DNA from: Viridothelium virens
Taxonomy: Eukaryota; Ascomycota; Dothideomycetes; Trypetheliales; Trypetheliaceae
Length of the DNA: 64,000 bases
Reading direction: 5' to 3'
Assembly: GCA_010094025.1 (NCBI GenBank)
Contig: ML991836.1
Location: 62,001-126,000 of the forward strand
The notes under the pieces are model-generated. The model saw only the letters and a list, made by a program, of their open reading frames with translations. It did no database searches and was not told where the DNA came from. Of the stretch, positions 1 to 64,000 are shown one piece after another (the stretch's first letter is position 1; every line of letters starts with the position of its first letter). The position numbers were made by a program, and so were the translations under genes.

Positions 1-571
1 GAAGGTGCGGCGGCGGGGATGCCGGCTTCGGAGGGGGACGATTCGGATGGTGGTGATGCCGTGCTGGCGCTGATGGAGATTACTGTGGTTGCGGGGGCGG
101 AGGAAGGAACTTCGCTGTATGACTTGATGGAGGCGGAAGAGCTGGGAATTGCGGTGGCTTTGGATGTCGTGATGGTCGTGAAGGGAGAGATGGTTTCTAC
201 GCCATTTGGCGCCGCTATGTATTTGTTAGCAGGTTTGTCTTATCGATAGCAAAATCATCTTATACGAATGCAGAACCTGGACCTTCTACCCCATCGCCTT
301 TGGTGTTGTATGGAAAAAGAAGACATTTTCGTCGGCAAAGGAGGAACAGGCAAGATGAAATCCATCCAATAGCCCGAAGCAAAAAGAAAAAGGACTTACA
401 TGTTGCTTCTTCATACACCGTAACTGTATGGGTCGGGCACGCACACGTCGCATCCACTTCTCCTCGAATCTCCAAGGCATTATAATCGTGGAAATCTATG
501 TAATCGACATGCAAGGATTCTGCTGTCGCGAGGCTCAACAGCGTTGTCGCGGCGAATATAGCCGTCTTCAT
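1..571 (-). CDS. Secreted Ser/Thr-rich protein (partial, runs off left edge)
   Basis: Two exons are visible: 571..400 and 214 to beyond base 1. They are joined by a GTAAGT...ACATAG intron (399-215, 185 nt). Exon 1 begins with a clear signal peptide (MKTAIFAATTLLSLATA), followed by a short acidic part with a Cys pair (CACPTHTVTVYEEAT). Exon 2 is almost entirely Ser, Thr, Ala and Pro (for example TTITTSKATAIPSSSASIKS), as in O-glycosylated, often GPI-anchored, fungal wall proteins. The C-terminus lies outside the window, so a GPI signal cannot be checked. I do not recognise a named family. The forward-strand reading over bases 19-249 is a shadow of exon 2. The splice join is inferred from consensus sites and compositional continuity. 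Confidence 0.6.
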
Positions 572-1405
572 GCTGAATTTATGGATGTTTCAGCTGATTA
601 AGGATAGAGATGGTGCAATTGGCACAATGCAAGAGTATTTTTCCCGAATGATAATGAGGGCCTGCTGAATGAGTGAAGCAGTAATGGAGAAATTAGATTA
701 GCTACTGCGTATAACGAGTGAATGAATGACAGTAGACGAGGCTGCTGGATAGAGACACAGTACAAAGACGAAAGGGATAAAGGAAAGGAGAGCACGACCT
801 CTCCTTAATGCAGGCGTTCTCTATGCGCCGCATGTATGTACCGTTCCTTTGTGAGGGTTTGCCTAACATCTCCCAACTTGATCAAGTTCGGTAGCTAGAG
901 CGCGTCTCATGTGATGCTTTTCCTCATGAACCATTCCCATACGAGAGAATTCGCCCCATTTAAGGCTAGAAACATCTTTTCTAGGCGAGCAGGCTGGGCG
1001 CAGAATGGGCAAAGTCACGGCAGGCCCAGGAAATGAGATCAATAGTGCAGTCTGGGGAAAGACCCGTTGTTTGGCTGGGGAGGAAAAGCGTTGGCCTAAA
1101 ACGCCTAGCTTGCTTGGCGTCACGCAATTGGAATGGCGCCACCCCTTCCCGACAACTTCAGCACCTCATTTGCCGTAGAGTCGTTGCAATTGATTACTTT
1201 TCGATGATCTCGCGTACTCCGTACTGGCCGCTGATCGCCTCTGCTAATCAAGGAGCTGAGGTCGTAGCCCGTTTGACGCCTCCGAAGGAGCACAGCTGTG
1301 AAACGTCGAAATAACATATCTTGCTAAACTGCCAATTACAGGAACGAAAGAAGGTGCTACAACCGTAACTGAGGGCTGCATTTCAACCTTGCGGTACGAA
1401 ATGCA
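572..1405. other. Intergenic, no gene seen
   Basis: This stretch separates two minus-strand genes. Short open frames occur on both strands, but none has a recognisable motif, a splice partner or protein-like composition. One copy of the motif GTACTCCGTAC lies at 1214-1224; see findings. Confidence 0.5.
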
Positions 1406-2597
1406 TTACGCTTCGGCTATATCTAAAGCCTCACGTCTTGACTTGCTACCGAGGTCAAAGTATGGCCTTTCTCCCAGACTTACGGCTCGCTGTCCAGTAC
1501 GACGACCCAGACCTTCATAATCATACGTCCCAGTGTGAAGCACACTGCGATTATCCCAAATCGCCACGTCATTCGGGTTTTGCCATCGATACCTCACCTG
1601 TAAATCATGATTTTCAGTTACGAGACTCATGAACCAGTCCAAAGCATGCCTGCTCTCAGCTTCTGTGAGGCCATTGATTTGTTGTACATGAGTGCCGACT
1701 CCAAACAAAGATTTCCAGCCAGTGACAGGGTTAGTCCGAACGACAGGATGTACAGCGGTAAGAGCAGCGCCCACGTTCTCAGGAGCTCCGCGGGGCTTGC
1801 TATAGAGTTCGAAGTTATTTGCCTTAGCCGAGGCGTGGAATTTCGGTTGGGCGAAAGTAGCAGTAAGCGATTCGAAAAACCTTTGATATGGGGTGGAGAG
1901 ACGATCAAAAAGCTCATAGCCCGAAGCCCAGAGAGTATCTGCAATATGCAAGCACCGAAATCGTTAGGACGACTGCTTTCTCAAGATGAAGAGCGATATC
2001 TTACCGCCACCAGTCTTGGGTAGCTCTGTTAATCTGAGTACGGCATAGTCGCTTGGTACAGGTTCGAACGCGACATCGCTGTGCCAACTCGATCTTGCGC
2101 TTTGGTTCTTACCAGAGAAGGCAGCCATGCGATCCTTGTACAGCTCTTTCGCCTGTTCGGAGCTAATAACGCTGATCTCGTCGTCTTTACTGCCAAGTCT
2201 ACGCCCAGAGTTGTTGACAGGATGGATGTGTAGCTTGGATGTCTTGGGCTTGCCAGAGAGTTCACCGAGACGTTGTGCAAGCTCCTTTTGGAGGTCATTG
2301 TCAAGATCGTCTTGCTTGCGGAAAAATACAACGCCACGTTGGGAAACTAACTGTTTCATTAGCAGACAAAGGGAGACCAGTGGAGATATCTTTCTTACCT
2401 ATAATAGCAAGATCGCGGATGAAATCGTCAGAGTTGGGAGCATGTAGCCATTCCTCCAAGTTTACATTGACGAATTCTGTACCGATGATCGGAGTGGTGT
2501 CGAACGATTGGTAATTGTCCAAGATTCCCTTTGGCTTCAATGCTCTCTGATATCTGCTTTTCGCTAGCATTGCTACGTTGAAGGTATTAGTAGACAT
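1406..2597 (-). CDS. TauD/TfdA-family Fe(II)/2-oxoglutarate dioxygenase
   Basis: Three exons (2597..2399, 2346..2005, 1938..1406) encode about 357 aa. The introns are 52 and 66 nt, the first with a CTAAT branch site. The fold is shown by GVVFFRKQDD near the N-terminus, the metal motif HxD in WHSDVAFEP, and the distal His and Arg in the C-terminal part (RSVLHTGTYDYEGLGRRTGQR). These bind Fe(II) and 2-oxoglutarate in the TauD family. Fungal members include taurine/sulfonate, alpha-ketoglutarate-dependent xanthine and 2,4-D-like dioxygenases; the sequence alone does not give the substrate. The second intron falls after the conserved KTGG and restores GGDTLWAS, the usual family motif, which supports the model. 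It lies about 5 kb from the imino-acid cluster; membership is possible but not shown. Confidence 0.85.
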
Positions 2598-3896
2598 CGT
2601 GAAAGTCGTAACTTCCTAGATGCAAAGCATGTATGAAGAAGTCTAAAAAGCTCAATGAACTCATCATCATAGAATTTATAAATGAAGTGTACGCGCGAAA
2701 CGTAAAGCTCTCGTTACTTCACGTATCTCCATACATCCGGACGGTTAACCCCACAAAGACTACGGATGCACAGTAAAGGGCTAGTAGAGCTTCGATATGG
2801 TATACATGACACGCTGCAGAAATTGGCTTAGCCAATATGCCAGACAACAATTCTGTAAGAAAGGATATGTTAGTCACTAAGTTTATTTCGGATGTACGGC
2901 TCGATCTGTGAAGTGATGGTTAAGCTCGGCTCTAAACGAAGTTCCGGTGAAAACGCTCTTCTCTTCTCGAATTGAATCATTTAGGATTCGGCGATCGATC
3001 TTCGGAATGTCCGAAGTTGGAGATCGTCATAAGGAGCCGACGAAACCATCTAATTTCTGATGCCGTCACTGAAGCCATGTCGTTTAGCTTCGAACAGGAG
3101 ATCAAGGATTAACGGCATCTTCTAGCATTTAAATCTCAATGCTCCATTTGAAGATCAAAAAAGAGTACACTCCCAATCCCTTTCTGTCTTGTCTCAGAGC
3201 CCATTCCTGATCACAATTTGTGTGCATCTTCATCATGGACCTTTCTGGTGAGCGTCTAACTGTCTTCCAAGGTTCGTGTCTGAGTAGACATTACATGACC
3301 CTTGGGCAACTGTACTATTGACGCTCTTTCTTGTTAGTAGAAAAGAGGTGGTCAGAAAAAGGTGTCTCATCGATTAAAGTGTATCTGCAAAGCTAGTGTT
3401 CAAGATGAAAAGAGATGCACAGCTTGGAGGGATTTAAGTACTCCAGGGGCCCACCAGAGCCTCGACCCGGGATTACATAAGCTACAGTCCGTTCCTGCCA
3501 TATGCAATGACATCGCGATTGTTTTACGATTTTCCTTCAGACCTTGAATCAATGAAAAGAGATGGCCAAGCATTGACATTACTAACAAATGCCCTCAATC
3601 TTCAAGCGTTCATCCTCAACGAGACGCCTTGGGAGACTTTTCAACCGTAGGATCAAGCTTTGCAGCATCAAACTCTTATTGCGATACAGAGAATCTTCAG
3701 ATGGAGGAATTATTGCCCAATTAATTCGTAAAGTACAAGTGTGGAGTCCTATTCGATGACGGACAGGCAGAGCTGGTCTAAGAAGTGCTATATTATTATG
3801 CTATACACGGTCCACGGGTTTGAAGACTATCGTGGAGTCTTGAATGTAAATACCCAGTCCATGACTTCTTTCACGACACGGTGGTGGCTCCTTCCA
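2598..3896. other. Intergenic with a possible coding remnant
   Basis: No complete gene is seen. A protein-like reading at 3507-3731 is listed separately. The rest is moderately AT-rich with scattered short frames and no recognised motif. Confidence 0.5.
3507..3731 (+). pseudogene. Possible remnant of an unidentified coding gene
   Basis: One frame reads as plausible globular protein for 47 codons (SRLFYDFPSDLESMKRDG and QALTLLTNALNLQAFILNET), reaches an in-frame TAG at 3648-3650, then continues 26 protein-like codons to a TAA. There is no GT-AG pair long enough to remove the stop. No family is recognised. It could be the decayed tail of a regulator or a chance reading, so confidence is low. 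Confidence 0.2.
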
Positions 3897-4619
3897 CTAT
3901 CCTGAAGCATGAAATATTCGGCGCAATACCTGAACATCCGGGGACAATTTCTGCAGCGCCAGTGCGAGCTCGTCAGCGGCAGCAACGAGCGCTTCAGTTG
4001 ACACTGGTTCCAATGCATCCAAGATGAAAAGCACGCAGGTGGTTTCATCAGTCAGAGCAGTCCGAGAACACTGGCGCCAATTCCAGCGGCGGCAGGTGAC
4101 TCCGCCGTTGTCACACCATACAACTTCACCAGGATCGGGAAATTCCACGACGTTTTCACCGCCGGCAGTTGTCTCGAAGCGCTCTTGACCAGTAGCGCGG
4201 ATCAGAAATGGCGATCCGACGTACTTGGCTACGTTCTCGCCGCCCAGTGGGATCTGATGCTTGATTGAGATAGCATTGTAGATATCCGTCAACCGATTGA
4301 TCCGAGGTAGTCCGCCCTCCGCACGACGCATCAGAGACTCCAAGCTGTTGCGAGTACGTTGTGGTTTGGCTCCGAAAGATTTGTAGGCTTCTCGCCACGA
4401 TGCCACATGCGGGATTTCCGTGACTGGGTGTTGTGTTAATGCCGTCCGGGCTGAAGCTTCGGCTTCTTGCATGAGGGTTTCGCTGGCGCTATCACTCGGA
4501 CCCGGAGGAATGCCATGAACGATGATCAACAGCGCGCGATAGTCTGGACGCATGCCAAAGACTTCTGGGGCTATTCGCGTGCCGTCTAGAAATGATTGCA
4601 ATCTCTGAGCCTCGGTCAT
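3897..4619 (-). CDS. Free-standing B3/B4 tRNA-binding-domain protein
   Basis: An intronless frame of 240 aa begins at MTEAQRLQSFLDG. The frame is open upstream to an ATG at 4751, which would add 44 residues including a basic stretch; I prefer the 4619 start because the domain begins there. The middle part has the B3/4 signature seen in the phenylalanyl-tRNA synthetase beta subunit and in stand-alone bacterial and fungal homologues: SWREAYKSFGAKPQRTRNS, then LPRINRLTDIYNAISIKHQI, PLGGEN, and the FPDPGEVVWCDNGGVTCRRW region. Such domains resemble amino-acyl-tRNA editing modules, but the free-standing fungal proteins have no established role that I know. The extended N-terminus could act as a mitochondrial presequence if the upstream ATG is used. 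Confidence 0.8.
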   Translation of the reverse strand: MTEAQRLQSFLDGTRIAPEVFGMRPDYRALLIIVHGIPPGPSDSASETLMQEAEASARTALTQHPVTEIPHVASWREAYKSFGAKPQRTRNSLESLMRRAEGGLPRINRLTDIYNAISIKHQIPLGGENVAKYVGSPFLIRATGQERFETTAGGENVVEFPDPGEVVWCDNGGVTCRRWNWRQCSRTALTDETTCVLFILDALEPVSTEALVAAADELALALQKLSPDVQVLRRIFHASG

Positions 4620-5231
4620 GATTGAATGGTGGCAAGAAGGTAAGAGGGTAATGGGCACGTGTAACTTGGAGGCTGGGCTCAGAGACGCGTACGAAGACGA
4701 GCAAACGAGTAAAGGAAATTTCCTTGATTGCAGGCTTCCTACAGCCGTCAAACACGGTGATAACTCGAAATGTTCAAGTCGGGTGCACCCTCCTGATATA
4801 AATGCGATCGTTAATTGTCTTGGTCAGAACAGGAGAGTAGCAAGGCGGAGAGCTATACCTGTTCGGGAAAATTCTTTACATAATACCAAGGAGAAACTGA
4901 CCGAAGTTGACACAGACCACCTGCCCTATCTTCTGCCCTATCTCCTCCCACCTCTCATTATTTTCATGGTTTTACTGCCTACAATGCCCAGAGATATTAT
5001 TTTCCGATATCAGCAGAGCAGAAAGCCAAAATTTTACTGTCAAGTTCCAACACATAAGACATGAGAGGTGTTTGTTGTTGTTTGGGTGGTTGGTGTCAAA
5101 TTCGGTCATATTTTCCTTCCCTGGAGAGACATCTAGAATGAGCAGCATGAGTCACAGCGTATCGTCTGGTTGCAGTAAACTGCCCATAAATTCTTATCTT
5201 CGAGCTCCATGCAACTTCCTGAGCTTCCAAA
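4620..5231. other. Intergenic between two minus-strand genes
   Basis: The stretch is AT-rich and pyrimidine-rich in places (4918-4975). No gene or repeat is recognised. It holds the promoter of the B3/B4 gene and the 3' end of the PaiB-family gene. Confidence 0.45.
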
Positions 5232-6074
5232 TCATCTCTTCGCTCCCCACCTCTGCACACTACCAGCCATATGTGTCTCCCCTATCTCTTGGAATCCTTG
5301 AACAACCCCTTTCCGGTCTCCTTCCCCAATCTCTTGACTCATTTTAAACTTCCCTCCCAATCTCTTCACATCCACTTGGACACCTACAATGCTCTTTTTC
5401 AGTAACGTGATGTATTTTTCTGGCGCGTCCTTTACTTTCCAATCCCCTTTTGAGTTTGCTTGACCAAACCCCATCCCGAGCTCTTCCTGGCGCGATAGAT
5501 CTTCGATCGCTTCCTGAAGGAATGTTGTTGAGACATCGGATGTTGTGGAAGGAAATACAGTGATTTGTCCATAGGCCTGGACTGCCTCGTAGTTCCAAGT
5601 AGGCACAACTTTGCCGGTCGCGGGTTTGGTCGAAGTATAGAACTTCGGTGTCACGTAGTGAGAGATGGGCCCAGTGAATAGCACGAGCACTTCGTCTTGT
5701 AGTGTTACGGGCTGATCCGGTAATTGGCCACTCCCGGCTTCATCAACGAGATTGGTCTTGGAACTACCGGAAGCCTGCACTGCTGCTGCGATCAGCGCTT
5801 TGGCTTGTGGGTTTGCGCGGGCCATGTGGCCACGCAGTCTGCCTAAAGGCTTGCCATTGCTTGCACGCCAAGCAGCATCAAGAGAGGGGTCAGTCGCTGG
5901 GGTGGTGGAGTCATATTCAGTTGGAAAGTCGAAAACCCAGGGAATATGACTGGCCTGAATGAGAGGGTGATCAGGCGAAGGGATTGCTGTGTTAAGGACG
6001 CCAAGAGGATTAGTCTGGAGGAAAGAGAAAAGGGTCGGAAGATAATTGTTTGCATGAACTTGTCGAAGGTACAT
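5232..6074 (-). CDS. PaiB-family FMN-binding (split-barrel) protein
   Basis: An intronless frame of 280 aa. The start is certain because the family begins at MYLRQVHANNYLPTLFSFLQ, matching the MYxPxHF-like opening of Bacillus PaiB. The FMN-binding part continues with TNPLGVLNTAI, HIPWVFD, LGRLRGHMARANPQ and VLVLFTGPISHYVTP, followed by VPTWNYEAVQAYGQITVF. This is the pattern of FMN-binding split-barrel proteins annotated as negative transcriptional regulators. In bacteria PaiB acts with PaiA in polyamine/sporulation control. The biochemical role of the fungal homologues is unknown, and a flavin-dependent oxidoreductase or haem-degrading role is equally possible. Length is slightly above the bacterial 200-210 aa through a C-terminal extension and internal inserts. 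Confidence 0.85.
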   Translation of the reverse strand: MYLRQVHANNYLPTLFSFLQTNPLGVLNTAIPSPDHPLIQASHIPWVFDFPTEYDSTTPATDPSLDAAWRASNGKPLGRLRGHMARANPQAKALIAAAVQASGSSKTNLVDEAGSGQLPDQPVTLQDEVLVLFTGPISHYVTPKFYTSTKPATGKVVPTWNYEAVQAYGQITVFPSTTSDVSTTFLQEAIEDLSRQEELGMGFGQANSKGDWKVKDAPEKYITLLKKSIVGVQVDVKRLGGKFKMSQEIGEGDRKGVVQGFQEIGETHMAGSVQRWGAKR

Positions 6075-7459
6075 CTTGCCGTCTCAAGCGGAGGAGTGAA
6101 AACCGAGCTAGAAGGGAAATCCAATTGAATCTTAGATGGTTAGGGACATGGCAACGTAGAGTCCTACAAAGCAATGAGAAAGTCGCACTTGCAATAGCCG
6201 TATACGGGAGAAGGTGTCAATGGGTCAACCGGGTCTTTTCCGCGGTGTCTGCATCGTATCTCCGGTTGAGAAAAGGAAAGGGACAAAGGTTGAGCAGATT
6301 TAGGGCCGTATTATTAAGGACAAGACCTGGACCGCCAGGGCTTGGTGGACTAGCAACTGGCGCCCGGACCATGTGGGCTCTCCAGCTTCTGCCCCACTTC
6401 TAGTTCCGACATACAAAAAGCTCTCATAGCTCTATAGAGATCGAAAGTATAAGGTAGTCACATTGTAACACAGTCAGAAGTATGAAATTTAGATAAGCGA
6501 ACACAGTCGCACTGGGGAGGCTCTTTATCCTAAACATGAACTCGGTAGGATGACAATTTGCTTCTGAAAGGACCGCATTTGCCATTTAGGTCCTTTCTGC
6601 CTTCATTGCTTAGAAACCTCTGGGCTGGGGTTATCCAATAACGTGAAGTCTGCTTTAAATTCTGAAGCTGCACTGTTTTTGGCATGGGCATTTGCTACAC
6701 TACACCCAGCAAAGTGCGATTCTATCCCAGCGTTCCATCTGTTCCTTCCTTTATAGATTTTTTCCAATCCCATTCCTAGTAGATAGAAGGTAATCTGGCT
6801 TTGTACCACTCTCGTGGTACCACACATTTCTGCATGAGGATTAATATCGTTTTTTCTTTTGAAGATCAAACTAGGAAAACAACTATTTGAAAGGGTTTTA
6901 TGGTAATTTTCATCTGCAAGATGCCTAAAATAGTGAATGCCTATGCATAGTCTATGTGATCTAATACCCCCAGAAGATCTTATGTCTTTATGAAATTGTA
7001 CAATTTTGTTAGGAGGAAAAAAAGACTGATATGGTGGGTCTAATCAGAAGAACAGAAGTCTGAAGGAGATTCATCTGCAGCCAGAGATAAAAGATCGTGG
7101 GAGGCTTTCAAACTGCCAGAAATTGTAGAGAATTGGACTTTTTCCTTCTTTTCTGGCATCCATTGTCCCATAACTCCAGGAGGAAAATGACGATTGTATT
7201 CTCTTGGTTATCAAGCTCCTTGGTCAACATACGTCCTTCACCGTAACTTCGCTCAGCCAGTCAAGCGAGTGAATGACCTGTCCAGTATCATATTGTGCCT
7301 GCTTGTTAAGCCTTGATAGACTGGGTCTTAGTGAAATCCTTGCGAGAAGTTACGTATGCGACTGCACTCTTTGCATTGATGTCTTGATAGAACTACATAG
7401 CATTACTGAAATCGAAACTATGTAGCCACCAGTTATCGTGTATAGATCCTAATTGCCCT
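6075..7459. other. Long intergenic stretch, no gene seen
   Basis: About 1.4 kb without a supported gene. The right half (about 6600-7440) is AT-rich with many TpA steps, which could reflect old RIP-type mutation, but I cannot recognise an element in it. Short frames on both strands lack motifs. Confidence 0.4.
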
Positions 7460-9085
7460 TCATGATGAATTCGAGTTGTCGGCACAAGTCCAGGCACTTG
7501 AACCACCTGAGGCTTTGTAGCTGTCAATTATACCGACAATCGATCCATAAGTACCAGCTATCGTGAGGAACCAACCAGCAACAATGATAAAGATACACCA
7601 GCCGACCATAAACATCCATCTGGTACTTTTCTTTGTCTTTCCCTCATGCCAGTGATCGTAAAGCCACATGCACCCCATGGGCTGGAGCGACATCAATGTG
7701 CCGAGAAGAGCACCGACAAGAGCAACAAGGCCACCGAAGACAGGAATGGCACTGGCGATGATGTAGGCGATGATGGTGTTGCCAGCAGTGCAGCTTATCC
7801 AGGTCACCCAGTGGACAACGGTGTTTTGAGTAAGATGCTTGGAGCCCCGGAGGAAACGTATGAAAAAGTACTTTGCCGAAAGCTGGAAAAAAACGTCAGA
7901 TGAGCACTAACATTATGAAGAAATTGCCTTACATGTACATAGAGCATTGTGGTAACGATCAATCCCGGCAGAGCAATTCCGTAGCACACCTTCTTCATGG
8001 TCTTGCCAGCAGATCCAAGTGCGGGAGATGCGACGAAAGATCCGCAGTAACAGTAGACGACGCAGCCGACTGTAATATATACAGCGGTCATAGTTCCTTG
8101 GCAGATGGCAAGTGACCGGGTGTAATGGCGGGGATCACGCATCTCGGCAGCAATGTTGAAGAAGGCAGGCGTACCGGCATACGCGAATACGATTGATGAG
8201 AGGGATGCAAAAGCATCAGCAGTACTTGGACTCTTGAACAATTTGTAATCTGACTGCCAAGGGCCGGTCTGTGGTGCTGCGGCGGGCCGATCTTGCACGC
8301 CAACAGAGATCGTCAGTGTCAAAACTGATATGGATGTTAGTTTTGTTGAGAAGTATCAAGAATTGATAATGACAATGACCTACTTGCCGTAAGAATAGAG
8401 ACTATACCGACCCACGCGAGCCATGAGACGCGTTCGAGTGTCTGGATACTGCCAAACATAAAGCCAATCATGGCAGCGACAGCGACAAAAACAGCAGTGC
8501 AAGTACCGTGAGACGAAATGGCATTCAACGCGGTTGCGATGCCGAGCATGGCTGAGCCGCTAATAAAGATCACATCTATTTGAAATTAGCGGTAGCCACT
8601 TGAACCAACTAGATTCACGCACAAAGAGCGAAAGTTATGCCGAAGATCTCGTAACCAATCCGGCCGAACAGCTTTCGACCCACGTCGTCGATACCGTATA
8701 CATCGGCATGGCGTAGCTTGAAGCGACCCACGATGTAATCAGACCAGGTAGTCATAACGCCAACAACCAGCAGACAGATGATCCCTGGGATAAGGCCAAG
8801 ACTATCGAAAACTTGCGGAATCGAGAGAACACCCAGGCCAATCTGTGTCTTCAACATCAAAACAGTAGTTCCTTTCCAGCCAACCTAAGGAAAATCAGTA
8901 ATGTGCACTGTCAGCTTGATCCATCCTTGACCTACAGCACGGTAGTTCGGACCACCTTCAGTGATCTCCCCAAAGACTGCATCGCTGACTGATGCTCGTC
9001 TTTGCTCGCCATGGGCAATTGATGTGGTAGGATAAATGTCATTTTCCTCATCCACCTTCTTCTCGAAGTTGTCAAAGTGAGGCAT
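7460..9085 (-). CDS. AAAP-family amino-acid permease (Mtr/AVT-like)
   Basis: Five exons (9085..8936, 8884..8623, 8575..8384, 8324..7933, 7882..7460) encode about 472 aa; introns are 47-59 nt and all phases agree. The N-terminus is polar (about 50 aa). The first membrane segment carries the family motif GWKGTTVLMLKTQIGLGVLS, followed by IPQVFDSLGLIPGIICLLVV, SGSAMLGIATALNAISSHGT, SIVFAYAGTPAFFNIAAEMR and several further hydrophobic segments, about 11 in total. This is the fungal plasma-membrane neutral/aromatic amino-acid permease group related to Neurospora Mtr (N system). It lies next to the P5C dehydrogenase gene and reads the same way, so it is a likely uptake step for the imino-acid cluster. 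Substrate assignment is inference. Confidence 0.88.
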
Positions 9086-9866
9086 TTTAAATGACTAGTA
9101 GACGGGAAGAGACAGATGCATGAATTGCAATGATATGCGCAGAGACTTGAGCCTCAGTAGGTAAGGATGAAAGGACCTTGGTAGATGTGTAGAAAGAAAT
9201 CTACAACCCCGGCCGTTATTTATAGTTAGTTTCGAGCTTTTCTCGAAAAGCGGACGAAGCCTGGGATACATATTAAAGTCAGACATCCAACGCTATCTTC
9301 TCTGGGAAATGAGATGCAATTAGCGCATGCAAGGTGCACCCTAGATGGAGGGAAGAGGGGGCTCAGACCTCGATAGCCCATGGGGTTGACGGCGCTATCC
9401 GAGTACTAGATTTCTCGGACTCGTTCCCGAGAATTATGTATACGGTCATGTTCTGAACGAGAAAGGTCTAATTCAAGCCTCAAATCGATGCAATGGTGGC
9501 GATAAGCTCATCGGCGAGCGATACAGATAGAGCCTGCGATAAGAAATTTCTTGCGAGCAAGAAAGGCTGATCTAGGCCATACGGATTTCTTCCAGGCTGA
9601 TCGGAGATTATCGCCATTGAGTGTCCAGTGCACTTGAAAGCTATCAAAGGTACTGAATGCCTCCATTGCTTCTTTCGCAGTTAACGTGTATTCCCATGCT
9701 CCACATACCTCATGCAGTCCCACCTTGCAGTGGGCTGTCCGACGTCATCCTGCAAGCCCAAAAAGTCAGAGCCTAGGCGTAGACAAAGTGGCAATTTAGC
9801 AAGTATCTATGAGGCTATTGAGCGACTCAAGATTACAGGGTCGTTCGGAAGCGGGCCCTTCATCGC
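9086..9866. other. Intergenic between permease and P5C dehydrogenase
   Basis: Contains the permease promoter and the 3' end of the dehydrogenase gene. No further gene, repeat or clear regulatory motif was recognised. Confidence 0.45.
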
Positions 9867-11685
9867 TCACATTGCCCCTTCCTCCATGTTGCTAGGATAC
9901 ATGACCTCATCCAACTTGTTGAACTCTTCCTTTAGAGTCCTGGGTGCTACAAATCTCATTAACAACCCACTGCTGCCCGCCTTATCACATGTTCCACTGG
10001 CTCTCGCGCCGCCAAAACTCTGCTGTCCAATCACTGCCGCTGTGATCTTACAATTAATATAGAAGTTTCCGGCCGCATACCGTAGTCTATCCTCGGCTTC
10101 CCGAACCGCCTTCTGGTTGTTGGAGAAGATGTTGCCTGTGAGCGCGAAGCCACCGCCGTGGCTATCGATGTGACTGAGGGTCTCCGAAAATTTATTGTCG
10201 GGGTAGACATAAGTTGCGAGTACGGGACCAAAGAGCTCCTTATCGAAGACCCAGTGACTGGGGTCGGACACGTTATAGAGTGTAGGGCTGATGTAGTAGC
10301 CCACGCTATCATCATACGTGCCGCCAACAATCGTCTCGACTTTAGGATCTTTGTTCGCTGCGTCGATGGCGGAACTGATGCGCTCAAAGGCCTTCTTGTC
10401 GATGACGGGCCCAGTAAAGGAGGTATAATCTTCCGGTGGTCCGACTTTGATGCGGGCGAGTTCCTTTCTCATTTCTGAGAAGAAGAGCTTCGATTGGCTT
10501 TCGGGAACATAGATGCGAGAGCAGGCAGAGCACTTTTGGCCGGCGTACTCATAGGCAGCACGAACAGTGTGTCTAACGGCGTTGGGTACGTCGGCGGACG
10601 GTCCGATGAGATGAAAGTTCTTACCAGACGTCTCGCCTGCTAGTCTAGGGAAGTCGCGATACTTTTTCTCGGCGTGGCCTTTCGCAGCTTTAACGTGCAA
10701 CCCTCGGAAGACGTCAGACGAACCGATGAAGGATAGAGCCGAGAATTCGCGATGGTTGAAGACTACGTCAGTAATCAATGCAGCGTCTCCATTAACGAGT
10801 TGTACAACGCCCTCGGGAAGACCAGCTTCGAGCAAAATCTTGTGGACCAACCAACTTTGGTATGCCGTCATAGGTGCTGGCTTCCAGACAACCACGTTGC
10901 CCATTAATGCAGGTGCAGAGACGAGATTACCGCCGATTGCCGTGAAGTTGAAGGGTGAAACGCTGTAGACGAATCCTTCTAGTGGCCGCCAGTCTGTTCT
11001 ACCGTAATGGCTCGGTGCGTTGACCGTAGGCTGCTTATCATAGATCTCTTGAGCGAACGAAACATTGTAGCGGAAGAAATCTGCCAACTCCGCGGCAGCA
11101 TCAATTTCTGCCTGCCATGCATTCTTTCCCTGGCCTAGCATTGTAGCAGCTAACAGCTCGAATCTGTACTTCCCCGAGACAAGATCCGCCGCTCGCAAGA
11201 AGATGGATGCCCGGTCTGTGAAGGGCATGTCTCGCCATTCCTTCTTGGCCCTGAGCGCGGTTTCGATAGCTTTCTCGACATCTTCTTTCGATGCTGAGGC
11301 GAATTGTTGGAATGTCGATGCGTGCTCATGCGGTTGGTGCATCGACGTGAGGTCGGCTGAAGGGTCGACTGTGGCGTTGAGACTACCGAGAGCTGGAACT
11401 CTGACAGGAAGACGTGCCTTCAGATCTTCCAGCGCCGTGGCCAGCTTTTGGCGCTCGGCCGACCCTGGGGCGAAGTGTAGCTGCACACAAGTTTTAGCGA
11501 ACTGTATAAGACCACCTCGCGCAGGCTGGGCTTACATTGGGTTCATTGAACGGCTTTGGTACTCTGTAAGTGCCAGACGTAAGGGTTCTTGCGGTCCCTA
11601 CACGTTGCTGCACACACAATCGACTCTGCCATGAGCTCCATGATCGAAGAGTCAGTCCATGATTTCGTAAGGTGGCTGATCGCAT
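9867..11685 (-). CDS. Delta-1-pyrroline-5-carboxylate dehydrogenase-type ALDH
   Basis: Two exons (11685..11536, 11480..9867) encode about 587 aa. The N-terminus is Arg/Ser-rich and looks like a mitochondrial presequence, leading into the family start TYRVPKPFNEPN. The ALDH4/P5CDH core follows: SPFNFTAIGGNLVSAPALMG, NVVVWKPAPM, FIGSSDVFRGL, LAGETSGKNFHLIG, and the catalytic Cys at about residue 367 in YAGQKCSACSRIY. The enzyme oxidises glutamate semialdehyde/P5C to glutamate, or 3-hydroxy-P5C to 4-hydroxyglutamate, with NAD+. The C-terminal substrate-anchor region departs from the usual form: YINCKITAAVIGQQ and ASGTCDKAGSSGLL, where canonical enzymes read YINDKSTGAVVGQQ and ASGTNDK. This suggests a paralogue with altered specificity. 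It is clustered with PRODH, aldolase, reductase, permease and regulator genes, like the A. nidulans prnC arrangement but with extra members. Confidence 0.92.
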
Positions 11686-12256
11686 TGTGCTGAGGAGGGG
11701 ATATCCAGAGCGATTGAATGCTCTCTACGATATTCCGTCGCTCAAATTCCGGCGGGACCCATCAGAAAAGCAGCATTGCGGACGCGCAAACAAAACCTTC
11801 ACGGCGCTACAATGTATTGTCAACGTATGGAAGGCGTCCGGCCATCATCGGATGGAAGACCGCAGGATGCGTTATCGTTAGCCATCCCCGCGGCCGGCAG
11901 TCATGTGGAGGGGTCGAGATGTTGATCTTTTACTGGCGTCGGATGTAACCAAATAGATGTTCGGGATGCACATCCGACAGCTCGTTCGTGTAAGATAAGA
12001 TTCACGGATGCGTTCCCGTAGCCTGCGATCTGGCCAGCGCGGAACCGACACTACCCTCTCTTACCATGGTTCATGGTGCCATTCGACTCAAGTACGAGGA
12101 CTGGATTTTACGAGACTGTGAATGGCCCGTGAACCTGGATTCTTTACTGCCGGCTTGATGTCTCATTCTAGTATTTGGCCGCGGCCTCGGTATGAGGCTG
12201 ACGAAAAAGACTTGATGTACACTTCCTCCGAGCGTGTTTGATTCTGCTAAACTAAA
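11686..12256. other. Divergent promoter region of P5CDH and FAD oxidase genes
   Basis: A 571-bp region between divergently read genes. It contains a GATAAG core at 11994-11999 and CGG/CCG-rich patches such as those around 11885-11895. No coding sequence was recognised. Confidence 0.5.
11994..11999 (+). promoter_or_regulatory. GATAAG, possible AreA/Nit-2 GATA-factor site
   Basis: A GATAAG core in the shared promoter of the P5C dehydrogenase and FAD oxidase genes. In Aspergillus and Neurospora, GATA factors activate proline-utilisation genes under nitrogen limitation. A single six-base match is weak evidence by itself. Confidence 0.25.
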
Positions 12257-13638
12257 ATGATCCAAAATTTTGGGAGCACAAAGATGAACAAGCAGGATTT
12301 GCCAATTGCCATTGTTGGTGCAGGCGCGTGGGGATTATCCACAGCGCTGCACCTCGCAAATGCCGGCTACACGAACATTACGGTATACGAGCGAGCGGAG
12401 AAGATCCCTTCGCCGTACTCTGCTGCCTGGGACCTCAATAAGATTGTGCGGGCAGAATATGAGGATGGCTTTTACACAAAACTCGCATTGGTAGACACGA
12501 CCTTATTAGTCAGATCTGAACAGTAGCTGAGCTATTGTAGGAAGCAATCGAGGGCTGGAAAACGGCTTTGTTCGGTCCATATTTTCACCAGACAGGTTAT
12601 GTTGTCGCGGCCACTGGTCGTGCTCCGCCCAAGGCCGTCAAGCATATGGAAGATGCTCTGGCAACAATCGAGAAAGACCCAATATTTGCACCCGGAATCA
12701 GGCGCCTCGACGGTGCTGGGGACTTTAAAACTTACACTTGGCAGTATTCGGGCCCGCTAACTGGATTCAAAGGGTATTTTAACCGTCTGGCAGGATATGC
12801 ACACTCTTCAGATACGCTTGAAGGCATATGGAAGCACTGCGCAAGCATCGGTATAAAGTTCGTTCTTGGCGAGGAGAAGGGGAAGGTGGCAAGGTTGGTC
12901 TACACGGGCAAGAAGTGCGTTGGTGTCGAAACTGCGGACAGCAAGACTCATAAGGCGGACCTCACAATTTGTGCTTTGGGAGCGCACAATGCTGCCTTGC
13001 TGCCTAGTTTGGGCCAGTTCGTCACAGCTCGTAGCTGGTCGGTGGCACACGTTCAGCTCAGCGAAGATGAGGTCAACCTGCTCCGCGGTATTCCCACCAC
13101 GAATATAAGAGACCTGGGATTTTTCTTTGAACCAGATCCCAAGACAAGGCTGTTCAAGCTCTGTCCGCTCGGTATCGGATACACAAATCCAGGACCCAAC
13201 GGTGTATCATTACCACCGCCTGAGCGGCTTCCTCCTCCTCAGGACTTCATCCCTCGTGAAGACGAGCTGAAGCTTCGACAACTGCTGCGCGAGACGTTTC
13301 CCTGGATGGCAGATAGGCCTTTTGTAGATCAGAAGCTATGCTGGTTTGCAGATACTGCAGACTCGGAATTTTGCATTGACTATGTACCAGGAACAGACCA
13401 CTCTGCCATTGCCCTGTCTGGCGACTCTGGGCACGGCTTCAAGATGATGCCAATCTTTGGTAAGTGGGTCAAGGAGTTGATCGAGAGTGATGAGCAGCAT
13501 CTGCAACGCTGGCGATGGAAGAACGTTGATCTGACGGACCAAAATTGGGGAGAAGCCGTTAGTTGGCGCATTGGCAAGGGCGCCGAATTGAAGGATCTCA
13601 TCGCAGCACAGAGCAAGATAGCACGGGCGAGGCTATAG
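12257..13638 (+). CDS. FAD-dependent amine oxidase (MSOX/fructosyl-amino-acid-oxidase-like)
   Basis: Two exons (12257..12490, 12541..13638) encode about 443 aa. A second in-frame ATG at 12284 gives 434 aa and is closer to the FAD motif. The Rossmann motif is IAIVGAGAWGLSTALHLANA, followed by the acidic ribose ligand in VYERAE. The C-terminal part has KLCWFADTADSEFCIDYVP and ALSGDSGHGFKMMPIFGKWV. The latter is typical of the monomeric sarcosine oxidase, L-pipecolate oxidase and fructosyl amine oxidase family, which oxidises secondary amines or imino acids and may bind FAD covalently through a Cys. Substrate is not determined by sequence. Beside proline and hydroxyproline genes, a D- or L-(hydroxy)proline, pipecolate or N-methyl amino acid is plausible. 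It is read divergently from P5CDH, with 571 bp between the genes. Confidence 0.85.
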
Positions 13639-14069
13639 CCGTAAATACCTCAGTCACTGTAATGAGAAATGTCAATGATAATTCACGTCATGCGACTTCC
13701 AAAGCTTGTACTGGGATAGTTCAGTAAACATTCTTCGTTTCCCATCGTTGTCTGTCAACAGTCTTGTACCACGTGACTAAAGTGGATTGGGCTCTGAATC
13801 GGCTTGCAATAAGGTACCGTATATTTGGTTGGCTTAGCCATGGAATACTTGGTGTCGACGGCGTCGGAAACGTCGGGTGCAGATCCGGTAAAAGAGAGGG
13901 CTGCGTTAACGCTTGTTGATAGATAAGCTGCGTTTCAGTTCGAATCCATATCGAGGCTTGAAGATGTTCATCGCAAAAACTACTCTAAAATTGGTGTACC
14001 TACTTTTACTCGAGGTCTCGTGTTTGCCTCAACGAATGGACGATCGAGCATCGCCCGTTCTGCTCAACG
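13639..14069. other. Intergenic, promoter of the orphan membrane protein
   Basis: Contains a CACGTG core (13770-13775) and a GATA pair (13918-13927). No gene recognised. Confidence 0.45.
13918..13927 (+). promoter_or_regulatory. Closely spaced GATA cores (GATAGATAAG)
   Basis: Two GATA cores four bases apart, the second in the preferred GATAAG form, about 145 bp upstream of the orphan membrane-protein ATG. Paired sites are favoured by fungal nitrogen GATA factors. Binding is inferred, not shown. Confidence 0.3.
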
Positions 14070-14938
14070 ATGCCGAACGACGACACAACGCTTAGAGCAC
14101 CTAGCACGGCCGAATGGCTGGCAAGAAGTCTTGCAGGCGATGTGACAGCTGCCGTGACAGCCGCTGCAGCAGTCTCCCCGATTATGACTGTAATCGACAG
14201 GTCAGTAGGCGATAATCAGTGATAATATTATCAAGCGACTCATGAGGGTACAGAGCAGTAGTAGAGAATGCAGCGGGCCAATGCCCTCTGCTGGCGTCTA
14301 CCCGAGCTTCCTTACGCACATTGGTCCGCCGTCCACGCCAATTTTTCATGACCCGGTCGTTTTCTGCGATGTTCTTCCTTTATATGGGCACCTACTTGAC
14401 CGCCAATACAATCGATACAATGTCTTCGTATAAGCAGGGACTTCCCGCCGCGTCAGCGACCAGCAGCAGCGCCAAATTCCTTGCAGTCACGTCTGTGAAC
14501 GTCGGACTAGCATTAAATAAAGACAGTGTTTTCGCGCGCTCATTTGGAACACAGTCATCCCGCTCACGTTCGCTACCGCTCATTAGCTACATACCATTTC
14601 TCATGCGGGATGCGATAACGCTGTTCGCAACATTTAACGTGCCGTCATTATTGGCGCTGAAACTTCCAGACACCGTAGAGTGTTGCATGAGCAAGCTGTC
14701 TACAGCGCAGCTGGTGGCACCAGCGGCAAGTCAATTTTTGACAACGCCGCTACATCTCTTAGGGCTCGATCTGTACTATCGGAGTGGGAAACTGTCGTCT
14801 TTTGAACGCGTCAAGGCGGCAAAAAAGGCGTGGTTGTCCACATCTTTGGCCAGGGCTTGTCGCATTGTTCCTGCATATGGGGTCGGAGGCGTTATAAACA
14901 ACAATATGAAGATGTATATGACAAAATCACCGAGTTGA
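14070..14938 (+). CDS. Conserved fungal membrane protein, possible mitochondrial carrier-like
   Basis: Two exons (14070..14200, 14254..14938) give about 271 aa; the 53-nt intron ends ...GTACAG and restores the protein-like join TVIDRAVVENAAG. The protein has several moderately hydrophobic segments: LAGDVTAAVTAAAAVSPIMT, FSAMFFLYMGTYLTANTIDT, FLMRDAITLFATFNVPSLLA, PAASQFLTTPLHLLGLDLYY and IVPAYGVGGVIN. The recurring Pro-Leu...Asp/Arg ends (SPIMTVIDR, TPLHLLGLDLYYR) loosely recall the carrier-family PxDxxKxR repeats. I know relatives only as uncharacterised fungal proteins, not by function. Both flanking enzymes (PRODH and P5CDH) act in mitochondria, so a mitochondrial imino-acid or intermediate carrier is a reasonable hypothesis. 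That function is inference only. Confidence 0.7.
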
Positions 14939-15327
14939 ATACAAACAGAAGGCCTTCGATGCTAGGCACTCGCTTGAGCGGGTTGACCAGTAGACGCGTG
15001 AATCCCCGCCGGGGTGCTTTTGCCTGTCGAAGGTTTCTTATGTCATCAAGTCACGTGACCCTATCTCATCCCCGCTCCACTCCTCTGCGTCGTTGCGCGT
15101 CTTGTACTCCGTATGTGAGTGTACAGCTCTTACTATTCCTGATTCTCGCAGGTAGGGTGGTATTTTGCACCCTGTCCATTGTGCATCTTTCGCCGATGCC
15201 ATTGGGTACGCATCATGTAAGGGCGCAGAATGTTAAAGAGCACAGATAGAATTGGGCGTAGGAACGATCGCGTACGCAAACGTGCTCCAAATGCGTTAGG
15301 ATCTTCTGTCATCTCACGTGATTGTCT
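14939..15327. other. Intergenic, promoter of the Zn2Cys6 regulator
   Basis: Holds two CACGTG cores (15052-15057 inside the palindrome GTCACGTGAC, and 15315-15320) and one TACTCCGTA motif near 15105. No gene recognised. Confidence 0.45.
15050..15059. promoter_or_regulatory. GTCACGTGAC palindromic E-box
   Basis: A perfect 10-bp palindrome with a CACGTG core, about 270 bp upstream of the regulator ATG. A second CACGTG lies at 15315-15320, only 7 bp before that ATG, and a third at 13770-13775. bHLH factors of the Cbf1/CpcA-associated type bind such cores. The role here is conjecture. Confidence 0.3.
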
Positions 15328-17733
15328 ATGTCTCTTGCTGACCTGGATGCTAGCTGTGTTCGATGCAGGAAGCAGAAGATAAAGTGCTCTGGAACTGTGC
15401 CATGCGAGCAGTGCAAGAAGAGATCTGTGCTCTGCGATTTCGATGCTAGGCAACAGAAAGTCTTGGTAACCCAAAGGTACAATCATTAGCATGAGCCATG
15501 AGTCCATAGCTCACGAGTTGCAGCTATATCGCCGACCTCGAAGAACGGGCTGCTAGGCCGAGGAGGGGAAGCACAGATGAAGACCAGGAGACGGGCCCTG
15601 ATGACGAGGAAGGCCACCATGAACAGGACCATGGACTATCTAGGCCCACGACACCGCAAGTCACACCGCCGAATGACAGCGGAATCAATATCGATGTAAG
15701 CAGATCTCCGCATTCAGACATAGACCAAGTGCATCAGAATGGACTTCATAGCGCCCCTGCGGCCGATCTCAGGAATCCATTGGATCCTGTGAATTCTGAT
15801 GCCTTTACCGTGAACAACGGTAGTAAACCCTGTACAGCTCACGGCCCCTTCCGCTGTGTTGCGCTGTTGACTGACCGTGACAGATTTTCTTGGCGTGTCA
15901 TCAAATTGGTCGTTTGGTCGGCGGGTCTTGCGCATGGTGCACTCCAAGACCAGTGAAGCACCTCTATCAACCGCAGCACTTCTTTTCGAAGGCTCAACCT
16001 ATGACCTCGGCTGGGACGGTCAACGAACTTCAGCAAATGTTGACAGCAGTGTCCTGCCCGCGGCGGACTTTGCAATCTATTTGATCGATGCGGTAAAATT
16101 TCACTGTGGTCATCTGTTCCATATGTTTGACGAGACGACTTTCATGCATCATTTTCACAAATTCTACGACGAACCGAGCAATCAACGGACCTACCCTAGA
16201 CTCTGGTATATTCATTTTCTCATCATACTTGCTTTCGGCAAGGGATTCCTCGTCCGTGCCAAAAATGAAAAACGCCCACCGGGATCCGAATTATTCGTGC
16301 AAGCCATGAAATTGCTCCCAGACATTTCCTACATGTACAGTGATACTGTACAATCGATAGAATTGCTGTGCTGCGCGGCATTGTATCTCCAGTGCTTGGA
16401 CAACCGGAGTGCTGCGTACAACATGGTAAGTGTATCCTCTCTTTGGATCCACAGAACGGTCCCTGATGTATCGCAAGATAGGGCAAGCTTTGCGGATGGC
16501 GGTCGAGCAAGGCATGCATACTGATATGAGAAGCCTTCACTTGTCTGAAAGCTTGGTTGAACGCAATCGGGAAACATGGTGGACAGTCTACGTTCTTGAC
16601 CGCCAAATGACTGCTCTGATGGGTGTGCCTATGAGTCTCTCCGATGATGACATCACAGCTCCCCTGCCTTCCTTCGCCGGCTCGTTGGCAAAGCAGAAGG
16701 CCCTTGATATTCATATCAAATTAGCCAGGGCTAATGCTGCGATCTTGCAGAGTAAGTGCACTAGATCGGATAAACAAGGTGGATGCTGACTGTCCATATA
16801 GCTGTTTATGGTAAGACTGGTGGTAGAAGCGAACGCTTTCTTGCTAGCATGAAGGAAGCTCTCAGAACTATCGCTGAAGCGAAGGACGAGCTAAACCTTT
16901 TCTATTCGCTCAACTTACACCAACCAGCAGGCGGCATCTCTAGACTTTGGGCAACCTTGCATTTGTTCCATCACCAGGTATAATATCCTTACAATTGGAT
17001 GTGCTTTGTACGCTAAGTTGCGTTCGATAGACTCTCATTCTTGCGACAAGACCATTGCTTTATAGCTTCCTGCAGAAGCGACTTGAAGCGACTAGGTCAC
17101 TACGTGTGTCTTCCTCTTCAGATGCAAGATCATTGATTCGTGTGTGCGTCAGCTCTGCTCAACAGAGCCTCAAGCTTTTGGAGACTTTACAGTCGCAAAG
17201 CCTGCTCGGCAAGTGGTCACTCTAAGATCATGTGAATCATTCCTAACAGTTCTCCAGAGAGTTTTGTCCCATTCGATCGCGAAGCGACTTTCTCTTCGTC
17301 GGTCGTCCTCTCCGTGGCCGCAACCGTTGATCCATCCCTCGTCAAAGATCGGGACTCGCGTTTGATGACCGCTTCCAGTATTCTTGATGAAATGGTGTCT
17401 TGCGGTAATCGTATTGCTGATTTCCAACGGCGTGAACTTGATCAGCTAGACTTTAGCTTGAGGAGGCTGCAGGAGTTTTCAAGCCCAGCGATTTCGAACC
17501 ACCAAGTCCAGCATGAGAATTCTGACAGCGTACCAAGTTACAGTATGGCCGCTGCAGATGTTCAGATGGATGGGAGAGACCAGGCAATGTCACATGTCGA
17601 TATCGGCAGGCTTCTAGACGAGTGGAACTCAGAAGATAGTCTCAATGGCGAGCAGCTTCTGGCAGTTGTTGACTCTTTAGACTACGACCAATTCAACTGG
17701 CCTGGTGTGGGAGAATTTGATGCATGGACCTAA
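15328..17733 (+). CDS. Zn2Cys6 transcription factor with fungal_trans domain
   Basis: Seven exons (15328..15476, 15524..15819, 15884..16425, 16478..16751, 16802..16977, 17031..17208, 17258..17733) encode about 696 aa; all phases agree. The binuclear cluster is C-x2-C-x6-C-x5-C-x2-C-x6-C (SCVRCRKQKIKC then CEQCKKRSVLC), starting nine residues from Met. A basic linker and the usual YIADLEERAARPRR dimerisation start follow. The fungal_trans middle-homology domain includes FLGVSSNWSFGRRVL, HLFHMFDETTFMHHFHKFYD, IGQALRMAVEQGMHTDM, ETWWTVYVLDRQMTALMGVP and LPSFAGSL. The C-terminus is acidic and may be an activation domain. The last intron (17209-17257) appears to use a GC donor. Its place between FAD oxidase, orphan carrier and PRODH suggests a pathway-specific activator, analogous in position to PrnA of the Aspergillus proline cluster. 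Confidence 0.9.
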
Positions 17734-18234
17734 TTTCCGGCACAGAAAAAGTTGGCAAAGATGACTGAGGTTCTCACAAGGCAACAATCAGCACACAAGA
17801 CGATAGAGAGATGCACGCGGGTCTTCCAAGGACGGTAACATTCGATCCTCCGAGCCGTCGAAATTCATCTAAGGCCAAAATATCGTCAAGGGGCCCGCGA
17901 CCCGCGTTCATCAAGCTCCCGTCCCGTTGATATCGGCAATGCTTCTATGATGCATGCACCTCGAGAACTGGTCTGCAGATGAATGAGCTAAGTCTGGCGC
18001 ATGATCTGCATCCTTATCAAGGTCCCTGGGATTCCATAACCTCTCGGCATCGCAACCGGGCGTTGCAGGGTGGGCTGTGGTGATAGCGCTTCACAAGAGG
18101 TGGGGTAGCTTCTCAGATAAACACTAATCGGAAACACCAACCGACCACCACCTTGATATTGCAAATATACATTCATCTTAGGAGATCATTCACTGCCGTG
18201 TTCGGATTCTAATTCAATCAAGCTCAAATTCCCC
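17734..18234. other. Intergenic, promoter of the PRODH-family gene
   Basis: A 501-bp interval between two forward genes. A GATAA core occurs near 18116. No coding sequence recognised. Confidence 0.45.
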
Positions 18235-19773
18235 ATGATGTCTACCCGAGTCCATTGTCATATCTTTCAGCAAGGGCTTTGCCTACCAACCAGTCCACTT
18301 TGTCGAAGCTCAAAGGTCGTCTGGGCGACTACATATAGTCGCAAGAACTCGAGTTACGCTGCACTACCACGGAAAGGTGAAGATCATGATGTGCACCACC
18401 GTAGAACTGCTCTGAGGAAGCAGCCAAACGGGTCCATGATATCAGGGCTTGAACGCGTACCCACACCTGCCATCCTACGCAACTTACTCCTGGGCCTCCT
18501 GCTCTCCTCTCCACGCTTATCTCACGTAGGCTTCAAGCTACTTGACAAAATGGCGTACTCCAAATCTACTCTCCTCAATCCAGATGCCAACCCAGTGCTA
18601 CGTGCGGTGGTGAAGCCCCTATTCTATGATCAGTTCTGTGCCGGAACGAATCAGAAAGAAGTATTCAGGACGAGAGACACAATACGACGGTTAGGCTATG
18701 CGGGGGTGATACTATGCTACGGCAAAGAGATACAAATATCGCGATCAAAGAAGCTCCAATCTACAGGAAGTGAGTGTACAGACCAAGCTCTAGAAGTCGA
18801 GCAGTGGAAAGAAGGCAACTTGAGAACACTTGACATGGTTGGAGAGGGCGACTGGATTGGTCTTAAGTGAGCAGTTCTCGCTATTCGGCAGGTAACACGA
18901 CTAATGGAGTCTAGATTGACCGGCGCCGGGCCTGGTGTTGCAAATGCCCTGATGAATAACCAGGACCCGCCGGCGGAATTTGTCGCCGCCATGGACGCGA
19001 TCTGTCAAAAAGCAAGGTCCCAGAAATGCCGTCTGTGGGTCGATGCCGAACAGCAAATGTTCCAGACAACAATCGATCGCTGGACCATCGACTTTATGCG
19101 TAAATATAACACCAATGGCAAAATATTAGTATATAGCACTATTCAAGCTTACCTCAAATCATCGCGAGACAAAATCAAATATCAGTTGTCCCTAGCTGCG
19201 GCGGAGAACTGGACACTGGCTATTAAACTCGTCCGCGGAGCCTACATCGCTAATGATCAGAGGGAAAAGATTCACGACACGAAGGCGCATACAGATGAGT
19301 CGTACAATAGCATCGTCGCCGATGTTCTGACAGGCAGAAACCTTGGCTTCCTTGGTTCTAATGGGCAGAGCTTCCCGAAAATAGCACTCTTCCTCGCTGG
19401 CCACAACCCTGAGTCTGTGTCAAAAGCATGGGACCTGATCCAGGAGCTGTCCGCGAAAAAAGAGCTTAAAGTCTTGCCAGACTTTGGACAACTACAGGGT
19501 ATGGCAGATGTGCTTGGGTGTAGACTTCTGCAGAAATGTGATGACTTGAAGGCAAGCAGTGAGAGTTCGACACGTCTTGATGACGCATCTAAGGAGGAGG
19601 TCGTTGCCGTGCCAGAGGTTTTCAAGTGTCTTACTTGGGGCAGCATGCAAGAATGTATGCAGTACCTTTTGCGACGACTGATTGAGAATCAGAGCGGCGC
19701 AGACAGAATGAGAGACGGACTGACTGCATATCGGCAGGAGCTGTGGAGGAGATGGTTTGGAAAGTCGGTCTAA
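18235..19773 (+). CDS. Proline/hydroxyproline dehydrogenase (PRODH family, mitochondrial)
   Basis: Two exons (18235..18866, 18915..19773) encode about 496 aa. The 48-nt intron ends GTCTAG and restores GEGDWIGLKLTGAGPG, a conserved join. The N-terminal 50 residues are basic and hydroxylated, consistent with mitochondrial import. Family marks are LGYAGVILCYGKEI, EQWKEGNLRTLDMVGEG, RLWVDAEQQMFQTTIDRW, KLVRGAYI, DFGQLQGMAD and YLLRRLIEN, whose Arg464-Arg465 pair the substrate carboxylate. The residue 12 before the YLLRR tyrosine is Cys449 (TGT at 19627-19629, context FKCLTWG). Proline-specific enzymes have Tyr there (Y540 of E. coli PutA, Y548 of human PRODH); human hydroxyproline dehydrogenase PRODH2 has Ser. 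This points to hydroxyproline as substrate. The reaction is FAD-linked oxidation to P5C or 3-hydroxy-P5C. Confidence 0.92.
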
Positions 19774-20035
19774 AATTGGTCGATATGTCACGATTTTGAA
19801 GAATGCGAATAATGATATGATAGCCGCTGTTGCTAATATACGTATCTTCGATTCTAATGAGTATGAAAATCTGATGAACTATCTACGCGGGTACCACTCA
19901 CTCAATATCAAGAATACTTAGCTTTAGCTATGGAGACGGCGTCCACCTATCTAATGCCATTTATCCCTGCAATCCCGTACCACTGTTGCCAACTAGCTGA
20001 GCGACGCGTCCAGGCAACATGCGAACACAATCGCA

Positions 20036-21088
20036 TCACAACCTAGCCTGTGCAGTTTCGCTCTCTCGAGCTACGTCCTCTAATTTCGCAATCCTCGCAA
20101 CGGTCTCCCTAATCCGCCTCTGCTGATCCTCCGGAACTCCCACATATGGCTTCCTCGGCCTCAACAAGATCTCCGCATCCTTGATACCAGCCCGTCTCGC
20201 CGTCCCTATCGCAGCCGCAAACTTCGTATTCGCAATCCCCGCCTTGGTCGGCTGCTCGGCGAGCGAAAGCACCTGCTGCAGAGCCAGCGCGTCTTCCTGT
20301 CTGCCGCACTCCCACAGCCGATACAACCTCGCGACGGATTTGGGGAATACGTTGGCGAAGGCGGCGATGCATCCTGCGCTGCCGACTGCGAGACCGCCCA
20401 GGAGGAAGTCACTCTGGCCGCCGAAGGTGACGAAGCGGGAGGGTGGGAAGGTGGCTGCGAGCCGTGCGATCTTAGCGACGGATCCGCAGGTCAGCTTCAC
20501 GCCGACAATGTTGGGGTGAGCTTGGGCGAGAGCGGTGATGATGTCGGAATCGAGATCTAGGCCGTTGCAGACAAGAGGGAAATTGTAGAGGATGATGGGG
20601 AGCGGAGAAGCGGCTGCGATGTCTGCGAAGAAGGACTTCACGACTTCGGGGGTTGTTTGTTTTCCGAAGTAGGCGCAGGGAAGGATGAGGAGATAGTCGG
20701 CTCCGGCTTCGTGGGCGTCTGCAATGTACTCCAGAACTTGTGCTGTCGAATGGCCCATGACACCAGCAATAATTGGGAAGCCTTTGGGCACACTTCTTCG
20801 CGCTAACTCAAGGAGGGTCCTCCGCTCTTCGCGCGTGAGAAGAAATGTTTCCGCATTTGTTCCCAAAATCACGAGTCCCGTTAGGCCAGTGCTGGCGAGA
20901 TAAGCGTAGTATTTTGACTGGGCCTCTAGATCGAGCTCGTCTCGGTCCTGCTTGTAGAAAGTGACAGCCGGCACGTAGGTACCAGGCTTTGGAACAGGGT
21001 GAGAGTGGGATAAGAGAGGGCCGCTCGGCCTCTTTGAAGTAGAATCGTGAAGGAGAGTCGCCATATGGGCGTGACTGACTAGTAGCAA
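20036..21088 (-). CDS. DHDPS-fold aldolase, probable 4-hydroxy-2-oxoglutarate aldolase
   Basis: An intronless frame of 350 aa. A second in-frame Met at 21064 (MATLLHDS) is a good alternative start. The DapA/NAL fold is clear: GTYVPAVTFYKQD, LGTNAETFLLTREER, PIIAGVMGHSTAQVL, GADYLLILPCAYFG, the catalytic Tyr168 in IILYNFP, GLDLDSDIITAL, HPNIVGVKLTCG with Schiff-base Lys198, and GGLAVGSAGCIAAFANVFPK. The ILYNFP...GLDL...HPNIVGVK run closely follows human HOGA1, which cleaves 4-hydroxy-2-oxoglutarate to pyruvate and glyoxylate, the last step of mitochondrial hydroxyproline breakdown. Alternatives in the same family are L-threo-3-deoxy-hexulosonate aldolase of galacturonate catabolism (LGA1/GaaC) and delta-1-pyrroline-4-hydroxy-2-carboxylate deaminase of bacterial hydroxyproline pathways. 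No galacturonate gene is adjacent, while PRODH, P5CDH and P5CR genes are, so HOGA is favoured. Confidence 0.85.
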   Translation of the reverse strand: MLLVSHAHMATLLHDSTSKRPSGPLLSHSHPVPKPGTYVPAVTFYKQDRDELDLEAQSKYYAYLASTGLTGLVILGTNAETFLLTREERRTLLELARRSVPKGFPIIAGVMGHSTAQVLEYIADAHEAGADYLLILPCAYFGKQTTPEVVKSFFADIAAASPLPIILYNFPLVCNGLDLDSDIITALAQAHPNIVGVKLTCGSVAKIARLAATFPPSRFVTFGGQSDFLLGGLAVGSAGCIAAFANVFPKSVARLYRLWECGRQEDALALQQVLSLAEQPTKAGIANTKFAAAIGTARRAGIKDAEILLRPRKPYVGVPEDQQRRIRETVARIAKLEDVARESETAQARL

Positions 21089-21642
21089 TGAATTCGCGCT
21101 GGAAAGAACTGATTGCCGTTGAATCCAATGGTGGCTCGCAGCTCGTCTACAATCCCGACATATATTTTCTGAAGATTCTGCGACATAATGGGCTAATACT
21201 GCCTAACCGATCTTACATCTGGTGTTCTGTAACGTCGGGTGCTGAGCCGATGCGAACCCAGACATCCGGCTTCAAGAACAAGTGGCAGTAAGGAACTATG
21301 CGAACGTCATTTCTACCGATGAAGCCTCCGAAACTTTCATATAATCGCCTGTCTGAGCTGTCAACACTTGTCTCCGAAGCATAAGGGGCGTATGGATATG
21401 CGAGCGACGCCTGCTTGAATGTGCCACTTCTTGTTGCAGGTGGTTACCCAATCTCGGTAGCTCATCCGAGCTTTCCGATTCTTTGATTAAATAAGCGCCA
21501 CCTATCGGAACCCTTTACCGCAATCCATTTCATCAGTCGCTTCGAAAGGCGATGAGGAATTGGGTTCGTCTGCATATCGATACTGCTGAAGCTGCCGACA
21601 GCTGTTTACGAATCCGGGATTCTATTTATTAACATTTTGAGG
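21089..21642. other. Divergent promoter of aldolase and P5C-reductase genes
   Basis: A 554-bp interval between divergently read genes; no coding sequence or repeat recognised. Confidence 0.45.
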
Positions 21643-22568
21643 ATGGATGAGTTGGAAATTGTGGTTCTTGGATGCGGTAAGCAATGCTGTGGAGATATGC
21701 TCGGCTCTTGGCCCTAATCAGATCGGAAGGCTCCATCGGTACGGCCTTATTGCAAGGCCTACTCAAGAAAGGAAATCCTAGATACACATACGTAGCGCAT
21801 GTGAACACGGCTTTATCAGCTGAACGCATTGAGTCTGAACTTGAGAGTGAGGCCAGGCAAAGAGTGGTAATTACGTATGGCCAAGATAAGATCGTGCATG
21901 CAGTGGCCAATGCAGATGTTGTCTTGCTTGGAGTTCAGCCTCAGACTCTCCCGAAGTTACTTGATTCCCAAGGATTGGTTGATACGCTTCAGGACAAGAC
22001 CATCATCAGCATGCTGGCTGGTGTATCCGTTTCGCAAATTCTGGACATGCTCGTCGCGAAAAGCACTTCAACTGGCCGTGCAAATCGAGAAGCCTTCACT
22101 GTTGCAAGAATTATTCCAACTCTCGGAGCGACCAGAGGAAATAGCGTGACTCTTTTAGCAGAGCCCAGCGAGTCGGATACTGCCGATCGGTTCCGACGGG
22201 TGGAAAAAATCCTCTCGCAATGTGGAAGCGTCATTCGTGTGGAAGAAAGCGTTATGAACTCTGCAACAGCAATCGGCGCTGTTGTCCATGCTCTTGCGAT
22301 CGTGGCTGTGGACTCTGTGACAGATGCGAGTGTTGCAGCCGGCGTGCCTCGTAGTGTGGCGGCTGCAATAGCATCGCAGAGCTTGAATAGTGCCAGTGGT
22401 CTTTTAAGTGGCAAAGATCGCATGCTTCCAGAACATCTCAAGGCCGCTATGTCCACACCAGGTGGTATCACACTGAATGCCGTCGTCGATCTTGACGATA
22501 GTGCCAGGTCAGGGATCGCTGCGGCTGTAAAGGCTGCGGTCAAATATGCAAATCGTATGAACGACTGA
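21643..22568 (+). CDS. Pyrroline-5-carboxylate reductase family protein
   Basis: Exon 1 is only 34 nt (21643..21676) and supplies the first half of the nucleotide-binding motif; after a 53-nt intron, exon 2 runs 21730..22568. About 290 aa. The join gives MDELEIVVLGCGSIGTALLQ, a Rossmann motif in which the usual GNMG is GSIG. Further P5CR marks are ANADVVLLGVQPQTLPKLL, ISMLAGVSVSQI, ARIIPTLGATRGNSVTLL and the C-terminal helical domain with STPGGITLNAVVDLDDSARS. The family reduces P5C to proline with NAD(P)H. In a catabolic cluster it may instead return 3-hydroxy-P5C to hydroxyproline, or reduce another cyclic imine such as a delta-1-pyrroline-2-carboxylate. Divergent from the aldolase gene. 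The ordinary biosynthetic P5CR is probably encoded elsewhere; a genome search would tell. Confidence 0.88.
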
Positions 22569-23928
22569 TGCCGTATACAGCTTACTAGCTTGACTATCAC
22601 CAATCATCTGGCGTTTATCGGCTCGAGCCTTGAAAGGCCCTGCATTCCAGATTACTAAGTGATGATATCTGGAACATCTTCAGGGTCAGCAAAAGCGAAA
22701 ATAAGTAAGGTTCTTGGTGACTCACAAGTCATGAAAACAATCTTCCTGTATGGCCCTGTAGCGTGCTCGGAAGTTATGCTCCGTCTTCACTTCGCTTCTG
22801 GCACATGTGCCGACTGGCAGTGAGGTTCTAATAGGCGATTTGCGGAATGGTGCCCATGTATCTAGTAGCAGCCAGCATTCGTTGACCGAGAATAGGTTGA
22901 AAATTGCCAGCATACTGTATTCGTCGTTCCTCAATCTGATTAAGCATTAAGGCCGTATTTCTTCATAATAATGCCCATCGAACGTCGAGTCGTCCACTGT
23001 CTGAAGCTGTCTCCTTTAATGCTCCAGAGTGCAAATCGTACAGCTCCAGCCAAATATGGGCATGATGGAACTCGAAGGAGCACTGCAATATCCGCCCCAC
23101 CCCCTCCAAGTGCCTGCATCTTATTAGGTCTGCGAGTCCGTGACTGTCCATCTCGTTACAAATCCTAACGTAACCAAGTCCAAACGCAGAATAAGGATGG
23201 AATACAAATGACGAGGCGGGCTCGAGAATGGCGATCGAGAGCAGAGTGTTACTTCTTAGTTCATCTATTGTCGAGTGATAGTTGGTAAGAAAGATTACGT
23301 CTACGGTACGCGTTAAGAACTTGTTTCAGGGTTGCCACCTAAAGATGATGGCCAAGGAGGGTATACGATACAGCTTCTTGAGGATCAGGAGCTCCCCAGG
23401 ACTTGAAGAACAAATTCAGAAAAGTCTTTCCCCTTACAAACCTTTGGTGAGGCAACTGGTGCTTTCTATTCTCTGCCGTTAGTGGTGCTTATATCCTGAC
23501 TCCGACATCGTGCATTTGAAGCACAACTACCTAATGGTAAAGCTGCTCGATTCGGGCGGGTTTAGGCAATTGACAATAACCGTTCCCAATTGCTGTCTGT
23601 TTGCGATGCGAGAATACCACTACATACGTCACGCCGAATGGCATAGAGCATGATTTTAGGCTTCCCAAACACTCAGCTTGTTCGAAAGCCATATTCGAGC
23701 AATCCGGTTGTACCGTGTGAATACCAACGGTAGGCAAATTCACGGTAGTAGACTATCCATACAGAAGTTTTGGGTCACGCGGAAGTGTTTGTACATAAAA
23801 ACAAACTTCTCAAGAAAGCCCCGCCTTTGCTGACACATCAACAGCTCACCCAGCTCTACTTAGTTTCTAAATTTAAGGATACAATATATAAACAAATAGA
23901 CTCCACGGCATTCACAAACTTCTCACAA
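22569..23928. other. Long intergenic stretch, no supported gene
   Basis: About 1.36 kb that marks the right border of the imino-acid cluster. Minus-strand frames at 22722-22934 and 22963-23151 look mildly protein-like but have no recognised motif or splice partner. A TATATAAA lies at 23885-23892, about 40 bp before the CAP2 ATG. Confidence 0.4.
23885..23892 (+). promoter_or_regulatory. TATA-like box before the CAP2 gene
   Basis: TATATAAA lies 37 bp upstream of the ATG at 23929. The spacing is short if the leader is longer than usual, so this may simply be AT-rich leader sequence. Confidence 0.25.
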
Positions 23929-24980
23929 ATGGCCGATCCCTTCGATAGTGCCCTGTACGCTTGTCAATCATTCGCGAGAAGTCCAAGTCTCCTAATCCAT
24001 CACATAGCGACCTTCTCCGGCGCCTCAACCCCAAAGACACCACCGAAAACCTCAATCGACTCTGCTCCCTCGTGCCCGACCTGACCGAAGACCTTCTCAC
24101 CTCAGTCGACCAACCTCTAGAAGTTCGAAGATGCAAGAAGACCGGCCGAGATTATCTCCTCTGCGATTACAACCGAGATGGGGATAGCTGGCGAAGCCCG
24201 TGGAGCAATGAGTTCGACCCGCCTGTCTCAGACGCGGAATTACCCAGTGAGCGAGTGAGAAAGATGGAGGTCAAGGCTAATGAGGCGTTTGATGTGTATC
24301 GAGAACTATATTTTGAGGGTGGAATATCGAGCGTGTATTTCTGGAACCTGGATGACGGGTTTGCAGGTGTGGTGTTGTTAAAGAAATGTGAGCTTGGTCC
24401 ACGTTGGATATTGCCATGAGATTTCTCCGAGGTATCTAATTCAGCTATGAAGTTGTGCGCTAATGTGTGCCGCTAGCTGTCAATCCAAATTCGAACTCTT
24501 CCGGCTCTTGGGACTCAATACACGTTTTCGAATCTGCGGAGCGCGCGCGGACTGCTCATTACAAACTTACGAGCACTGTGATATTGAACCTGGGTACAGA
24601 GAGCGAGAGTCTAGGTGGAATGGATCTAAGTGGCAACATGACGAGGCAAGTGGAGCAAGATCTCCCCATTGATGGAGACGAGAGTCACGTTGCAAACTTG
24701 GGACGCATGGTGGAGGATATGGAATTGAAAATGAGAAATTTGTTGCGTACGTTCCTACCAAATTGCCTCGGAAGTCTATCTGTCTTTCTGCTGACTACCG
24801 AACAGAGGAAGTCTATTTCGGGAAGGCTAGGGACGTTGTTGGAGATTTGAGGAGTAAGTTCCTGCTTTCTTTTCCTCGTATATTTACTGACGTTCCCGTC
24901 CAGGTATACCCCCATTATCGGAGACAAACAGAGACAGGGCGACACACCGTGAGATGATTGGCAATCTCTCTTCACGATGA
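23929..24980 (+). CDS. cap2: F-actin capping protein beta subunit
   Basis: Five exons (23929..23954, 24008..24387, 24477..24746, 24806..24853, 24904..24980) encode about 266 aa. Exon 1 encodes only MADPFDSAL. The joined protein reads [20 protein letters not shown], then [82 protein letters not shown], the [20 protein letters not shown] end and a short tail. These are hallmark CAPZB/Cap2 segments, and length matches fungal Cap2 (about 265-290 aa). It pairs with the alpha subunit to cap actin barbed ends in patches and at septa. The small exons at both ends explain why no long open frame covers it. All phases agree. Confidence 0.95.
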
Positions 24981-26410
24981 CGAATATGTTTATCGCTGCT
25001 GCCTCTTAACTCTTGCATCTGTATAAACATGCTCCATAGCTAGACGTTGAGAAAGCAATCACGAAAAAGCGAACTTATCACTGCAGTTTCCGGTGCCACG
25101 AAATCTCATTTTCTGATCTTTCTTTCGTCCAAGAGTTTCGCTTAATCATGATCCTTTGAGATCCTCGCTTTATCATTCCGCTTCGTCATGCTGTACTCAG
25201 CCAAGCTGGCGGCCTCTCAGAGCTCAACATTCGCGTTAATGGACTGGATCTCCTAGCCTCAAAACGCGCGCCTCAGTTCCAGGGTTTACAGCTGCCATAT
25301 GCCGCCACGACTCTCATGATTTCCCAGGTGGCACGCTGCTCGATAGTGGCATGCAAGCAATTTACGACACAGTCTTTTTGAAGGCTTTGCTGATGTCAAG
25401 GTGTCAATAAAGTTGAATTGAGAACGAACTAATATCTACATCTGCATGGAACTATGAAGATGTGCATGCTAGGCTGCACAACGATATGTACCTCACGTAT
25501 TTGTATGAACGAGCTCCGGAACCGGAGTTATCTCCGAAATCCCCCGAGTTTCAGCCGTAAGGTTAGCGTACAAACCTCTGCCTATCCCGTCTGCCTGCCC
25601 CGCCTGCATCCATGACAGCTGAGATGTAGGTAGTCAAGTCAACTTTGCTACAGACTAGACAGAAAGATCGCGATGCTCGAATTTACGATCCCAGCGGTCT
25701 GGTGTCACGCACCGCAGAGATCGATCCATTGTCCCAATTTAAACTTTCAATCTATGGGTAAAGGTTTCTTGCGCTGCCTGTGGAATTAATCTTGCAGTCA
25801 TGCTCGGAATTAATCTTGCTCTGGGAAACATCAAACTTGTCAATCCTGTCATTCCTGGTGCTGTTACTCTATTGGATCTGGTAGCCGATGGAGGCGATGC
25901 AGAAACATCACAGCGCATGCGCTGGCTTGCACCATGTGGGTGCTCGGCCTCTGTCGTCACTCCAACCTTGCTCATGGAGCTTGCTGATATGGCTGAAATA
26001 GTGATGAAATCAAAGCCCAAGGCTGCAGCACCATTGCTATCTTTGAACCGTTTTCGCGCGACAGACGTACAGAATCACCGAGAATGTCTTTGGCTTCACA
26101 TTCTCAACGCCTCAAGTCGAATTTGGTCTTCTATTAGAATCATCCGGAAACTCATGCGCTTGGACTGACCTCTACAGAACTTCACAAGGCTGCCTCCCAG
26201 GCAGGAAACGGCTTTGATCAAATACAATCCTTTGTTAAGACATTTGCCCGTAGTTGCTGGAGCGCGCTGGCCGAGTAAGTCGTTTAGCGTTCTCCCGTTA
26301 CTAGACAACAGTCTCAGAGGCTGATCAGGGCTTCTCACAATAGATTTTTTGGAACCACAATTCATGCGCGGAGGATCATGATCTACTTTGTCTCCATAGC
26401 TCAATGACCG
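24981..26410. other. Long intergenic stretch with weak coding-like fragments
   Basis: No complete gene. A forward frame at 25800-26168 and a fragment near 26175-26279 (LHKAASQAGNGFDQIQSFVK) look mildly protein-like. They may be decayed sequence upstream of the broken conserved gene at 26411. No family recognised. Confidence 0.35.
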
Positions 26411-29329
26411 ATGGCAATCAACAAGCTCCAGGCTTCACTTGCTGCAGCCACCAACGAGGTCACGGTGGCTGCGGCAAACATCAACTTCGACTTTACACTT
26501 GTAAAGTGCGAAGTTCCGAAAGAATACGAAGAGCTAGGAAATGCACTTTCCACCAAACGGAAAGAACAGGCCGAACAAGGTACAACCCACATCACAGCGA
26601 GGAGGCTTGGGGCACTGTTTGAAGGCATCTGCCCACCAACCCCAAGCTTAATCAAGGCATACGGCAATCGAGCTTCACAGATAGCCGAAGCCGCCAAAAA
26701 AACATCAGTTGAGCCAACCAATAGCATTTTCGCTGCCCATACAGGCGTTGATGGCACGTCTATATGGGCGGCCGCAACGTCTTCAGCATTACATGTACAG
26801 CTTTTAGCCTGTATGCTTGCTCGTGTGTGGTCCGCTCCCCAAGCGACATCGATTTGGTTTGAGCTTGTCCAAGAGAGAAGAAAGAATATCGAGACTCGCT
26901 ATACCAGTGGGGAAGTCTTGCGATTCGCAACTCTTACAGCTGCCACGTAGTCCGAAATCTCTCGTTCCAGCCTGGCCGATTGGGACAGCAGTGCGCGGTC
27001 ATGGTTGCGCACCGCTGATAGAACGAAGACGAAAGAACAACAGCAGCTGATGTTGATCATTGCGAACGTCAACATTCCAATCAATGAAGACATGACTGTA
27101 CCGTCTAGTGTGATAACGGCTTGGAAGTCGGCTCTTGAAACTATGGAAAATCTGGTGAGTGGAATGCCTCAAGCCGTCAATAGCGGACCTGCACTCCTTG
27201 CGCTCAGTTCTTGGCATCTTTACCCTGATCTTCTCCTCGTCGGTCACGATGATGCTGAAGTACGCTTTCGTGACCCTCTCGTTTCACCGGGAGGAATGCT
27301 GACGGTGGGTCTCATACGGAGCGAGAAGGGGAACAGCCATGGTGTGTTCTGGTCGTTATCTCTCGCACACATGAACTTCTACGGCCACCCCGTACCAACA
27401 GAAGTCCGACTTAGTCATGAGTGTGTAAAAGTCTCATTCCTCCAATTTACACAGGCAGCTTTTGGGACTTTGCTGGGAAAGTGGTTGCCTCCAGGGAGTG
27501 AGATAGATTCAGCTGTCCGATTTTTCGTTTCATTCCAAGCGGCTGTCTACAGAGCGGCAACGAATGATCCGAAAGCTGTCGAATCTCAGCAAGCCGCGAA
27601 ATTCTTGCGAAACTCTTCACATTGGTGGAATGTGATGGCAAGGGTTGCAAGCAGTTACCTAGAAAGTTCTGGCGAAGAGAGGGTTACTATTCAAAGACTT
27701 ATAAAACTTGGGCTGAAGCGCTCCTCGGTGTTTATACCAGGATCTAACAGGCAGCCATTCTTCGGATTTCTAGAGCCAGTGACCATAGTTCGTTGCCTTA
27801 AAGGGACTGAAGAAAGGATCCAATGGCTACGTCACGTTGTTTCAGATAGCCCGATAAGTGGAGACCACCCGCTCATCATACAATATTTCGATTCCCCAGT
27901 AACGGGAAAAACAATGATGCCCATGGGAGAATTTGCCACTGCGGCTCCTCTTCCAGACCGATTTAATAAAAAGAGGAAACGTACGCCCAGTACCCAGAAT
28001 CACTTGGTCACTCATCAGCGTTGGCCGTTTCCTGATCGGGCTGCTGGATATCCTGGCGAGATAGTTTCTACACGAGATTTAAGGACCTTTTCACCCAGCA
28101 TACTCGAGCCATTTCAAGGGTTTCGTTTCAAGGAGGAAAAGAATCAATGGGAAGAGTACGCTGCTACATATGGTGACCCTAGTTCTGTAGCTATTTATGA
28201 ATGGTTTCTGGCCCCAAAGAACGCTTCAGGGCGCCCACAACTAGGGATCTGATCTGGCTTCTGGATAATGATATGTTCACAGTTACTCGCCTCCTACATC
28301 ACATCAATGTCAGGCAAGATCCCAGTCTGGGTGCCGATCAGCAAGTCTATCGAACGATGTTAGCGATATCCGCTGCAGCCAGGATCTACAAGATTATCCC
28401 CAGTGCCACTGTTTCGATAGCGAACCTGGCAAAGCCTATCTCTGAAATCGCCTGGGCTCGTGTACAAGAATCACCAATTCCAAGATCAGTAACTCTGTCG
28501 TGTATAGTGTACATGGAGTCTGGACATGACTTCGACCCTAAGTTCCTGAGTAAGCCTTTTGCTCTAGCTTACGAGGATTCTATCTACATCGCCATGCAGG
28601 TAAGTGTTTGGAACATAAGACTGACTCAATGAGCTAGCTGATGTTTCTAATTAGCTCACATGCGACCCTTGGGAGCGTCCTTTGCCATACGAGTTCAAAA
28701 GAGTGCTGGGAAATGTCGGTCGACCTGGCCTAACACTGCTTGTTCCACCTGCAAGTCCTATGATGCGACCAAGCGATCCTGCCTCTTGGAAAATTGTCAG
28801 CGACAAAATTTTCGATGGCCATGCCGAGGACCATTTTCGAAGAACATCGTTGCATCTTTCTTTTACTGCATACTACGTTCCTCTCTACGTACATGGTGGC
28901 CATGGACAAGACAATCAAATCCATATCCTCGAGTCTGTTGTCTCTGTTTATGACTCTGGCGTCTGGGTTGGTGACGTTGACATTCTTCATGCGCTGGAAG
29001 ACAGTAGGATTTATCGAATAAGTCCACGTTCATGTGATAGAAGGCAACATACTGACTATCCTGGAAACTTGATATCAGCTGAATCTTGGGAAGATATCCT
29101 TGATCCCCCACGGGAGCGCTTTGTGATCAGAGCGAGCAGCAATTGGGTTGCAAGGCTAGCGTCTACGGCTGTGTTGGCACAATCTTTGCCAAGGGACCCT
29201 TCATCACTAGGAGGCACAGGACCTGGAATAGTGATTTGCTCAAACAACGTCTGTCGGTCATGTAACGGTCTTGTCAGCCACATACCTGAGAAAATAGGTA
29301 TAAAATCCATTCGTGTATTCATCCATTGA
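26411..29329 (+). pseudogene. Large conserved fungal protein of unknown function, apparently broken
   Basis: The coding reading begins at MAINKLQASLAAATNEVTVA and matches an uncharacterised Pezizomycotina family of roughly 900-1000 aa that I recognise only by its sequence (THITARRLGALFEGICPPTP, GVDGTSIWAAATSSALHVQL, GPALLALSSWHLYPDLLLVG, LPYEFKRVLGNVGRPGLTLL, DHFRRTSLHLSFTAYYVPLY). Two lesions interrupt it. An in-frame TAG at 26948-26950 has conserved sequence continuing in the same frame (SEISRSSLADWDSSARSWLR). A frame change lies between about 28200 and 28245. No GT-AG pair of normal size removes either. A real intron with good borders is at 28600-28654. The TAG could derive from CAG by a CpA to TpA change, as RIP makes. 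Recent pseudogene or sequencing error cannot be told apart here. Confidence 0.7.
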
Positions 29330-29940
29330 ATAAATCGGAATAAACCACGAGAAATCCCCAATCAGGCTCTGCAAAACTGACATCCTTCTGGGGGATGCTG
29401 TTTTAGTACATGCCGCTAATTGGAAAGTATCTAGGGTTCCAGTTCTATAACGAATGCAAAGTCCGCGTGGTCGTAGGAGATGGGGCAACAATTTAAAAAG
29501 AGCTACATATGAGACGCGCTACAATGTAGGCTGATAATTTTCAGTTGTTTCTTTTGTTCGCACGCTCTGAGGGAAGCTGATTCCACCAACGGACAGTAAT
29601 CTTAGCAAGTAGCTATACAAAATCGCCGGGTAGTCTACAATAACAACACTGGCGATGGGGTCGGTAACAGGACCAGAGAAACTGAAAGAAGCGATATATC
29701 TAGCCATAATTTACTCACTGCGTTTGATCGTCTGAATGTTTTAAGGTTCGATCATCGGCATGACGATACACTCCTTGATGTGCGTAGGAGGAACATCAAC
29801 CTGTTTGTCTAATTACTCATCCATTCTTTCCGAGCAAAAGGAGAGTATCTTACACGATCTGCCAATACAGTTTACGAAGGCGACAGCATACAGGGAAACG
29901 TGATTCTGAGTTACCCACTAACCAAACGACTGCGATCACT
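29330..29940. other. Intergenic between convergent genes
   Basis: About 610 bp between the 3' ends of the broken conserved gene and MSH1. Nothing recognised. Confidence 0.5.
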
Positions 29941-32900
29941 TTAGCGTAAAACATAGTCATTATGAGTTCCAACCTGGGGATCAGCGATTCCTTCAGCACG
30001 TCGGACATTCAGTTCCTGAAGAACCTTTGTGGCAACCGTAATTGCCTCCTGGGGCAGGCCTAGATTATTTAGCGTATGCCTTAGCAACAGACCCTTCGAC
30101 GCTCACTCACCGGCAAGTTCAGCGACCTTCAGAGCGTGCGATCTGCGATTGACTCCCGGCCGAAGCCGGTGAATGTAGGAAAATCCGGTTCCGTCCTCCA
30201 ACACATCCGTACAGTAATACCCGACATTTCCGAAACCCTTTGTCAAATCCGCAAGAACGTGGAAATGCGTCGCAAAAAGCGCCCGACATTTATTGATCCG
30301 AGCGAGATGATCGAGACAAGCGAAGCCCAATGCAATACCATCCTCAGGAGTCGTTCCACGACCCACTTCGTCCATGATGACGAAAGAGCGCTCCGTCGCG
30401 TTCTTCAAAATTTCGGCACTTTCGAGCATCTCGACCATGAATGTCGATTGGTCGCGTGAGAGATTGTCCGCGGATCCTACTCGACTGAAGACTTTATCCA
30501 CGAGACCCAATTCCGCATACATTGCTGGGACGAATGATCCGGTCTGAGCGAGAATAGTGATCAAAGCGTTTTGACGGAGATATGTGCTCTTTCCGGCCAT
30601 GTTTGGACCAGTTATGAATAGGAGCTTTTCCTTCGAGTCCATCCGACAATCATTTGCGGTGAAACCGACACCTTTTTCTGCGAGGCCCAGATCCACCATG
30701 GGATGCCTACCCCCGATGATGGTTTGCGAAGTACCATTATTCAGGATGGGTCGAACCCAGTTTCGTTCGCTCGCAACGGTGGCATAGGAGCAAGCAACAT
30801 CGAGCTCATCTAGCACGGCTGCGTTTCGGCGGAGCGTGGTGAGCTGTTTTGCAACTTCTTCGCATAATCCAGCAAATATTTTCTGTTCCTCAGCCCGAAT
30901 CCGCATTCGCACAGTTTCCATCCGCTCTCCAAGCTGGCTCCATGCCGGATAATGGAATGAAGCTGTGGACTTGCTTGAGCTGACCAGTCTGGCGTCCCCA
31001 AGCTTATCAATCAATTTGACGGGCGTCTTATGTTTGAGGTGACAGAAATGGCCCATTCCAGGGGTCATTTTGAGTGTCACGTTTGGTGCCCCCAGCTTTT
31101 GTTGTAGATCTTCGATTAGACTGCCTTGCTCTACCCATAGCTGATCTAGACTCCTATGAAGTCTGTTTAGATTCGTGCTTGCATGACGTCTCATGATCCA
31201 GGGTTCGCCTGATGGGTCTATCCGAGCATATGTGCTTCCACCATTGATTATTCCCGTTAATGAAAACTCGGATTCTGTTTCGGAAGAGGTCGAATCTGAT
31301 GTGCTTCCGCTCTCGCGAAAGACCCTTGTTTCCGTTCCTCCAGTTTCAGCAAGCTGCTTTTCAGAAAGTTCATCTTCGTCAATTGCGGCAGTAATCTGGC
31401 TAGCCAACATCTTTGGGATTTCTGTATCAATTCGTCCGAGGAGGCGAGGAACAGCGTTCAGATTTCTGTTGGTGCTCTCGACAAGCTCATCTTCGCTATC
31501 TTGGGACTCTCTGATACGGAGAACTATATCCCCTGTCACATCGATTGTCTTCGAAAGCGCTAGCAAATCATCGGCATCAGCCCTTCCAAGCGAAAACTTT
31601 GTTAAGAGCCGAGAGGCATCAAAGGCGCGTTTCAACAATTTTTGGATGCTGTGTCGTAGGGGCGCGTCTTTCAAGAATGCCTCCACGAGATTGAGTCGAT
31701 CGACGATGACAGGCAAACTCAACGAGGGCCAAACTGTCACATATAAGCTCATATACACTAGCGATGCAAAGAAAACGTACGCAGACGGTTAGTAAGCAGC
31801 CTTGAGCCGCTTCTAGTGACAGTCTTTCGGAGAACGTGAAGAAGACTGCCTTTGAAGAATCCGTCCCGTAGAGTGCTCTTGATTTCTAACGCGTTGATGC
31901 TATACCTGTCGATACTGAGGTACTCACTTTGACGAACGGGGGGCTGAAGCTTCACGTCCGATTTCTGAAGACGTTCCTGAACGTAATGCAGAGCAAGCGC
32001 TGCTGCAGCCTCTTCTTCCGGAGAGAACTTCTTCATTTCATCCTCTGTCAAAGGCCGTTCTAGAAGGCCCGACCAAAACGATGGCGAGGCTACACTCTCA
32101 GAGGGATTGTGCCATGTAATTCCGCAGCGAGTCTCTTTGAGTATTGATATCACTGGATTCTCCTGCGTATCCTGTTCAAACACACTATCGAGCACAACTT
32201 CGCTAGGAGAAATCCTCGCAAGTGCTGATGGAAGGGATGTAGTGTCAATGGATTGCACGAAGAAGCTGCTACTCGATAAATCCAGCCATGCTATCCCGAG
32301 TTTTTCATGTTTCTGGCCGTGATTAAGATGAATGCTGAGGAGATAATTATTCTTATCCGGATCCAGAAAATCCTCATCTATCAGCGTACCGGCGGTGACA
32401 ACCCTTTCTACTTTCCGATCAAAACTTAGTCCTCCAGGCTTGGCACGATCAGCGGGGGCATTTGGATATTCCTCGCTGATGGCAACGTGTTTCTTTAGAT
32501 CCATTACCAGGATTCTCAGGTATTTGACAAGATATTGGTACTGAAAGCCAGACTAAGACAAGTAATCAGGATTTGAAGCTCATGCAGACGCTGGGTTCCT
32601 GACCATTGGGACTCTACCAACGCTAGTTTTCCTTTGAGCAATCTTCAAATTCAATAAGGGCCCGTACTCTTCGGCTTGCTCGAAGTATAGCTTCCTCAAT
32701 CATGATTAGTGCCAGACAAATCTGCAATGCTGCAGCACTGTACCTCGTAGAAGTTGCCGACTCGTGTCAGTATAACACAATCATCGTACTTGCGCATATT
32801 ATTTTGCACTCCCCGAAGAACGGTTGGATATTCAAGAGCATCCTCGTCATCAACATGACCGTCCTTAGGCCGGACGATCAGTCCTTGTGGTAGGTCATCG

Positions 32901-33100
32901 AGCTTCACCGTCGCTCGTGACCGTTTGAGTGCGCTCCGAGCGTTGTAGGCGCGTTTGATTGTTGTACCTAGAGTTGCCCATCGTGTGGGTGTCGAGCAAA
33001 AGCTCCTCCGTGATACCGGACAGGTGTACGCGAGACATCGGTGCCTGACCCTGATAGTGGCAGCAATGGTAGAACCACATAAGCTGACTGAACTTGGCAT
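29941..33100 (-). CDS. msh1: Mitochondrial DNA mismatch-repair protein MSH1 (MutS family)
   Basis: Five exons (33100..32744, 32690..32604, 32552..31781, 31733..30111, 30059..29941) encode about 985 aa with agreeing phases. The N-terminus is Arg/Ser/Thr-rich (a presequence), then ALEYPTVLRGVQNNMRKYDD and LTRVGNFYE|LYFEQAEEYG, the MutS mismatch-binding Phe-x-Glu in RVGNFYEL. SGFQYQYLVKYLR and the connector domain follow. The ATPase has Walker A in FITGPNMAGKSTYLRQNALI, Walker B in SFVIMDEVGRGTTPEDGIAL, and FATHFHVLADL. The last small exon supplies LPQEAITVATKVLQEL and the stop. MSH1 maintains mitochondrial DNA. A 241-bp region separates its ATG from the divergent UROD gene. Confidence 0.93.
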
Positions 33101-33341
33101 ACGGGCATGATAAGACTGTGCCACAGTTAAGATGAGAGTGATGGTCCGAAGAGTGCTGGATCGGTCCCAGCGCGGAGGTCTGGATGGAGATGCGGCTCTG
33201 CGGTTCATCCCGAATAGGTGCTGCAATCCCTGCATATCCACCAGCTTATTTCCCGGCGCAATGGCACCTACGTAATCGAAACAACTCTGCGAAATTGAGG
33301 TCAACGAGGTACCTGGCGTAGCAATACAGCCAATTTCATCC

Positions 33342-34687
33342 ATGATGGCGAGCAGATTCGAGCCAATGCAAAATGATTTGTTGTTGCGAACAGCAAAGGG
33401 TCAGAATCGCTCCAGTTTGCACGAAGAATTTCCAGTACTGAAGCTGACTTCTGCGCTCCAGGCGAGCAAGTCAAGCGGCCACCAATGTGGGTTATGAGGC
33501 AAGGTCTGTCTGAGCATCTCACCATCTTTTATACCCATTTCGTTCAAAGGACTGACCGTTCTCAGCCGGCAGGTATCTTCCCGAATACCACAAAGAAAAG
33601 GGCAGCAAAGACTTTTTTGAATGCTGTCGTAACCCCGAAGTTGCATCCAACCTGACCATCCAGCCCATCGACCATTTTCCAGGTTTAATAGATGCTGCTA
33701 TAATCTTTTCAGACATACTTGTAATACCGCAGGCGATGGGAATGGAGGTCGTCATGGAGGAAGGCAAAGGCCCTGTCTTTCCGCATCCCATGCGTACACC
33801 AGATGAGCAATACAAGAAGATTATGGCGAACGAAGTCGACGTCAAGGAATCATTAGATTATGTATATCAAGCAATAACTCTGACGAGGCAAAAGCTCAAA
33901 GGACGAGTGCCACTCATCGGCTTCTGCGGTGCTCCTTGGACTTTGCTCTCTTACATGGTCGAAGGCGGAGGCAGCAAGATGTTCTTTAACGCCAAAACCT
34001 GGATTTACAAATATCCACAAGAAAGTAAAAATTTGCTACAAAAGACCACCGAGATATGTATTGAGTACCTCGCGCAACAAGTCGTTGCAGGCGCACAGGT
34101 ACGGAAACACGTTGAGATAACAGCGGCTGTTACTTTGGTACGCTCCAGTTGCTGATTAGCCCAGATCGTCCAAATCTTCGATTCATGGGCAGGTGAACTG
34201 TCCGCCCAATCCTTTGATACCTTCTCCTTACCGTACCTGAAACAAATCGCAACTGAACTTCCAAAGCGCCTCGCCAGTCTTGGACAAGCTACTGTTCCAA
34301 TGATCGTATTTGCGAAGGGAGCACCATTCGCTTTGGAACGACTCTGCGATTCGAACTACAACGTCATTGGACTGGACTGGTTGCATGAACCAGCTGAAGC
34401 ATACAGAATTGCCCAAAAAGCGGGAAAAGTTGTTCAAGGTAATGCAGATCCTGGCATATTGTACGGGAATGCCGCTTCAACAACGGCTGTGGTCGAAAAC
34501 ATGGTGAGAGGGTTTGGCGGCGGAAAGCAAGGTTGGATCGCAAATCTTGGCCACGGTACGAAAAGAGTAACTTTGTTAGAGACTGGATAGTACTAATCGT
34601 TGTTTCAAAGGTATCACGCCGTACGCGAAACCTGAGGCCCTTGAATTCTATTTACAAGAGATTAAACGAGTTGCAACAGCGTCGTGA
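33342..34687 (+). CDS. hem12: Uroporphyrinogen decarboxylase
   Basis: Five exons (33342..33399, 33462..33503, 33566..34098, 34165..34555, 34611..34687) encode about 366 aa. Two adjacent ATGs start the frame ([12 protein letters not shown]). The family signatures are both present: [17 protein letters not shown], split over exons 2 and 3, and [20 protein letters not shown]. Other marks are [53 protein letters not shown] and [20 protein letters not shown]. The invariant Arg and Asp residues of the active site (RQAGR, FSDIL) are present. The enzyme converts uroporphyrinogen III to coproporphyrinogen III in the cytosol, the fifth haem step. Length equals the family norm. Divergent from MSH1. Confidence 0.95.
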
Positions 34688-34799
34688 TTGAGGAAAGGGA
34701 TATATGAGTATGACCACCAAAACACGAGCTCATGAGATATGACAACCGACCTTCAGACGTTTCGACGGACGAATTTTAAGCTGGACATATGTGTTATCT

Positions 34800-35361
34800 T
34801 CATACCCCTATGTCCTCGTACCTTGATCATAAAAGTCAGCGCACTCATGTGAAGTCTGCAACCTGGTATTTCTGTCACTGACCAGTCCTGGGGCCTTTCT
34901 TTAATGAATTTACTCATTAGCTGCTCACACTCTTGGCTATCAAGATTCACAACTTCGATGCCCCGCTGTTTTAGGTAGACTTCACCACCAACAAAAGTTT
35001 TATTTTCACCGAGGACTACTCGCTTCACCTTGTACATTACACAGGCGCCCGTGCACATGTCGCATGGCGAAAGGGTTGTGTACATCGTCGCTCCTTTGTA
35101 TGCAGATGCAGGTAATCGACCTGCATTTTCCAAAGCAGCAATTTCAGCCTGGATGGACTCTATCAGGCCTGTTCAGCAAGATTGCATCTCGTGTTCACAT
35201 ACATGAATGGTCGGGCTGCTTTTCTGGAATCTCATGTTGTGGCCACGTCCCAGTATTCTGCCTTCGGCGGATATCAAACATGCTCCTATTGGAACGCCTC
35301 CCTCCGTGGCACCTAGACGTGCTTCTTCTAGAGCAACCTGAAAGCCAGTGTCGGATTCCAT
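34800..35361 (-). CDS. fcy1: Cytosine deaminase (yeast type)
   Basis: Three exons (35361..35203, 35148..34883, 34821..34800) encode about 148 aa. The first intron interrupts the zinc motif: exon 1 ends ...SSPTIH and exon 2 begins AEIAALENAGRLP, rebuilding the HAE zinc ligand and catalytic Glu. Exon 2 has the second zinc motif in TLSPCDMCTGACVMY and the end FIKERPQDW. The third exon is only 22 nt and gives YEDIGV-stop, matching the WNEDIGE tail of yeast Fcy1. The enzyme deaminates cytosine to uracil in pyrimidine salvage and also converts 5-fluorocytosine. A MITE begins 29 bp upstream of the ATG (35390), so the promoter or leader is composed of transposon sequence. Confidence 0.93.
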
Positions 35362-36516
35362 GACTGAGGTAATCTTGTAGCGAACAGTACAGTGGTCATT
35401 TTTGAAGTGGGAGAGTGCTAGACAGGGATGTATAGTGCATGACTTGATTGGCCATCAAGGACAGCTCTAGTCCTTGACTGTATAGCTGCTACAGGTATCA
35501 ATTCTTTTGACTGGTCGTAACATTACTCACTAAGTCTGTAAATGGATTAGCGATATAGACTAGTCAGGGCTAATACGAATACTGATTGGTAGCATTCAGG
35601 GGCCCCCCCCGTCTAGCGCTTTCCCACTTCAAAAATGACCACTGTACGGCACGGAATGCAAGGAATTGTTGAATGGCCAATAAGAGACTCACGCACAGGT
35701 CTAGCTGCAGCGGTGAAAATTCCAATCACAGGGTCTGTTTGAAACACCTGCAGTAATCTCTAGACTGTAATAGCGCTGATATAGTGCTGATTGGTGGAAT
35801 GCTAGGTGACAGGATGATTAAGACGGTTTGGCAATCTTAATCTTATGACGTTGCTAGCCGTCAAGGATCCCAATAAAGTTTTGAGCACCAAAACCACACA
35901 GAGATACTCCGTACCCAGCTGCCAATCATCAACTCACTAAGATGGGTGGTGGCTACGCAAGGCAGCACGGGCGAACTTTTTGCCCGGCGGCGAGGAGAAT
36001 GATGGGTGTGGGCGTAGGTGTAAGGTAGTTAAGGCTGGTCTTCAGAGTTCCATATTCTTCCATGACCTCCCGAAGCAGCCTAGCGTCCTCTAAAGCCCGA
36101 CGTCCGAAGGTGGATGGCAGCTCACCAGGCTTTGAATTTTAAATCCTCACTCTCTGCGCCTCACTCTACTCTGGCCATATCTATCGCCTATCTTGAGTGC
36201 CGTTCAGCGTCGTTGCCGATCCGCACTCTTCTCTCCAACTCCACTCCTCGACTGATACAGGAAGCTGCAAAAGTCCTCTTGACCGTATCCCGCCTAGCAC
36301 CTTCCTATCGCTTTCTCCCAGCTGATCGTATTCACTCTGAATCCTCCTCGATCCCTGACGGACGACCGGTCAGAGCGTACCGCCGGAAGTCGCACATTCA
36401 CAGTGGTTGTCACTGAGAAAACGGGTCGCACTAGCCCTTGAGCCTTGGCCTAGGGTACTTCTGCCTCGAGTCCTGCCTGCACAGCTTCATCACAGCCTTA
36501 TTGAAGTCCCGCAATC
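35362..36516. other. Divergent intergenic region with MITE and long leader
   Basis: Contains the MITE (35390-35644), then about 300 bp with a small perfect hairpin (GATTAAGA at 35816-35823, TCTTAATC at 35835-35842) and one TACTCCGTAC at 35905. A pyrimidine-rich stretch (about 36110-36330) is probably the YDJ1 promoter and 5' leader. No further gene recognised. Confidence 0.5.
35390..35644. mobile_element. MITE with 38-bp terminal inverted repeats and TA target duplication
   Basis: The left end (35390-35427) begins CAGTGGTCATTTTTGAAGTG. The right end (35607-35644), reverse-complemented, matches it over 38 bases with three differences, all transitions. TA lies on both sides (35388-35389 and 35645-35646), the target duplication of Tc1/mariner-type elements, whose ends often start CAGT. 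Total length is 255 bp with no coding capacity, so this is a non-autonomous element. It sits 27-29 bp before the cytosine deaminase ATG. Copy number and the autonomous partner cannot be seen from this window. Confidence 0.8.
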
Positions 36517-37971
36517 ATGGTGAAGGAAACTAAATTCTATGACGTGTTGGGGGTAAGTATTGTATTACAAGCTATGCAGAATGGTAATCTGACTGTAGTA
36601 GGTCACGCCTGATGCCAGCGAGTCCCAGCTGAAATCGGCGTATAAGAAGGGTGCCCTGAAACACCATCCAGGTGAGCAATCCGAAATAATAAAGTTGATT
36701 TGGTCAAGAATTTCTCTAACCGCAGCATAGACAAAAATGCCCACAATCCAGAAGCTGCAGATAAATTCAAGTCTCTCTCTCACGCATACGAAGTCCTATC
36801 AGATCCCCAGAAACGTCAGATCTATGATCAGTATGGCGAAGAAGGGCTCGAGCAAGGAGGTGCTGGCGGCGGCATGGCTGCAGAGGATCTTTTTGCACAA
36901 TTCTTCGGTGGTGGCGGAGGCCCTTTTGGAGGCATGTTCGGAGGCATGGGTGGCGGCATGGGTGGTATGGGCGGTATGGGCGGCGGCATGAGGGACACCG
37001 GTCCAAAGAAAGCCAAACCTATCATGCATACCCACAAAGTCTCCTTGGAAGACATTTACCGGGGAAAAGTGTCGAAGCTTGCATTGCAAAAGTCGGTCAT
37101 CTGCCCCAAGTGTGATGGACGAGGTGGTAAGGAGGGCGCCGTTAGAAAATGCTCTGGCTGCGATGGTATCGGTATGAAGACGATGATGCGGCAGATGGGA
37201 CCCATGATCCAGCGATTTCAGACTGTCTGCCAAGATTGCAATGGCGAAGGAGAGATAATCCGCGAGCGTGACCGATGCAAGCAATGCAACGGCAAGAAGA
37301 CGATTGTGGAGCGTAAAGTCCTTCACGTCCATGTCGACCGAGGTGTCCGCAGCGGGACCAAAATCCCATTCGTTGGTGAGGGTGACCAGTTACCCGGCGT
37401 TCAGGCAGGTGATGTCGTTTTCGAAATTGAGCAAAAGCCACACCCCCGATTTGAGCGAAAAGAGGACGATCTCTTCTACCATGCGGAGATTGATCTTCTC
37501 ACTGCTCTTGCAGGCGGGACTATCAATATCGAGCACTTGGACGATCGATGGGTATCCATCGAAATCCAGCCTGGTGAGGTTATTAGCAATGGTCAGAACT
37601 CCTCTTTGCACCAATTCCCACCCAGAGCTAACCATGAAGTAGGCGACGTCAAAGTAATTCGCGGCCAAGGTATGCCATCGTACCGCCACCATGATTTCGG
37701 CAACCTTTATCTGCAATTTTCGGTCAAATTTCCCGATCGGCTTGGCGGTCCAAACGGCGAACCGATGTCCCAGCAAGACAGGGCTGCGCTCGAGAAAGTT
37801 CTGGGACCACGAAAGCAATTCGAGCAGCCACCTCCCGATTCGATGGTTGAGGACTTCCAGCTCGAAGAAGTTGACCCAATGAGGGACCAACGCGCACACA
37901 ACGCTACGATGGAAGATGATAGCGACGACATGCATTCCGGACCTGAGAGGGTGCAGTGTGCATCACAGTAA
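36517..37971 (+). CDS. ydj1: Type I DnaJ/Hsp40 co-chaperone (Ydj1-like)
   Basis: Four exons (36517..36552, 36602..36671, 36731..37591, 37643..37971) encode about 431 aa. Order of parts: J domain ([23 protein letters not shown] motif rebuilt across intron 2), Gly/Phe-Met-rich linker (about 80-115), four zinc-finger repeats ([33 protein letters not shown]), C-terminal substrate-binding domains with [20 protein letters not shown], and the CaaX end CASQ. CASQ matches yeast Ydj1 exactly and predicts farnesylation. Intron 3 (37592-37642, with CTAAC and TAG end) is 51 nt with no in-frame stop; removing it gives the usual [16 protein letters not shown] join. It delivers clients to Hsp70 in the cytosol and at the ER and mitochondrial surface. 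Confidence 0.95.
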
Positions 37972-38413
37972 AGGACTGGTTCAGTTATTACACCCGTTCT
38001 TCATGCCACCCACGTCTTTTCACGATAATGCTGTATCATTGTTGCTACTGGCGTTCTTGGGTATTCAGGACGCATCTAGGTAACTGCCTCTGACACGGCT
38101 CACCCAGGCTCGATTACGACTCTAGAGCGAGTGGCTTTCTCTCTTATGCTCCATGCCAGGTAGTTCACTTCCATACCGCAGGGGGAAATTACATGGCATA
38201 TAAGAATAGATAGATCTCTTTAACCTGACACTGCAGTCTCTCCATTTTCCGAATGCATGGCATTACTCACGGGGGCTTATTATATGTGGCGTCCGCGTAT
38301 CCTATTCTAATAAGTCTGCAATACAAAACTGTCTAGATCCAACCTCATCTCCTAGATTGCCTTAAAAAGCGTTCGCATCCGTGCGATTAGGAGCCTCGAA
38401 AGCACCGGCGGCA
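37972..38413. other. Intergenic between convergent genes
   Basis: About 440 bp between YDJ1 and the GNAT gene 3' ends. No feature recognised. Confidence 0.5.
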
Positions 38414-39727
38414 CTATAGCCTGTCTAAATCCACCCTCATCCACCACATCTCCCACCCTCTTCGTCCACCCAATGCCTTCATTACCCTCACACTCGCCTC
38501 GTTGTCCTCCAATACCTCGCTATGCGCCCACCGTTCGCCCTCGCTCATCCCATATGCATCCATCTTCTCCGTGAACAACTTCGCCGTCACCGCCTTCGCC
38601 AGTCCAAGACCCCGAAACGCGGTCTCAACGTGTAGCGAGGAAAGGGAGCCATCAACGCCCAGAAAAGCCCAAGCGATGGGGTCATCCGGACCGATTGGCT
38701 CACCCTCAGCCGATGCGTGCGAGACATGAGCCGAGGGTTTGTGATGCACAAACGTCGGAAGACGCCTTATGCAGATGGACGGGAGGAGACGCATCGTCTG
38801 TTCGCGTCGAGGGATATGGGTGCGAGCGCGAACAGTGCTAAGATCTCGCTCTTGCATCGCAGACCAGTAGAGCCCATCGAGCAGACCCTTCGTCCCCAGA
38901 TACTGTGGCGGCGTGGCAGGAAGGCCGCTCCCCCCCTGCTCCATAACCACCGTCTTCTCCGCACTACTCTCCTTCTCATCCCGGCTCTCCGCGACCTCGA
39001 CTCTCCGCGCCACCTCATCTATATCAAAATACCAGCACCGATACTCTGCCGCAAACACCCCATCCACGCCCCACTCCTCCTGCGGCACGAGCCCAAACTC
39101 CTCCCGCACAATCCACGCCACAGACTCATGGATCGCCCCAAGCAAAATAAACCGGCTCTCCCGCCGCTCCTCCTCACTCAGCCTCTCCACCCCTCGACTC
39201 TTCCTCAGCTCCACCAACACCGGGTCCTCCTCCCCGACCTTCTCCGCGCGCTCCCTCGCCGCCAGCCCCGCCGCGCGACGCTCTTCATACCCATCCGCAT
39301 CTTGAGCAAGTGGGTACGGCAGCTCCTTGATATACTGCAGCACGGCGCGGAGCTGCAGGACCGCGAGCTGCTCGTCGGCCGTTCTGATCTCCTGCTCTAC
39401 TAGCTCGCGTTTCAGATGGTCGGCGCTCGTCTCATCGTGCCAGACGCGGTCGAGCTCGAGGCTGGAGAACAGGAAGACTTGGCCTTCGGGGCGGCGCGAG
39501 CGGTCGCAGTAGGCGAGGGTGAAGACGCGGGGGAGGAGGGTGGTGGTGTTGGGGGGGAAGGTGGCGAGGACGAATTCGGAGGCTGTGCGGAGGGGGCATT
39601 GCAGGCGGCGATAGAGGTTGATGCCGGCTGGGAGAGAGGGTTTGAGAAGGGAGGGGAGCGAAGAGGGTTGGACGGGGGAATGGTGGTAGATTGTGATTGA
39701 AGACGAGGTGGGAGCGGGGTCGCTCAT
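38414..39727 (-). CDS. GNAT-family N-acetyltransferase, long fungal type
   Basis: An intronless, GC-rich frame. I start at MSDPAPTSSSITIYHHSP (437 aa); an upstream in-frame ATG at 39772 would add 15 residues. The N-terminal 300 residues are Glu/Arg-rich with no named domain, including a likely helical stretch with many acidic and basic residues around positions 110-190. The C-terminal part has the acetyl-CoA fold: DDPIAWAFLGVDGSLSSLHV, ETAFRGLGLAKAVTAKLFTE (the R-x2-G-x-G/A loop) and HSEVLEDNEASVRVMKALGG, followed by GWEMWWMRVDL. This resembles the FR47/glycine N-acyltransferase-like group, common in filamentous fungi and without assigned substrate. Codon GC content is clearly higher than in neighbouring genes such as RPP0. 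Confidence 0.8.
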   Translation of the reverse strand: MSDPAPTSSSITIYHHSPVQPSSLPSLLKPSLPAGINLYRRLQCPLRTASEFVLATFPPNTTTLLPRVFTLAYCDRSRRPEGQVFLFSSLELDRVWHDETSADHLKRELVEQEIRTADEQLAVLQLRAVLQYIKELPYPLAQDADGYEERRAAGLAARERAEKVGEEDPVLVELRKSRGVERLSEEERRESRFILLGAIHESVAWIVREEFGLVPQEEWGVDGVFAAEYRCWYFDIDEVARRVEVAESRDEKESSAEKTVVMEQGGSGLPATPPQYLGTKGLLDGLYWSAMQERDLSTVRARTHIPRREQTMRLLPSICIRRLPTFVHHKPSAHVSHASAEGEPIGPDDPIAWAFLGVDGSLSSLHVETAFRGLGLAKAVTAKLFTEKMDAYGMSEGERWAHSEVLEDNEASVRVMKALGGRRGWEMWWMRVDLDRL

Positions 39728-40578
39728 GGTCGATGGAGGGGTCAGGTACCAAGACTGAAACTTCTGGTGCATGTAGCCACAGATTTATCTCCGGCTTTGA
39801 CGAATTTTGGCAATAGATGAGTCATTGTGTGTGAAAGCCGTGCCACTTCTGTGCTTGCTAATGCAGATGCAGGATCATATTCATTCGCACCCCTGGTTAA
39901 ATGAACATAAAGCATTGGTCAGTCTGGATGCAACACTGAGCTACTCTAGGCATCTTTACTACAACTTTCCACGTGACGAATATTGACAACAGATTTGTTG
40001 GCAGGTCGAAGGGTCTTGCAGTAGATAACGATTCAGGATCACAATGATGCAGACTAATTGGCAATCACTGAATCATATCGTTCGAGCAGGGTTGACAAGT
40101 AGGTTGTCGTGTCGGGTACGAGAATATGATAAAATCAACTGCCAGAATAGATGTTCTACGAGCTCATCATAAAGCATATCCTGGAGATGATCCACCGTGT
40201 CTTTAATGACAAATTTGGCATAGGTACAGGCGCTATTGACATGTTGTCAGTATCAGTATCGATTGGGTGATTGGCTCAAAGTACGAGGATCAATTTGACG
40301 GGTCATTAAAAAATTAGAGTGTGTTGTTGCGTTGTTTTTATTCCTCAGCGTGAAGACTCAGGGTTAAAAAGGTTTAATCATGATATTTTGAGAATTTCAT
40401 TGAAAGGGATTGACATACCTGGCGTCTGCGAGATGTAAATGCAAGAAGCGGCGAGAGGACGTCATTCGAACAGTCACGCAGGTTATGAGAAATCTTTCTA
40501 TTTGAAATTGTTTCACTTGGCTCTTGATGTATATGACACCATTCGCTACTATGTGACATGCACTGCGTAACCACCCAC
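39728..40578. other. Intergenic between two minus-strand genes
   Basis: GNAT promoter and RPP0 3' side. One CACGTG lies near 39971. No gene recognised. Confidence 0.45.
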
Positions 40579-41682
40579 CTAGTCGAATAGACCCAAGCCC
40601 ATGTCCTCGTCCTAGTCACATAGTTAATGTCTGAACTCGCTCTCGGGCTGTGGGAACTCACCTCTGATTCCTCTTCTTCTTCTTTCTTTTCCTCTTGCTT
40701 CTCTTCTGTAGGAGCACCTCCCGCTGGAGCTGCAGCTGCAGGGGCAGCCGATGCATAATTCTCCGGATTTTTGATTCTGTCCTTGAGCTCCTCAATTCCA
40801 CTCCACTCGTATTCTGTTTCCACGGCAATGGCAAGGGCATTTTTGTAGCTGTTGACCACGGAGTGCATGACAGAGGGAAGGGTAGGATAGTTGACGGCCA
40901 GAGAAACGGTGGCGATGGTGTTGATGGCGGAGGTGAATGCCTTCAACAATTGACTCTCTTCAATGTCGAGAACAGAAGGAGCAAACGTCTGGCCTTGGTC
41001 GTAGATCTGAGAGATGCTCATGCCATAGGTAAAGGGAGAAATATTCAGCATGTTCAGCAAGGTAGCCTCGGACGCACCAACTTTGCTGCCAGCTTCAACG
41101 AGCTTCAAGTCGGTCGTGATTTCAATGGTACCACGGGCAATCTTGGTAGGAACACCAAGAGCTTGGAAGAAAGATGTCTTGCCCGGTTCCATACCTGTAT
41201 TTCCAGCTGGCACGTAGACGTCAAGTGGAGCCAAGGCACCAGCTCTGGCGGGAGCGGCGACACGGTTGCTGAGAATCTTATCACGGGTCGCCTTGAGGTC
41301 AGCGCTGGTGAAGACGAAGCCAACATTGCTGTTGATAGATTATCAGAGATGTTTTTGGATTGAATCACAGACACGTACCCCTTGACATGTGGGAGAAGAC
41401 GCTCGTATTCTGGGAAATCGGTGATGAATCCTTTGATGGCGCGACGGACCATAGTGTTCTTGCCCATCAACACTACCCCTTCGCCGCGAAGGGACTGGCG
41501 GATTTCGTGCATTTGCTGGGAGGAAACATTGTCCACAGAGACTATATAAGCCAGTCAGTGAGGGAAATGGCGAAATGAGAGTTGTCGCAACTGCCCGTAC
41601 CAATGAAGACGGAGTTGTACTTCTCCAACAGATCTTTGAGCTTATCAAAGTAAGCGGCCTTGTTACCTGTTCTGCCCCCCAT
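40579..41682 (-). CDS. rpp0: 60S acidic ribosomal protein P0
   Basis: Four exons (41682..41601, 41541..41379, 41328..40662, 40611..40579) encode about 314 aa. The N-terminal rRNA-binding part reads [20 protein letters not shown], then [36 protein letters not shown] and [20 protein letters not shown]. It is followed by [20 protein letters not shown] and the P1/P2-binding segments. The end is Ala-rich, then Glu/Lys-rich, and the last 33-nt exon supplies [10 protein letters not shown], the conserved stalk tail contacted by elongation factors. P0 anchors the P1/P2 stalk in the large subunit. An intron just before the acidic tail and one after the first 27 codons are typical of fungal ribosomal genes. 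270 bp separate it from the divergent TRM82 gene. Confidence 0.97.
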
Positions 41683-41952
41683 GGCTTCAGATTTGAGCCT
41701 CTAGGATATTTAAGGACTTGATGATTGATGTTTTAGTGATGGATCAGATTGGGTCGGGGATGTCGGAATATTGGAGGTTGTGTGCTGTGCCGTACCTTAG
41801 CGAATTCGGCGCTAGCGTTCAGCCCTACCAGAGTATTTCTCACTTCTTGCCTTCCTTGCTCAATATACCTTCGTAATAAATCTTCCTCTGCTAAATTGGG
41901 AGTCTTTCGCTCATTTTCAGAACGTCAGCCCCTAGCCAATTGAGAATAAGCG

Positions 41953-43723
41953 ATGGTCTTCCAGTGTATCCTCTCATGTGCGCGCGATCACCCTACGCGT
42001 CTCTCAAGCCATCTTCTAGCTGCAAGTGGTCCAAATATTTACACCATGAGTTGGGACTTCGAAGAGGTCATCTCTGTGTGGCCCGAGCAACCACCATCAG
42101 ATAAAGTAGGATTCTCTACCATTGTTCTTTCATGCTTTGTGATCAAATCTTTTGTCAATCTAATGTTGGTCGATTTTGCTTCAATTCACATAGGGCTAAA
42201 TAGAACTGCAAGGAAGACGTAAAAGGCAAAGATGCTGTTGCTCCTCCGACCAAAAAGCGCAAGATCGCCAACGAACAAAAGAGACCAAATGTAATCAAGC
42301 TATTATGCACCCGGGATGAGAAGAATATAGTGGCTGTGACGGCGGAAGATAAGTGCATTCGAGTATTCAATCTCAAGGAGAATGGAAAACTTGAGCAACT
42401 AAGCGAGCGGTGTGTTTGCGCGCTGTTGAGCAGGGGATGATTTTCCTCCACTGACATTGTGCAGATGCATGCCAAAGCGACCCAATGCTGTTGCTATTTC
42501 GCCAGACGAGACAACACTTTTAGTAGGCGATAAATTCGGTGATGTCTACGCATTGCCGCTTCTTGAAAGTGCCGAGGAAGAGGAACCAACCACACAGCCT
42601 ACTATTACTGCTATGTCGGATGTGCGAGCAAAACCATTCAAACCGACGGCAAATCCTCTAACCGTGCATTCTGGGAGCAATCGCAAGGCTCTTGCATCTC
42701 AACTTCAGGTCAAAGAGCATGTCAAGACGAAGGAGCCGCTTAAATTTAGGCACGAGCTTCTCCTTGGACACGTGTCCATGCTGACGGACTTGGCCGTCAT
42801 GCTTGTCGACGACGACGATGGTAACATCCGAGAATACATCATTACGGCTGATCGAGACGAGCACATCCGCATTTCGAGAGGACGGCCACAGGCTCATATC
42901 ATCGAAGGATACTGTCTAGGCCATAAGCAATTCATCAGTAAACTACGCCTTCCTGCTCCGAACTTGCTCGTTTCTGCCGGTGGTGAAAATGAAATCTATG
43001 TCTGGGATTGGCTAGCTGGTCGCCTTCTAAGGAAGATAGACATCGGCCCGGCCTTGAGAGACTTTCGGGCTTCGTGGAAGGCCAGTCCGGGAATTAGAGA
43101 AGGTGACAGAAATGAAGATGATCAATGCGAAGATCAGCAAACCGCGATATCTGGCCTCTGGATTGGCCTGCCAGGGAGTAGCCAGGTGAGATTACCTCTT
43201 GTGATCTTATGGGTATCAAACTTAACACCTACCGTAGGAAAAATTGATAGTGACATGTGAAGGCGTGCCGGCGCTCATTTATATTCAGGTTTCGTCCCTC
43301 ACGGATTACGATACCCCACGCGTACACACAGTACCTCTTCTCGGTAATGTCTTAGACGTGACAGTTATGTCTGATTTGGTGGTTGCTGCAATTGACAACA
43401 TTCACCAGCCGTGGTCAACGTCAGCGCTGCATTCACCGGTAAGATAGTGATAGATCTAGATCAAAGCCGCCGAGTCGCTAATTGAATGACAGGACGAGCA
43501 GCCACCTCTGTTGCAGCTTCTGAAGTTTGAACAATTTTTATATGAATCGGTGACGGAAGTCGACACCGGGGCATTCAGGTTATCAGATCAGGTCTCCAGC
43601 AAGCCAAGCGCACCGCCAGACAACGAGGCGGAGCAAGATGTCCATGTAGACAGGGATTTTTGGGAGCTGGTGTACCACGTGGAGAAGCTGAGAAAGCGTG
43701 GTGGGATGGGAGATGAGGGTTAA
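41953..43723 (+). CDS. trm82: tRNA (guanine-N7-)-methyltransferase non-catalytic subunit, WD40
   Basis: Five exons (41953..42105, 42213..42409, 42465..43185, 43238..43438, 43493..43723) encode about 500 aa. The WD repeats are recognisable as LAASGPNIYTMSWDFEEVIS, IVAVTAEDKCIRVFNL, NAVAISPDETTLLVGDKFGD, LLGHVSMLTDLAV, YIITADRDEHIRISRGRPQA and GHKQFISKLRLPAPNLLVSA. The RDEHIR(I/V)S motif after a GHVSMLTD repeat is characteristic of Trm82/WDR4. A basic KKRKIANEQKR patch near residue 65 may serve nuclear localisation. Trm82 holds Trm8 in active form to make m7G46 in tRNA. Length is within the range of filamentous fungal homologues (450-600 aa). The first intron acceptor could be shifted by a few bases. 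Confidence 0.9.
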
Positions 43724-44313
43724 CAGAGGCGGCTGGATAGATCTAGAAGTTGTTATTTGATGCCAATGAAAGCTTGAGGGCCAGATCTGAAGCTGCTGAG
43801 CAATCCGGCCCCCGGGACCGAGCCGAGGCACGCCGATGACGTGACGTCTCCTAAAAAGATGTCCTCGTTGGAAAGATTGCAAAGCAAATTCGAGCCACAA
43901 CTCCAAATTCGCTTGTGCGTGCGAGCATTCCCAATCTAACATTCAATATCCAAGATCTCAAATCACTCTCTCCGTTGATGCGCAATCACCTTGCACTTTT
44001 CCCCTAGATCTCCTCCACTCCGCTCCTACCTTCCACTACGCGCTCCTACGCGTCCATCTCAAAGCTTCCCATCTTGTGATATAGAACGTCTCCGTTGTCG
44101 ATATTCGTATGGTTGCGCGCTCCACCACGGCCTTGTAAATCTACCGCCAAACTGTTTTCCTCAGCCTTTCGACGCGTCTCCCATTTACCCCTCCGGTCCT
44201 CATTTACCGCCCCACTTGCAGCAGCCGTTACATACGAATATAGCCGCCCCAGCACAGCAACACTCCCAAACCTTACACGGTCGTTGAAAGGCGGGCAGAT
44301 AGGAACAAGGCAG
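43724..44313. other. Promoter and leader of thioredoxin reductase
   Basis: A GC-rich region with the overlapping half-sites TGACGTGACGTC near 43837-43848, which resemble CRE/AP-1 type sequences, followed by a pyrimidine-rich leader (about 43985-44060). No gene recognised. Confidence 0.4.
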
Positions 44314-45631
44314 ATGCATTCCAAGCTCGTCAGTATGTGGAACCGCTAATAGTACGTATTCTGGGCCTTCTGACAGTAGGTACAGTTATAGGATCGGGGC
44401 CTGCAGGGCACACCGCAGGAATCTATGCTGCCAGAGCTGATTTGAAGCGTGAGTACTCCACTGCATGTTCCCTATCTTGAAAGCTGACAATGACTCTAGC
44501 CGTCATGTACGAGGGCTTTCTAGCTCTCGGCATAGCAGCGGGTGGCCAATTGACCACTACCGACGAAGTCGAAAACTTCCCCGGCTTCCAAAAAATCCAA
44601 GGCGCGACATTAATGGTACGACCCCTCCTTGCCCCCTATCCCTTGCCCCTCCCACCATACTCACGCCCTGACCTCTCTCCGCAAACAGGACCAGATGCGC
44701 GCCCAAAACGAAGCCTGCGGCACCGAAATCGTCTCCCAAACCGTCGGCAAAGTCGAGCTGACCAGCCGCCCCTTCAAATACTGGCTGCACCCAATGGGCG
44801 ACGACGAAGCGCTGGAAGACGACACGCACACCGCGGACGCGGTGATCATCGCGACCGGCGCCAAAGCCCGACGGCTCGACCTCCCAGGCGAAGAGACGTA
44901 CTGGGGCGCAGGCGTATCCGCGTGCGCGGTGTGCGACGGGTCGCTGCCGATGTTCCGGGAGCAGCCGCTGGTGGTGATTGGCGGGGGCGACTCGGCGGTG
45001 GAGGAGAGCATCTACTTGACGAAGAAGGCGAGTAAGGTGGTGGTGCTGGTGCGGCGGGATCGGCTGCGGGCGAGCAAGGTGAATGCGAGGCGGTTGGAGA
45101 CGAATCCGAAGGTCGAGATTCGGTATAATACTGTGGCGACGAAGATTCGGGGCGGGGAGGGCAAGCAGGGATTGATGACGCATTTGGGGATTAAGAATAC
45201 GGTGACGGGGAAGGAGGAGGAGTTGGATGCCAAGGGCTTGTTTTATGCGGTCGGGCATGAGCCTGCGACGGGGTTGTTTAAGGGGCAGTTGAAGATGGAT
45301 GAGGATGGGTATTTGATTACGGAGCCCGGGCGGACGTTGACGAATGTGGAGGGGGTGTTTGCGGCGGGGGATGTGCAGGATAAGAAGTATCGACAGGCTG
45401 TTACGAGTGCAGGTATGTTTCCCTCGACAGTGTAGATTCTTCAGACCTTGGAGGGGAGGAGAATGCTGACAATTGTGAACAGGCTCTGGATGCATCGCAG
45501 CCCTCGAAGCAGAAAAGTGGCTAGCAGAGCAAGAGGCCGATGTCGAAACCACGCTTGAGACGGAGACCCAGGCCGAAAAATCACAAATCAACGGCATCGT
45601 TCCAGAATATCGTTCCAATCCTCTCCTCTAG
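44314..45631 (+). CDS. trr1: Thioredoxin reductase (NADPH), low-Mr type
   Basis: Five exons (44314..44332, 44386..44448, 44500..44615, 44689..45412, 45483..45631) encode about 356 aa. The first exon has only 19 nt (MHSKLV). FAD motif [20 protein letters not shown], then [31 protein letters not shown], the redox centre [13 protein letters not shown] (Cys-Ala-Val-Cys), NADPH motif [16 protein letters not shown] followed by the [13 protein letters not shown] binding loop, and [20 protein letters not shown]. The tail after EKWLAEQE is an acidic extension of about 30 residues not needed for catalysis. The enzyme reduces thioredoxin in the cytosol and supports peroxiredoxins and ribonucleotide reductase. 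Exon 4 is strongly GC-biased at third positions. Confidence 0.95.
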
Positions 45632-46025
45632 ACGCATTGGAGCTATCGATCCTGTCTATCTCTCGTCAGGGCAAGCCGGACAAGCATAGGGCTGGGCTTG
45701 TGGCCTTAGATTTCTCTTTATATTATTTCCTCTTTGTTGAATCATGCCTCTCTAATCAGAGCTACTGGAGTTAGTGGAGAACATTACCATAGACCGGTCT
45801 CCTTTGTTTGCATTGTCGCATCCTCAGGCATCTTGCGTCGATGGCTTTGGGATTTTGATGGCAGGACACTCATGTACATAGTGAGCCGTGAAAGACTGAT
45901 GCAAGCGTAGCAGCAGAACATTACCGCTCCGCCAATTTTCGATCACAGTTTCTGACGAGGTTTTCGTCTCTGCAATGTTTCCGTCTCGATATTTTGTGAA
46001 ATCACGAACCTCCTATAGAAGCTAC
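45632..46025. other. Intergenic between convergent genes
   Basis: 3' sides of TRR1 and MPH1; nothing recognised. Confidence 0.5.
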
Positions 46026-49000
46026 TCATTCGCTCTCACTATCATCAATTACACGTCTCTTCCTCTGCAGCCTTCGTTCAACCCCATCCTGTCCGTTCAC
46101 GCCAAGAAGACCGGACCCGCTTCCATTCATCCTCAACTCCGGATCCGTCAGCCTCGTCTGCACCAAGCTATCCACCTCTGGCAAGTCCGGCTCGGATTCC
46201 GACTCCAGAGCCACTTCCTCTCTCGCGGGTCCCCTCCCCTTGTTCCCCATCGCTTGTGATATTGTCGGCAATTCGTCTTCCTCTTCGTCCTCATCCTTCT
46301 CGTCGCTCTCACCATCCTCTTCTACCTCATCATCATCGACCACAAATTCTCTCAACTCAGAGCTGGGCTCTCCTTCCGGCGCATCATCGTCTGATGTGTC
46401 GTACGAGCCAAGATCAACGGCCTGGGACGGAAGGCGCATACGAGCGGAGGACTGCGGAGCGCTGCTGGACGGGGCGTCCATGTCGTCGTCACCTACCTCA
46501 AAGCGACGATTGGACTTTTTCGGTTTTGGGCGGCTGCGGCGAGGTTGTTTGGGAGGGGCGTGACAAGAGCGACGAGAGATTTGAGGGCTGTTTCGCTTTC
46601 TGGGGACTTCGGGGGCATGCTGATGTGAGTTAAAAGCTGTCTGGGGCAGGTAAGTGGGTTCCGAGTCAGATTCGAGAGCCAAGTCACTGTCAGGGAAGTC
46701 AGGTTCAATATCAGACCAGCGGGGGCCTGTCTTTAGCTTCATAATCTTGGTTTCGTTGAGTTCATGCATTTTAGCTAGGGCTCGAGCTAGTCGCTCGGAT
46801 TTGCTGCTGTGCTGCAAACGTTTGGAAGGGCGTAGAGATCTCTGGTATTGTGGGAAAGCATCCAATCTTGGCGGCTCGACAGCGACGTTCTCATCATCAC
46901 CGCCACAAACGTATGTGTATTTGCGCTGTAGCTCCTTCTCTTCAGCTGGCCCGAGAATGACATCGCTCAGGGGAGGGTTTGAAATCTGTTCTTCATCCTC
47001 GAGCGTCTGCGGTTTGAGCGTTGCGCGCAAGGATGAAGGCTCCAAATCCTCGTCTTCATCGCCTTCCACATGAGATGCTCTCACGAATCCAGTCCGAACA
47101 CCATCCGGCATATGAAATTTCTTTGGTGGGCGCTTAGGAATTCTCCCTCGCCGTCTGGGCTCAGGTAGTACACCTTGGGTGTTCTCCAATGGTATTTCCA
47201 CAAGACGTTTATCAACAGTAGGTTGTATTTCTTTCGGCACAATCCTGGGAGACCTATCTTCGTGGAAGTCGAAGCGAGTGCCAGAAGCAATCATCGATTG
47301 CATTTGTTCGTAGTTATCCTTAGCTTGGTTGAAAGAGTTTTCCTCCTTCCCACGCATCAAGAGCAGAACAATATTGCCTTGTCTCTTACGGCCAGTTCGA
47401 CCCATTCTTTGCAGCATGCGAATCGGTGAAGACGAAGAATCGTAACAAATTATAAGGTCAACTTCGCCAATATCCAACCCTTCTTCGCCGATTGACGTCG
47501 CAACAAGGGTATTATGGACGCCTGTCTTGAACTGTTCAATCACCTTCAATTGGTGTTTTTGATCCATGCCTTCAGTGCCCTTTGATGCTGCTTGACCGAC
47601 AAAGACGTGTGGACGAATCATTGGCTCATGTCTTTTCAACACCCTGACTATCTCTTCAGCGCTGTCTCGATAGTGTGCGAAGATCATGATTCGCGTGCTC
47701 GAGGGTGGCTTTCCGTGGTGGCTATTTCGACCTTCGCTTGCATTGGTAAAGTGTTCTAGCACCACATTCTGGAGGTAATCTATTTTGGGATGCCCAATGA
47801 ACTGATCGTTATTGATCCAGCCACGTACTCGCGCCATCATTTTCTTGAAGTGTTCATTCTCATTGACTTGCCTTTGATATTTTGAACTCTGTGTGTCATC
47901 CCGAAACGCAGAAACAACCCGATAAAAAGAGCCAATACCATGGAATTTGAGTAATTCGATACCATGGGCCAAACGAGCAAGGATAGTGATGATACTGTTT
48001 ACCATACCTTTCAGTCCGAATCCAGCTCGCCTCCCTGCGTCGGAAGCCATCCACGCGGCGCGGGCCTTAGTAAGACCATAGGCTGATAGACTCATTGGAT
48101 CTTTCCCCCAATAAGCATTTTGGCTATTTAATTGATTGACCAAAGGTTGTAGGGCTTTGGCGAACATGTCCATACACATTTCTTGCTCCTCAGAGAAATC
48201 AAATAATACGGTCTCTGTATTCCTTGTATGCACGAATTGTCGGATATCGAGTGAATTCTCGGTACGGATTTCCACGCGAGCTATGTCCAAGCCGTCAATG
48301 ACTTGCTGGACAGCCTCTACAGTCGAACCAGGTGTTGCGGTAAGAGCTAGCACACGAAAACTCTGATTGAATCTGCGGAGAAATTTGACGACTTCGACAT
48401 AGGCATATCCTCCGGTTGCACGATGTGCTTCGTCAACGACCAGAAGCACAATTTTCTTGGGGTCACATATCCCGGTCTTCAGATCGTTGATTATGGTTTG
48501 CGGAGTCATGAAGAAGACTCTTTTAGAGTTCCATTCCTCTGCACGGAGACCCGGAGCAATGCCACCTGTCAGCATGGTTGTTTCTGACCTTGGTATTCCA
48601 GCAATGTTGAAGCAGGCCTCAACTTGTTGGGATACCAGAGGCTTGGTAGGTGCTACAAAGACAATCTGGGCTTCAGTAGTCCAGCGAAACCAGTTGAGCA
48701 TGACAGTTGCTGCAATGAAGGTCTTTCCGAGACCAGTCGGTAGCGCAACTAACAGATTGTGGTATAGCCCCCGGTGGGTAATGTTGAATTGGTAATCACG
48801 GGTGGTACCTAAGTTTGTGGGATATACCCAAGTCTTCAACGCTTCCGAATCAAGCTTGTGATGGGTATGTGGTTCATCCTTCCTGGCTACCGGCCAATTG
48901 TGTCGTTTTGTAGCTTGCGATTGTGGTCCCATTTGTTGTACTGTATCACCAAATAGTGTTTTCTGACGTAGACCGTTGAGTGGCGCGGCAAGGCGCATGC

Positions 49001-49860
49001 TAGTCGCTATAGTTGAATTTGTCTGAGATGAGACGTAAATGACATTGTTTTCTGGCGGCTTTTGAGGTGACGAAGAAGAGGAAGCGAAGGCATCTGAGGG
49101 CAGGTCTGCGAGTTCTTGAGCAATGTCAATCACCGGGAGCTCACTTCACGTCATCAGTAGGGAGCTAAAGAGAAATAAATATGAACGTGGCAAGGTCATA
49201 GGAAAACAGAGTAATGCGAAGAGATTGGAGAAATTTTTAATCGTACCTCTGTGCTAGCGCTTTCTCGACAGGCTCAGGCGCTTTTGGCTCCTCACGTTTC
49301 GAATTCGCCTCAGGCTTTGCAACGGAACCGTCAAACGAGTGGCTATCTCGAGCTGGACGACGTTGAATGCAGTCTCCATTCTCTATTTTGTGAGAGCTCA
49401 GAATGCCGTTGCCATTCGAAGCCGTGTACCCTTTGTCTCTTTGCGCGGCGAATTGTGCTTTGCTTTGCCAGATGGGTCCACGGATGGTCCATGGATCCGA
49501 AGATGGTGGAGGTTGGGTGAAGTAGCTTTCCCTCAATTCTGCCGTCTGCTTAGGAACATGTATACTTTTCTTCGCTTTCTTCGAGCCATATCCTGTATCT
49601 GGTATACTAGCCTGAATTGACTCTCGTGATGCGTGTCGCGATCGAATGGGACTTTTTCTGGCAACTGGAGGATCAAACGCTTCTGCCTCATCACTGTCGG
49701 AATCCAAGCTTGCTTTGCGAGCATCCACCCCAGGGCCGAGTCGTTGTCGCTTGACTGGCCGAGGTGACTCCGTGTATTCACTTTCGGACCAGGAGAACTG
49801 CGTGGCAGCTTGTAAAATGTCGTCATCTTGGAGATGGCCGTGTTCTGCCTCTTCTCGCAT
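46026..49860 (-). CDS. mph1: ATP-dependent DNA helicase MPH1 (FANCM family)
   Basis: Two exons (49860..49247, 49143..46026) encode about 1243 aa. I start at [20 protein letters not shown]; the same frame is open to an ATG at 49968. The N-terminal 300 residues are polar and Ser-rich. Helicase core: [20 protein letters not shown], Walker A in [16 protein letters not shown] (about 340), [15 protein letters not shown] in [20 protein letters not shown], and LALTATPG. A long helical insert follows, typical of the Mph1/FANCM/Hef clade, then [35 protein letters not shown] and [20 protein letters not shown]. The C-terminal part is acidic with clusters of Asp/Glu/Ser. MPH1 unwinds D-loops and remodels stalled forks in error-free repair. 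The small intron was placed by phase and the acceptor GTGAAG. Confidence 0.95.
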
Positions 49861-50598
49861 GCCTGAATGGGTGGGTTGGTGCTTCGCGACAAGTGGGGTG
49901 TTGTGTAAGGTACTTGCGATGAATGAGGTCACTGGGGAAGACGCGCCACAACGCGTGCAAGAGTGCAAGGGTGCTGCATTACCTAGAGTGCAAGGGTGTT
50001 AGTGTGCAGGGACCAGGACTAGATCTTGAGGCAAGATGAGCCGCGCACGAGTTCGGAAACAAAACGAAACGAAACGAGCATCCCCACATCATCTTGCATG
50101 TAAGCAGAATACCGACGGCCTCACAAACTTTCCGCGAATTCCACTCGCGCCAATCATGCGTGGCCTCTCGTAATTAGCACGCATGAAATTTTCGTGTGTG
50201 ACTACCTAACTCCATACGTAGGTAGTCACGGCCGTGGCCGAAGCCTGTAATCAAAGACGGCGCTACGGTGCTACTGTAATTAACTATCGATTTCCGCATA
50301 TTCAGGGGGCCACTAGCCCTAGGAGCCCAACGTTCCCCCCATAAAATGCTCTACCCCCGGATTCTGGATGTTTCTTCCATTCCCAACCTGTTCCTTCCTG
50401 ACGCGTCGTCCAACTCGCCCGCCGTCACTTCCATCTTTCAGCCAAACTTATTTGTTGGCTCTCTAACCCACACTCGCTCCAGTTTCTAACCATCTTCTTT
50501 GTATCCAATTCCTCTCCAAGAGTATTGACCAGCAGCTTGTTTCATTGAGATACCCCGTTTAATCAACTATAATCTCCACCAAAGCAAAACCATTCACC
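49861..50598. other. Divergent promoter region with a perfect hairpin
   Basis: Between MPH1 and the GPI-anchored protein gene. Holds the inverted repeat at 50198-50229, an ATAAAA at 50341, and a pyrimidine-rich leader before the ATG at 50599. Confidence 0.5.
50198..50229. repeat. Perfect 11-bp inverted repeat with 10-nt loop
   Basis: GTGACTACCTA at 50198-50208 is mirrored by TAGGTAGTCAC at 50219-50229 around the loop ACTCCATACG. It may be a short dispersed repeat, a MITE end or a palindromic factor site. Neither gene beside it explains it. Confidence 0.6.
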
Positions 50599-51394
50599 AT
50601 GAAGTTCTCAACTGCCATCATCTTTTCCGGCCTCTTGGCCCTCGGTCTTGCTGCTCCTCAAAACAGCGATAGCAGCAGCGTGAGCTCTGCCTCTGGTACT
50701 ACCACAGGATCTGCATCAGCCTCCATTTCCCAGACTCCCCAGCAGACCTGTGCCAACAACTGTGAGCAACCCCTATCTTCCAATCTTATCCCACATCAAT
50801 CAAGACTGATAATTTCTCAGGTGCCCCTGCCGACGTCAACTGCCAAGCTGCCTGCTACGGCGACCCATACCCCAACGCTGCCCAAATCAACCAGACCACC
50901 GAATGTGCTGCCCAGTGCCCTCAGGGAGACGGCTCCCCCTCTGACACCCAGAAGTACGCTCAGTGCCAACAAAACTGCATCAGCTCCCTCTTCTTGCCCT
51001 CCGGAACTGCTGGGTACGCCGCTACTCCCGCCGCCTCTGGCAGCAGCGCTGGTGCCACCACTGGTGCCAGCACGACCAGTGGCGCGAGCGGCAGCTCTTC
51101 GACTGGTGCTGGTGCTTCCGGCAGCTCTGCTTCTGGCTCCAGCTCTGACTCTGGCTCGTCTGCATCTGGTTCATGTAAGTTCTCATCTGAAACTGATTCC
51201 GCTCATCGTCCGAATCATTTGCTAATTACCCCCTAGCTGGTTCTTCGAGCGGCCCAACTGGTTCTGCAGGTGCTTCCTCTGGTGGTGCATCCTCATCATC
51301 GTCTGCGGCTTTTGCTGCTCCCACCAACAGCGTCCAGATGGGTGCTTCGGCTGCTGGAGCGCTTGGTGTTCTCGTGGCTGCCATTGCCTTGTAA
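50599..51394 (+). CDS. Secreted GPI-anchored Cys/Ser-rich wall protein
   Basis: Three exons (50599..50761, 50821..51174, 51237..51394) encode about 224 aa. Signal peptide MKFSTAIIFSGLLALGLAAP, then a short Ser-rich lead and a small Cys domain rebuilt across intron 1: CANNCAPADVNCQAACYGDP, TTECAAQCPQG, YAQCQQNCISS (eight Cys). A Ser/Gly/Ala-rich stalk of about 80 residues follows and a hydrophobic end (AAGALGVLVAAIAL) fits a GPI-attachment signal. The Cys pattern does not match the eight-Cys CFEM spacing closely. It is the type often annotated as a GPI-anchored or WSC-like surface protein. The Ser/Gly stalk repeats GSSASGSSSDSGSSASGS. Strong leader features suggest high expression. Confidence 0.85.
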
Positions 51395-51776
51395 GAAAGT
51401 CAAGGGCCTCGCTTTTGGATACTCGCTTCTGTGTGCATAATTGCAAAGCATGGATTAGGAGGTCTTATTGGTGCATTGTGCGTTAAGATCATGTTGTCTA
51501 GCTTATTAGAGCTGTGGAGCCAAACGCAGAAAAATAGGGTGTACGTAATAATCAATTAATTCTATTGCATACACGTCAACTCCCAAACCCACCAGCCGCT
51601 CGCAATCAGTATTAGTGGTCACGCTTTCAGTAACCGTAGCTTTGGTTTCAAACGCCGTCCTGCCTAGGTATCATTTTCATCACCATTGCCATTGAGCATT
51701 CCCTTCAGAGTTTTCCAGCAGAACCTCAACTTGCCCAACAGCTCATATTCATCCTGCCTCCGTACGATAGGCAGCC
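51395..51776. other. Intergenic between convergent genes
   Basis: 3' sides of the GPI-protein gene and the hypothetical gene; AT-rich near 51540. Nothing recognised. Confidence 0.5.
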
Positions 51777-52685
51777 TCATAGCCACGTCCCATACCTCTC
51801 CAAGACTCTGCTCGCCCTCTCGCTCGTCTCCATGGTCGGCCGCACGTAGTACGAACGCCCATTCCCCTCATGTACAATCGTCATCACTGGCACTATCGTC
51901 GATCGTGACACCTCTGCGTAGATTGCCTCCGCCATCGGCTCCTCCGGGCTGGGTTCCTTCAACGGATAGGCGTGTACAAGGTAGGGGAAGTCCGCGGGCT
52001 TGTCGGTCCGGATGATGTAGTCGTCAGGTGTGGAGGAAGAGAACGAAGCGAAGCGTGAGGAGAAGTGGGAGTTCTTAGTGTTGACGGAGATGGTGGAGAG
52101 CATTGGGCAGAGGTTTGACCGGGAGTTACAGGAGGCTGTCGTATTGGGGGTTTCGTCGCCGGAGGTGGAGCGGTCGATTGCCATCGCATTTGAAGACGGT
52201 GTTGCGTTACGGGGGCCCGAGATGATGCGTTTAATCGAGGGAGTTTTGAGGGGTCGACTCGGTTGTAACGGGATGATTCGCGGTGGTGAATATTTGGCCT
52301 TCGTCGGCAGACTGTCGTAAGCAGGAGGTTGAAGAGGATCAGAGTTCTGGGGAGAGACCATGGTGCTATCCACGAGGGTATCTGAGTCGACAGACGTGTC
52401 GGTGTCGGAGGAGGAAAGGGGTGAAAGGTGGGACGGAGCCGAGGACAGAGGCGGTGAATCAGACACTGGCTGAGATGACACAAGTGAGTCGCGAGGTTTA
52501 CACAACATCTCGATGTCCCTCATTACCGGTGCTGTGGGCGAGATAGAAGGCATGGATTCTGCCATTTCTGGGCTTCCACTCATACTCTCCACGCAATGGG
52601 GTCTGAAAGGATCAGGATTGGTAAAGATGGCCCAGTTGATCTGAGGAGGCCTAACTGGCATTTTATGGGGTGTGTGCCGGACCAA
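51777..52685 (-). CDS. Hypothetical Ser/Pro-rich protein
   Basis: An intronless frame of 302 aa. A second Met at 52661 (MPVRPPQINWAIFTNPDPFR) is a good alternative start. The first 200 residues are Ser/Pro/Thr-rich and look disordered; the last 70 are more globular (DYIIRTDKPADFPYLVHAYP and EEPMAEAIYAEVSRSTIVPV then GRSYYVRPTMETSERASRVL). The C-terminal part reads like a conserved fungal segment, but I do not recognise a named family. Codon use is ordinary for the window. No neighbour gives a functional hint. Confidence 0.6.
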   Translation of the reverse strand: MVRHTPHKMPVRPPQINWAIFTNPDPFRPHCVESMSGSPEMAESMPSISPTAPVMRDIEMLCKPRDSLVSSQPVSDSPPLSSAPSHLSPLSSSDTDTSVDSDTLVDSTMVSPQNSDPLQPPAYDSLPTKAKYSPPRIIPLQPSRPLKTPSIKRIISGPRNATPSSNAMAIDRSTSGDETPNTTASCNSRSNLCPMLSTISVNTKNSHFSSRFASFSSSTPDDYIIRTDKPADFPYLVHAYPLKEPSPEEPMAEAIYAEVSRSTIVPVMTIVHEGNGRSYYVRPTMETSERASRVLERYGTWL

Positions 52686-53707
52686 TGTGTGAGGTACTTT
52701 AAAGAAAGCTGAAGCCTATGCTGGGACTTGACTTTCGCTTATTCCGAATTTTGTGAGCTTGGAAGGTATTAGGGGTCGACCTTCACGAGGCAGGAAGGAA
52801 GGAGCGGTTCAACCACCTCCCCAAATGGGTAGTTCCGTTGGAAACTGTGAATTCGCTCAAGTGTGGGCCTTGGTCGACTTCCCACTGCTGTGAGCACTGC
52901 TGTTGTGAGAGTAAAGAGGAGGTTTTCTCCGTTTACAAGAAATTCGTCAGATGCTAGGAGTTTAGTCAAATAGTCCCTCAGGTGAGTTCGAAAGAATCTA
53001 CTTCTTCAACTCTTGGTGATTGCGAAAGAAGAAACAAAATCACAAAAATTCTTGAAAGCCGTCTTATATCTTACCGGTAGGACATTCTTGAATTTCCGCT
53101 TATAATAGCTCTTGAAATGATTCGCTTGCCTGAGTAATAGGTGTGGTTTGACGGATCGTTGACCCACATTATGAGTCCAGATGGATGATACCTCACAAAG
53201 TAAAGTCCAGCAGAACAAATAAGATTGAGCCTTTTTCAAAGCAACCAGAGCAGTGGACCAGACCTACAATTATCCAGGATCACTCAAAGAGCCAAGAAGT
53301 CTGGCAAAACCAGAATGTTCCACCGTGACCAAGAAGTGTTACCTTCCTAGGTAGCGCAAGTGCATGGCGACTCTGTATTTACGGTCAGGTCTACTCGATC
53401 ACGAAAAAGAGCCAATGTATATGCATGAAGTCTACACTGCACAATAGTCGCACTTTAGACAAAAGAAGGTGAGTGGCGGAGGAGCGTCCAAACGGAGGAA
53501 GTATTAAGGTGAGGCTGGTGAGCCCTGCTCTGCACTACAGGTTCTGGTGAGGCGGTCAGAATATTGGCGTGAAACCTGTCGCGGTAACGACATCATCATC
53601 ACTGCAAAATCTACATTTCGGACTTCAAGAGGTTTTAATGTCTCGGAATACATCCAAGTACACATTTATGTGAGCTTTGGAACGGCAGGCTGCTTGTTCA
53701 GCCAGGC
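52686..53707. other. Intergenic, divergent promoters
   Basis: About 1 kb between the hypothetical gene and COQ6. Small frames on the minus strand (52769-52969, 53006-53239) have no motif. No repeat recognised. Confidence 0.45.
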
Positions 53708-55291
53708 ATGCTGTCTCGTTTCCAAATCCGCTTACCCAGCCGCAAACTCTTTTCAAGGCATACATTCTATAGGGTTCAAAGGACTTATGCTACTCAAACG
53801 CCGGAATTGTATGATGTAGTGTGCGTTGGAGGTGGGCCTGCTGGTCTGAGCCTCGTAACAGCTCTTCGTAGGTGGCTCAATCGAGTCTGCTTCTTGAGTT
53901 TCTAATCTTGAAGTTTAATAGGAGCGTTAAGTGCAACATCGAAACTAAAAATCGCGCTGGTCGAAGGCCAAGATTTGTGTCGGAATCGATTGGAAAATGT
54001 TCCTAACACGGAGTATTCTAATCGATGTAGCTCACTGACACCAGCTTCATTGCATTTCTTGAAAGGTATGAGAGTGCTTTTCCGCAATCACAGAACTTTG
54101 TGGATTAATTCCTTGGCAGAGATTGGAGCATGGAACTACATCAATGCGTCACGCATCCAACCCTATCATTCAATGGAAGTCTGGGATGGCGTCAGCGATT
54201 CGCGCATATCCTTTGATTGGGCCTCAGTTGGCATGCCGGCAGCCAAGACTCCTGGAGAGGATTCTAATATCATCGCATACATGACAGAAAACACGAATCT
54301 CACCACGGCTCTACTCAAACGACTCGAGGAAGTCGGTGGCATCTCGATAATGGACAACACCCGAGTCTCAAACATCGAACTCGGCCAAGACACCGACACC
54401 CTCGACCTCCGCTCCTGGCCCATCCTGACCCTCTCCAACGGACGCAGCATCGCCGCCCGCCTCCTCATCGGCAGCGACGGCGCCCAAAGCCCCGTCCGCA
54501 ACTTCGCCGGCATCGAGTCTCGCGGATGGGACTACAACCGACACGGCCTCGTCGCTACACTCCGTCTCGCCGCTCCTAGCTCCTCCATCAATCCCCAAAC
54601 CCAGCTACGGACCGCGTACCAGCGCTTCCTGCCCACGGGCCCCATCGCACTGCTCCCCCTCCCAGGGCCGTACGCAACCCTCGTGTGGTCCACCCTCCCC
54701 TCGCACGCCACCCACCTGAAATCGCTCTCCCCCCCGGACTTCCTCGCAAGCGTGAACGCCGCGTTCCGGCTGTCCCCCGTCGACATCGCCTACCTGCACA
54801 GCATCCCCTCGGGCCAGACCTCCGAGCTCGCCTGGCGCCTGCAGCACACGCGCGTCGATGCTGCGCGGGTGCCGCCGGAGGTCGAAGGCGTGCAGGAGGG
54901 CTCCGTGGCGAGCTTCCCGCTTCGCATGCGGCATGCGGCGACGTATGTGGGCGAGCGGGTTGCGCTCGTCGGGGATGCGGCGCATACGGTGCATCCGCTC
55001 GCTGGGCAGGGCTTGAATCAGGGGCAGGGGGATGTGGCGGCGTTGGTGGGGGTTATTGAGAGGGCGGTGAGGGAGGGGGCGGATATTGGGGCGGGGATGG
55101 CGCTGGAGGCGTATGATGCGGAGAGGTGGGCGCAGAATAATATGCTGATGGGGGTGGTGGATAAGTTGCATAAGCTGTATAGTGTAGAGTCGGGACCGGT
55201 GGTGGGATTGAGGAGTTTGGGCTTGAGCGCGGTAGATAAGATGGGGTGGCTGAAGGGATTTTTGATGCAGTCGGCTGCTGGTGTACGGTGA
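53708..55291 (+). CDS. coq6: Ubiquinone biosynthesis monooxygenase COQ6
   Basis: Three exons (53708..53867, 53922..54065, 54120..55291) encode about 491 aa. The N-terminus is basic and aromatic (MLSRFQIRLPSRKLFSRHTF), a mitochondrial presequence. FAD motif DVVCVGGGPAGLSLVTAL is followed by IALVEGQDL. The family segment SSLTPASLHFLKEIGAWNYI is rebuilt across intron 2, then QPYHSMEVWDGVSDSRISFD. The GSDGAQSPVRNFAGI (DG) motif and GDAAHTVHPLAGQGLNQGQG close the flavin site. It hydroxylates the ring (C5) of the ubiquinone precursor with ferredoxin as electron donor in the inner-membrane CoQ synthome. The second half is markedly GC-rich at third positions. Length matches the family (about 480-500 aa). 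Confidence 0.93.
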
Positions 55292-55663
55292 ACAGCTTCT
55301 AATCTTGTATGATCAAGTATAAAACGGAGCAGAGTATACGTGCGTTGCCGCCAATGCTACCTCTATAATCCCTTTAATACGATTCTTGGATTTAATTAAG
55401 CATTAAATCCTGGGTATACAGCCAAGGACGCTCAAAACACCCCATGCTTTTGACTCCTCAGTACCCATCAAACTCCGCAATGCTTGTCGGCTGCGCATAA
55501 AGCCTTTGCTCATGTGAACAAAGATCTCTGAAGCAGGCTCTGTTCTCCATCGAAACTATCCCCAACAACATCCACGCCCGGCGGGAGACGCACTGCAAAA
55601 GTTGCAGGAAATGGTCCAACCGTACTTCGAAATAAAGATTCAGAGGTCTTTCCATCATGTCGG
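55292..55663. other. Intergenic between convergent genes
   Basis: 3' sides of COQ6 and HTS1; a near-palindromic AT-rich TTTAATTAAGCATTAAA lies near 55390. No gene seen. Confidence 0.45.
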
Positions 55664-57290
55664 TCATATGTTGACTTGAGAAATACCCGTCTTGACTCTC
55701 CACGCTTGAAGCTTCTTTTGTACCTCCTGTACCATGTTTTCCATTTGGACCAGTACACCATCCTTCTCGGGATCACCCTCTGGTAGACCCATTTCCTTGA
55801 CCTTGACTTTCCCCTCACTCAATTCCTGTCCACCTAGGATGACAGCAAATGGCGCCCCCTTTTGCTCAGCCTCCTTGAATTGAGCCGGCAATTTGGGCTT
55901 GTCTTTGTAGCTAAAATCAACTTTCAGTTCAGCATCTCTTAAAGTCTTCGTCACACGCATTCGCTCTTTGATCATGCCGTCTCCGAATGCCATGACGAAG
56001 ACATGGATTGCAGGGTTGGGCGCTGGGGTTTTAGCAGTGCGCATCTTCATGATTGAGAAGATACGCTCCACGCCAAACGAAATCCCGACGCATGGCATGT
56101 CCTTGCCGCTGAACATGGAGACAAGATTGTCGTACCTGCCTCCTGCTGCAACAGAGCCAACGCCTACTGTTGGGTCATCAGAACGATCATCGTCACTGCT
56201 TGCCTTTTTCTTCGAAGTGCCCCCCGGAGGAGCAGATCCCTCTGTAATAACCTCATAGATAACGCCAGTATAATAGTCGAGACCACGTGCAAGTGACATA
56301 TCCAGCGATATTCTATCGAGGACCTCATAATTCTCTAAGTAGTCGAAAAGCAGCGTCATGTCCTCCAGACCCTTCTTCGCGGACTCATTTACAGACAGTG
56401 CTTCATCCTGCTTGAGCGCATCCAGAAGGTCTCTTCCTCCTTTCCGTACAACATACGTGCCGATCCTATCTGCGACTGCCGCATCTAGGCCCTTCTCCTC
56501 TGTCATCTCCCGTCTTACTTCTTCCCATGGCGACTTGTCCAGCTTGTCGACTGCACTGCTGATTGTCCGTAGTTTGTCCGTGGGTACACCACAGACCTGA
56601 AATATGCCGTCTAGGATCTTCCGATTGTTGATTTTGATGGTGTATTTTCCTTCCCAGCCCAGTCTTTCGAACACATCACGAGTGGCGCTCAGAATCTCAG
56701 CATCGGAGATCATATGTCCAAATTGTCCCGCAAAATCGATATCGCATTGATAGAACTCGCGTAACCGGCCCTTAGTCATAGCTGGCTGATCTCTTCTCCA
56801 CACCTTGTCAATTTGATACCGTTTGATAGTCGAGATGGACGTGTTTGAAGCCAAATATCGTGCTAGGGGAACAGTGAGGTCGTATCTTAAGCTGCTTATT
56901 TCTCCACCTTGATCTGCGAGATCTGCGGTTCTCGCGAAACTCGTCAGAGATCGAAGCTTTATAAACAGGGACACAACACATGTAAAAGCTGACTGATGAC
57001 AACAAAGGAGGCTCACCGAAAATTAGTTTAGAATCCTCTCCATATTTGCCTGCTAATATCTCGCGGAGCTCAAATGCGGGTGTATCTAGTCGCGCAGCGC
57101 CGTAGAGCTTGAAAACATTTGTGATTGTAGAGAAGATCTTCTCCCGTATGGCCATGTCATCGCCGAAACAATCTCTGGTTCCTTTGGGCGTCTTGACTTG
57201 AATTGAAGACTTTTTGTCCTTAGCCATGGTGAAGCAGAATCGAGCGCAACGTTTTGAAAATAAGGGTATGGGTGAACGAGTGAGTAGCAT
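55664..57290 (-). CDS. hts1: Histidyl-tRNA synthetase, probable dual cytosolic/mitochondrial
   Basis: Two exons (57290..57017, 56922..55664). Translation from the ATG at 57290 gives about 510 aa; from the second in-frame ATG at 57227 ([20 protein letters not shown]) about 489 aa. The 21-residue extension ([20 protein letters not shown]) is Arg-rich without acids, as expected of a mitochondrial presequence; yeast HTS1 makes both isoforms in this way. Class II motifs: KTPKGTRD, motif 1/2 parts [12 protein letters not shown] and [20 protein letters not shown], the HisA loop [14 protein letters not shown], and motif 3 in [14 protein letters not shown]. The C-terminal anticodon-binding domain includes [14 protein letters not shown] and [21 protein letters not shown] Lys/Ser/Asp-rich insert ([15 protein letters not shown]) is typical of eukaryotic forms. 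Confidence 0.95.
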
Positions 57291-57627
57291 TTTATTCGTC
57301 GAGTTGAGTCAACAAATTGTATCTGCAATGACAGCATTGCCGGAGTTTTGCCGTCAATGTGTATTTACTTCTGGTACCTTGCGTGTTTGCGCCCTAGGCC
57401 AAAATAGGCCAGGGAAAGTGCGTACATTCGGAGGTCATAGATAGAAGATCATTTGTATGGCAGATTGATATACTTTACGGATTGGTAGATGGTTATGTCT
57501 GGTTTCAAGCAGGGTTTACTACGAATAAGACCCGTAGGCCAGGAAAAGCAACAGCAATGAGTGCCCACCCAATACGCTTTTGCAAAATACGCCCGAAACG
57601 CCTTACTGATAGCGAGACACTAAACAC
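57291..57627. other. Intergenic between HTS1 promoter and PEX13 3' end
   Basis: About 340 bp. No element recognised. Confidence 0.5.
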
Positions 57628-59168
57628 TCATGAGTAAAATGTCCCCTTTTGAAAGCTCTCAACGCTCGAATCCCCGGGCTTCCCTTCCACCTTCGGCTTC
57701 TCTCCATCTCTTTCCTTCTCACCTCCCATCGTCTGCGTCCGACTCGCACTCCCGCTCGCACTCATGGTCTGTGCCCTGCTCCCCACGGGACTACCCTTCT
57801 GACTCCCACTCGCCGCCGCAATCTGCGCAGGCATTCTCTTTTCAATCTTCTCCAGATACGTGCTCGGCAAGTAGCCGATTCGTCCATCCCGACTCCGACA
57901 CTTCCACCATTCGCTCGGCTGACCCATGGGATCTGTCTTGGAAAGCACGGCAACGAGATCGCCCTTCTTGACAGCTAAGTCGATTCCCTGCGTGTTTTGC
58001 GCACTGGTGTCGGGAGTGAAGTCGTACAGGGCGCGGCAAAAGTCGAGCTTGCTCATATCAGGGGGCTGTCCCGCTGCTTGAGCCTGCTGGAGTGCGTGAT
58101 CATAGGCGAGGGCGGGGTTGGACTCAATCCGCCGGCGCTCCTCTTCCTCGTGGCTACGGGCCAGGGCACGAATGAGTTTGCCCATGAGGAAGGGGAGGCC
58201 GAAGACTGCGAGGAGAAAGAAGACGAAGGGTTTCTTGGAGGGTTTAGGAGAGATCGGAGTTCCGTCGGGGAGTGTGGAAGGAGCGGGAGAGCCGGTGAAT
58301 GAGGCGAATGCTGCGGGCGTCAGGGCCGTGGCGTCGGCGGGAGGTGGGCGCCCAGTGAGCTTGGCGAAGAGGGTGCGACACCAACGCCAGAGTGTGAATA
58401 TACCAAGGACTGAGCCAAGGGTCTGGCGGAGGGAGGCGAGTTGTTCGGCAACGGAGACCATCGCTGAATTGGGTATCAGCATCTCTGCGCAAAGCCTTCG
58501 CGTGCCCGCAAAACCCATGAGGGGTTGGGATGAAGTGGGAAGTAGAATACGCAAGAGAAGTTGACTTACCGAAGAAAGAAGAATGCGTAGCCATATACGT
58601 GCTGTCCAACATCTGCGCAAACCCGCTAAAGGCGCCGACAATGCTCTCAATTATTTGAAATGTTGCCTGCGTGCTCTGGCTGAAACTCTGCGTCAAGCTC
58701 ATTTCACCATTTGGCCCTGGACCACCCATTGCGCCGTTCACTCCAATGCCGCCCATCCCACCCATGCCTCCATATCCACCGTACCCTCCGCCATACATCC
58801 CGCCATACCCTCCACCGTACATTCCCCCGTAAGGACTTCCATACATTCCACTGTAGCCACTACCACCAAAGCGATTGTAAGGCGAGGAGTATGAGCCGTA
58901 GCCGTAAGGACTGCTGCGATTGTAAGGAGAAGAGGCAGCGTAGTTTGACGCAGTGCGAGTTGCGACAGAGTTAAGACTTTCCGGTCGCTGAGGAAGGTCA
59001 GGAGCCGACGATGAGCTTGTGGTGGCTGTTGCCGTGGATGAGACGGGGTTGGTCGGCAGTGCTGGAAATTGTCAACACATCCTCATCCTCACAAGTGACT
59101 GAAGTATGCATACCTGTGGATGTACCGCCGGCTCCTACGCGCTCCCATGGTTTGGGTGGCGAGGCCAT
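57628..59168 (-). CDS. pex13: Peroxisomal membrane docking protein PEX13 (SH3)
   Basis: Three exons (59168..59114, 59061..58570, 58463..57628) encode about 460 aa. N-terminus MASPPKPWERVGAGG is the usual Pex13 start. A Ser/Tyr/Gly-rich region follows with YG repeats (GMYGGGYGGMYGGGYGGYGG), comparable to the YG-rich phase-forming region of Pex13. Then comes the conserved SLTQSFSQSTQATFQIIESI - TYMATHSSFF segment, membrane parts around LGSVLGIFTLWRWCRTLF and FVFFLLAVFGLPFLMGKLIR, and an SH3 domain (FCRALYDFTPD, WWKCRSRDGRIGYLPSTYLE). The tail is Ser/Gly-rich. Pex13 forms the docking site and import pore for PTS1/PTS2 receptors with Pex14. Length and order match filamentous fungal Pex13. Confidence 0.95.
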
Positions 59169-59852
59169 CGACCTCGTCCTTCGGAAACTAATGCTACCTC
59201 ATCCGCTCTGTCTTTATGTATTTTCCACTATGTAGGCGTAGCCGGGCGCTTCGACGTTGACTCCAGTTTGCAGTACGCGGAGTGAAAGCAAAGATCTGAC
59301 CCCGATGACGGATGCGGGGATAAGATGGTTTGGAAGATGGTTTGGAAAACTGTTCGAGATGGGTCCCTGGATTTTCTTCAAAGAGCTTTCAAGGCAGAAG
59401 AGAAGCTTGGATAGGCAATGAACTTGTCTTTAGTAGACCCGATCGACTTGGACAATTGTCCATTGAAGCACGGTGGTGATGGCATGATCTTCACTGGAGA
59501 ACGCCTTCTGTTATCGGTCCGTCGGCGGTGGCTGGATGCCTAAGCCGAGGTTGTGGTGCTTTCACGATCACAGGTCTACACGGCCCACAATTCACAACAT
59601 CAACGCTCAAGTTGGTGCTCAGCATGGATTCTGATGGCTACAGAATGAGGTTAGATACCCTTTGATCTACGCGAGGTTCGGCAGACTTCACTTAATCTGA
59701 AGATAGCTGGTTTTGAGAAAATTGCTGTATGCATGTTGTTTCTGAAGTGAGTGCCCGCCAGTTTAATTCGGCCCGTCCGTAGTATAAAAGCCTCCCAAAA
59801 AAACATGCTATCAAAATCTTATAATACACCCGATACATTCGTCTCACTAGCC
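59169..59852. other. Intergenic between PEX13 promoter and TOS1 3' end
   Basis: About 680 bp. A TATAAAA-like string at 59782 on the plus strand has no gene to serve. Nothing else recognised. Confidence 0.45.
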
Positions 59853-61433
59853 CTAGGATGGATCTGGCGAGTGTGTCATTTGGTTCCAGTCACAAGATTC
59901 ACTGCTCGCACTTGTTGACTGTACGATCCTGTCGATCGTATCTGCACTCATGCTGCTACCAAAATCCGGAAAGCTCTCATCAAGAATCTGCATATGAGCA
60001 CCATTGTCATAAAAGACCACTGCGAACTTGATAGGAGAATTCTTATCGGTCGGCCGCTCGAAAATGGCATTTCCACCCCCGTTGATATTGCTATGAAGCG
60101 TAACCGTTGCATTGGGATTTCCACTTTCAAGAACCTCGAAGACGTCAAGTTCACCACCACCGGTACTCCAGGGAGAGCACTCTGCATTACCAAATTGAAC
60201 GCTGCGAGGAATTTGTGCGTTCAACATCCAAATAGCGGGTTTGTTGCCGTTAGGAGGTGTAGTTATCCCATCATCTGGCATTGAGAACTCGATGAAGAAG
60301 GCCTTCTCCGCACCAGGCCAACCGTCTGCGAAGAAGTTGAGCCGAATTCTCAAAACACACAAGCAGGTATCAACTTACGGAAGGACATGCCCGGGGTACG
60401 GAGAGCACCCATGCAGTCACTCGCATCGCACTTCTTGTCAGACATCATGACAATCTCAGAGTTGGATGGGATATAGTAATTAGACTCTGGGGTTTCGTTT
60501 TGTAAAGCGACAGTAGCAGTCCCATCTGCAGCGGCATAGGCTAAGGTCAGACCGAAGGCATCGAGAACTCCAAGTTTGTTCAAGAAGCTAATCCCAAACG
60601 AATGGGATTTAGCTTGCTTAGTGTTTAGATACGCAATCTGGCTCCACGCGCCAGATCCAATTGAAGAGGGAGCAGCCGGAGGAGGATCAGCGGCAGGGGG
60701 AGCCGCCGCAGGAGGAGCCGCCGCAGGAGGAGGAGCAGCCGGGGGAGGATGAGCTGCTACAGGTGGAGGAGCTGCCGCAGGAAGAGGAGCTGCCGGGGCA
60801 AGAGCCATGGTAGTGTCAGCAGTATAAGCCGGAGCGGCAATGGAAGCTGGAGACATAGCCACTGGCTCCCGTCCGCCAGTAGCAGTGGCCGGCGCTGGTG
60901 GGCCAGAGTACGAATTGATCCATGAAACGAGTTGTCCATCTATTGTTGCGTAGACAATGTCGCCCACGGCGCGCTCTTGGATCTTGCGTTCTTTCTTCAT
61001 GTCATGGAATGCTCGATGGCCGTGACCGTGTAGATGGGTCAATTGACGCTTGGATTTCCCGCTCTCGGTCGAAGCGCTCGGCGTGTAGACGGCGAATTGG
61101 CGAAGGTACATCGGGCCTTGGAAATGCATAGAGACCTGGAAAGTCAGAGTTAGAAGAGTAAACATCTTCTTTACATTTGCAAATCACCTCTTCGTCAAGT
61201 GGAGACATAGGACCATTATACGGCTGCTGCGCCTGAGAGCATTGTCCATTTTCCCAATCCCATTCCACCACTTTGTTGTAAGATAAGTTAGGGGGCGAGC
61301 CATCACCTCCAGGACCGATGTCCTGCAGAGTTATGGCCTTTTTCGGAGGTCCGTAGATAATTTGAGCCAGTGACCCAGGAAGGGCGGTTATGGCCGCCGC
61401 GCAAAGAGTGCAACGCATAGCGAGTGTTTCCAA
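59853..61433 (-). CDS. TOS1-family cell-wall glucan-modifying protein
   Basis: Three exons (61433..61188, 61135..60379, 60325..59853) encode about 491 aa; a second ATG at 61418 begins the signal peptide proper (MRCTLCAAAITALPGSLA). The N-terminal Tos1 domain (DUF2403) has ITLQDIGPGGDGSPP, VVEWDWENGQC, DEEVSMHFQGPMYLRQFAVY and a His-rich HLHGHGHRAFHD. The C-terminal domain (DUF2401) has FGISFLNKLGVLDAFGLTLA, EIVMMSDKKCDASDCMG, GWPGAEKAFFIEFSMP, KPAIWMLNAQIPRSVQFG, CSPWSTGGGELDVFEVL and FAVVFYDNGAHMQIL. Between them lies an unusually long Ala/Pro linker (about residues 195-240). Yeast Tos1 is a covalently attached wall protein under cell-cycle control, with reported glucan-directed activity. 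Secreted, wall-associated function is likely. Confidence 0.9.
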
Positions 61434-62489
61434 TCACCTATCAAAATGGATACCCGGCTTGTTGACGAGTAACCAACTCCTGAATTTCAGGACTTGACGA
61501 AGTGATTTCGAAAAGAATAGCTATTCAGCGAAAGATGACGGTATGAACGAGCGATAGTGAGGATCGACAAGGAACGTCAAATTCAAAGGGGTCGGCCCTT
61601 GAGCAAGGAATGTAACGGGAGTTTAGCAGACATATCACTGTAAGGCGGGGCGTTTCCTGGAACTCCCTAACTCTTCTACAGCTGAGCAGGGATGACGAAA
61701 ATTAGGGTGCAGGGATGAACACCAAGCAGATTCTGAGCTCTGGTATGTTGACCCAGTAGGCTGTTGAACACCGAAGGAATAACGGCCAAGGCTGAACGGG
61801 TTTTGAAAGACAGTGATAAAGAGAGAGCTACAGACTTCCCTAAGCCACAAGCCAACAATATAACTATTCACACCAGAACCGACTGTTTGTTGCATGGCGA
61901 CTGTGGAATGCTGGTATCCGCCCCCATCATCATTCGGAGATCACAGCGCCTATACAACCCACTCAAGGAAACGCTGGGCTATTTTTCTAGCGGTAGCATA
62001 CTCCCCGCCTCTGCTGTCGGTGGGATCCTTTGACTGGACCGTACAAGGTGGTGATACGAAGTGTCAGTTGAATCGGAGGTGTTTCAGATTGTGTTGAGTT
62101 TGCGTGATGAGGCTTGTGCCTTTCTGTGATTTCCAAGGAGCACAACCGGAGTTTTACCGACCGCTCTCAGGCTCTCGGAAGAACATACAGCCGTAGAGTA
62201 GTCGTATCCGAAACCCATGACTCTGCTCCAGAATTGACCAGTCGTGCCAGTCCGGAGACATCTCGTCCACAACATCCTATTCCATCCCATGTCAACGCAG
62301 TATACGAACCGCGTAGTCACAGCCTGGGAGCGGCTGAAATTGATGTCAGAGAGGAATTTTCGATGCCGGATGCAACCCCTCCATCTCGATCCGCGACTGT
62401 AAGCTGTGTAAAAGAGGCGAAAGGATTCACCTTACATGAACCCAAGCCAAGTGATGGCCATTGTCGTCGCTTTATTTTACGTCTTAGTC
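61434..62489. other. Intergenic, possibly with decayed coding sequence on the minus strand
   Basis: About 1 kb. Minus-strand fragments at 62084-62520 may be decayed 3' exons of the membrane-protein gene to the right, but no clean splice path was found. Confidence 0.35.
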
Positions 62490-62972
62490 CTAAGAGGACA
62501 GCAGTCCCGTATTTTCCCAAGATGTCACAAGCTTTTGCACAATATTCCCGTAACTTCGCACTGTCGCATCATCCCAAATGGTCTGGCTGAAAAGGGTTGC
62601 GCGGACTCTTTGCGAACCAACGCCACCGATTCTCGAGATGAAGGAAGTCACAGCGGGGAGGGAGTGGATGGCCGCAAGGAGGGTTAACTCTTCCACCGCG
62701 ATGACAAGCTCATCGATATTGTTGGACATTAGACCCACAATAGTTGGAACGAAGACTAAGATTGAGGCTGCGGCAGACCAGTGGGCACTATATCGGCTGG
62801 GTGCATTGTCCAGGATGCAGCGGAGGAGGAGACTATGATCATGTCTCTCGTCGGGGATGTTTGAACGGCAATTCTCAATGATATTCCGCACCGACGAATT
62901 GTTGCTATTAAAAACACAACATCCAGACGGGTGTGCGAAAGAAATGATGCGATATACAGATAATTGAAGCAT
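62490..62972 (-). CDS. Conserved fungal integral membrane protein, fragmentary or decayed
   Basis: Frame of about 160 aa from MLQLSVYRIISFAHPSGCCV to the stop at 62490. The central part (LDNAPSRYSAHWSAAASILV, FVPTIVGLMSNNIDELVIAV, AAIHSLPAVTSFISR) matches a multi-span family widespread in Pezizomycotina and known only as hypothetical membrane proteins, in which the PSRYSAxWSAxASIL...PTIVGLMSNxI motif is conserved. Full members are 400-600 aa, so at least the C-terminal half is missing here. No intact continuation was found downstream on the minus strand. The frame is open upstream (to 63044) without an ATG. It may be a pseudogene or a gene whose other exons I cannot place. Confidence 0.45.
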   Translation of the reverse strand: MLQLSVYRIISFAHPSGCCVFNSNNSSVRNIIENCRSNIPDERHDHSLLLRCILDNAPSRYSAHWSAAASILVFVPTIVGLMSNNIDELVIAVEELTLLAAIHSLPAVTSFISRIGGVGSQRVRATLFSQTIWDDATVRSYGNIVQKLVTSWENTGLLSS

Positions 62973-63838
62973 GCTGCTGCGAGGATGATCTAGGAAAGCA
63001 ATACAAGCAACAGATGAGGACCGACTCCAAATGGGGAACGCCACTCATGTGCCAGCTACGCTTAATACTCCGATTTAGACATCCTTAACAGCCAGGCGTT
63101 TTCAGCCGTAAGCATTGCTTCTTGGTCATCAGACGGTACGAGATACTTCGTTGTAGCCCTTGTCCTTGAGAGCTTACGATAGCCTTTAACTCTTTTTGCG
63201 CTTTGACGTCCGCATAAAGTGATTGTCCCTTGATGTTCGGCTTAACGCTTCATGAACTTGGGAAAGGCCCAAGCCTCAAAACTCGGTTGGGTATTAGAGA
63301 AGTTGGATATGTCTGCAACGTGTAGACTTGGTTGGAAGATTCAAAAGTCAGTTCCATCCATAGGGCGCGTAATGCTGCTAACTAGCGCACCTCGCTGATG
63401 CTTTTTACTAATGACTGCGTTGGTCGATATCATTTGGTTGCAATGATAGGTAGAGTCGCAGGTACGACTAGGTGTACTTGATTCCTTCTCCACTTTCAGA
63501 CCTGAGCAGATCTAAGCTTTACGGACCTTGTTCTATGCCGCGGTCGTTGGAAGGGGGGTTCTCCGTGGTTGACGGTGCTGCGGTTGAGTTAGCTTGACCG
63601 CGAGATGCCGAGCATCTTCCTGTTCCGGATTATCGTACGACATTGTGCCCTGCATACCGTATGCTTCCTCCCGTAGCATCGTCCGCAGCTGAATCCATCA
63701 CTTCTACTCTCCACTTCGTATTCTGCAGCGTGAATGGCCTACCAAAACCAAAACATGTTGAGGTCAGTCCTATGATCCCTGCTGTCTACGTGACGGGGTT
63801 CATGCGAGCAGACTCCGAAGAAGACTCAGCTAGCAACA
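62973..63838. other. Intergenic, promoter of the right-edge gene
   Basis: About 870 bp. Short frames only; no element recognised. Confidence 0.45.
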
Positions 63839-64000
63839 ATGGATCCTGTCACTACGTTCAGCCTTGCGAGCAGCATCATCACTGTCGTGGACGTAAGCGT
63901 TAAATCAATGCAGAAATGTCGCGAAGTATATGAAGAAGGATCCACTCTACGGAACTTGGACACTGAAGAGATTGCAAGACATCTATATGACGAGAATGCA
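63839..64000 (+). CDS. Fungal STAND/NLR-like protein, N-terminal domain (partial, runs off right edge)
   Basis: From the ATG at 63839 the frame is open for 54 codons to the end of the window: MDPVTTFSLASSIITVVDVS, then MQKCREVYEEGSTLRNLDTE, EIARHLYDENA. This opening (MDP...FxxASSIIxVVDxxxKxxxKCREVYExGS) is the helical N-terminal domain found at the head of many fungal STAND proteins (NACHT or NB-ARC plus ankyrin/TPR/WD repeats) and lipase-type effectors, some of which act in non-self recognition. The ATPase and repeat parts, if any, are outside the window. A splice donor could also lie at GTAAGC (63893), but reading through keeps the family motif. Confidence 0.6.
   Translation, partial: MDPVTTFSLASSIITVVDVSVKSMQKCREVYEEGSTLRNLDTEEIARHLYDENA

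Follow-up and report, generated by a model that had tools for sequence, protein, structure and literature searches.

Eight adjacent genes of Viridothelium virens on balance probably form a co-regulated cluster for the use of trans-4-hydroxy-L-proline, perhaps also of proline, along an animal-type route, with all substrates deduced from sequence. The cluster occupies positions 7460–22,568 of the window, i.e., the whole analysed stretch of 64,000 nt (assembly GCA_010094025.1, contig ML991836.1, 62,001–126,000). New in this analysis are the CGG-N8-CCG promoter dyads and the paired -ARL C-termini alongside mitochondrial-type N-termini of PRODH and P5CDH. An earlier, sequence-only reading had listed the eight genes and ascribed one chemical theme to them. 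All eight are there, with families assigned mostly by Pfam, and the theme was borne out: it fits the breakdown of trans-4-hydroxyproline by a mammalian-type route. The overall interpretation of that reading is partly supported, by the theme itself and by what the analysis added to it: the shared promoter sites, the aldolase type, the separate PRODH/P5CDH/P5CR set and the lack of any hydroxyproline epimerase match. Hydroxyproline is thereby a candidate substrate beside proline or another imino acid.

Gene content and protein families

The genes of the cluster are as follows.

7460..9085, minus strand: AAAP-family amino acid permease (five exons, 466–472 aa by choice of the last splice site)
9867..11685, minus strand: P5CDH (L-glutamate gamma-semialdehyde dehydrogenase), 587 aa (TIGR01236; preferred 55-base intron)
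12257..13638, plus strand: FAD amine/imino-acid oxidase of the fructosyl-amino-acid-oxidase/MSOX superfamily (Pfam DAO; PDB)
14071..14938, plus strand: orphan protein, 271 aa, with several hydrophobic stretches (hydropathy, one paralogue)
15328..17733, plus strand: Zn2Cys6 transcription regulator (finger in the first exon; unspliced model)
18235..19773, plus strand: PRODH-family enzyme, 496 aa (Pro_dh 157.7 bits; 48-base intron)
20036..21064, minus strand: DHDPS-fold aldolase, 342 aa, intronless (Pfam DHDPS; residues, tree)
21643..22568, plus strand: divergent P5CR-type reductase, 290 aa (P5CR_dimer; intron 21677–21729)

The seven genes modelled (permease, P5CDH, oxidase, orphan, PRODH, aldolase and P5CR-type gene) have reading frames without stops. 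Pfam Aa_trans matches lie in two exons of the permease, and four in-frame GT-AG splice solutions yield 467–473 letters, counting the stop sign. With respect to the PrnB-type APC/YAT permeases, Aa_trans scored above its cut-off, whereas AA_permease, on one exon, remained below (22.1 vs. 24.6). The protein is proposed to take up (hydroxy)proline. P5CDH passes the curated TIGR01236 cut-off (680.3 vs. 613.6 bits for the first, 594-aa model), and its best PDB matches are the yeast and mammalian P5CDH. The intron of the first model is 34 bases long; one of 55 bases (11481–11535) is also in frame, leads to the 587-aa protein and is preferred.

The PRODH-family enzyme, proposed to act as a hydroxyproline dehydrogenase, had no match in a phmmer search of the PDB. 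With a two-sequence PRODH profile, PutA was a weak match (best E 1.6e-4) whose last helix aligned free of gaps. Cys449 sits where PutA has Tyr540, 12 residues before Tyr461, the same spacing as that of Tyr473 and Tyr485 in SmPutA. Tyr540 of PutA is a gate that enforces proline over hydroxyproline, and it is absent from the cluster enzyme. The C15 PRODH of the same genome also lacks it (Ala), so the loss is not special to the cluster, and its value as proof of hydroxyproline use is weakened. Human PRODH2 presumably has Ser at this position. The active-site Asp is still present in the cluster PRODH (WVDAE) but gone from the C15 copy (PAAEE), which makes the cluster enzyme the one of the two genomic PRODH matches with all checked residues except Tyr.

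The oxidase had been called MSOX-type earlier. This holds at the level of the superfamily, but the nearest solved relatives are fructosyl-amino-acid oxidases (4WCT/3DJD, 218–219 bits), monomeric sarcosine oxidase being far weaker at 38 bits. In common with fructosyl-amino-acid oxidases, the protein has the KLCW/RICW cysteine region and the DxNK motif. In the Amadoriase stretch ‘CDEHPGY’ the residues Asp-Glu-His, which we take to be sugar-binding, are replaced, and an Amadoriase identity was rejected as the first choice on this ground. No relatives of the oxidase were found on plasmids at E 1e-5. The reductase matches Pfam P5CR_dimer, in agreement with its earlier naming as P5CR-type, but misses the NCBI proC cut-off: its second exon (the 11-residue first exon excluded) scores 142.1 bits against TIGR00112, with a cut-off of 196.75, while the P5CR frame on C36 passes with 248.1. 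The GSGPAY region of PYCR1 is not kept. Five named residues were looked for in a PYCR1 paper (PMC7939384) and none was found, and therefore no PYCR1 residue role is claimed. Neither the FAD oxidase nor the P5CR-type gene is required by the mammalian-type route.

The first exon of the regulator encodes the Zn2Cys6 finger CVRCRKQKIKCSGTVPCEQCKKRSVLC, and Pfam Fungal_trans reaches 21.0 bits on one exon, just below the cut-off of 23; the protein is a candidate pathway activator. The orphan protein has no Pfam match, even at E up to 10, and one paralogue in the genome (C68:72730–73485). In its hydropathy profile seven peaks exceed the threshold, and six of these are spaced at about 45 residues (five peaks in the paralogue frame), which points to a putative membrane transporter. 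The idea of a mitochondrial carrier, suggested by the hydrophobic peaks, gained no support from Pfam (Mito_carr) or hhalign, where the comparison with five carriers of the same genome gave a probability of 0.9% and the control against the PRODH pair 0.3%.

The DHDPS-fold protein is proposed to be a 4-hydroxy-2-oxoglutarate aldolase. The earlier label, HOGA-like, is apt for the HOGA/4-hydroxy-2-oxo-acid type, but the nearest solved relative is fungal 3QFE (420 bits, 62% identical), with HOGA1 next at 111 bits. 3QFE, which we take to come from Coccidioides immitis, is listed merely as a putative dihydrodipicolinate synthase family protein, i.e., a fungal protein without an assigned function. In the alignment, the aldolase keeps the Schiff-base Lys196 of HOGA1 as well as Tyr168, Asn78 and Tyr140. 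Lys196 and Tyr168 are essential in human HOGA, and Asn78 and Ser198 bind the substrate; however, Lys196 and Tyr168 do not discriminate, since 77 bacterial relatives keep both. At the GXXGE motif of HOGA1 the protein reads GTNAE, with Thr for Ser77 and Ala for Gly79, and it has Thr at Ser198. The S77T substitution reduces human HOGA activity. Because GXXGE and Ser77 are not kept, the enzyme is filed as working like HOGA and not as a proven member. The Asn78/Thr198 pair is common to the aldolase, its C13 paralogue and relatives on C11 and C24, and hence does not fix the substrate. A first scan of genome contigs with the fungal alignment found no relative.

Promoter dyads, targeting signals and second copies

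A Zn2Cys6-type dyad, CGG-N8-CCG, is present in seven copies in five of the six cluster promoters.

9416..9429: permease promoter, 331 bp before the ATG; without TG
11849..11862: 164 bp before the P5CDH ATG
12005..12018: P5CDH–oxidase intergenic region, 239 bp before the oxidase ATG
13874..13887: 184 bp before the orphan ATG
18045..18058: 177 bp before the PRODH ATG
21236..21249: 172 bp before the aldolase ATG
21455..21468: 175 bp before the P5CR-type ATG

For five start codons, the distance between dyad and ATG is 164–184 bp. This result was attained by any of 63 dyads in 8 of 3000 simulations, and in 16 of 3000 draws from the genome; some dyad class occurred in five of six regions by chance fairly often, namely in 63 and 48 of 3000, respectively. 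No CGG-N8-CCG was found upstream of the three left-hand genes, in favour of a cluster-specific site. Against it, the regulator’s own promoter contains none, the permease copy departs from the usual pattern, and the unrelated stretch L031 contains six such dyads within 3.4 kb. The Zn2Cys6 regulator would bind the cluster sites.

Both the oxidase and the aldolase carry a peroxisome-type signal, -ARL, at the C-terminus; these are two of the four PTS1-like ends among 179 long frames. PRODH and P5CDH have mitochondrial-type N-termini, that of P5CDH being Arg-rich without acidic residues. The enzymes would accordingly be predicted to reside partly in mitochondria and partly in peroxisomes.

Across the whole genome there are two PRODH and two P5CR_dimer matches. 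The distant second PRODH on C15 is 36% identical to the cluster PRODH, the distant second P5CDH on C101 is 53–56% identical, and a second P5CR copy is located on C36. As these copies exist elsewhere in the genome, the cluster represents an extra set.

Proposed route and its alternatives

In the proposed route, the AAAP permease would take up the imino acid, which the PRODH-family enzyme would oxidise in the mitochondrion to 3-hydroxy-pyrroline-5-carboxylate. Mitochondrial P5CDH would then yield 4-hydroxyglutamate, a putative housekeeping aspartate aminotransferase would form 4-hydroxy-2-oxoglutarate, and the peroxisome-targeted aldolase would cleave the latter to pyruvate and glyoxylate in a compartment where glyoxylate is usable. 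The Zn2Cys6 protein would activate the cluster genes via the CGG-N8-CCG sites, and the FAD oxidase may let N-alkyl, D- or other imino acids enter from the side. A more elaborate version is possible but doubtful: a hydroxyproline regulon spread over two organelles, with mitochondrial oxidation, peroxisomal aldol cleavage and side oxidation, a dedicated Zn2Cys6 activator acting at CGG-N8-CCG, and the orphan carrying hydroxyproline or 4-hydroxy-2-oxoglutarate between compartments.

The mammalian pathway, as described in PMC8779045, consists of PRODH2, P5CDH, AspAT and HOGA1, all four mitochondrial. Here one cluster contains members of the PRODH, P5CDH and HOGA-type aldolase families; the earlier claim of three out of four mammalian steps side by side is valid for protein families, but not for demonstrated activities. 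Unlike that pathway, the cluster has adjacent and apparently co-regulated genes and an aldolase with a peroxisome-type signal, and no aminotransferase gene was found inside it. The oxidase, the P5CR-type protein, the permease and the orphan are extra.

According to PMC5983819, the prn cluster of A. nidulans (prnA, prnX, prnD, prnB and prnC) also brings together a permease, PRODH, P5CDH and a Zn2Cys6 regulator. The V. virens genes might thus be an enlarged proline cluster of this kind, in which PRODH and P5CDH would be the chief enzymes of proline use, while by-products or lesser substrates, hydroxyproline among them, would fall to the aldolase, oxidase and reductase. The active-site Asp, kept in the cluster PRODH alone, suits this explanation, which we consider rather unlikely: it is the separate C101 P5CDH that keeps the Gly of the human anchor loop, the cluster copy having Ala, and an aldolase is superfluous for proline, although its gene has the same promoter site and spacing. 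The same source gives prn an APC/YAT permease (PrnB) and CCGG-N-CCGG or CCGG-6/7N-CCGG sites, in contrast to AAAP and CGG-N8-CCG; the aldolase, FAD oxidase, P5CR-type protein and orphan are additional to prn. There is a smaller chance that the substrate is another cyclic imino acid (pipecolate, N-methyl- or glycated proline, D-isomers), from which the peroxisomal oxidase would make an imine, with the reductase, dehydrogenase and aldolase processing the products. The FAD oxidase is indeed the most distinctive enzyme and shares its -ARL end with the aldolase, and a remodelled P5CR-type protein would suit an unusual imine, but PRODH and a P5CDH of the TIGR01236 class point to five-membered substrates of the proline type, and the missing Asp-Glu-His of the oxidase argues against a glycated one.

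A bacterial-type route, in which the FAD oxidase would produce pyrroline-4-hydroxy-2-carboxylate and a DHDPS-fold deaminase would convert it to alpha-ketoglutarate semialdehyde, appears very unlikely. The cluster resembles bacterial hydroxyproline operons (e.g., L051) in its FAD oxidoreductase, DHDPS-fold enzyme and aldehyde dehydrogenase; the DAO-type oxidase and the DHDPS-fold protein, both with -ARL, match the bacterial pair, and the best plasmid relative of the latter (34% identical) belongs to such an operon. A racemase-family gene occurs in two of the six plasmid neighbourhoods examined (Pseudoalteromonas and Paracoccus). However, among the relatives of the Pseudoalteromonas protein (80 loci, 67 of them with an epimerase relative within the stretch examined), all 77 that were readable have V, L, I or C at position 78, and the Paracoccus protein has Ser, against Asn in the cluster enzyme and HOGA1. 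Position 140 is not Tyr in any of the 77 but is Tyr in the Paracoccus protein, so Tyr140 alone does not exclude a deaminase. In a tree of 39 rows, with every third readable bacterial row included (26 of 77; three of 80 with stops dropped), the aldolase joins HOGA1 and four fungal relatives (support 99/98) apart from the bacterial deaminases, with long-branch warnings for HOGA1, Paracoccus, Azospirillum, Variovorax and S. meliloti DapA. Bacterial operons possess an epimerase. The only match to the proline-racemase family (PF05544) in the V. virens genome, with the motifs MCGH and RSPTG, is of the Cys-Thr (3-Hyp dehydratase) type, and no Cys-Cys hydroxyproline epimerase was found in the genome, so a bacterial route would lack this enzyme; PRODH and P5CDH are encoded instead. 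The deaminase identity was rejected mainly on Asn78, the tree and the missing epimerase, a rejection weakened by the Tyr140 of the Paracoccus protein, beside a racemase-family gene, and by the flagged long branches. Chance neighbours with no functional unit are the least probable explanation, given the common promoter dyad, the common spacing and the clear housekeeping gene (F-actin capping protein) as the right-hand neighbour.

Collagen and the proteins of plant cell walls are rich in hydroxyproline. In open PMC full text, no fungal hydroxyproline cluster was found among the matches listed (the best 2–25 of up to 15,906), which is a weak absence. If the hydroxyproline assignment is true, the cluster would supply fungal genes for this pathway, a possible function of the 3QFE protein family, for which a structure is known and a role lacking, and a new activator–site pair (Zn2Cys6 and CGG-N8-CCG). 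It would also raise the question of why an aldolase step that is mitochondrial in animals would be peroxisomal in fungi.

Gene content and second copies

The eight adjacent genes that the sequence-only reading had grouped at 7460..22568 of the window are present, with seven of the families recovered by Pfam where that reading had placed them and seven genes spliced to open frames. The Pfam matches are Aa_trans, Aldedh, DAO, Pro_dh, DHDPS and P5CR_dimer, together with a Fungal_trans match just below the Pfam cut-off in the regulator, which possesses a Zn2Cys6 finger and whose gene was read exon by exon only. The Pfam search with the orphan returned no match.

Genes of the cluster and its neighbours
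Permease: 466-472 aa, depending on which of four candidate last introns is used; spliced, open frame
P5CDH: 587 aa (594 in the first model); spliced, open frame
FAD oxidase: 443 aa; spliced, open frame
Orphan: 271 aa; spliced, open frame
PRODH: 496 aa; spliced, open frame
Aldolase: 342 aa; intronless, open frame
P5CR-type reductase: 290 aa; spliced, open frame
Window 1409-2615 (-): TauD-type 2-oxoglutarate dioxygenase, on the cluster's left side
Window 3900-4823 (-): free-standing B3/4-domain protein (79 bits), near the cluster on its left side
Window 5235-6083 (-): FMN_bind_2 (PaiB-like) protein, adjoining the permease on the left side
F-actin capping protein, right of the cluster

The B3/4 domain is known from phenylalanyl-tRNA synthetase. 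Judged by the short introns, the Fungal_trans match and the Zn2Cys6 finger, the DNA would come from an ascomycete-type fungus. The genome searched comprises 30.7 Mb in 175 contigs, and the cluster PRODH, P5CDH and P5CR-type genes are an extra set beside copies elsewhere in it. Pro_dh has two matches, in the cluster and on contig C15 (2/2 candidates scored), P5CR_dimer has two, in the cluster and on C36 (3/3 candidates scored), and the P5CDH class has two genes, in the cluster and on C101. The C15 PRODH is 36% identical to the cluster PRODH and has an intron position after GLK in common with it. The C101 P5CDH is 53–56% identical to the cluster P5CDH, in two pieces, the next aldehyde dehydrogenases being 25–33% identical. 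No second cluster was seen by eye in 9.9 kb around either the C15 PRODH or the C101 P5CDH. The orphan, a putative membrane protein, belongs to no recognised family and has one paralogue in the genome (L043 4207-5028 (-), on G000:C68; 45–48% identical). In the 9.9 kb read by eye there, nothing resembling a proline cluster was seen. The FAD oxidase groups with fructosyl-amino-acid oxidases and sarcosine oxidases; a genome search turned up two distant relatives.

The cluster P5CDH scores above the cut-off of TIGR01236, the P5CDH model. Its anchor loop reads ITAA (STGS in human, CTGA in yeast and C101), and RASGTN of the human and C101 enzymes is RASGTC in the cluster. The P5CR-type protein scores below the proC cut-off, keeps TPGG-T and does not keep the GSGPAY stretch of human PYCR1; it may be a changed imine reductase.

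A shared promoter dyad

Six intergenic regions (permease, P5CDH/oxidase, orphan, regulator, PRODH and aldolase/P5CR; 3259 bases in total) were fixed before the motif search. Among 63 CGG/CCG dyad classes, CGG-N8-CCG stands out, with 7 sites in 5/6 regions, where the remainder of the window would predict 0.48. Five regions with 7 sites arose for any dyad class in 8/3000 order-1 Markov versions (0/3000 for CGG-N8-CCG itself) and in 16/3000 random equal-length sextets drawn from 137 kb of this genome; at least five regions by any class with any site number were commoner (63/3000 and 48/3000, respectively). The regulator's own promoter contains no CGG-N8-CCG. None starts within window 12 to 8530, so the three left-hand genes, including that for the B3/4-domain protein, which is without the shared site, lie outside the dyad pattern.

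The form CGGNTGNNNNNCCG, chosen after the sites were seen, fits six of the seven cluster sites. The window has 7 copies of it, of which 6 are in cluster promoters and 1 is within the permease gene; nine other 9.9-kb stretches together have two. The narrower CGGRTGNNNNNCCG occurs 5 times in the window, always within cluster promoters, and is not enriched genome-wide, given 298 occurrences versus 334 for the reversed control. Sites lie upstream of the ATG by 164 bp (P5CDH), 184 bp (orphan), 177 bp (PRODH), 172 bp (aldolase) and 175 bp (P5CR-type), a spacing matched by random placement in 18/20000 trials with a bin width picked post hoc; the oxidase site is 239 bp before the ATG, and the permease site, which lacks the TG, 331 bp. 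The cluster Zn2Cys6 regulator would be the protein binding these sites.

Outside the cluster, six CGG-N8-CCG were found in 3.4 kb (L031 2444-5781, G000:C101:25443-28780). This stretch is on the contig of the second P5CDH, some 9–12 kb from that gene. An identical 14 bases, CGGTTGCGATGCCG, are present at window 8531-8544 (permease exon) and, on the opposite strand, at 18045-18058 (PRODH promoter).

Substrate of the PRODH and type of the aldolase

We take Tyr473 of SmPutA to be the position of PutA Tyr540, which enforces proline over hydroxyproline. In the cluster PRODH this place is occupied by Cys449, and the last helix aligns with PutA without gaps. SmPutA uses Asp306, Ala307, Tyr373, Leu449, Tyr473, Tyr485, Arg488 and Arg489 (PMC11596857); by motif and spacing, Asp-Ala, Tyr290, Leu404, Tyr461 and Arg464-Arg465 of the cluster enzyme were matched to these residues. 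The C15 PRODH (L028 4573-6253, -) has Ala at the Tyr473/Tyr540 place, and its active-site Asp is missing too (PAAEE). Judged by these residues, the cluster PRODH would be permissive for hydroxyproline; since the gate Tyr is replaced in both copies and C15 also lacks the Asp, it may also be the main proline enzyme, which is the strongest support for the main rival, an enlarged proline cluster. We regard this rival as rather unlikely.

The DHDPS family has matches in the cluster, on C11, C13 and C24, in two pieces on C54 and in a short one on C110; C11 or C24 is, at our guess, a galacturonate-pathway aldolase. The cluster aldolase shares most identity with C13 (69%) and the fungal structure 3QFE (62%), followed by C11 (39%), C24 (37%), a Pseudoalteromonas hydroxyproline-operon protein (36%) and HOGA1 (32%). 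In that operon an epimerase, an FAD oxidoreductase and an aldehyde dehydrogenase lie alongside, which raises the rival that the cluster protein is a deaminase. The Pseudoalteromonas protein has 568 bacterial relatives, and for the best 80 of these an epimerase relative was present in 67/80 stretches, the oxidase in 60/80 and the aldehyde dehydrogenase in 42/80 (17 stretches were short); a racemase-family gene was present in 2/6 plasmid neighbourhoods read. In human HOGA, Lys196 and Tyr168 are essential, Ser77 belongs to a proton relay, Asn78 and Ser198 bind the substrate and Tyr140 is dispensable (PMC3188589). In the alignment, positions 196/168/77/78/198/140 of the cluster protein read Lys/Tyr/Thr/Asn/Thr/Tyr, and Ala replaces Gly79. 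Asn78 and Tyr140 are found as in HOGA1 in the cluster aldolase, C11, C13, C24 and 3QFE. In the 77 stop-free proteins of those best 80 bacterial relatives, the residue at position 78 is V in 55, L in 10, I in 9 and C in 3, and none has Tyr at position 140. Ser78 is combined with Tyr140 in the Paracoccus protein, which lies beside the other of the two racemase-family genes; Asn78 alone therefore separates cleanly. A tree of 39 rows, to be read with its long branches in mind, places HOGA1 in one group with the five fungal proteins (support 99/98), and every bacterial row falls outside it. With these residues and this grouping, the cluster protein looks like a 4-hydroxy-2-oxo-acid aldolase; the residues do not fix which acid.

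The single PF05544 (proline racemase family) match in the genome (L132 1492-2751 (-), G000:C27:94048-95172) is apart from the cluster. A Cys-Thr pair marks trans-3-hydroxyproline dehydratase and Cys-Cys the racemases and epimerases (PMC4364671). The C27 protein contains MCGH and RSPTG, read as Cys-Thr, the trans-3-hydroxyproline dehydratase type. With no Cys-Cys protein among the PF05544 matches of this genome, a bacterial-type hydroxyproline route would lack its epimerase.

Proposed compartments and route

The N-terminal 44 residues of P5CDH contain 8 Arg/Lys and the first 47 of PRODH contain 7, with 0 Asp/Glu in both. The C-terminal residues are ARARL in the oxidase and AQARL in the aldolase, where we take -ARL to be a peroxisome signal; the C13 paralogue of the aldolase ends in KGR. 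Among 179 stop-to-stop frames of at least 150 aa from the window and twelve stretches of the genome, four have [SAC][KRH][LM] ends: the cluster oxidase, the cluster aldolase, the C21 oxidase relative (SKL) and one other. The N-termini free of acidic residues and the -ARL C-termini suggest oxidations by P5CDH and PRODH in mitochondria, with the oxidase and aldolase in peroxisomes. The peroxisome is a sensible place for glyoxylate release.

No fungal hydroxyproline cluster was among the matches listed in full-text searches of open-access PMC papers, and the make-up of the cluster is new as far as seen. The catabolic cluster is real and probably co-regulated, and we lean, slightly beyond even confidence, to its serving hydroxyproline by the animal-type route (PRODH2, P5CDH, AspAT and HOGA1).
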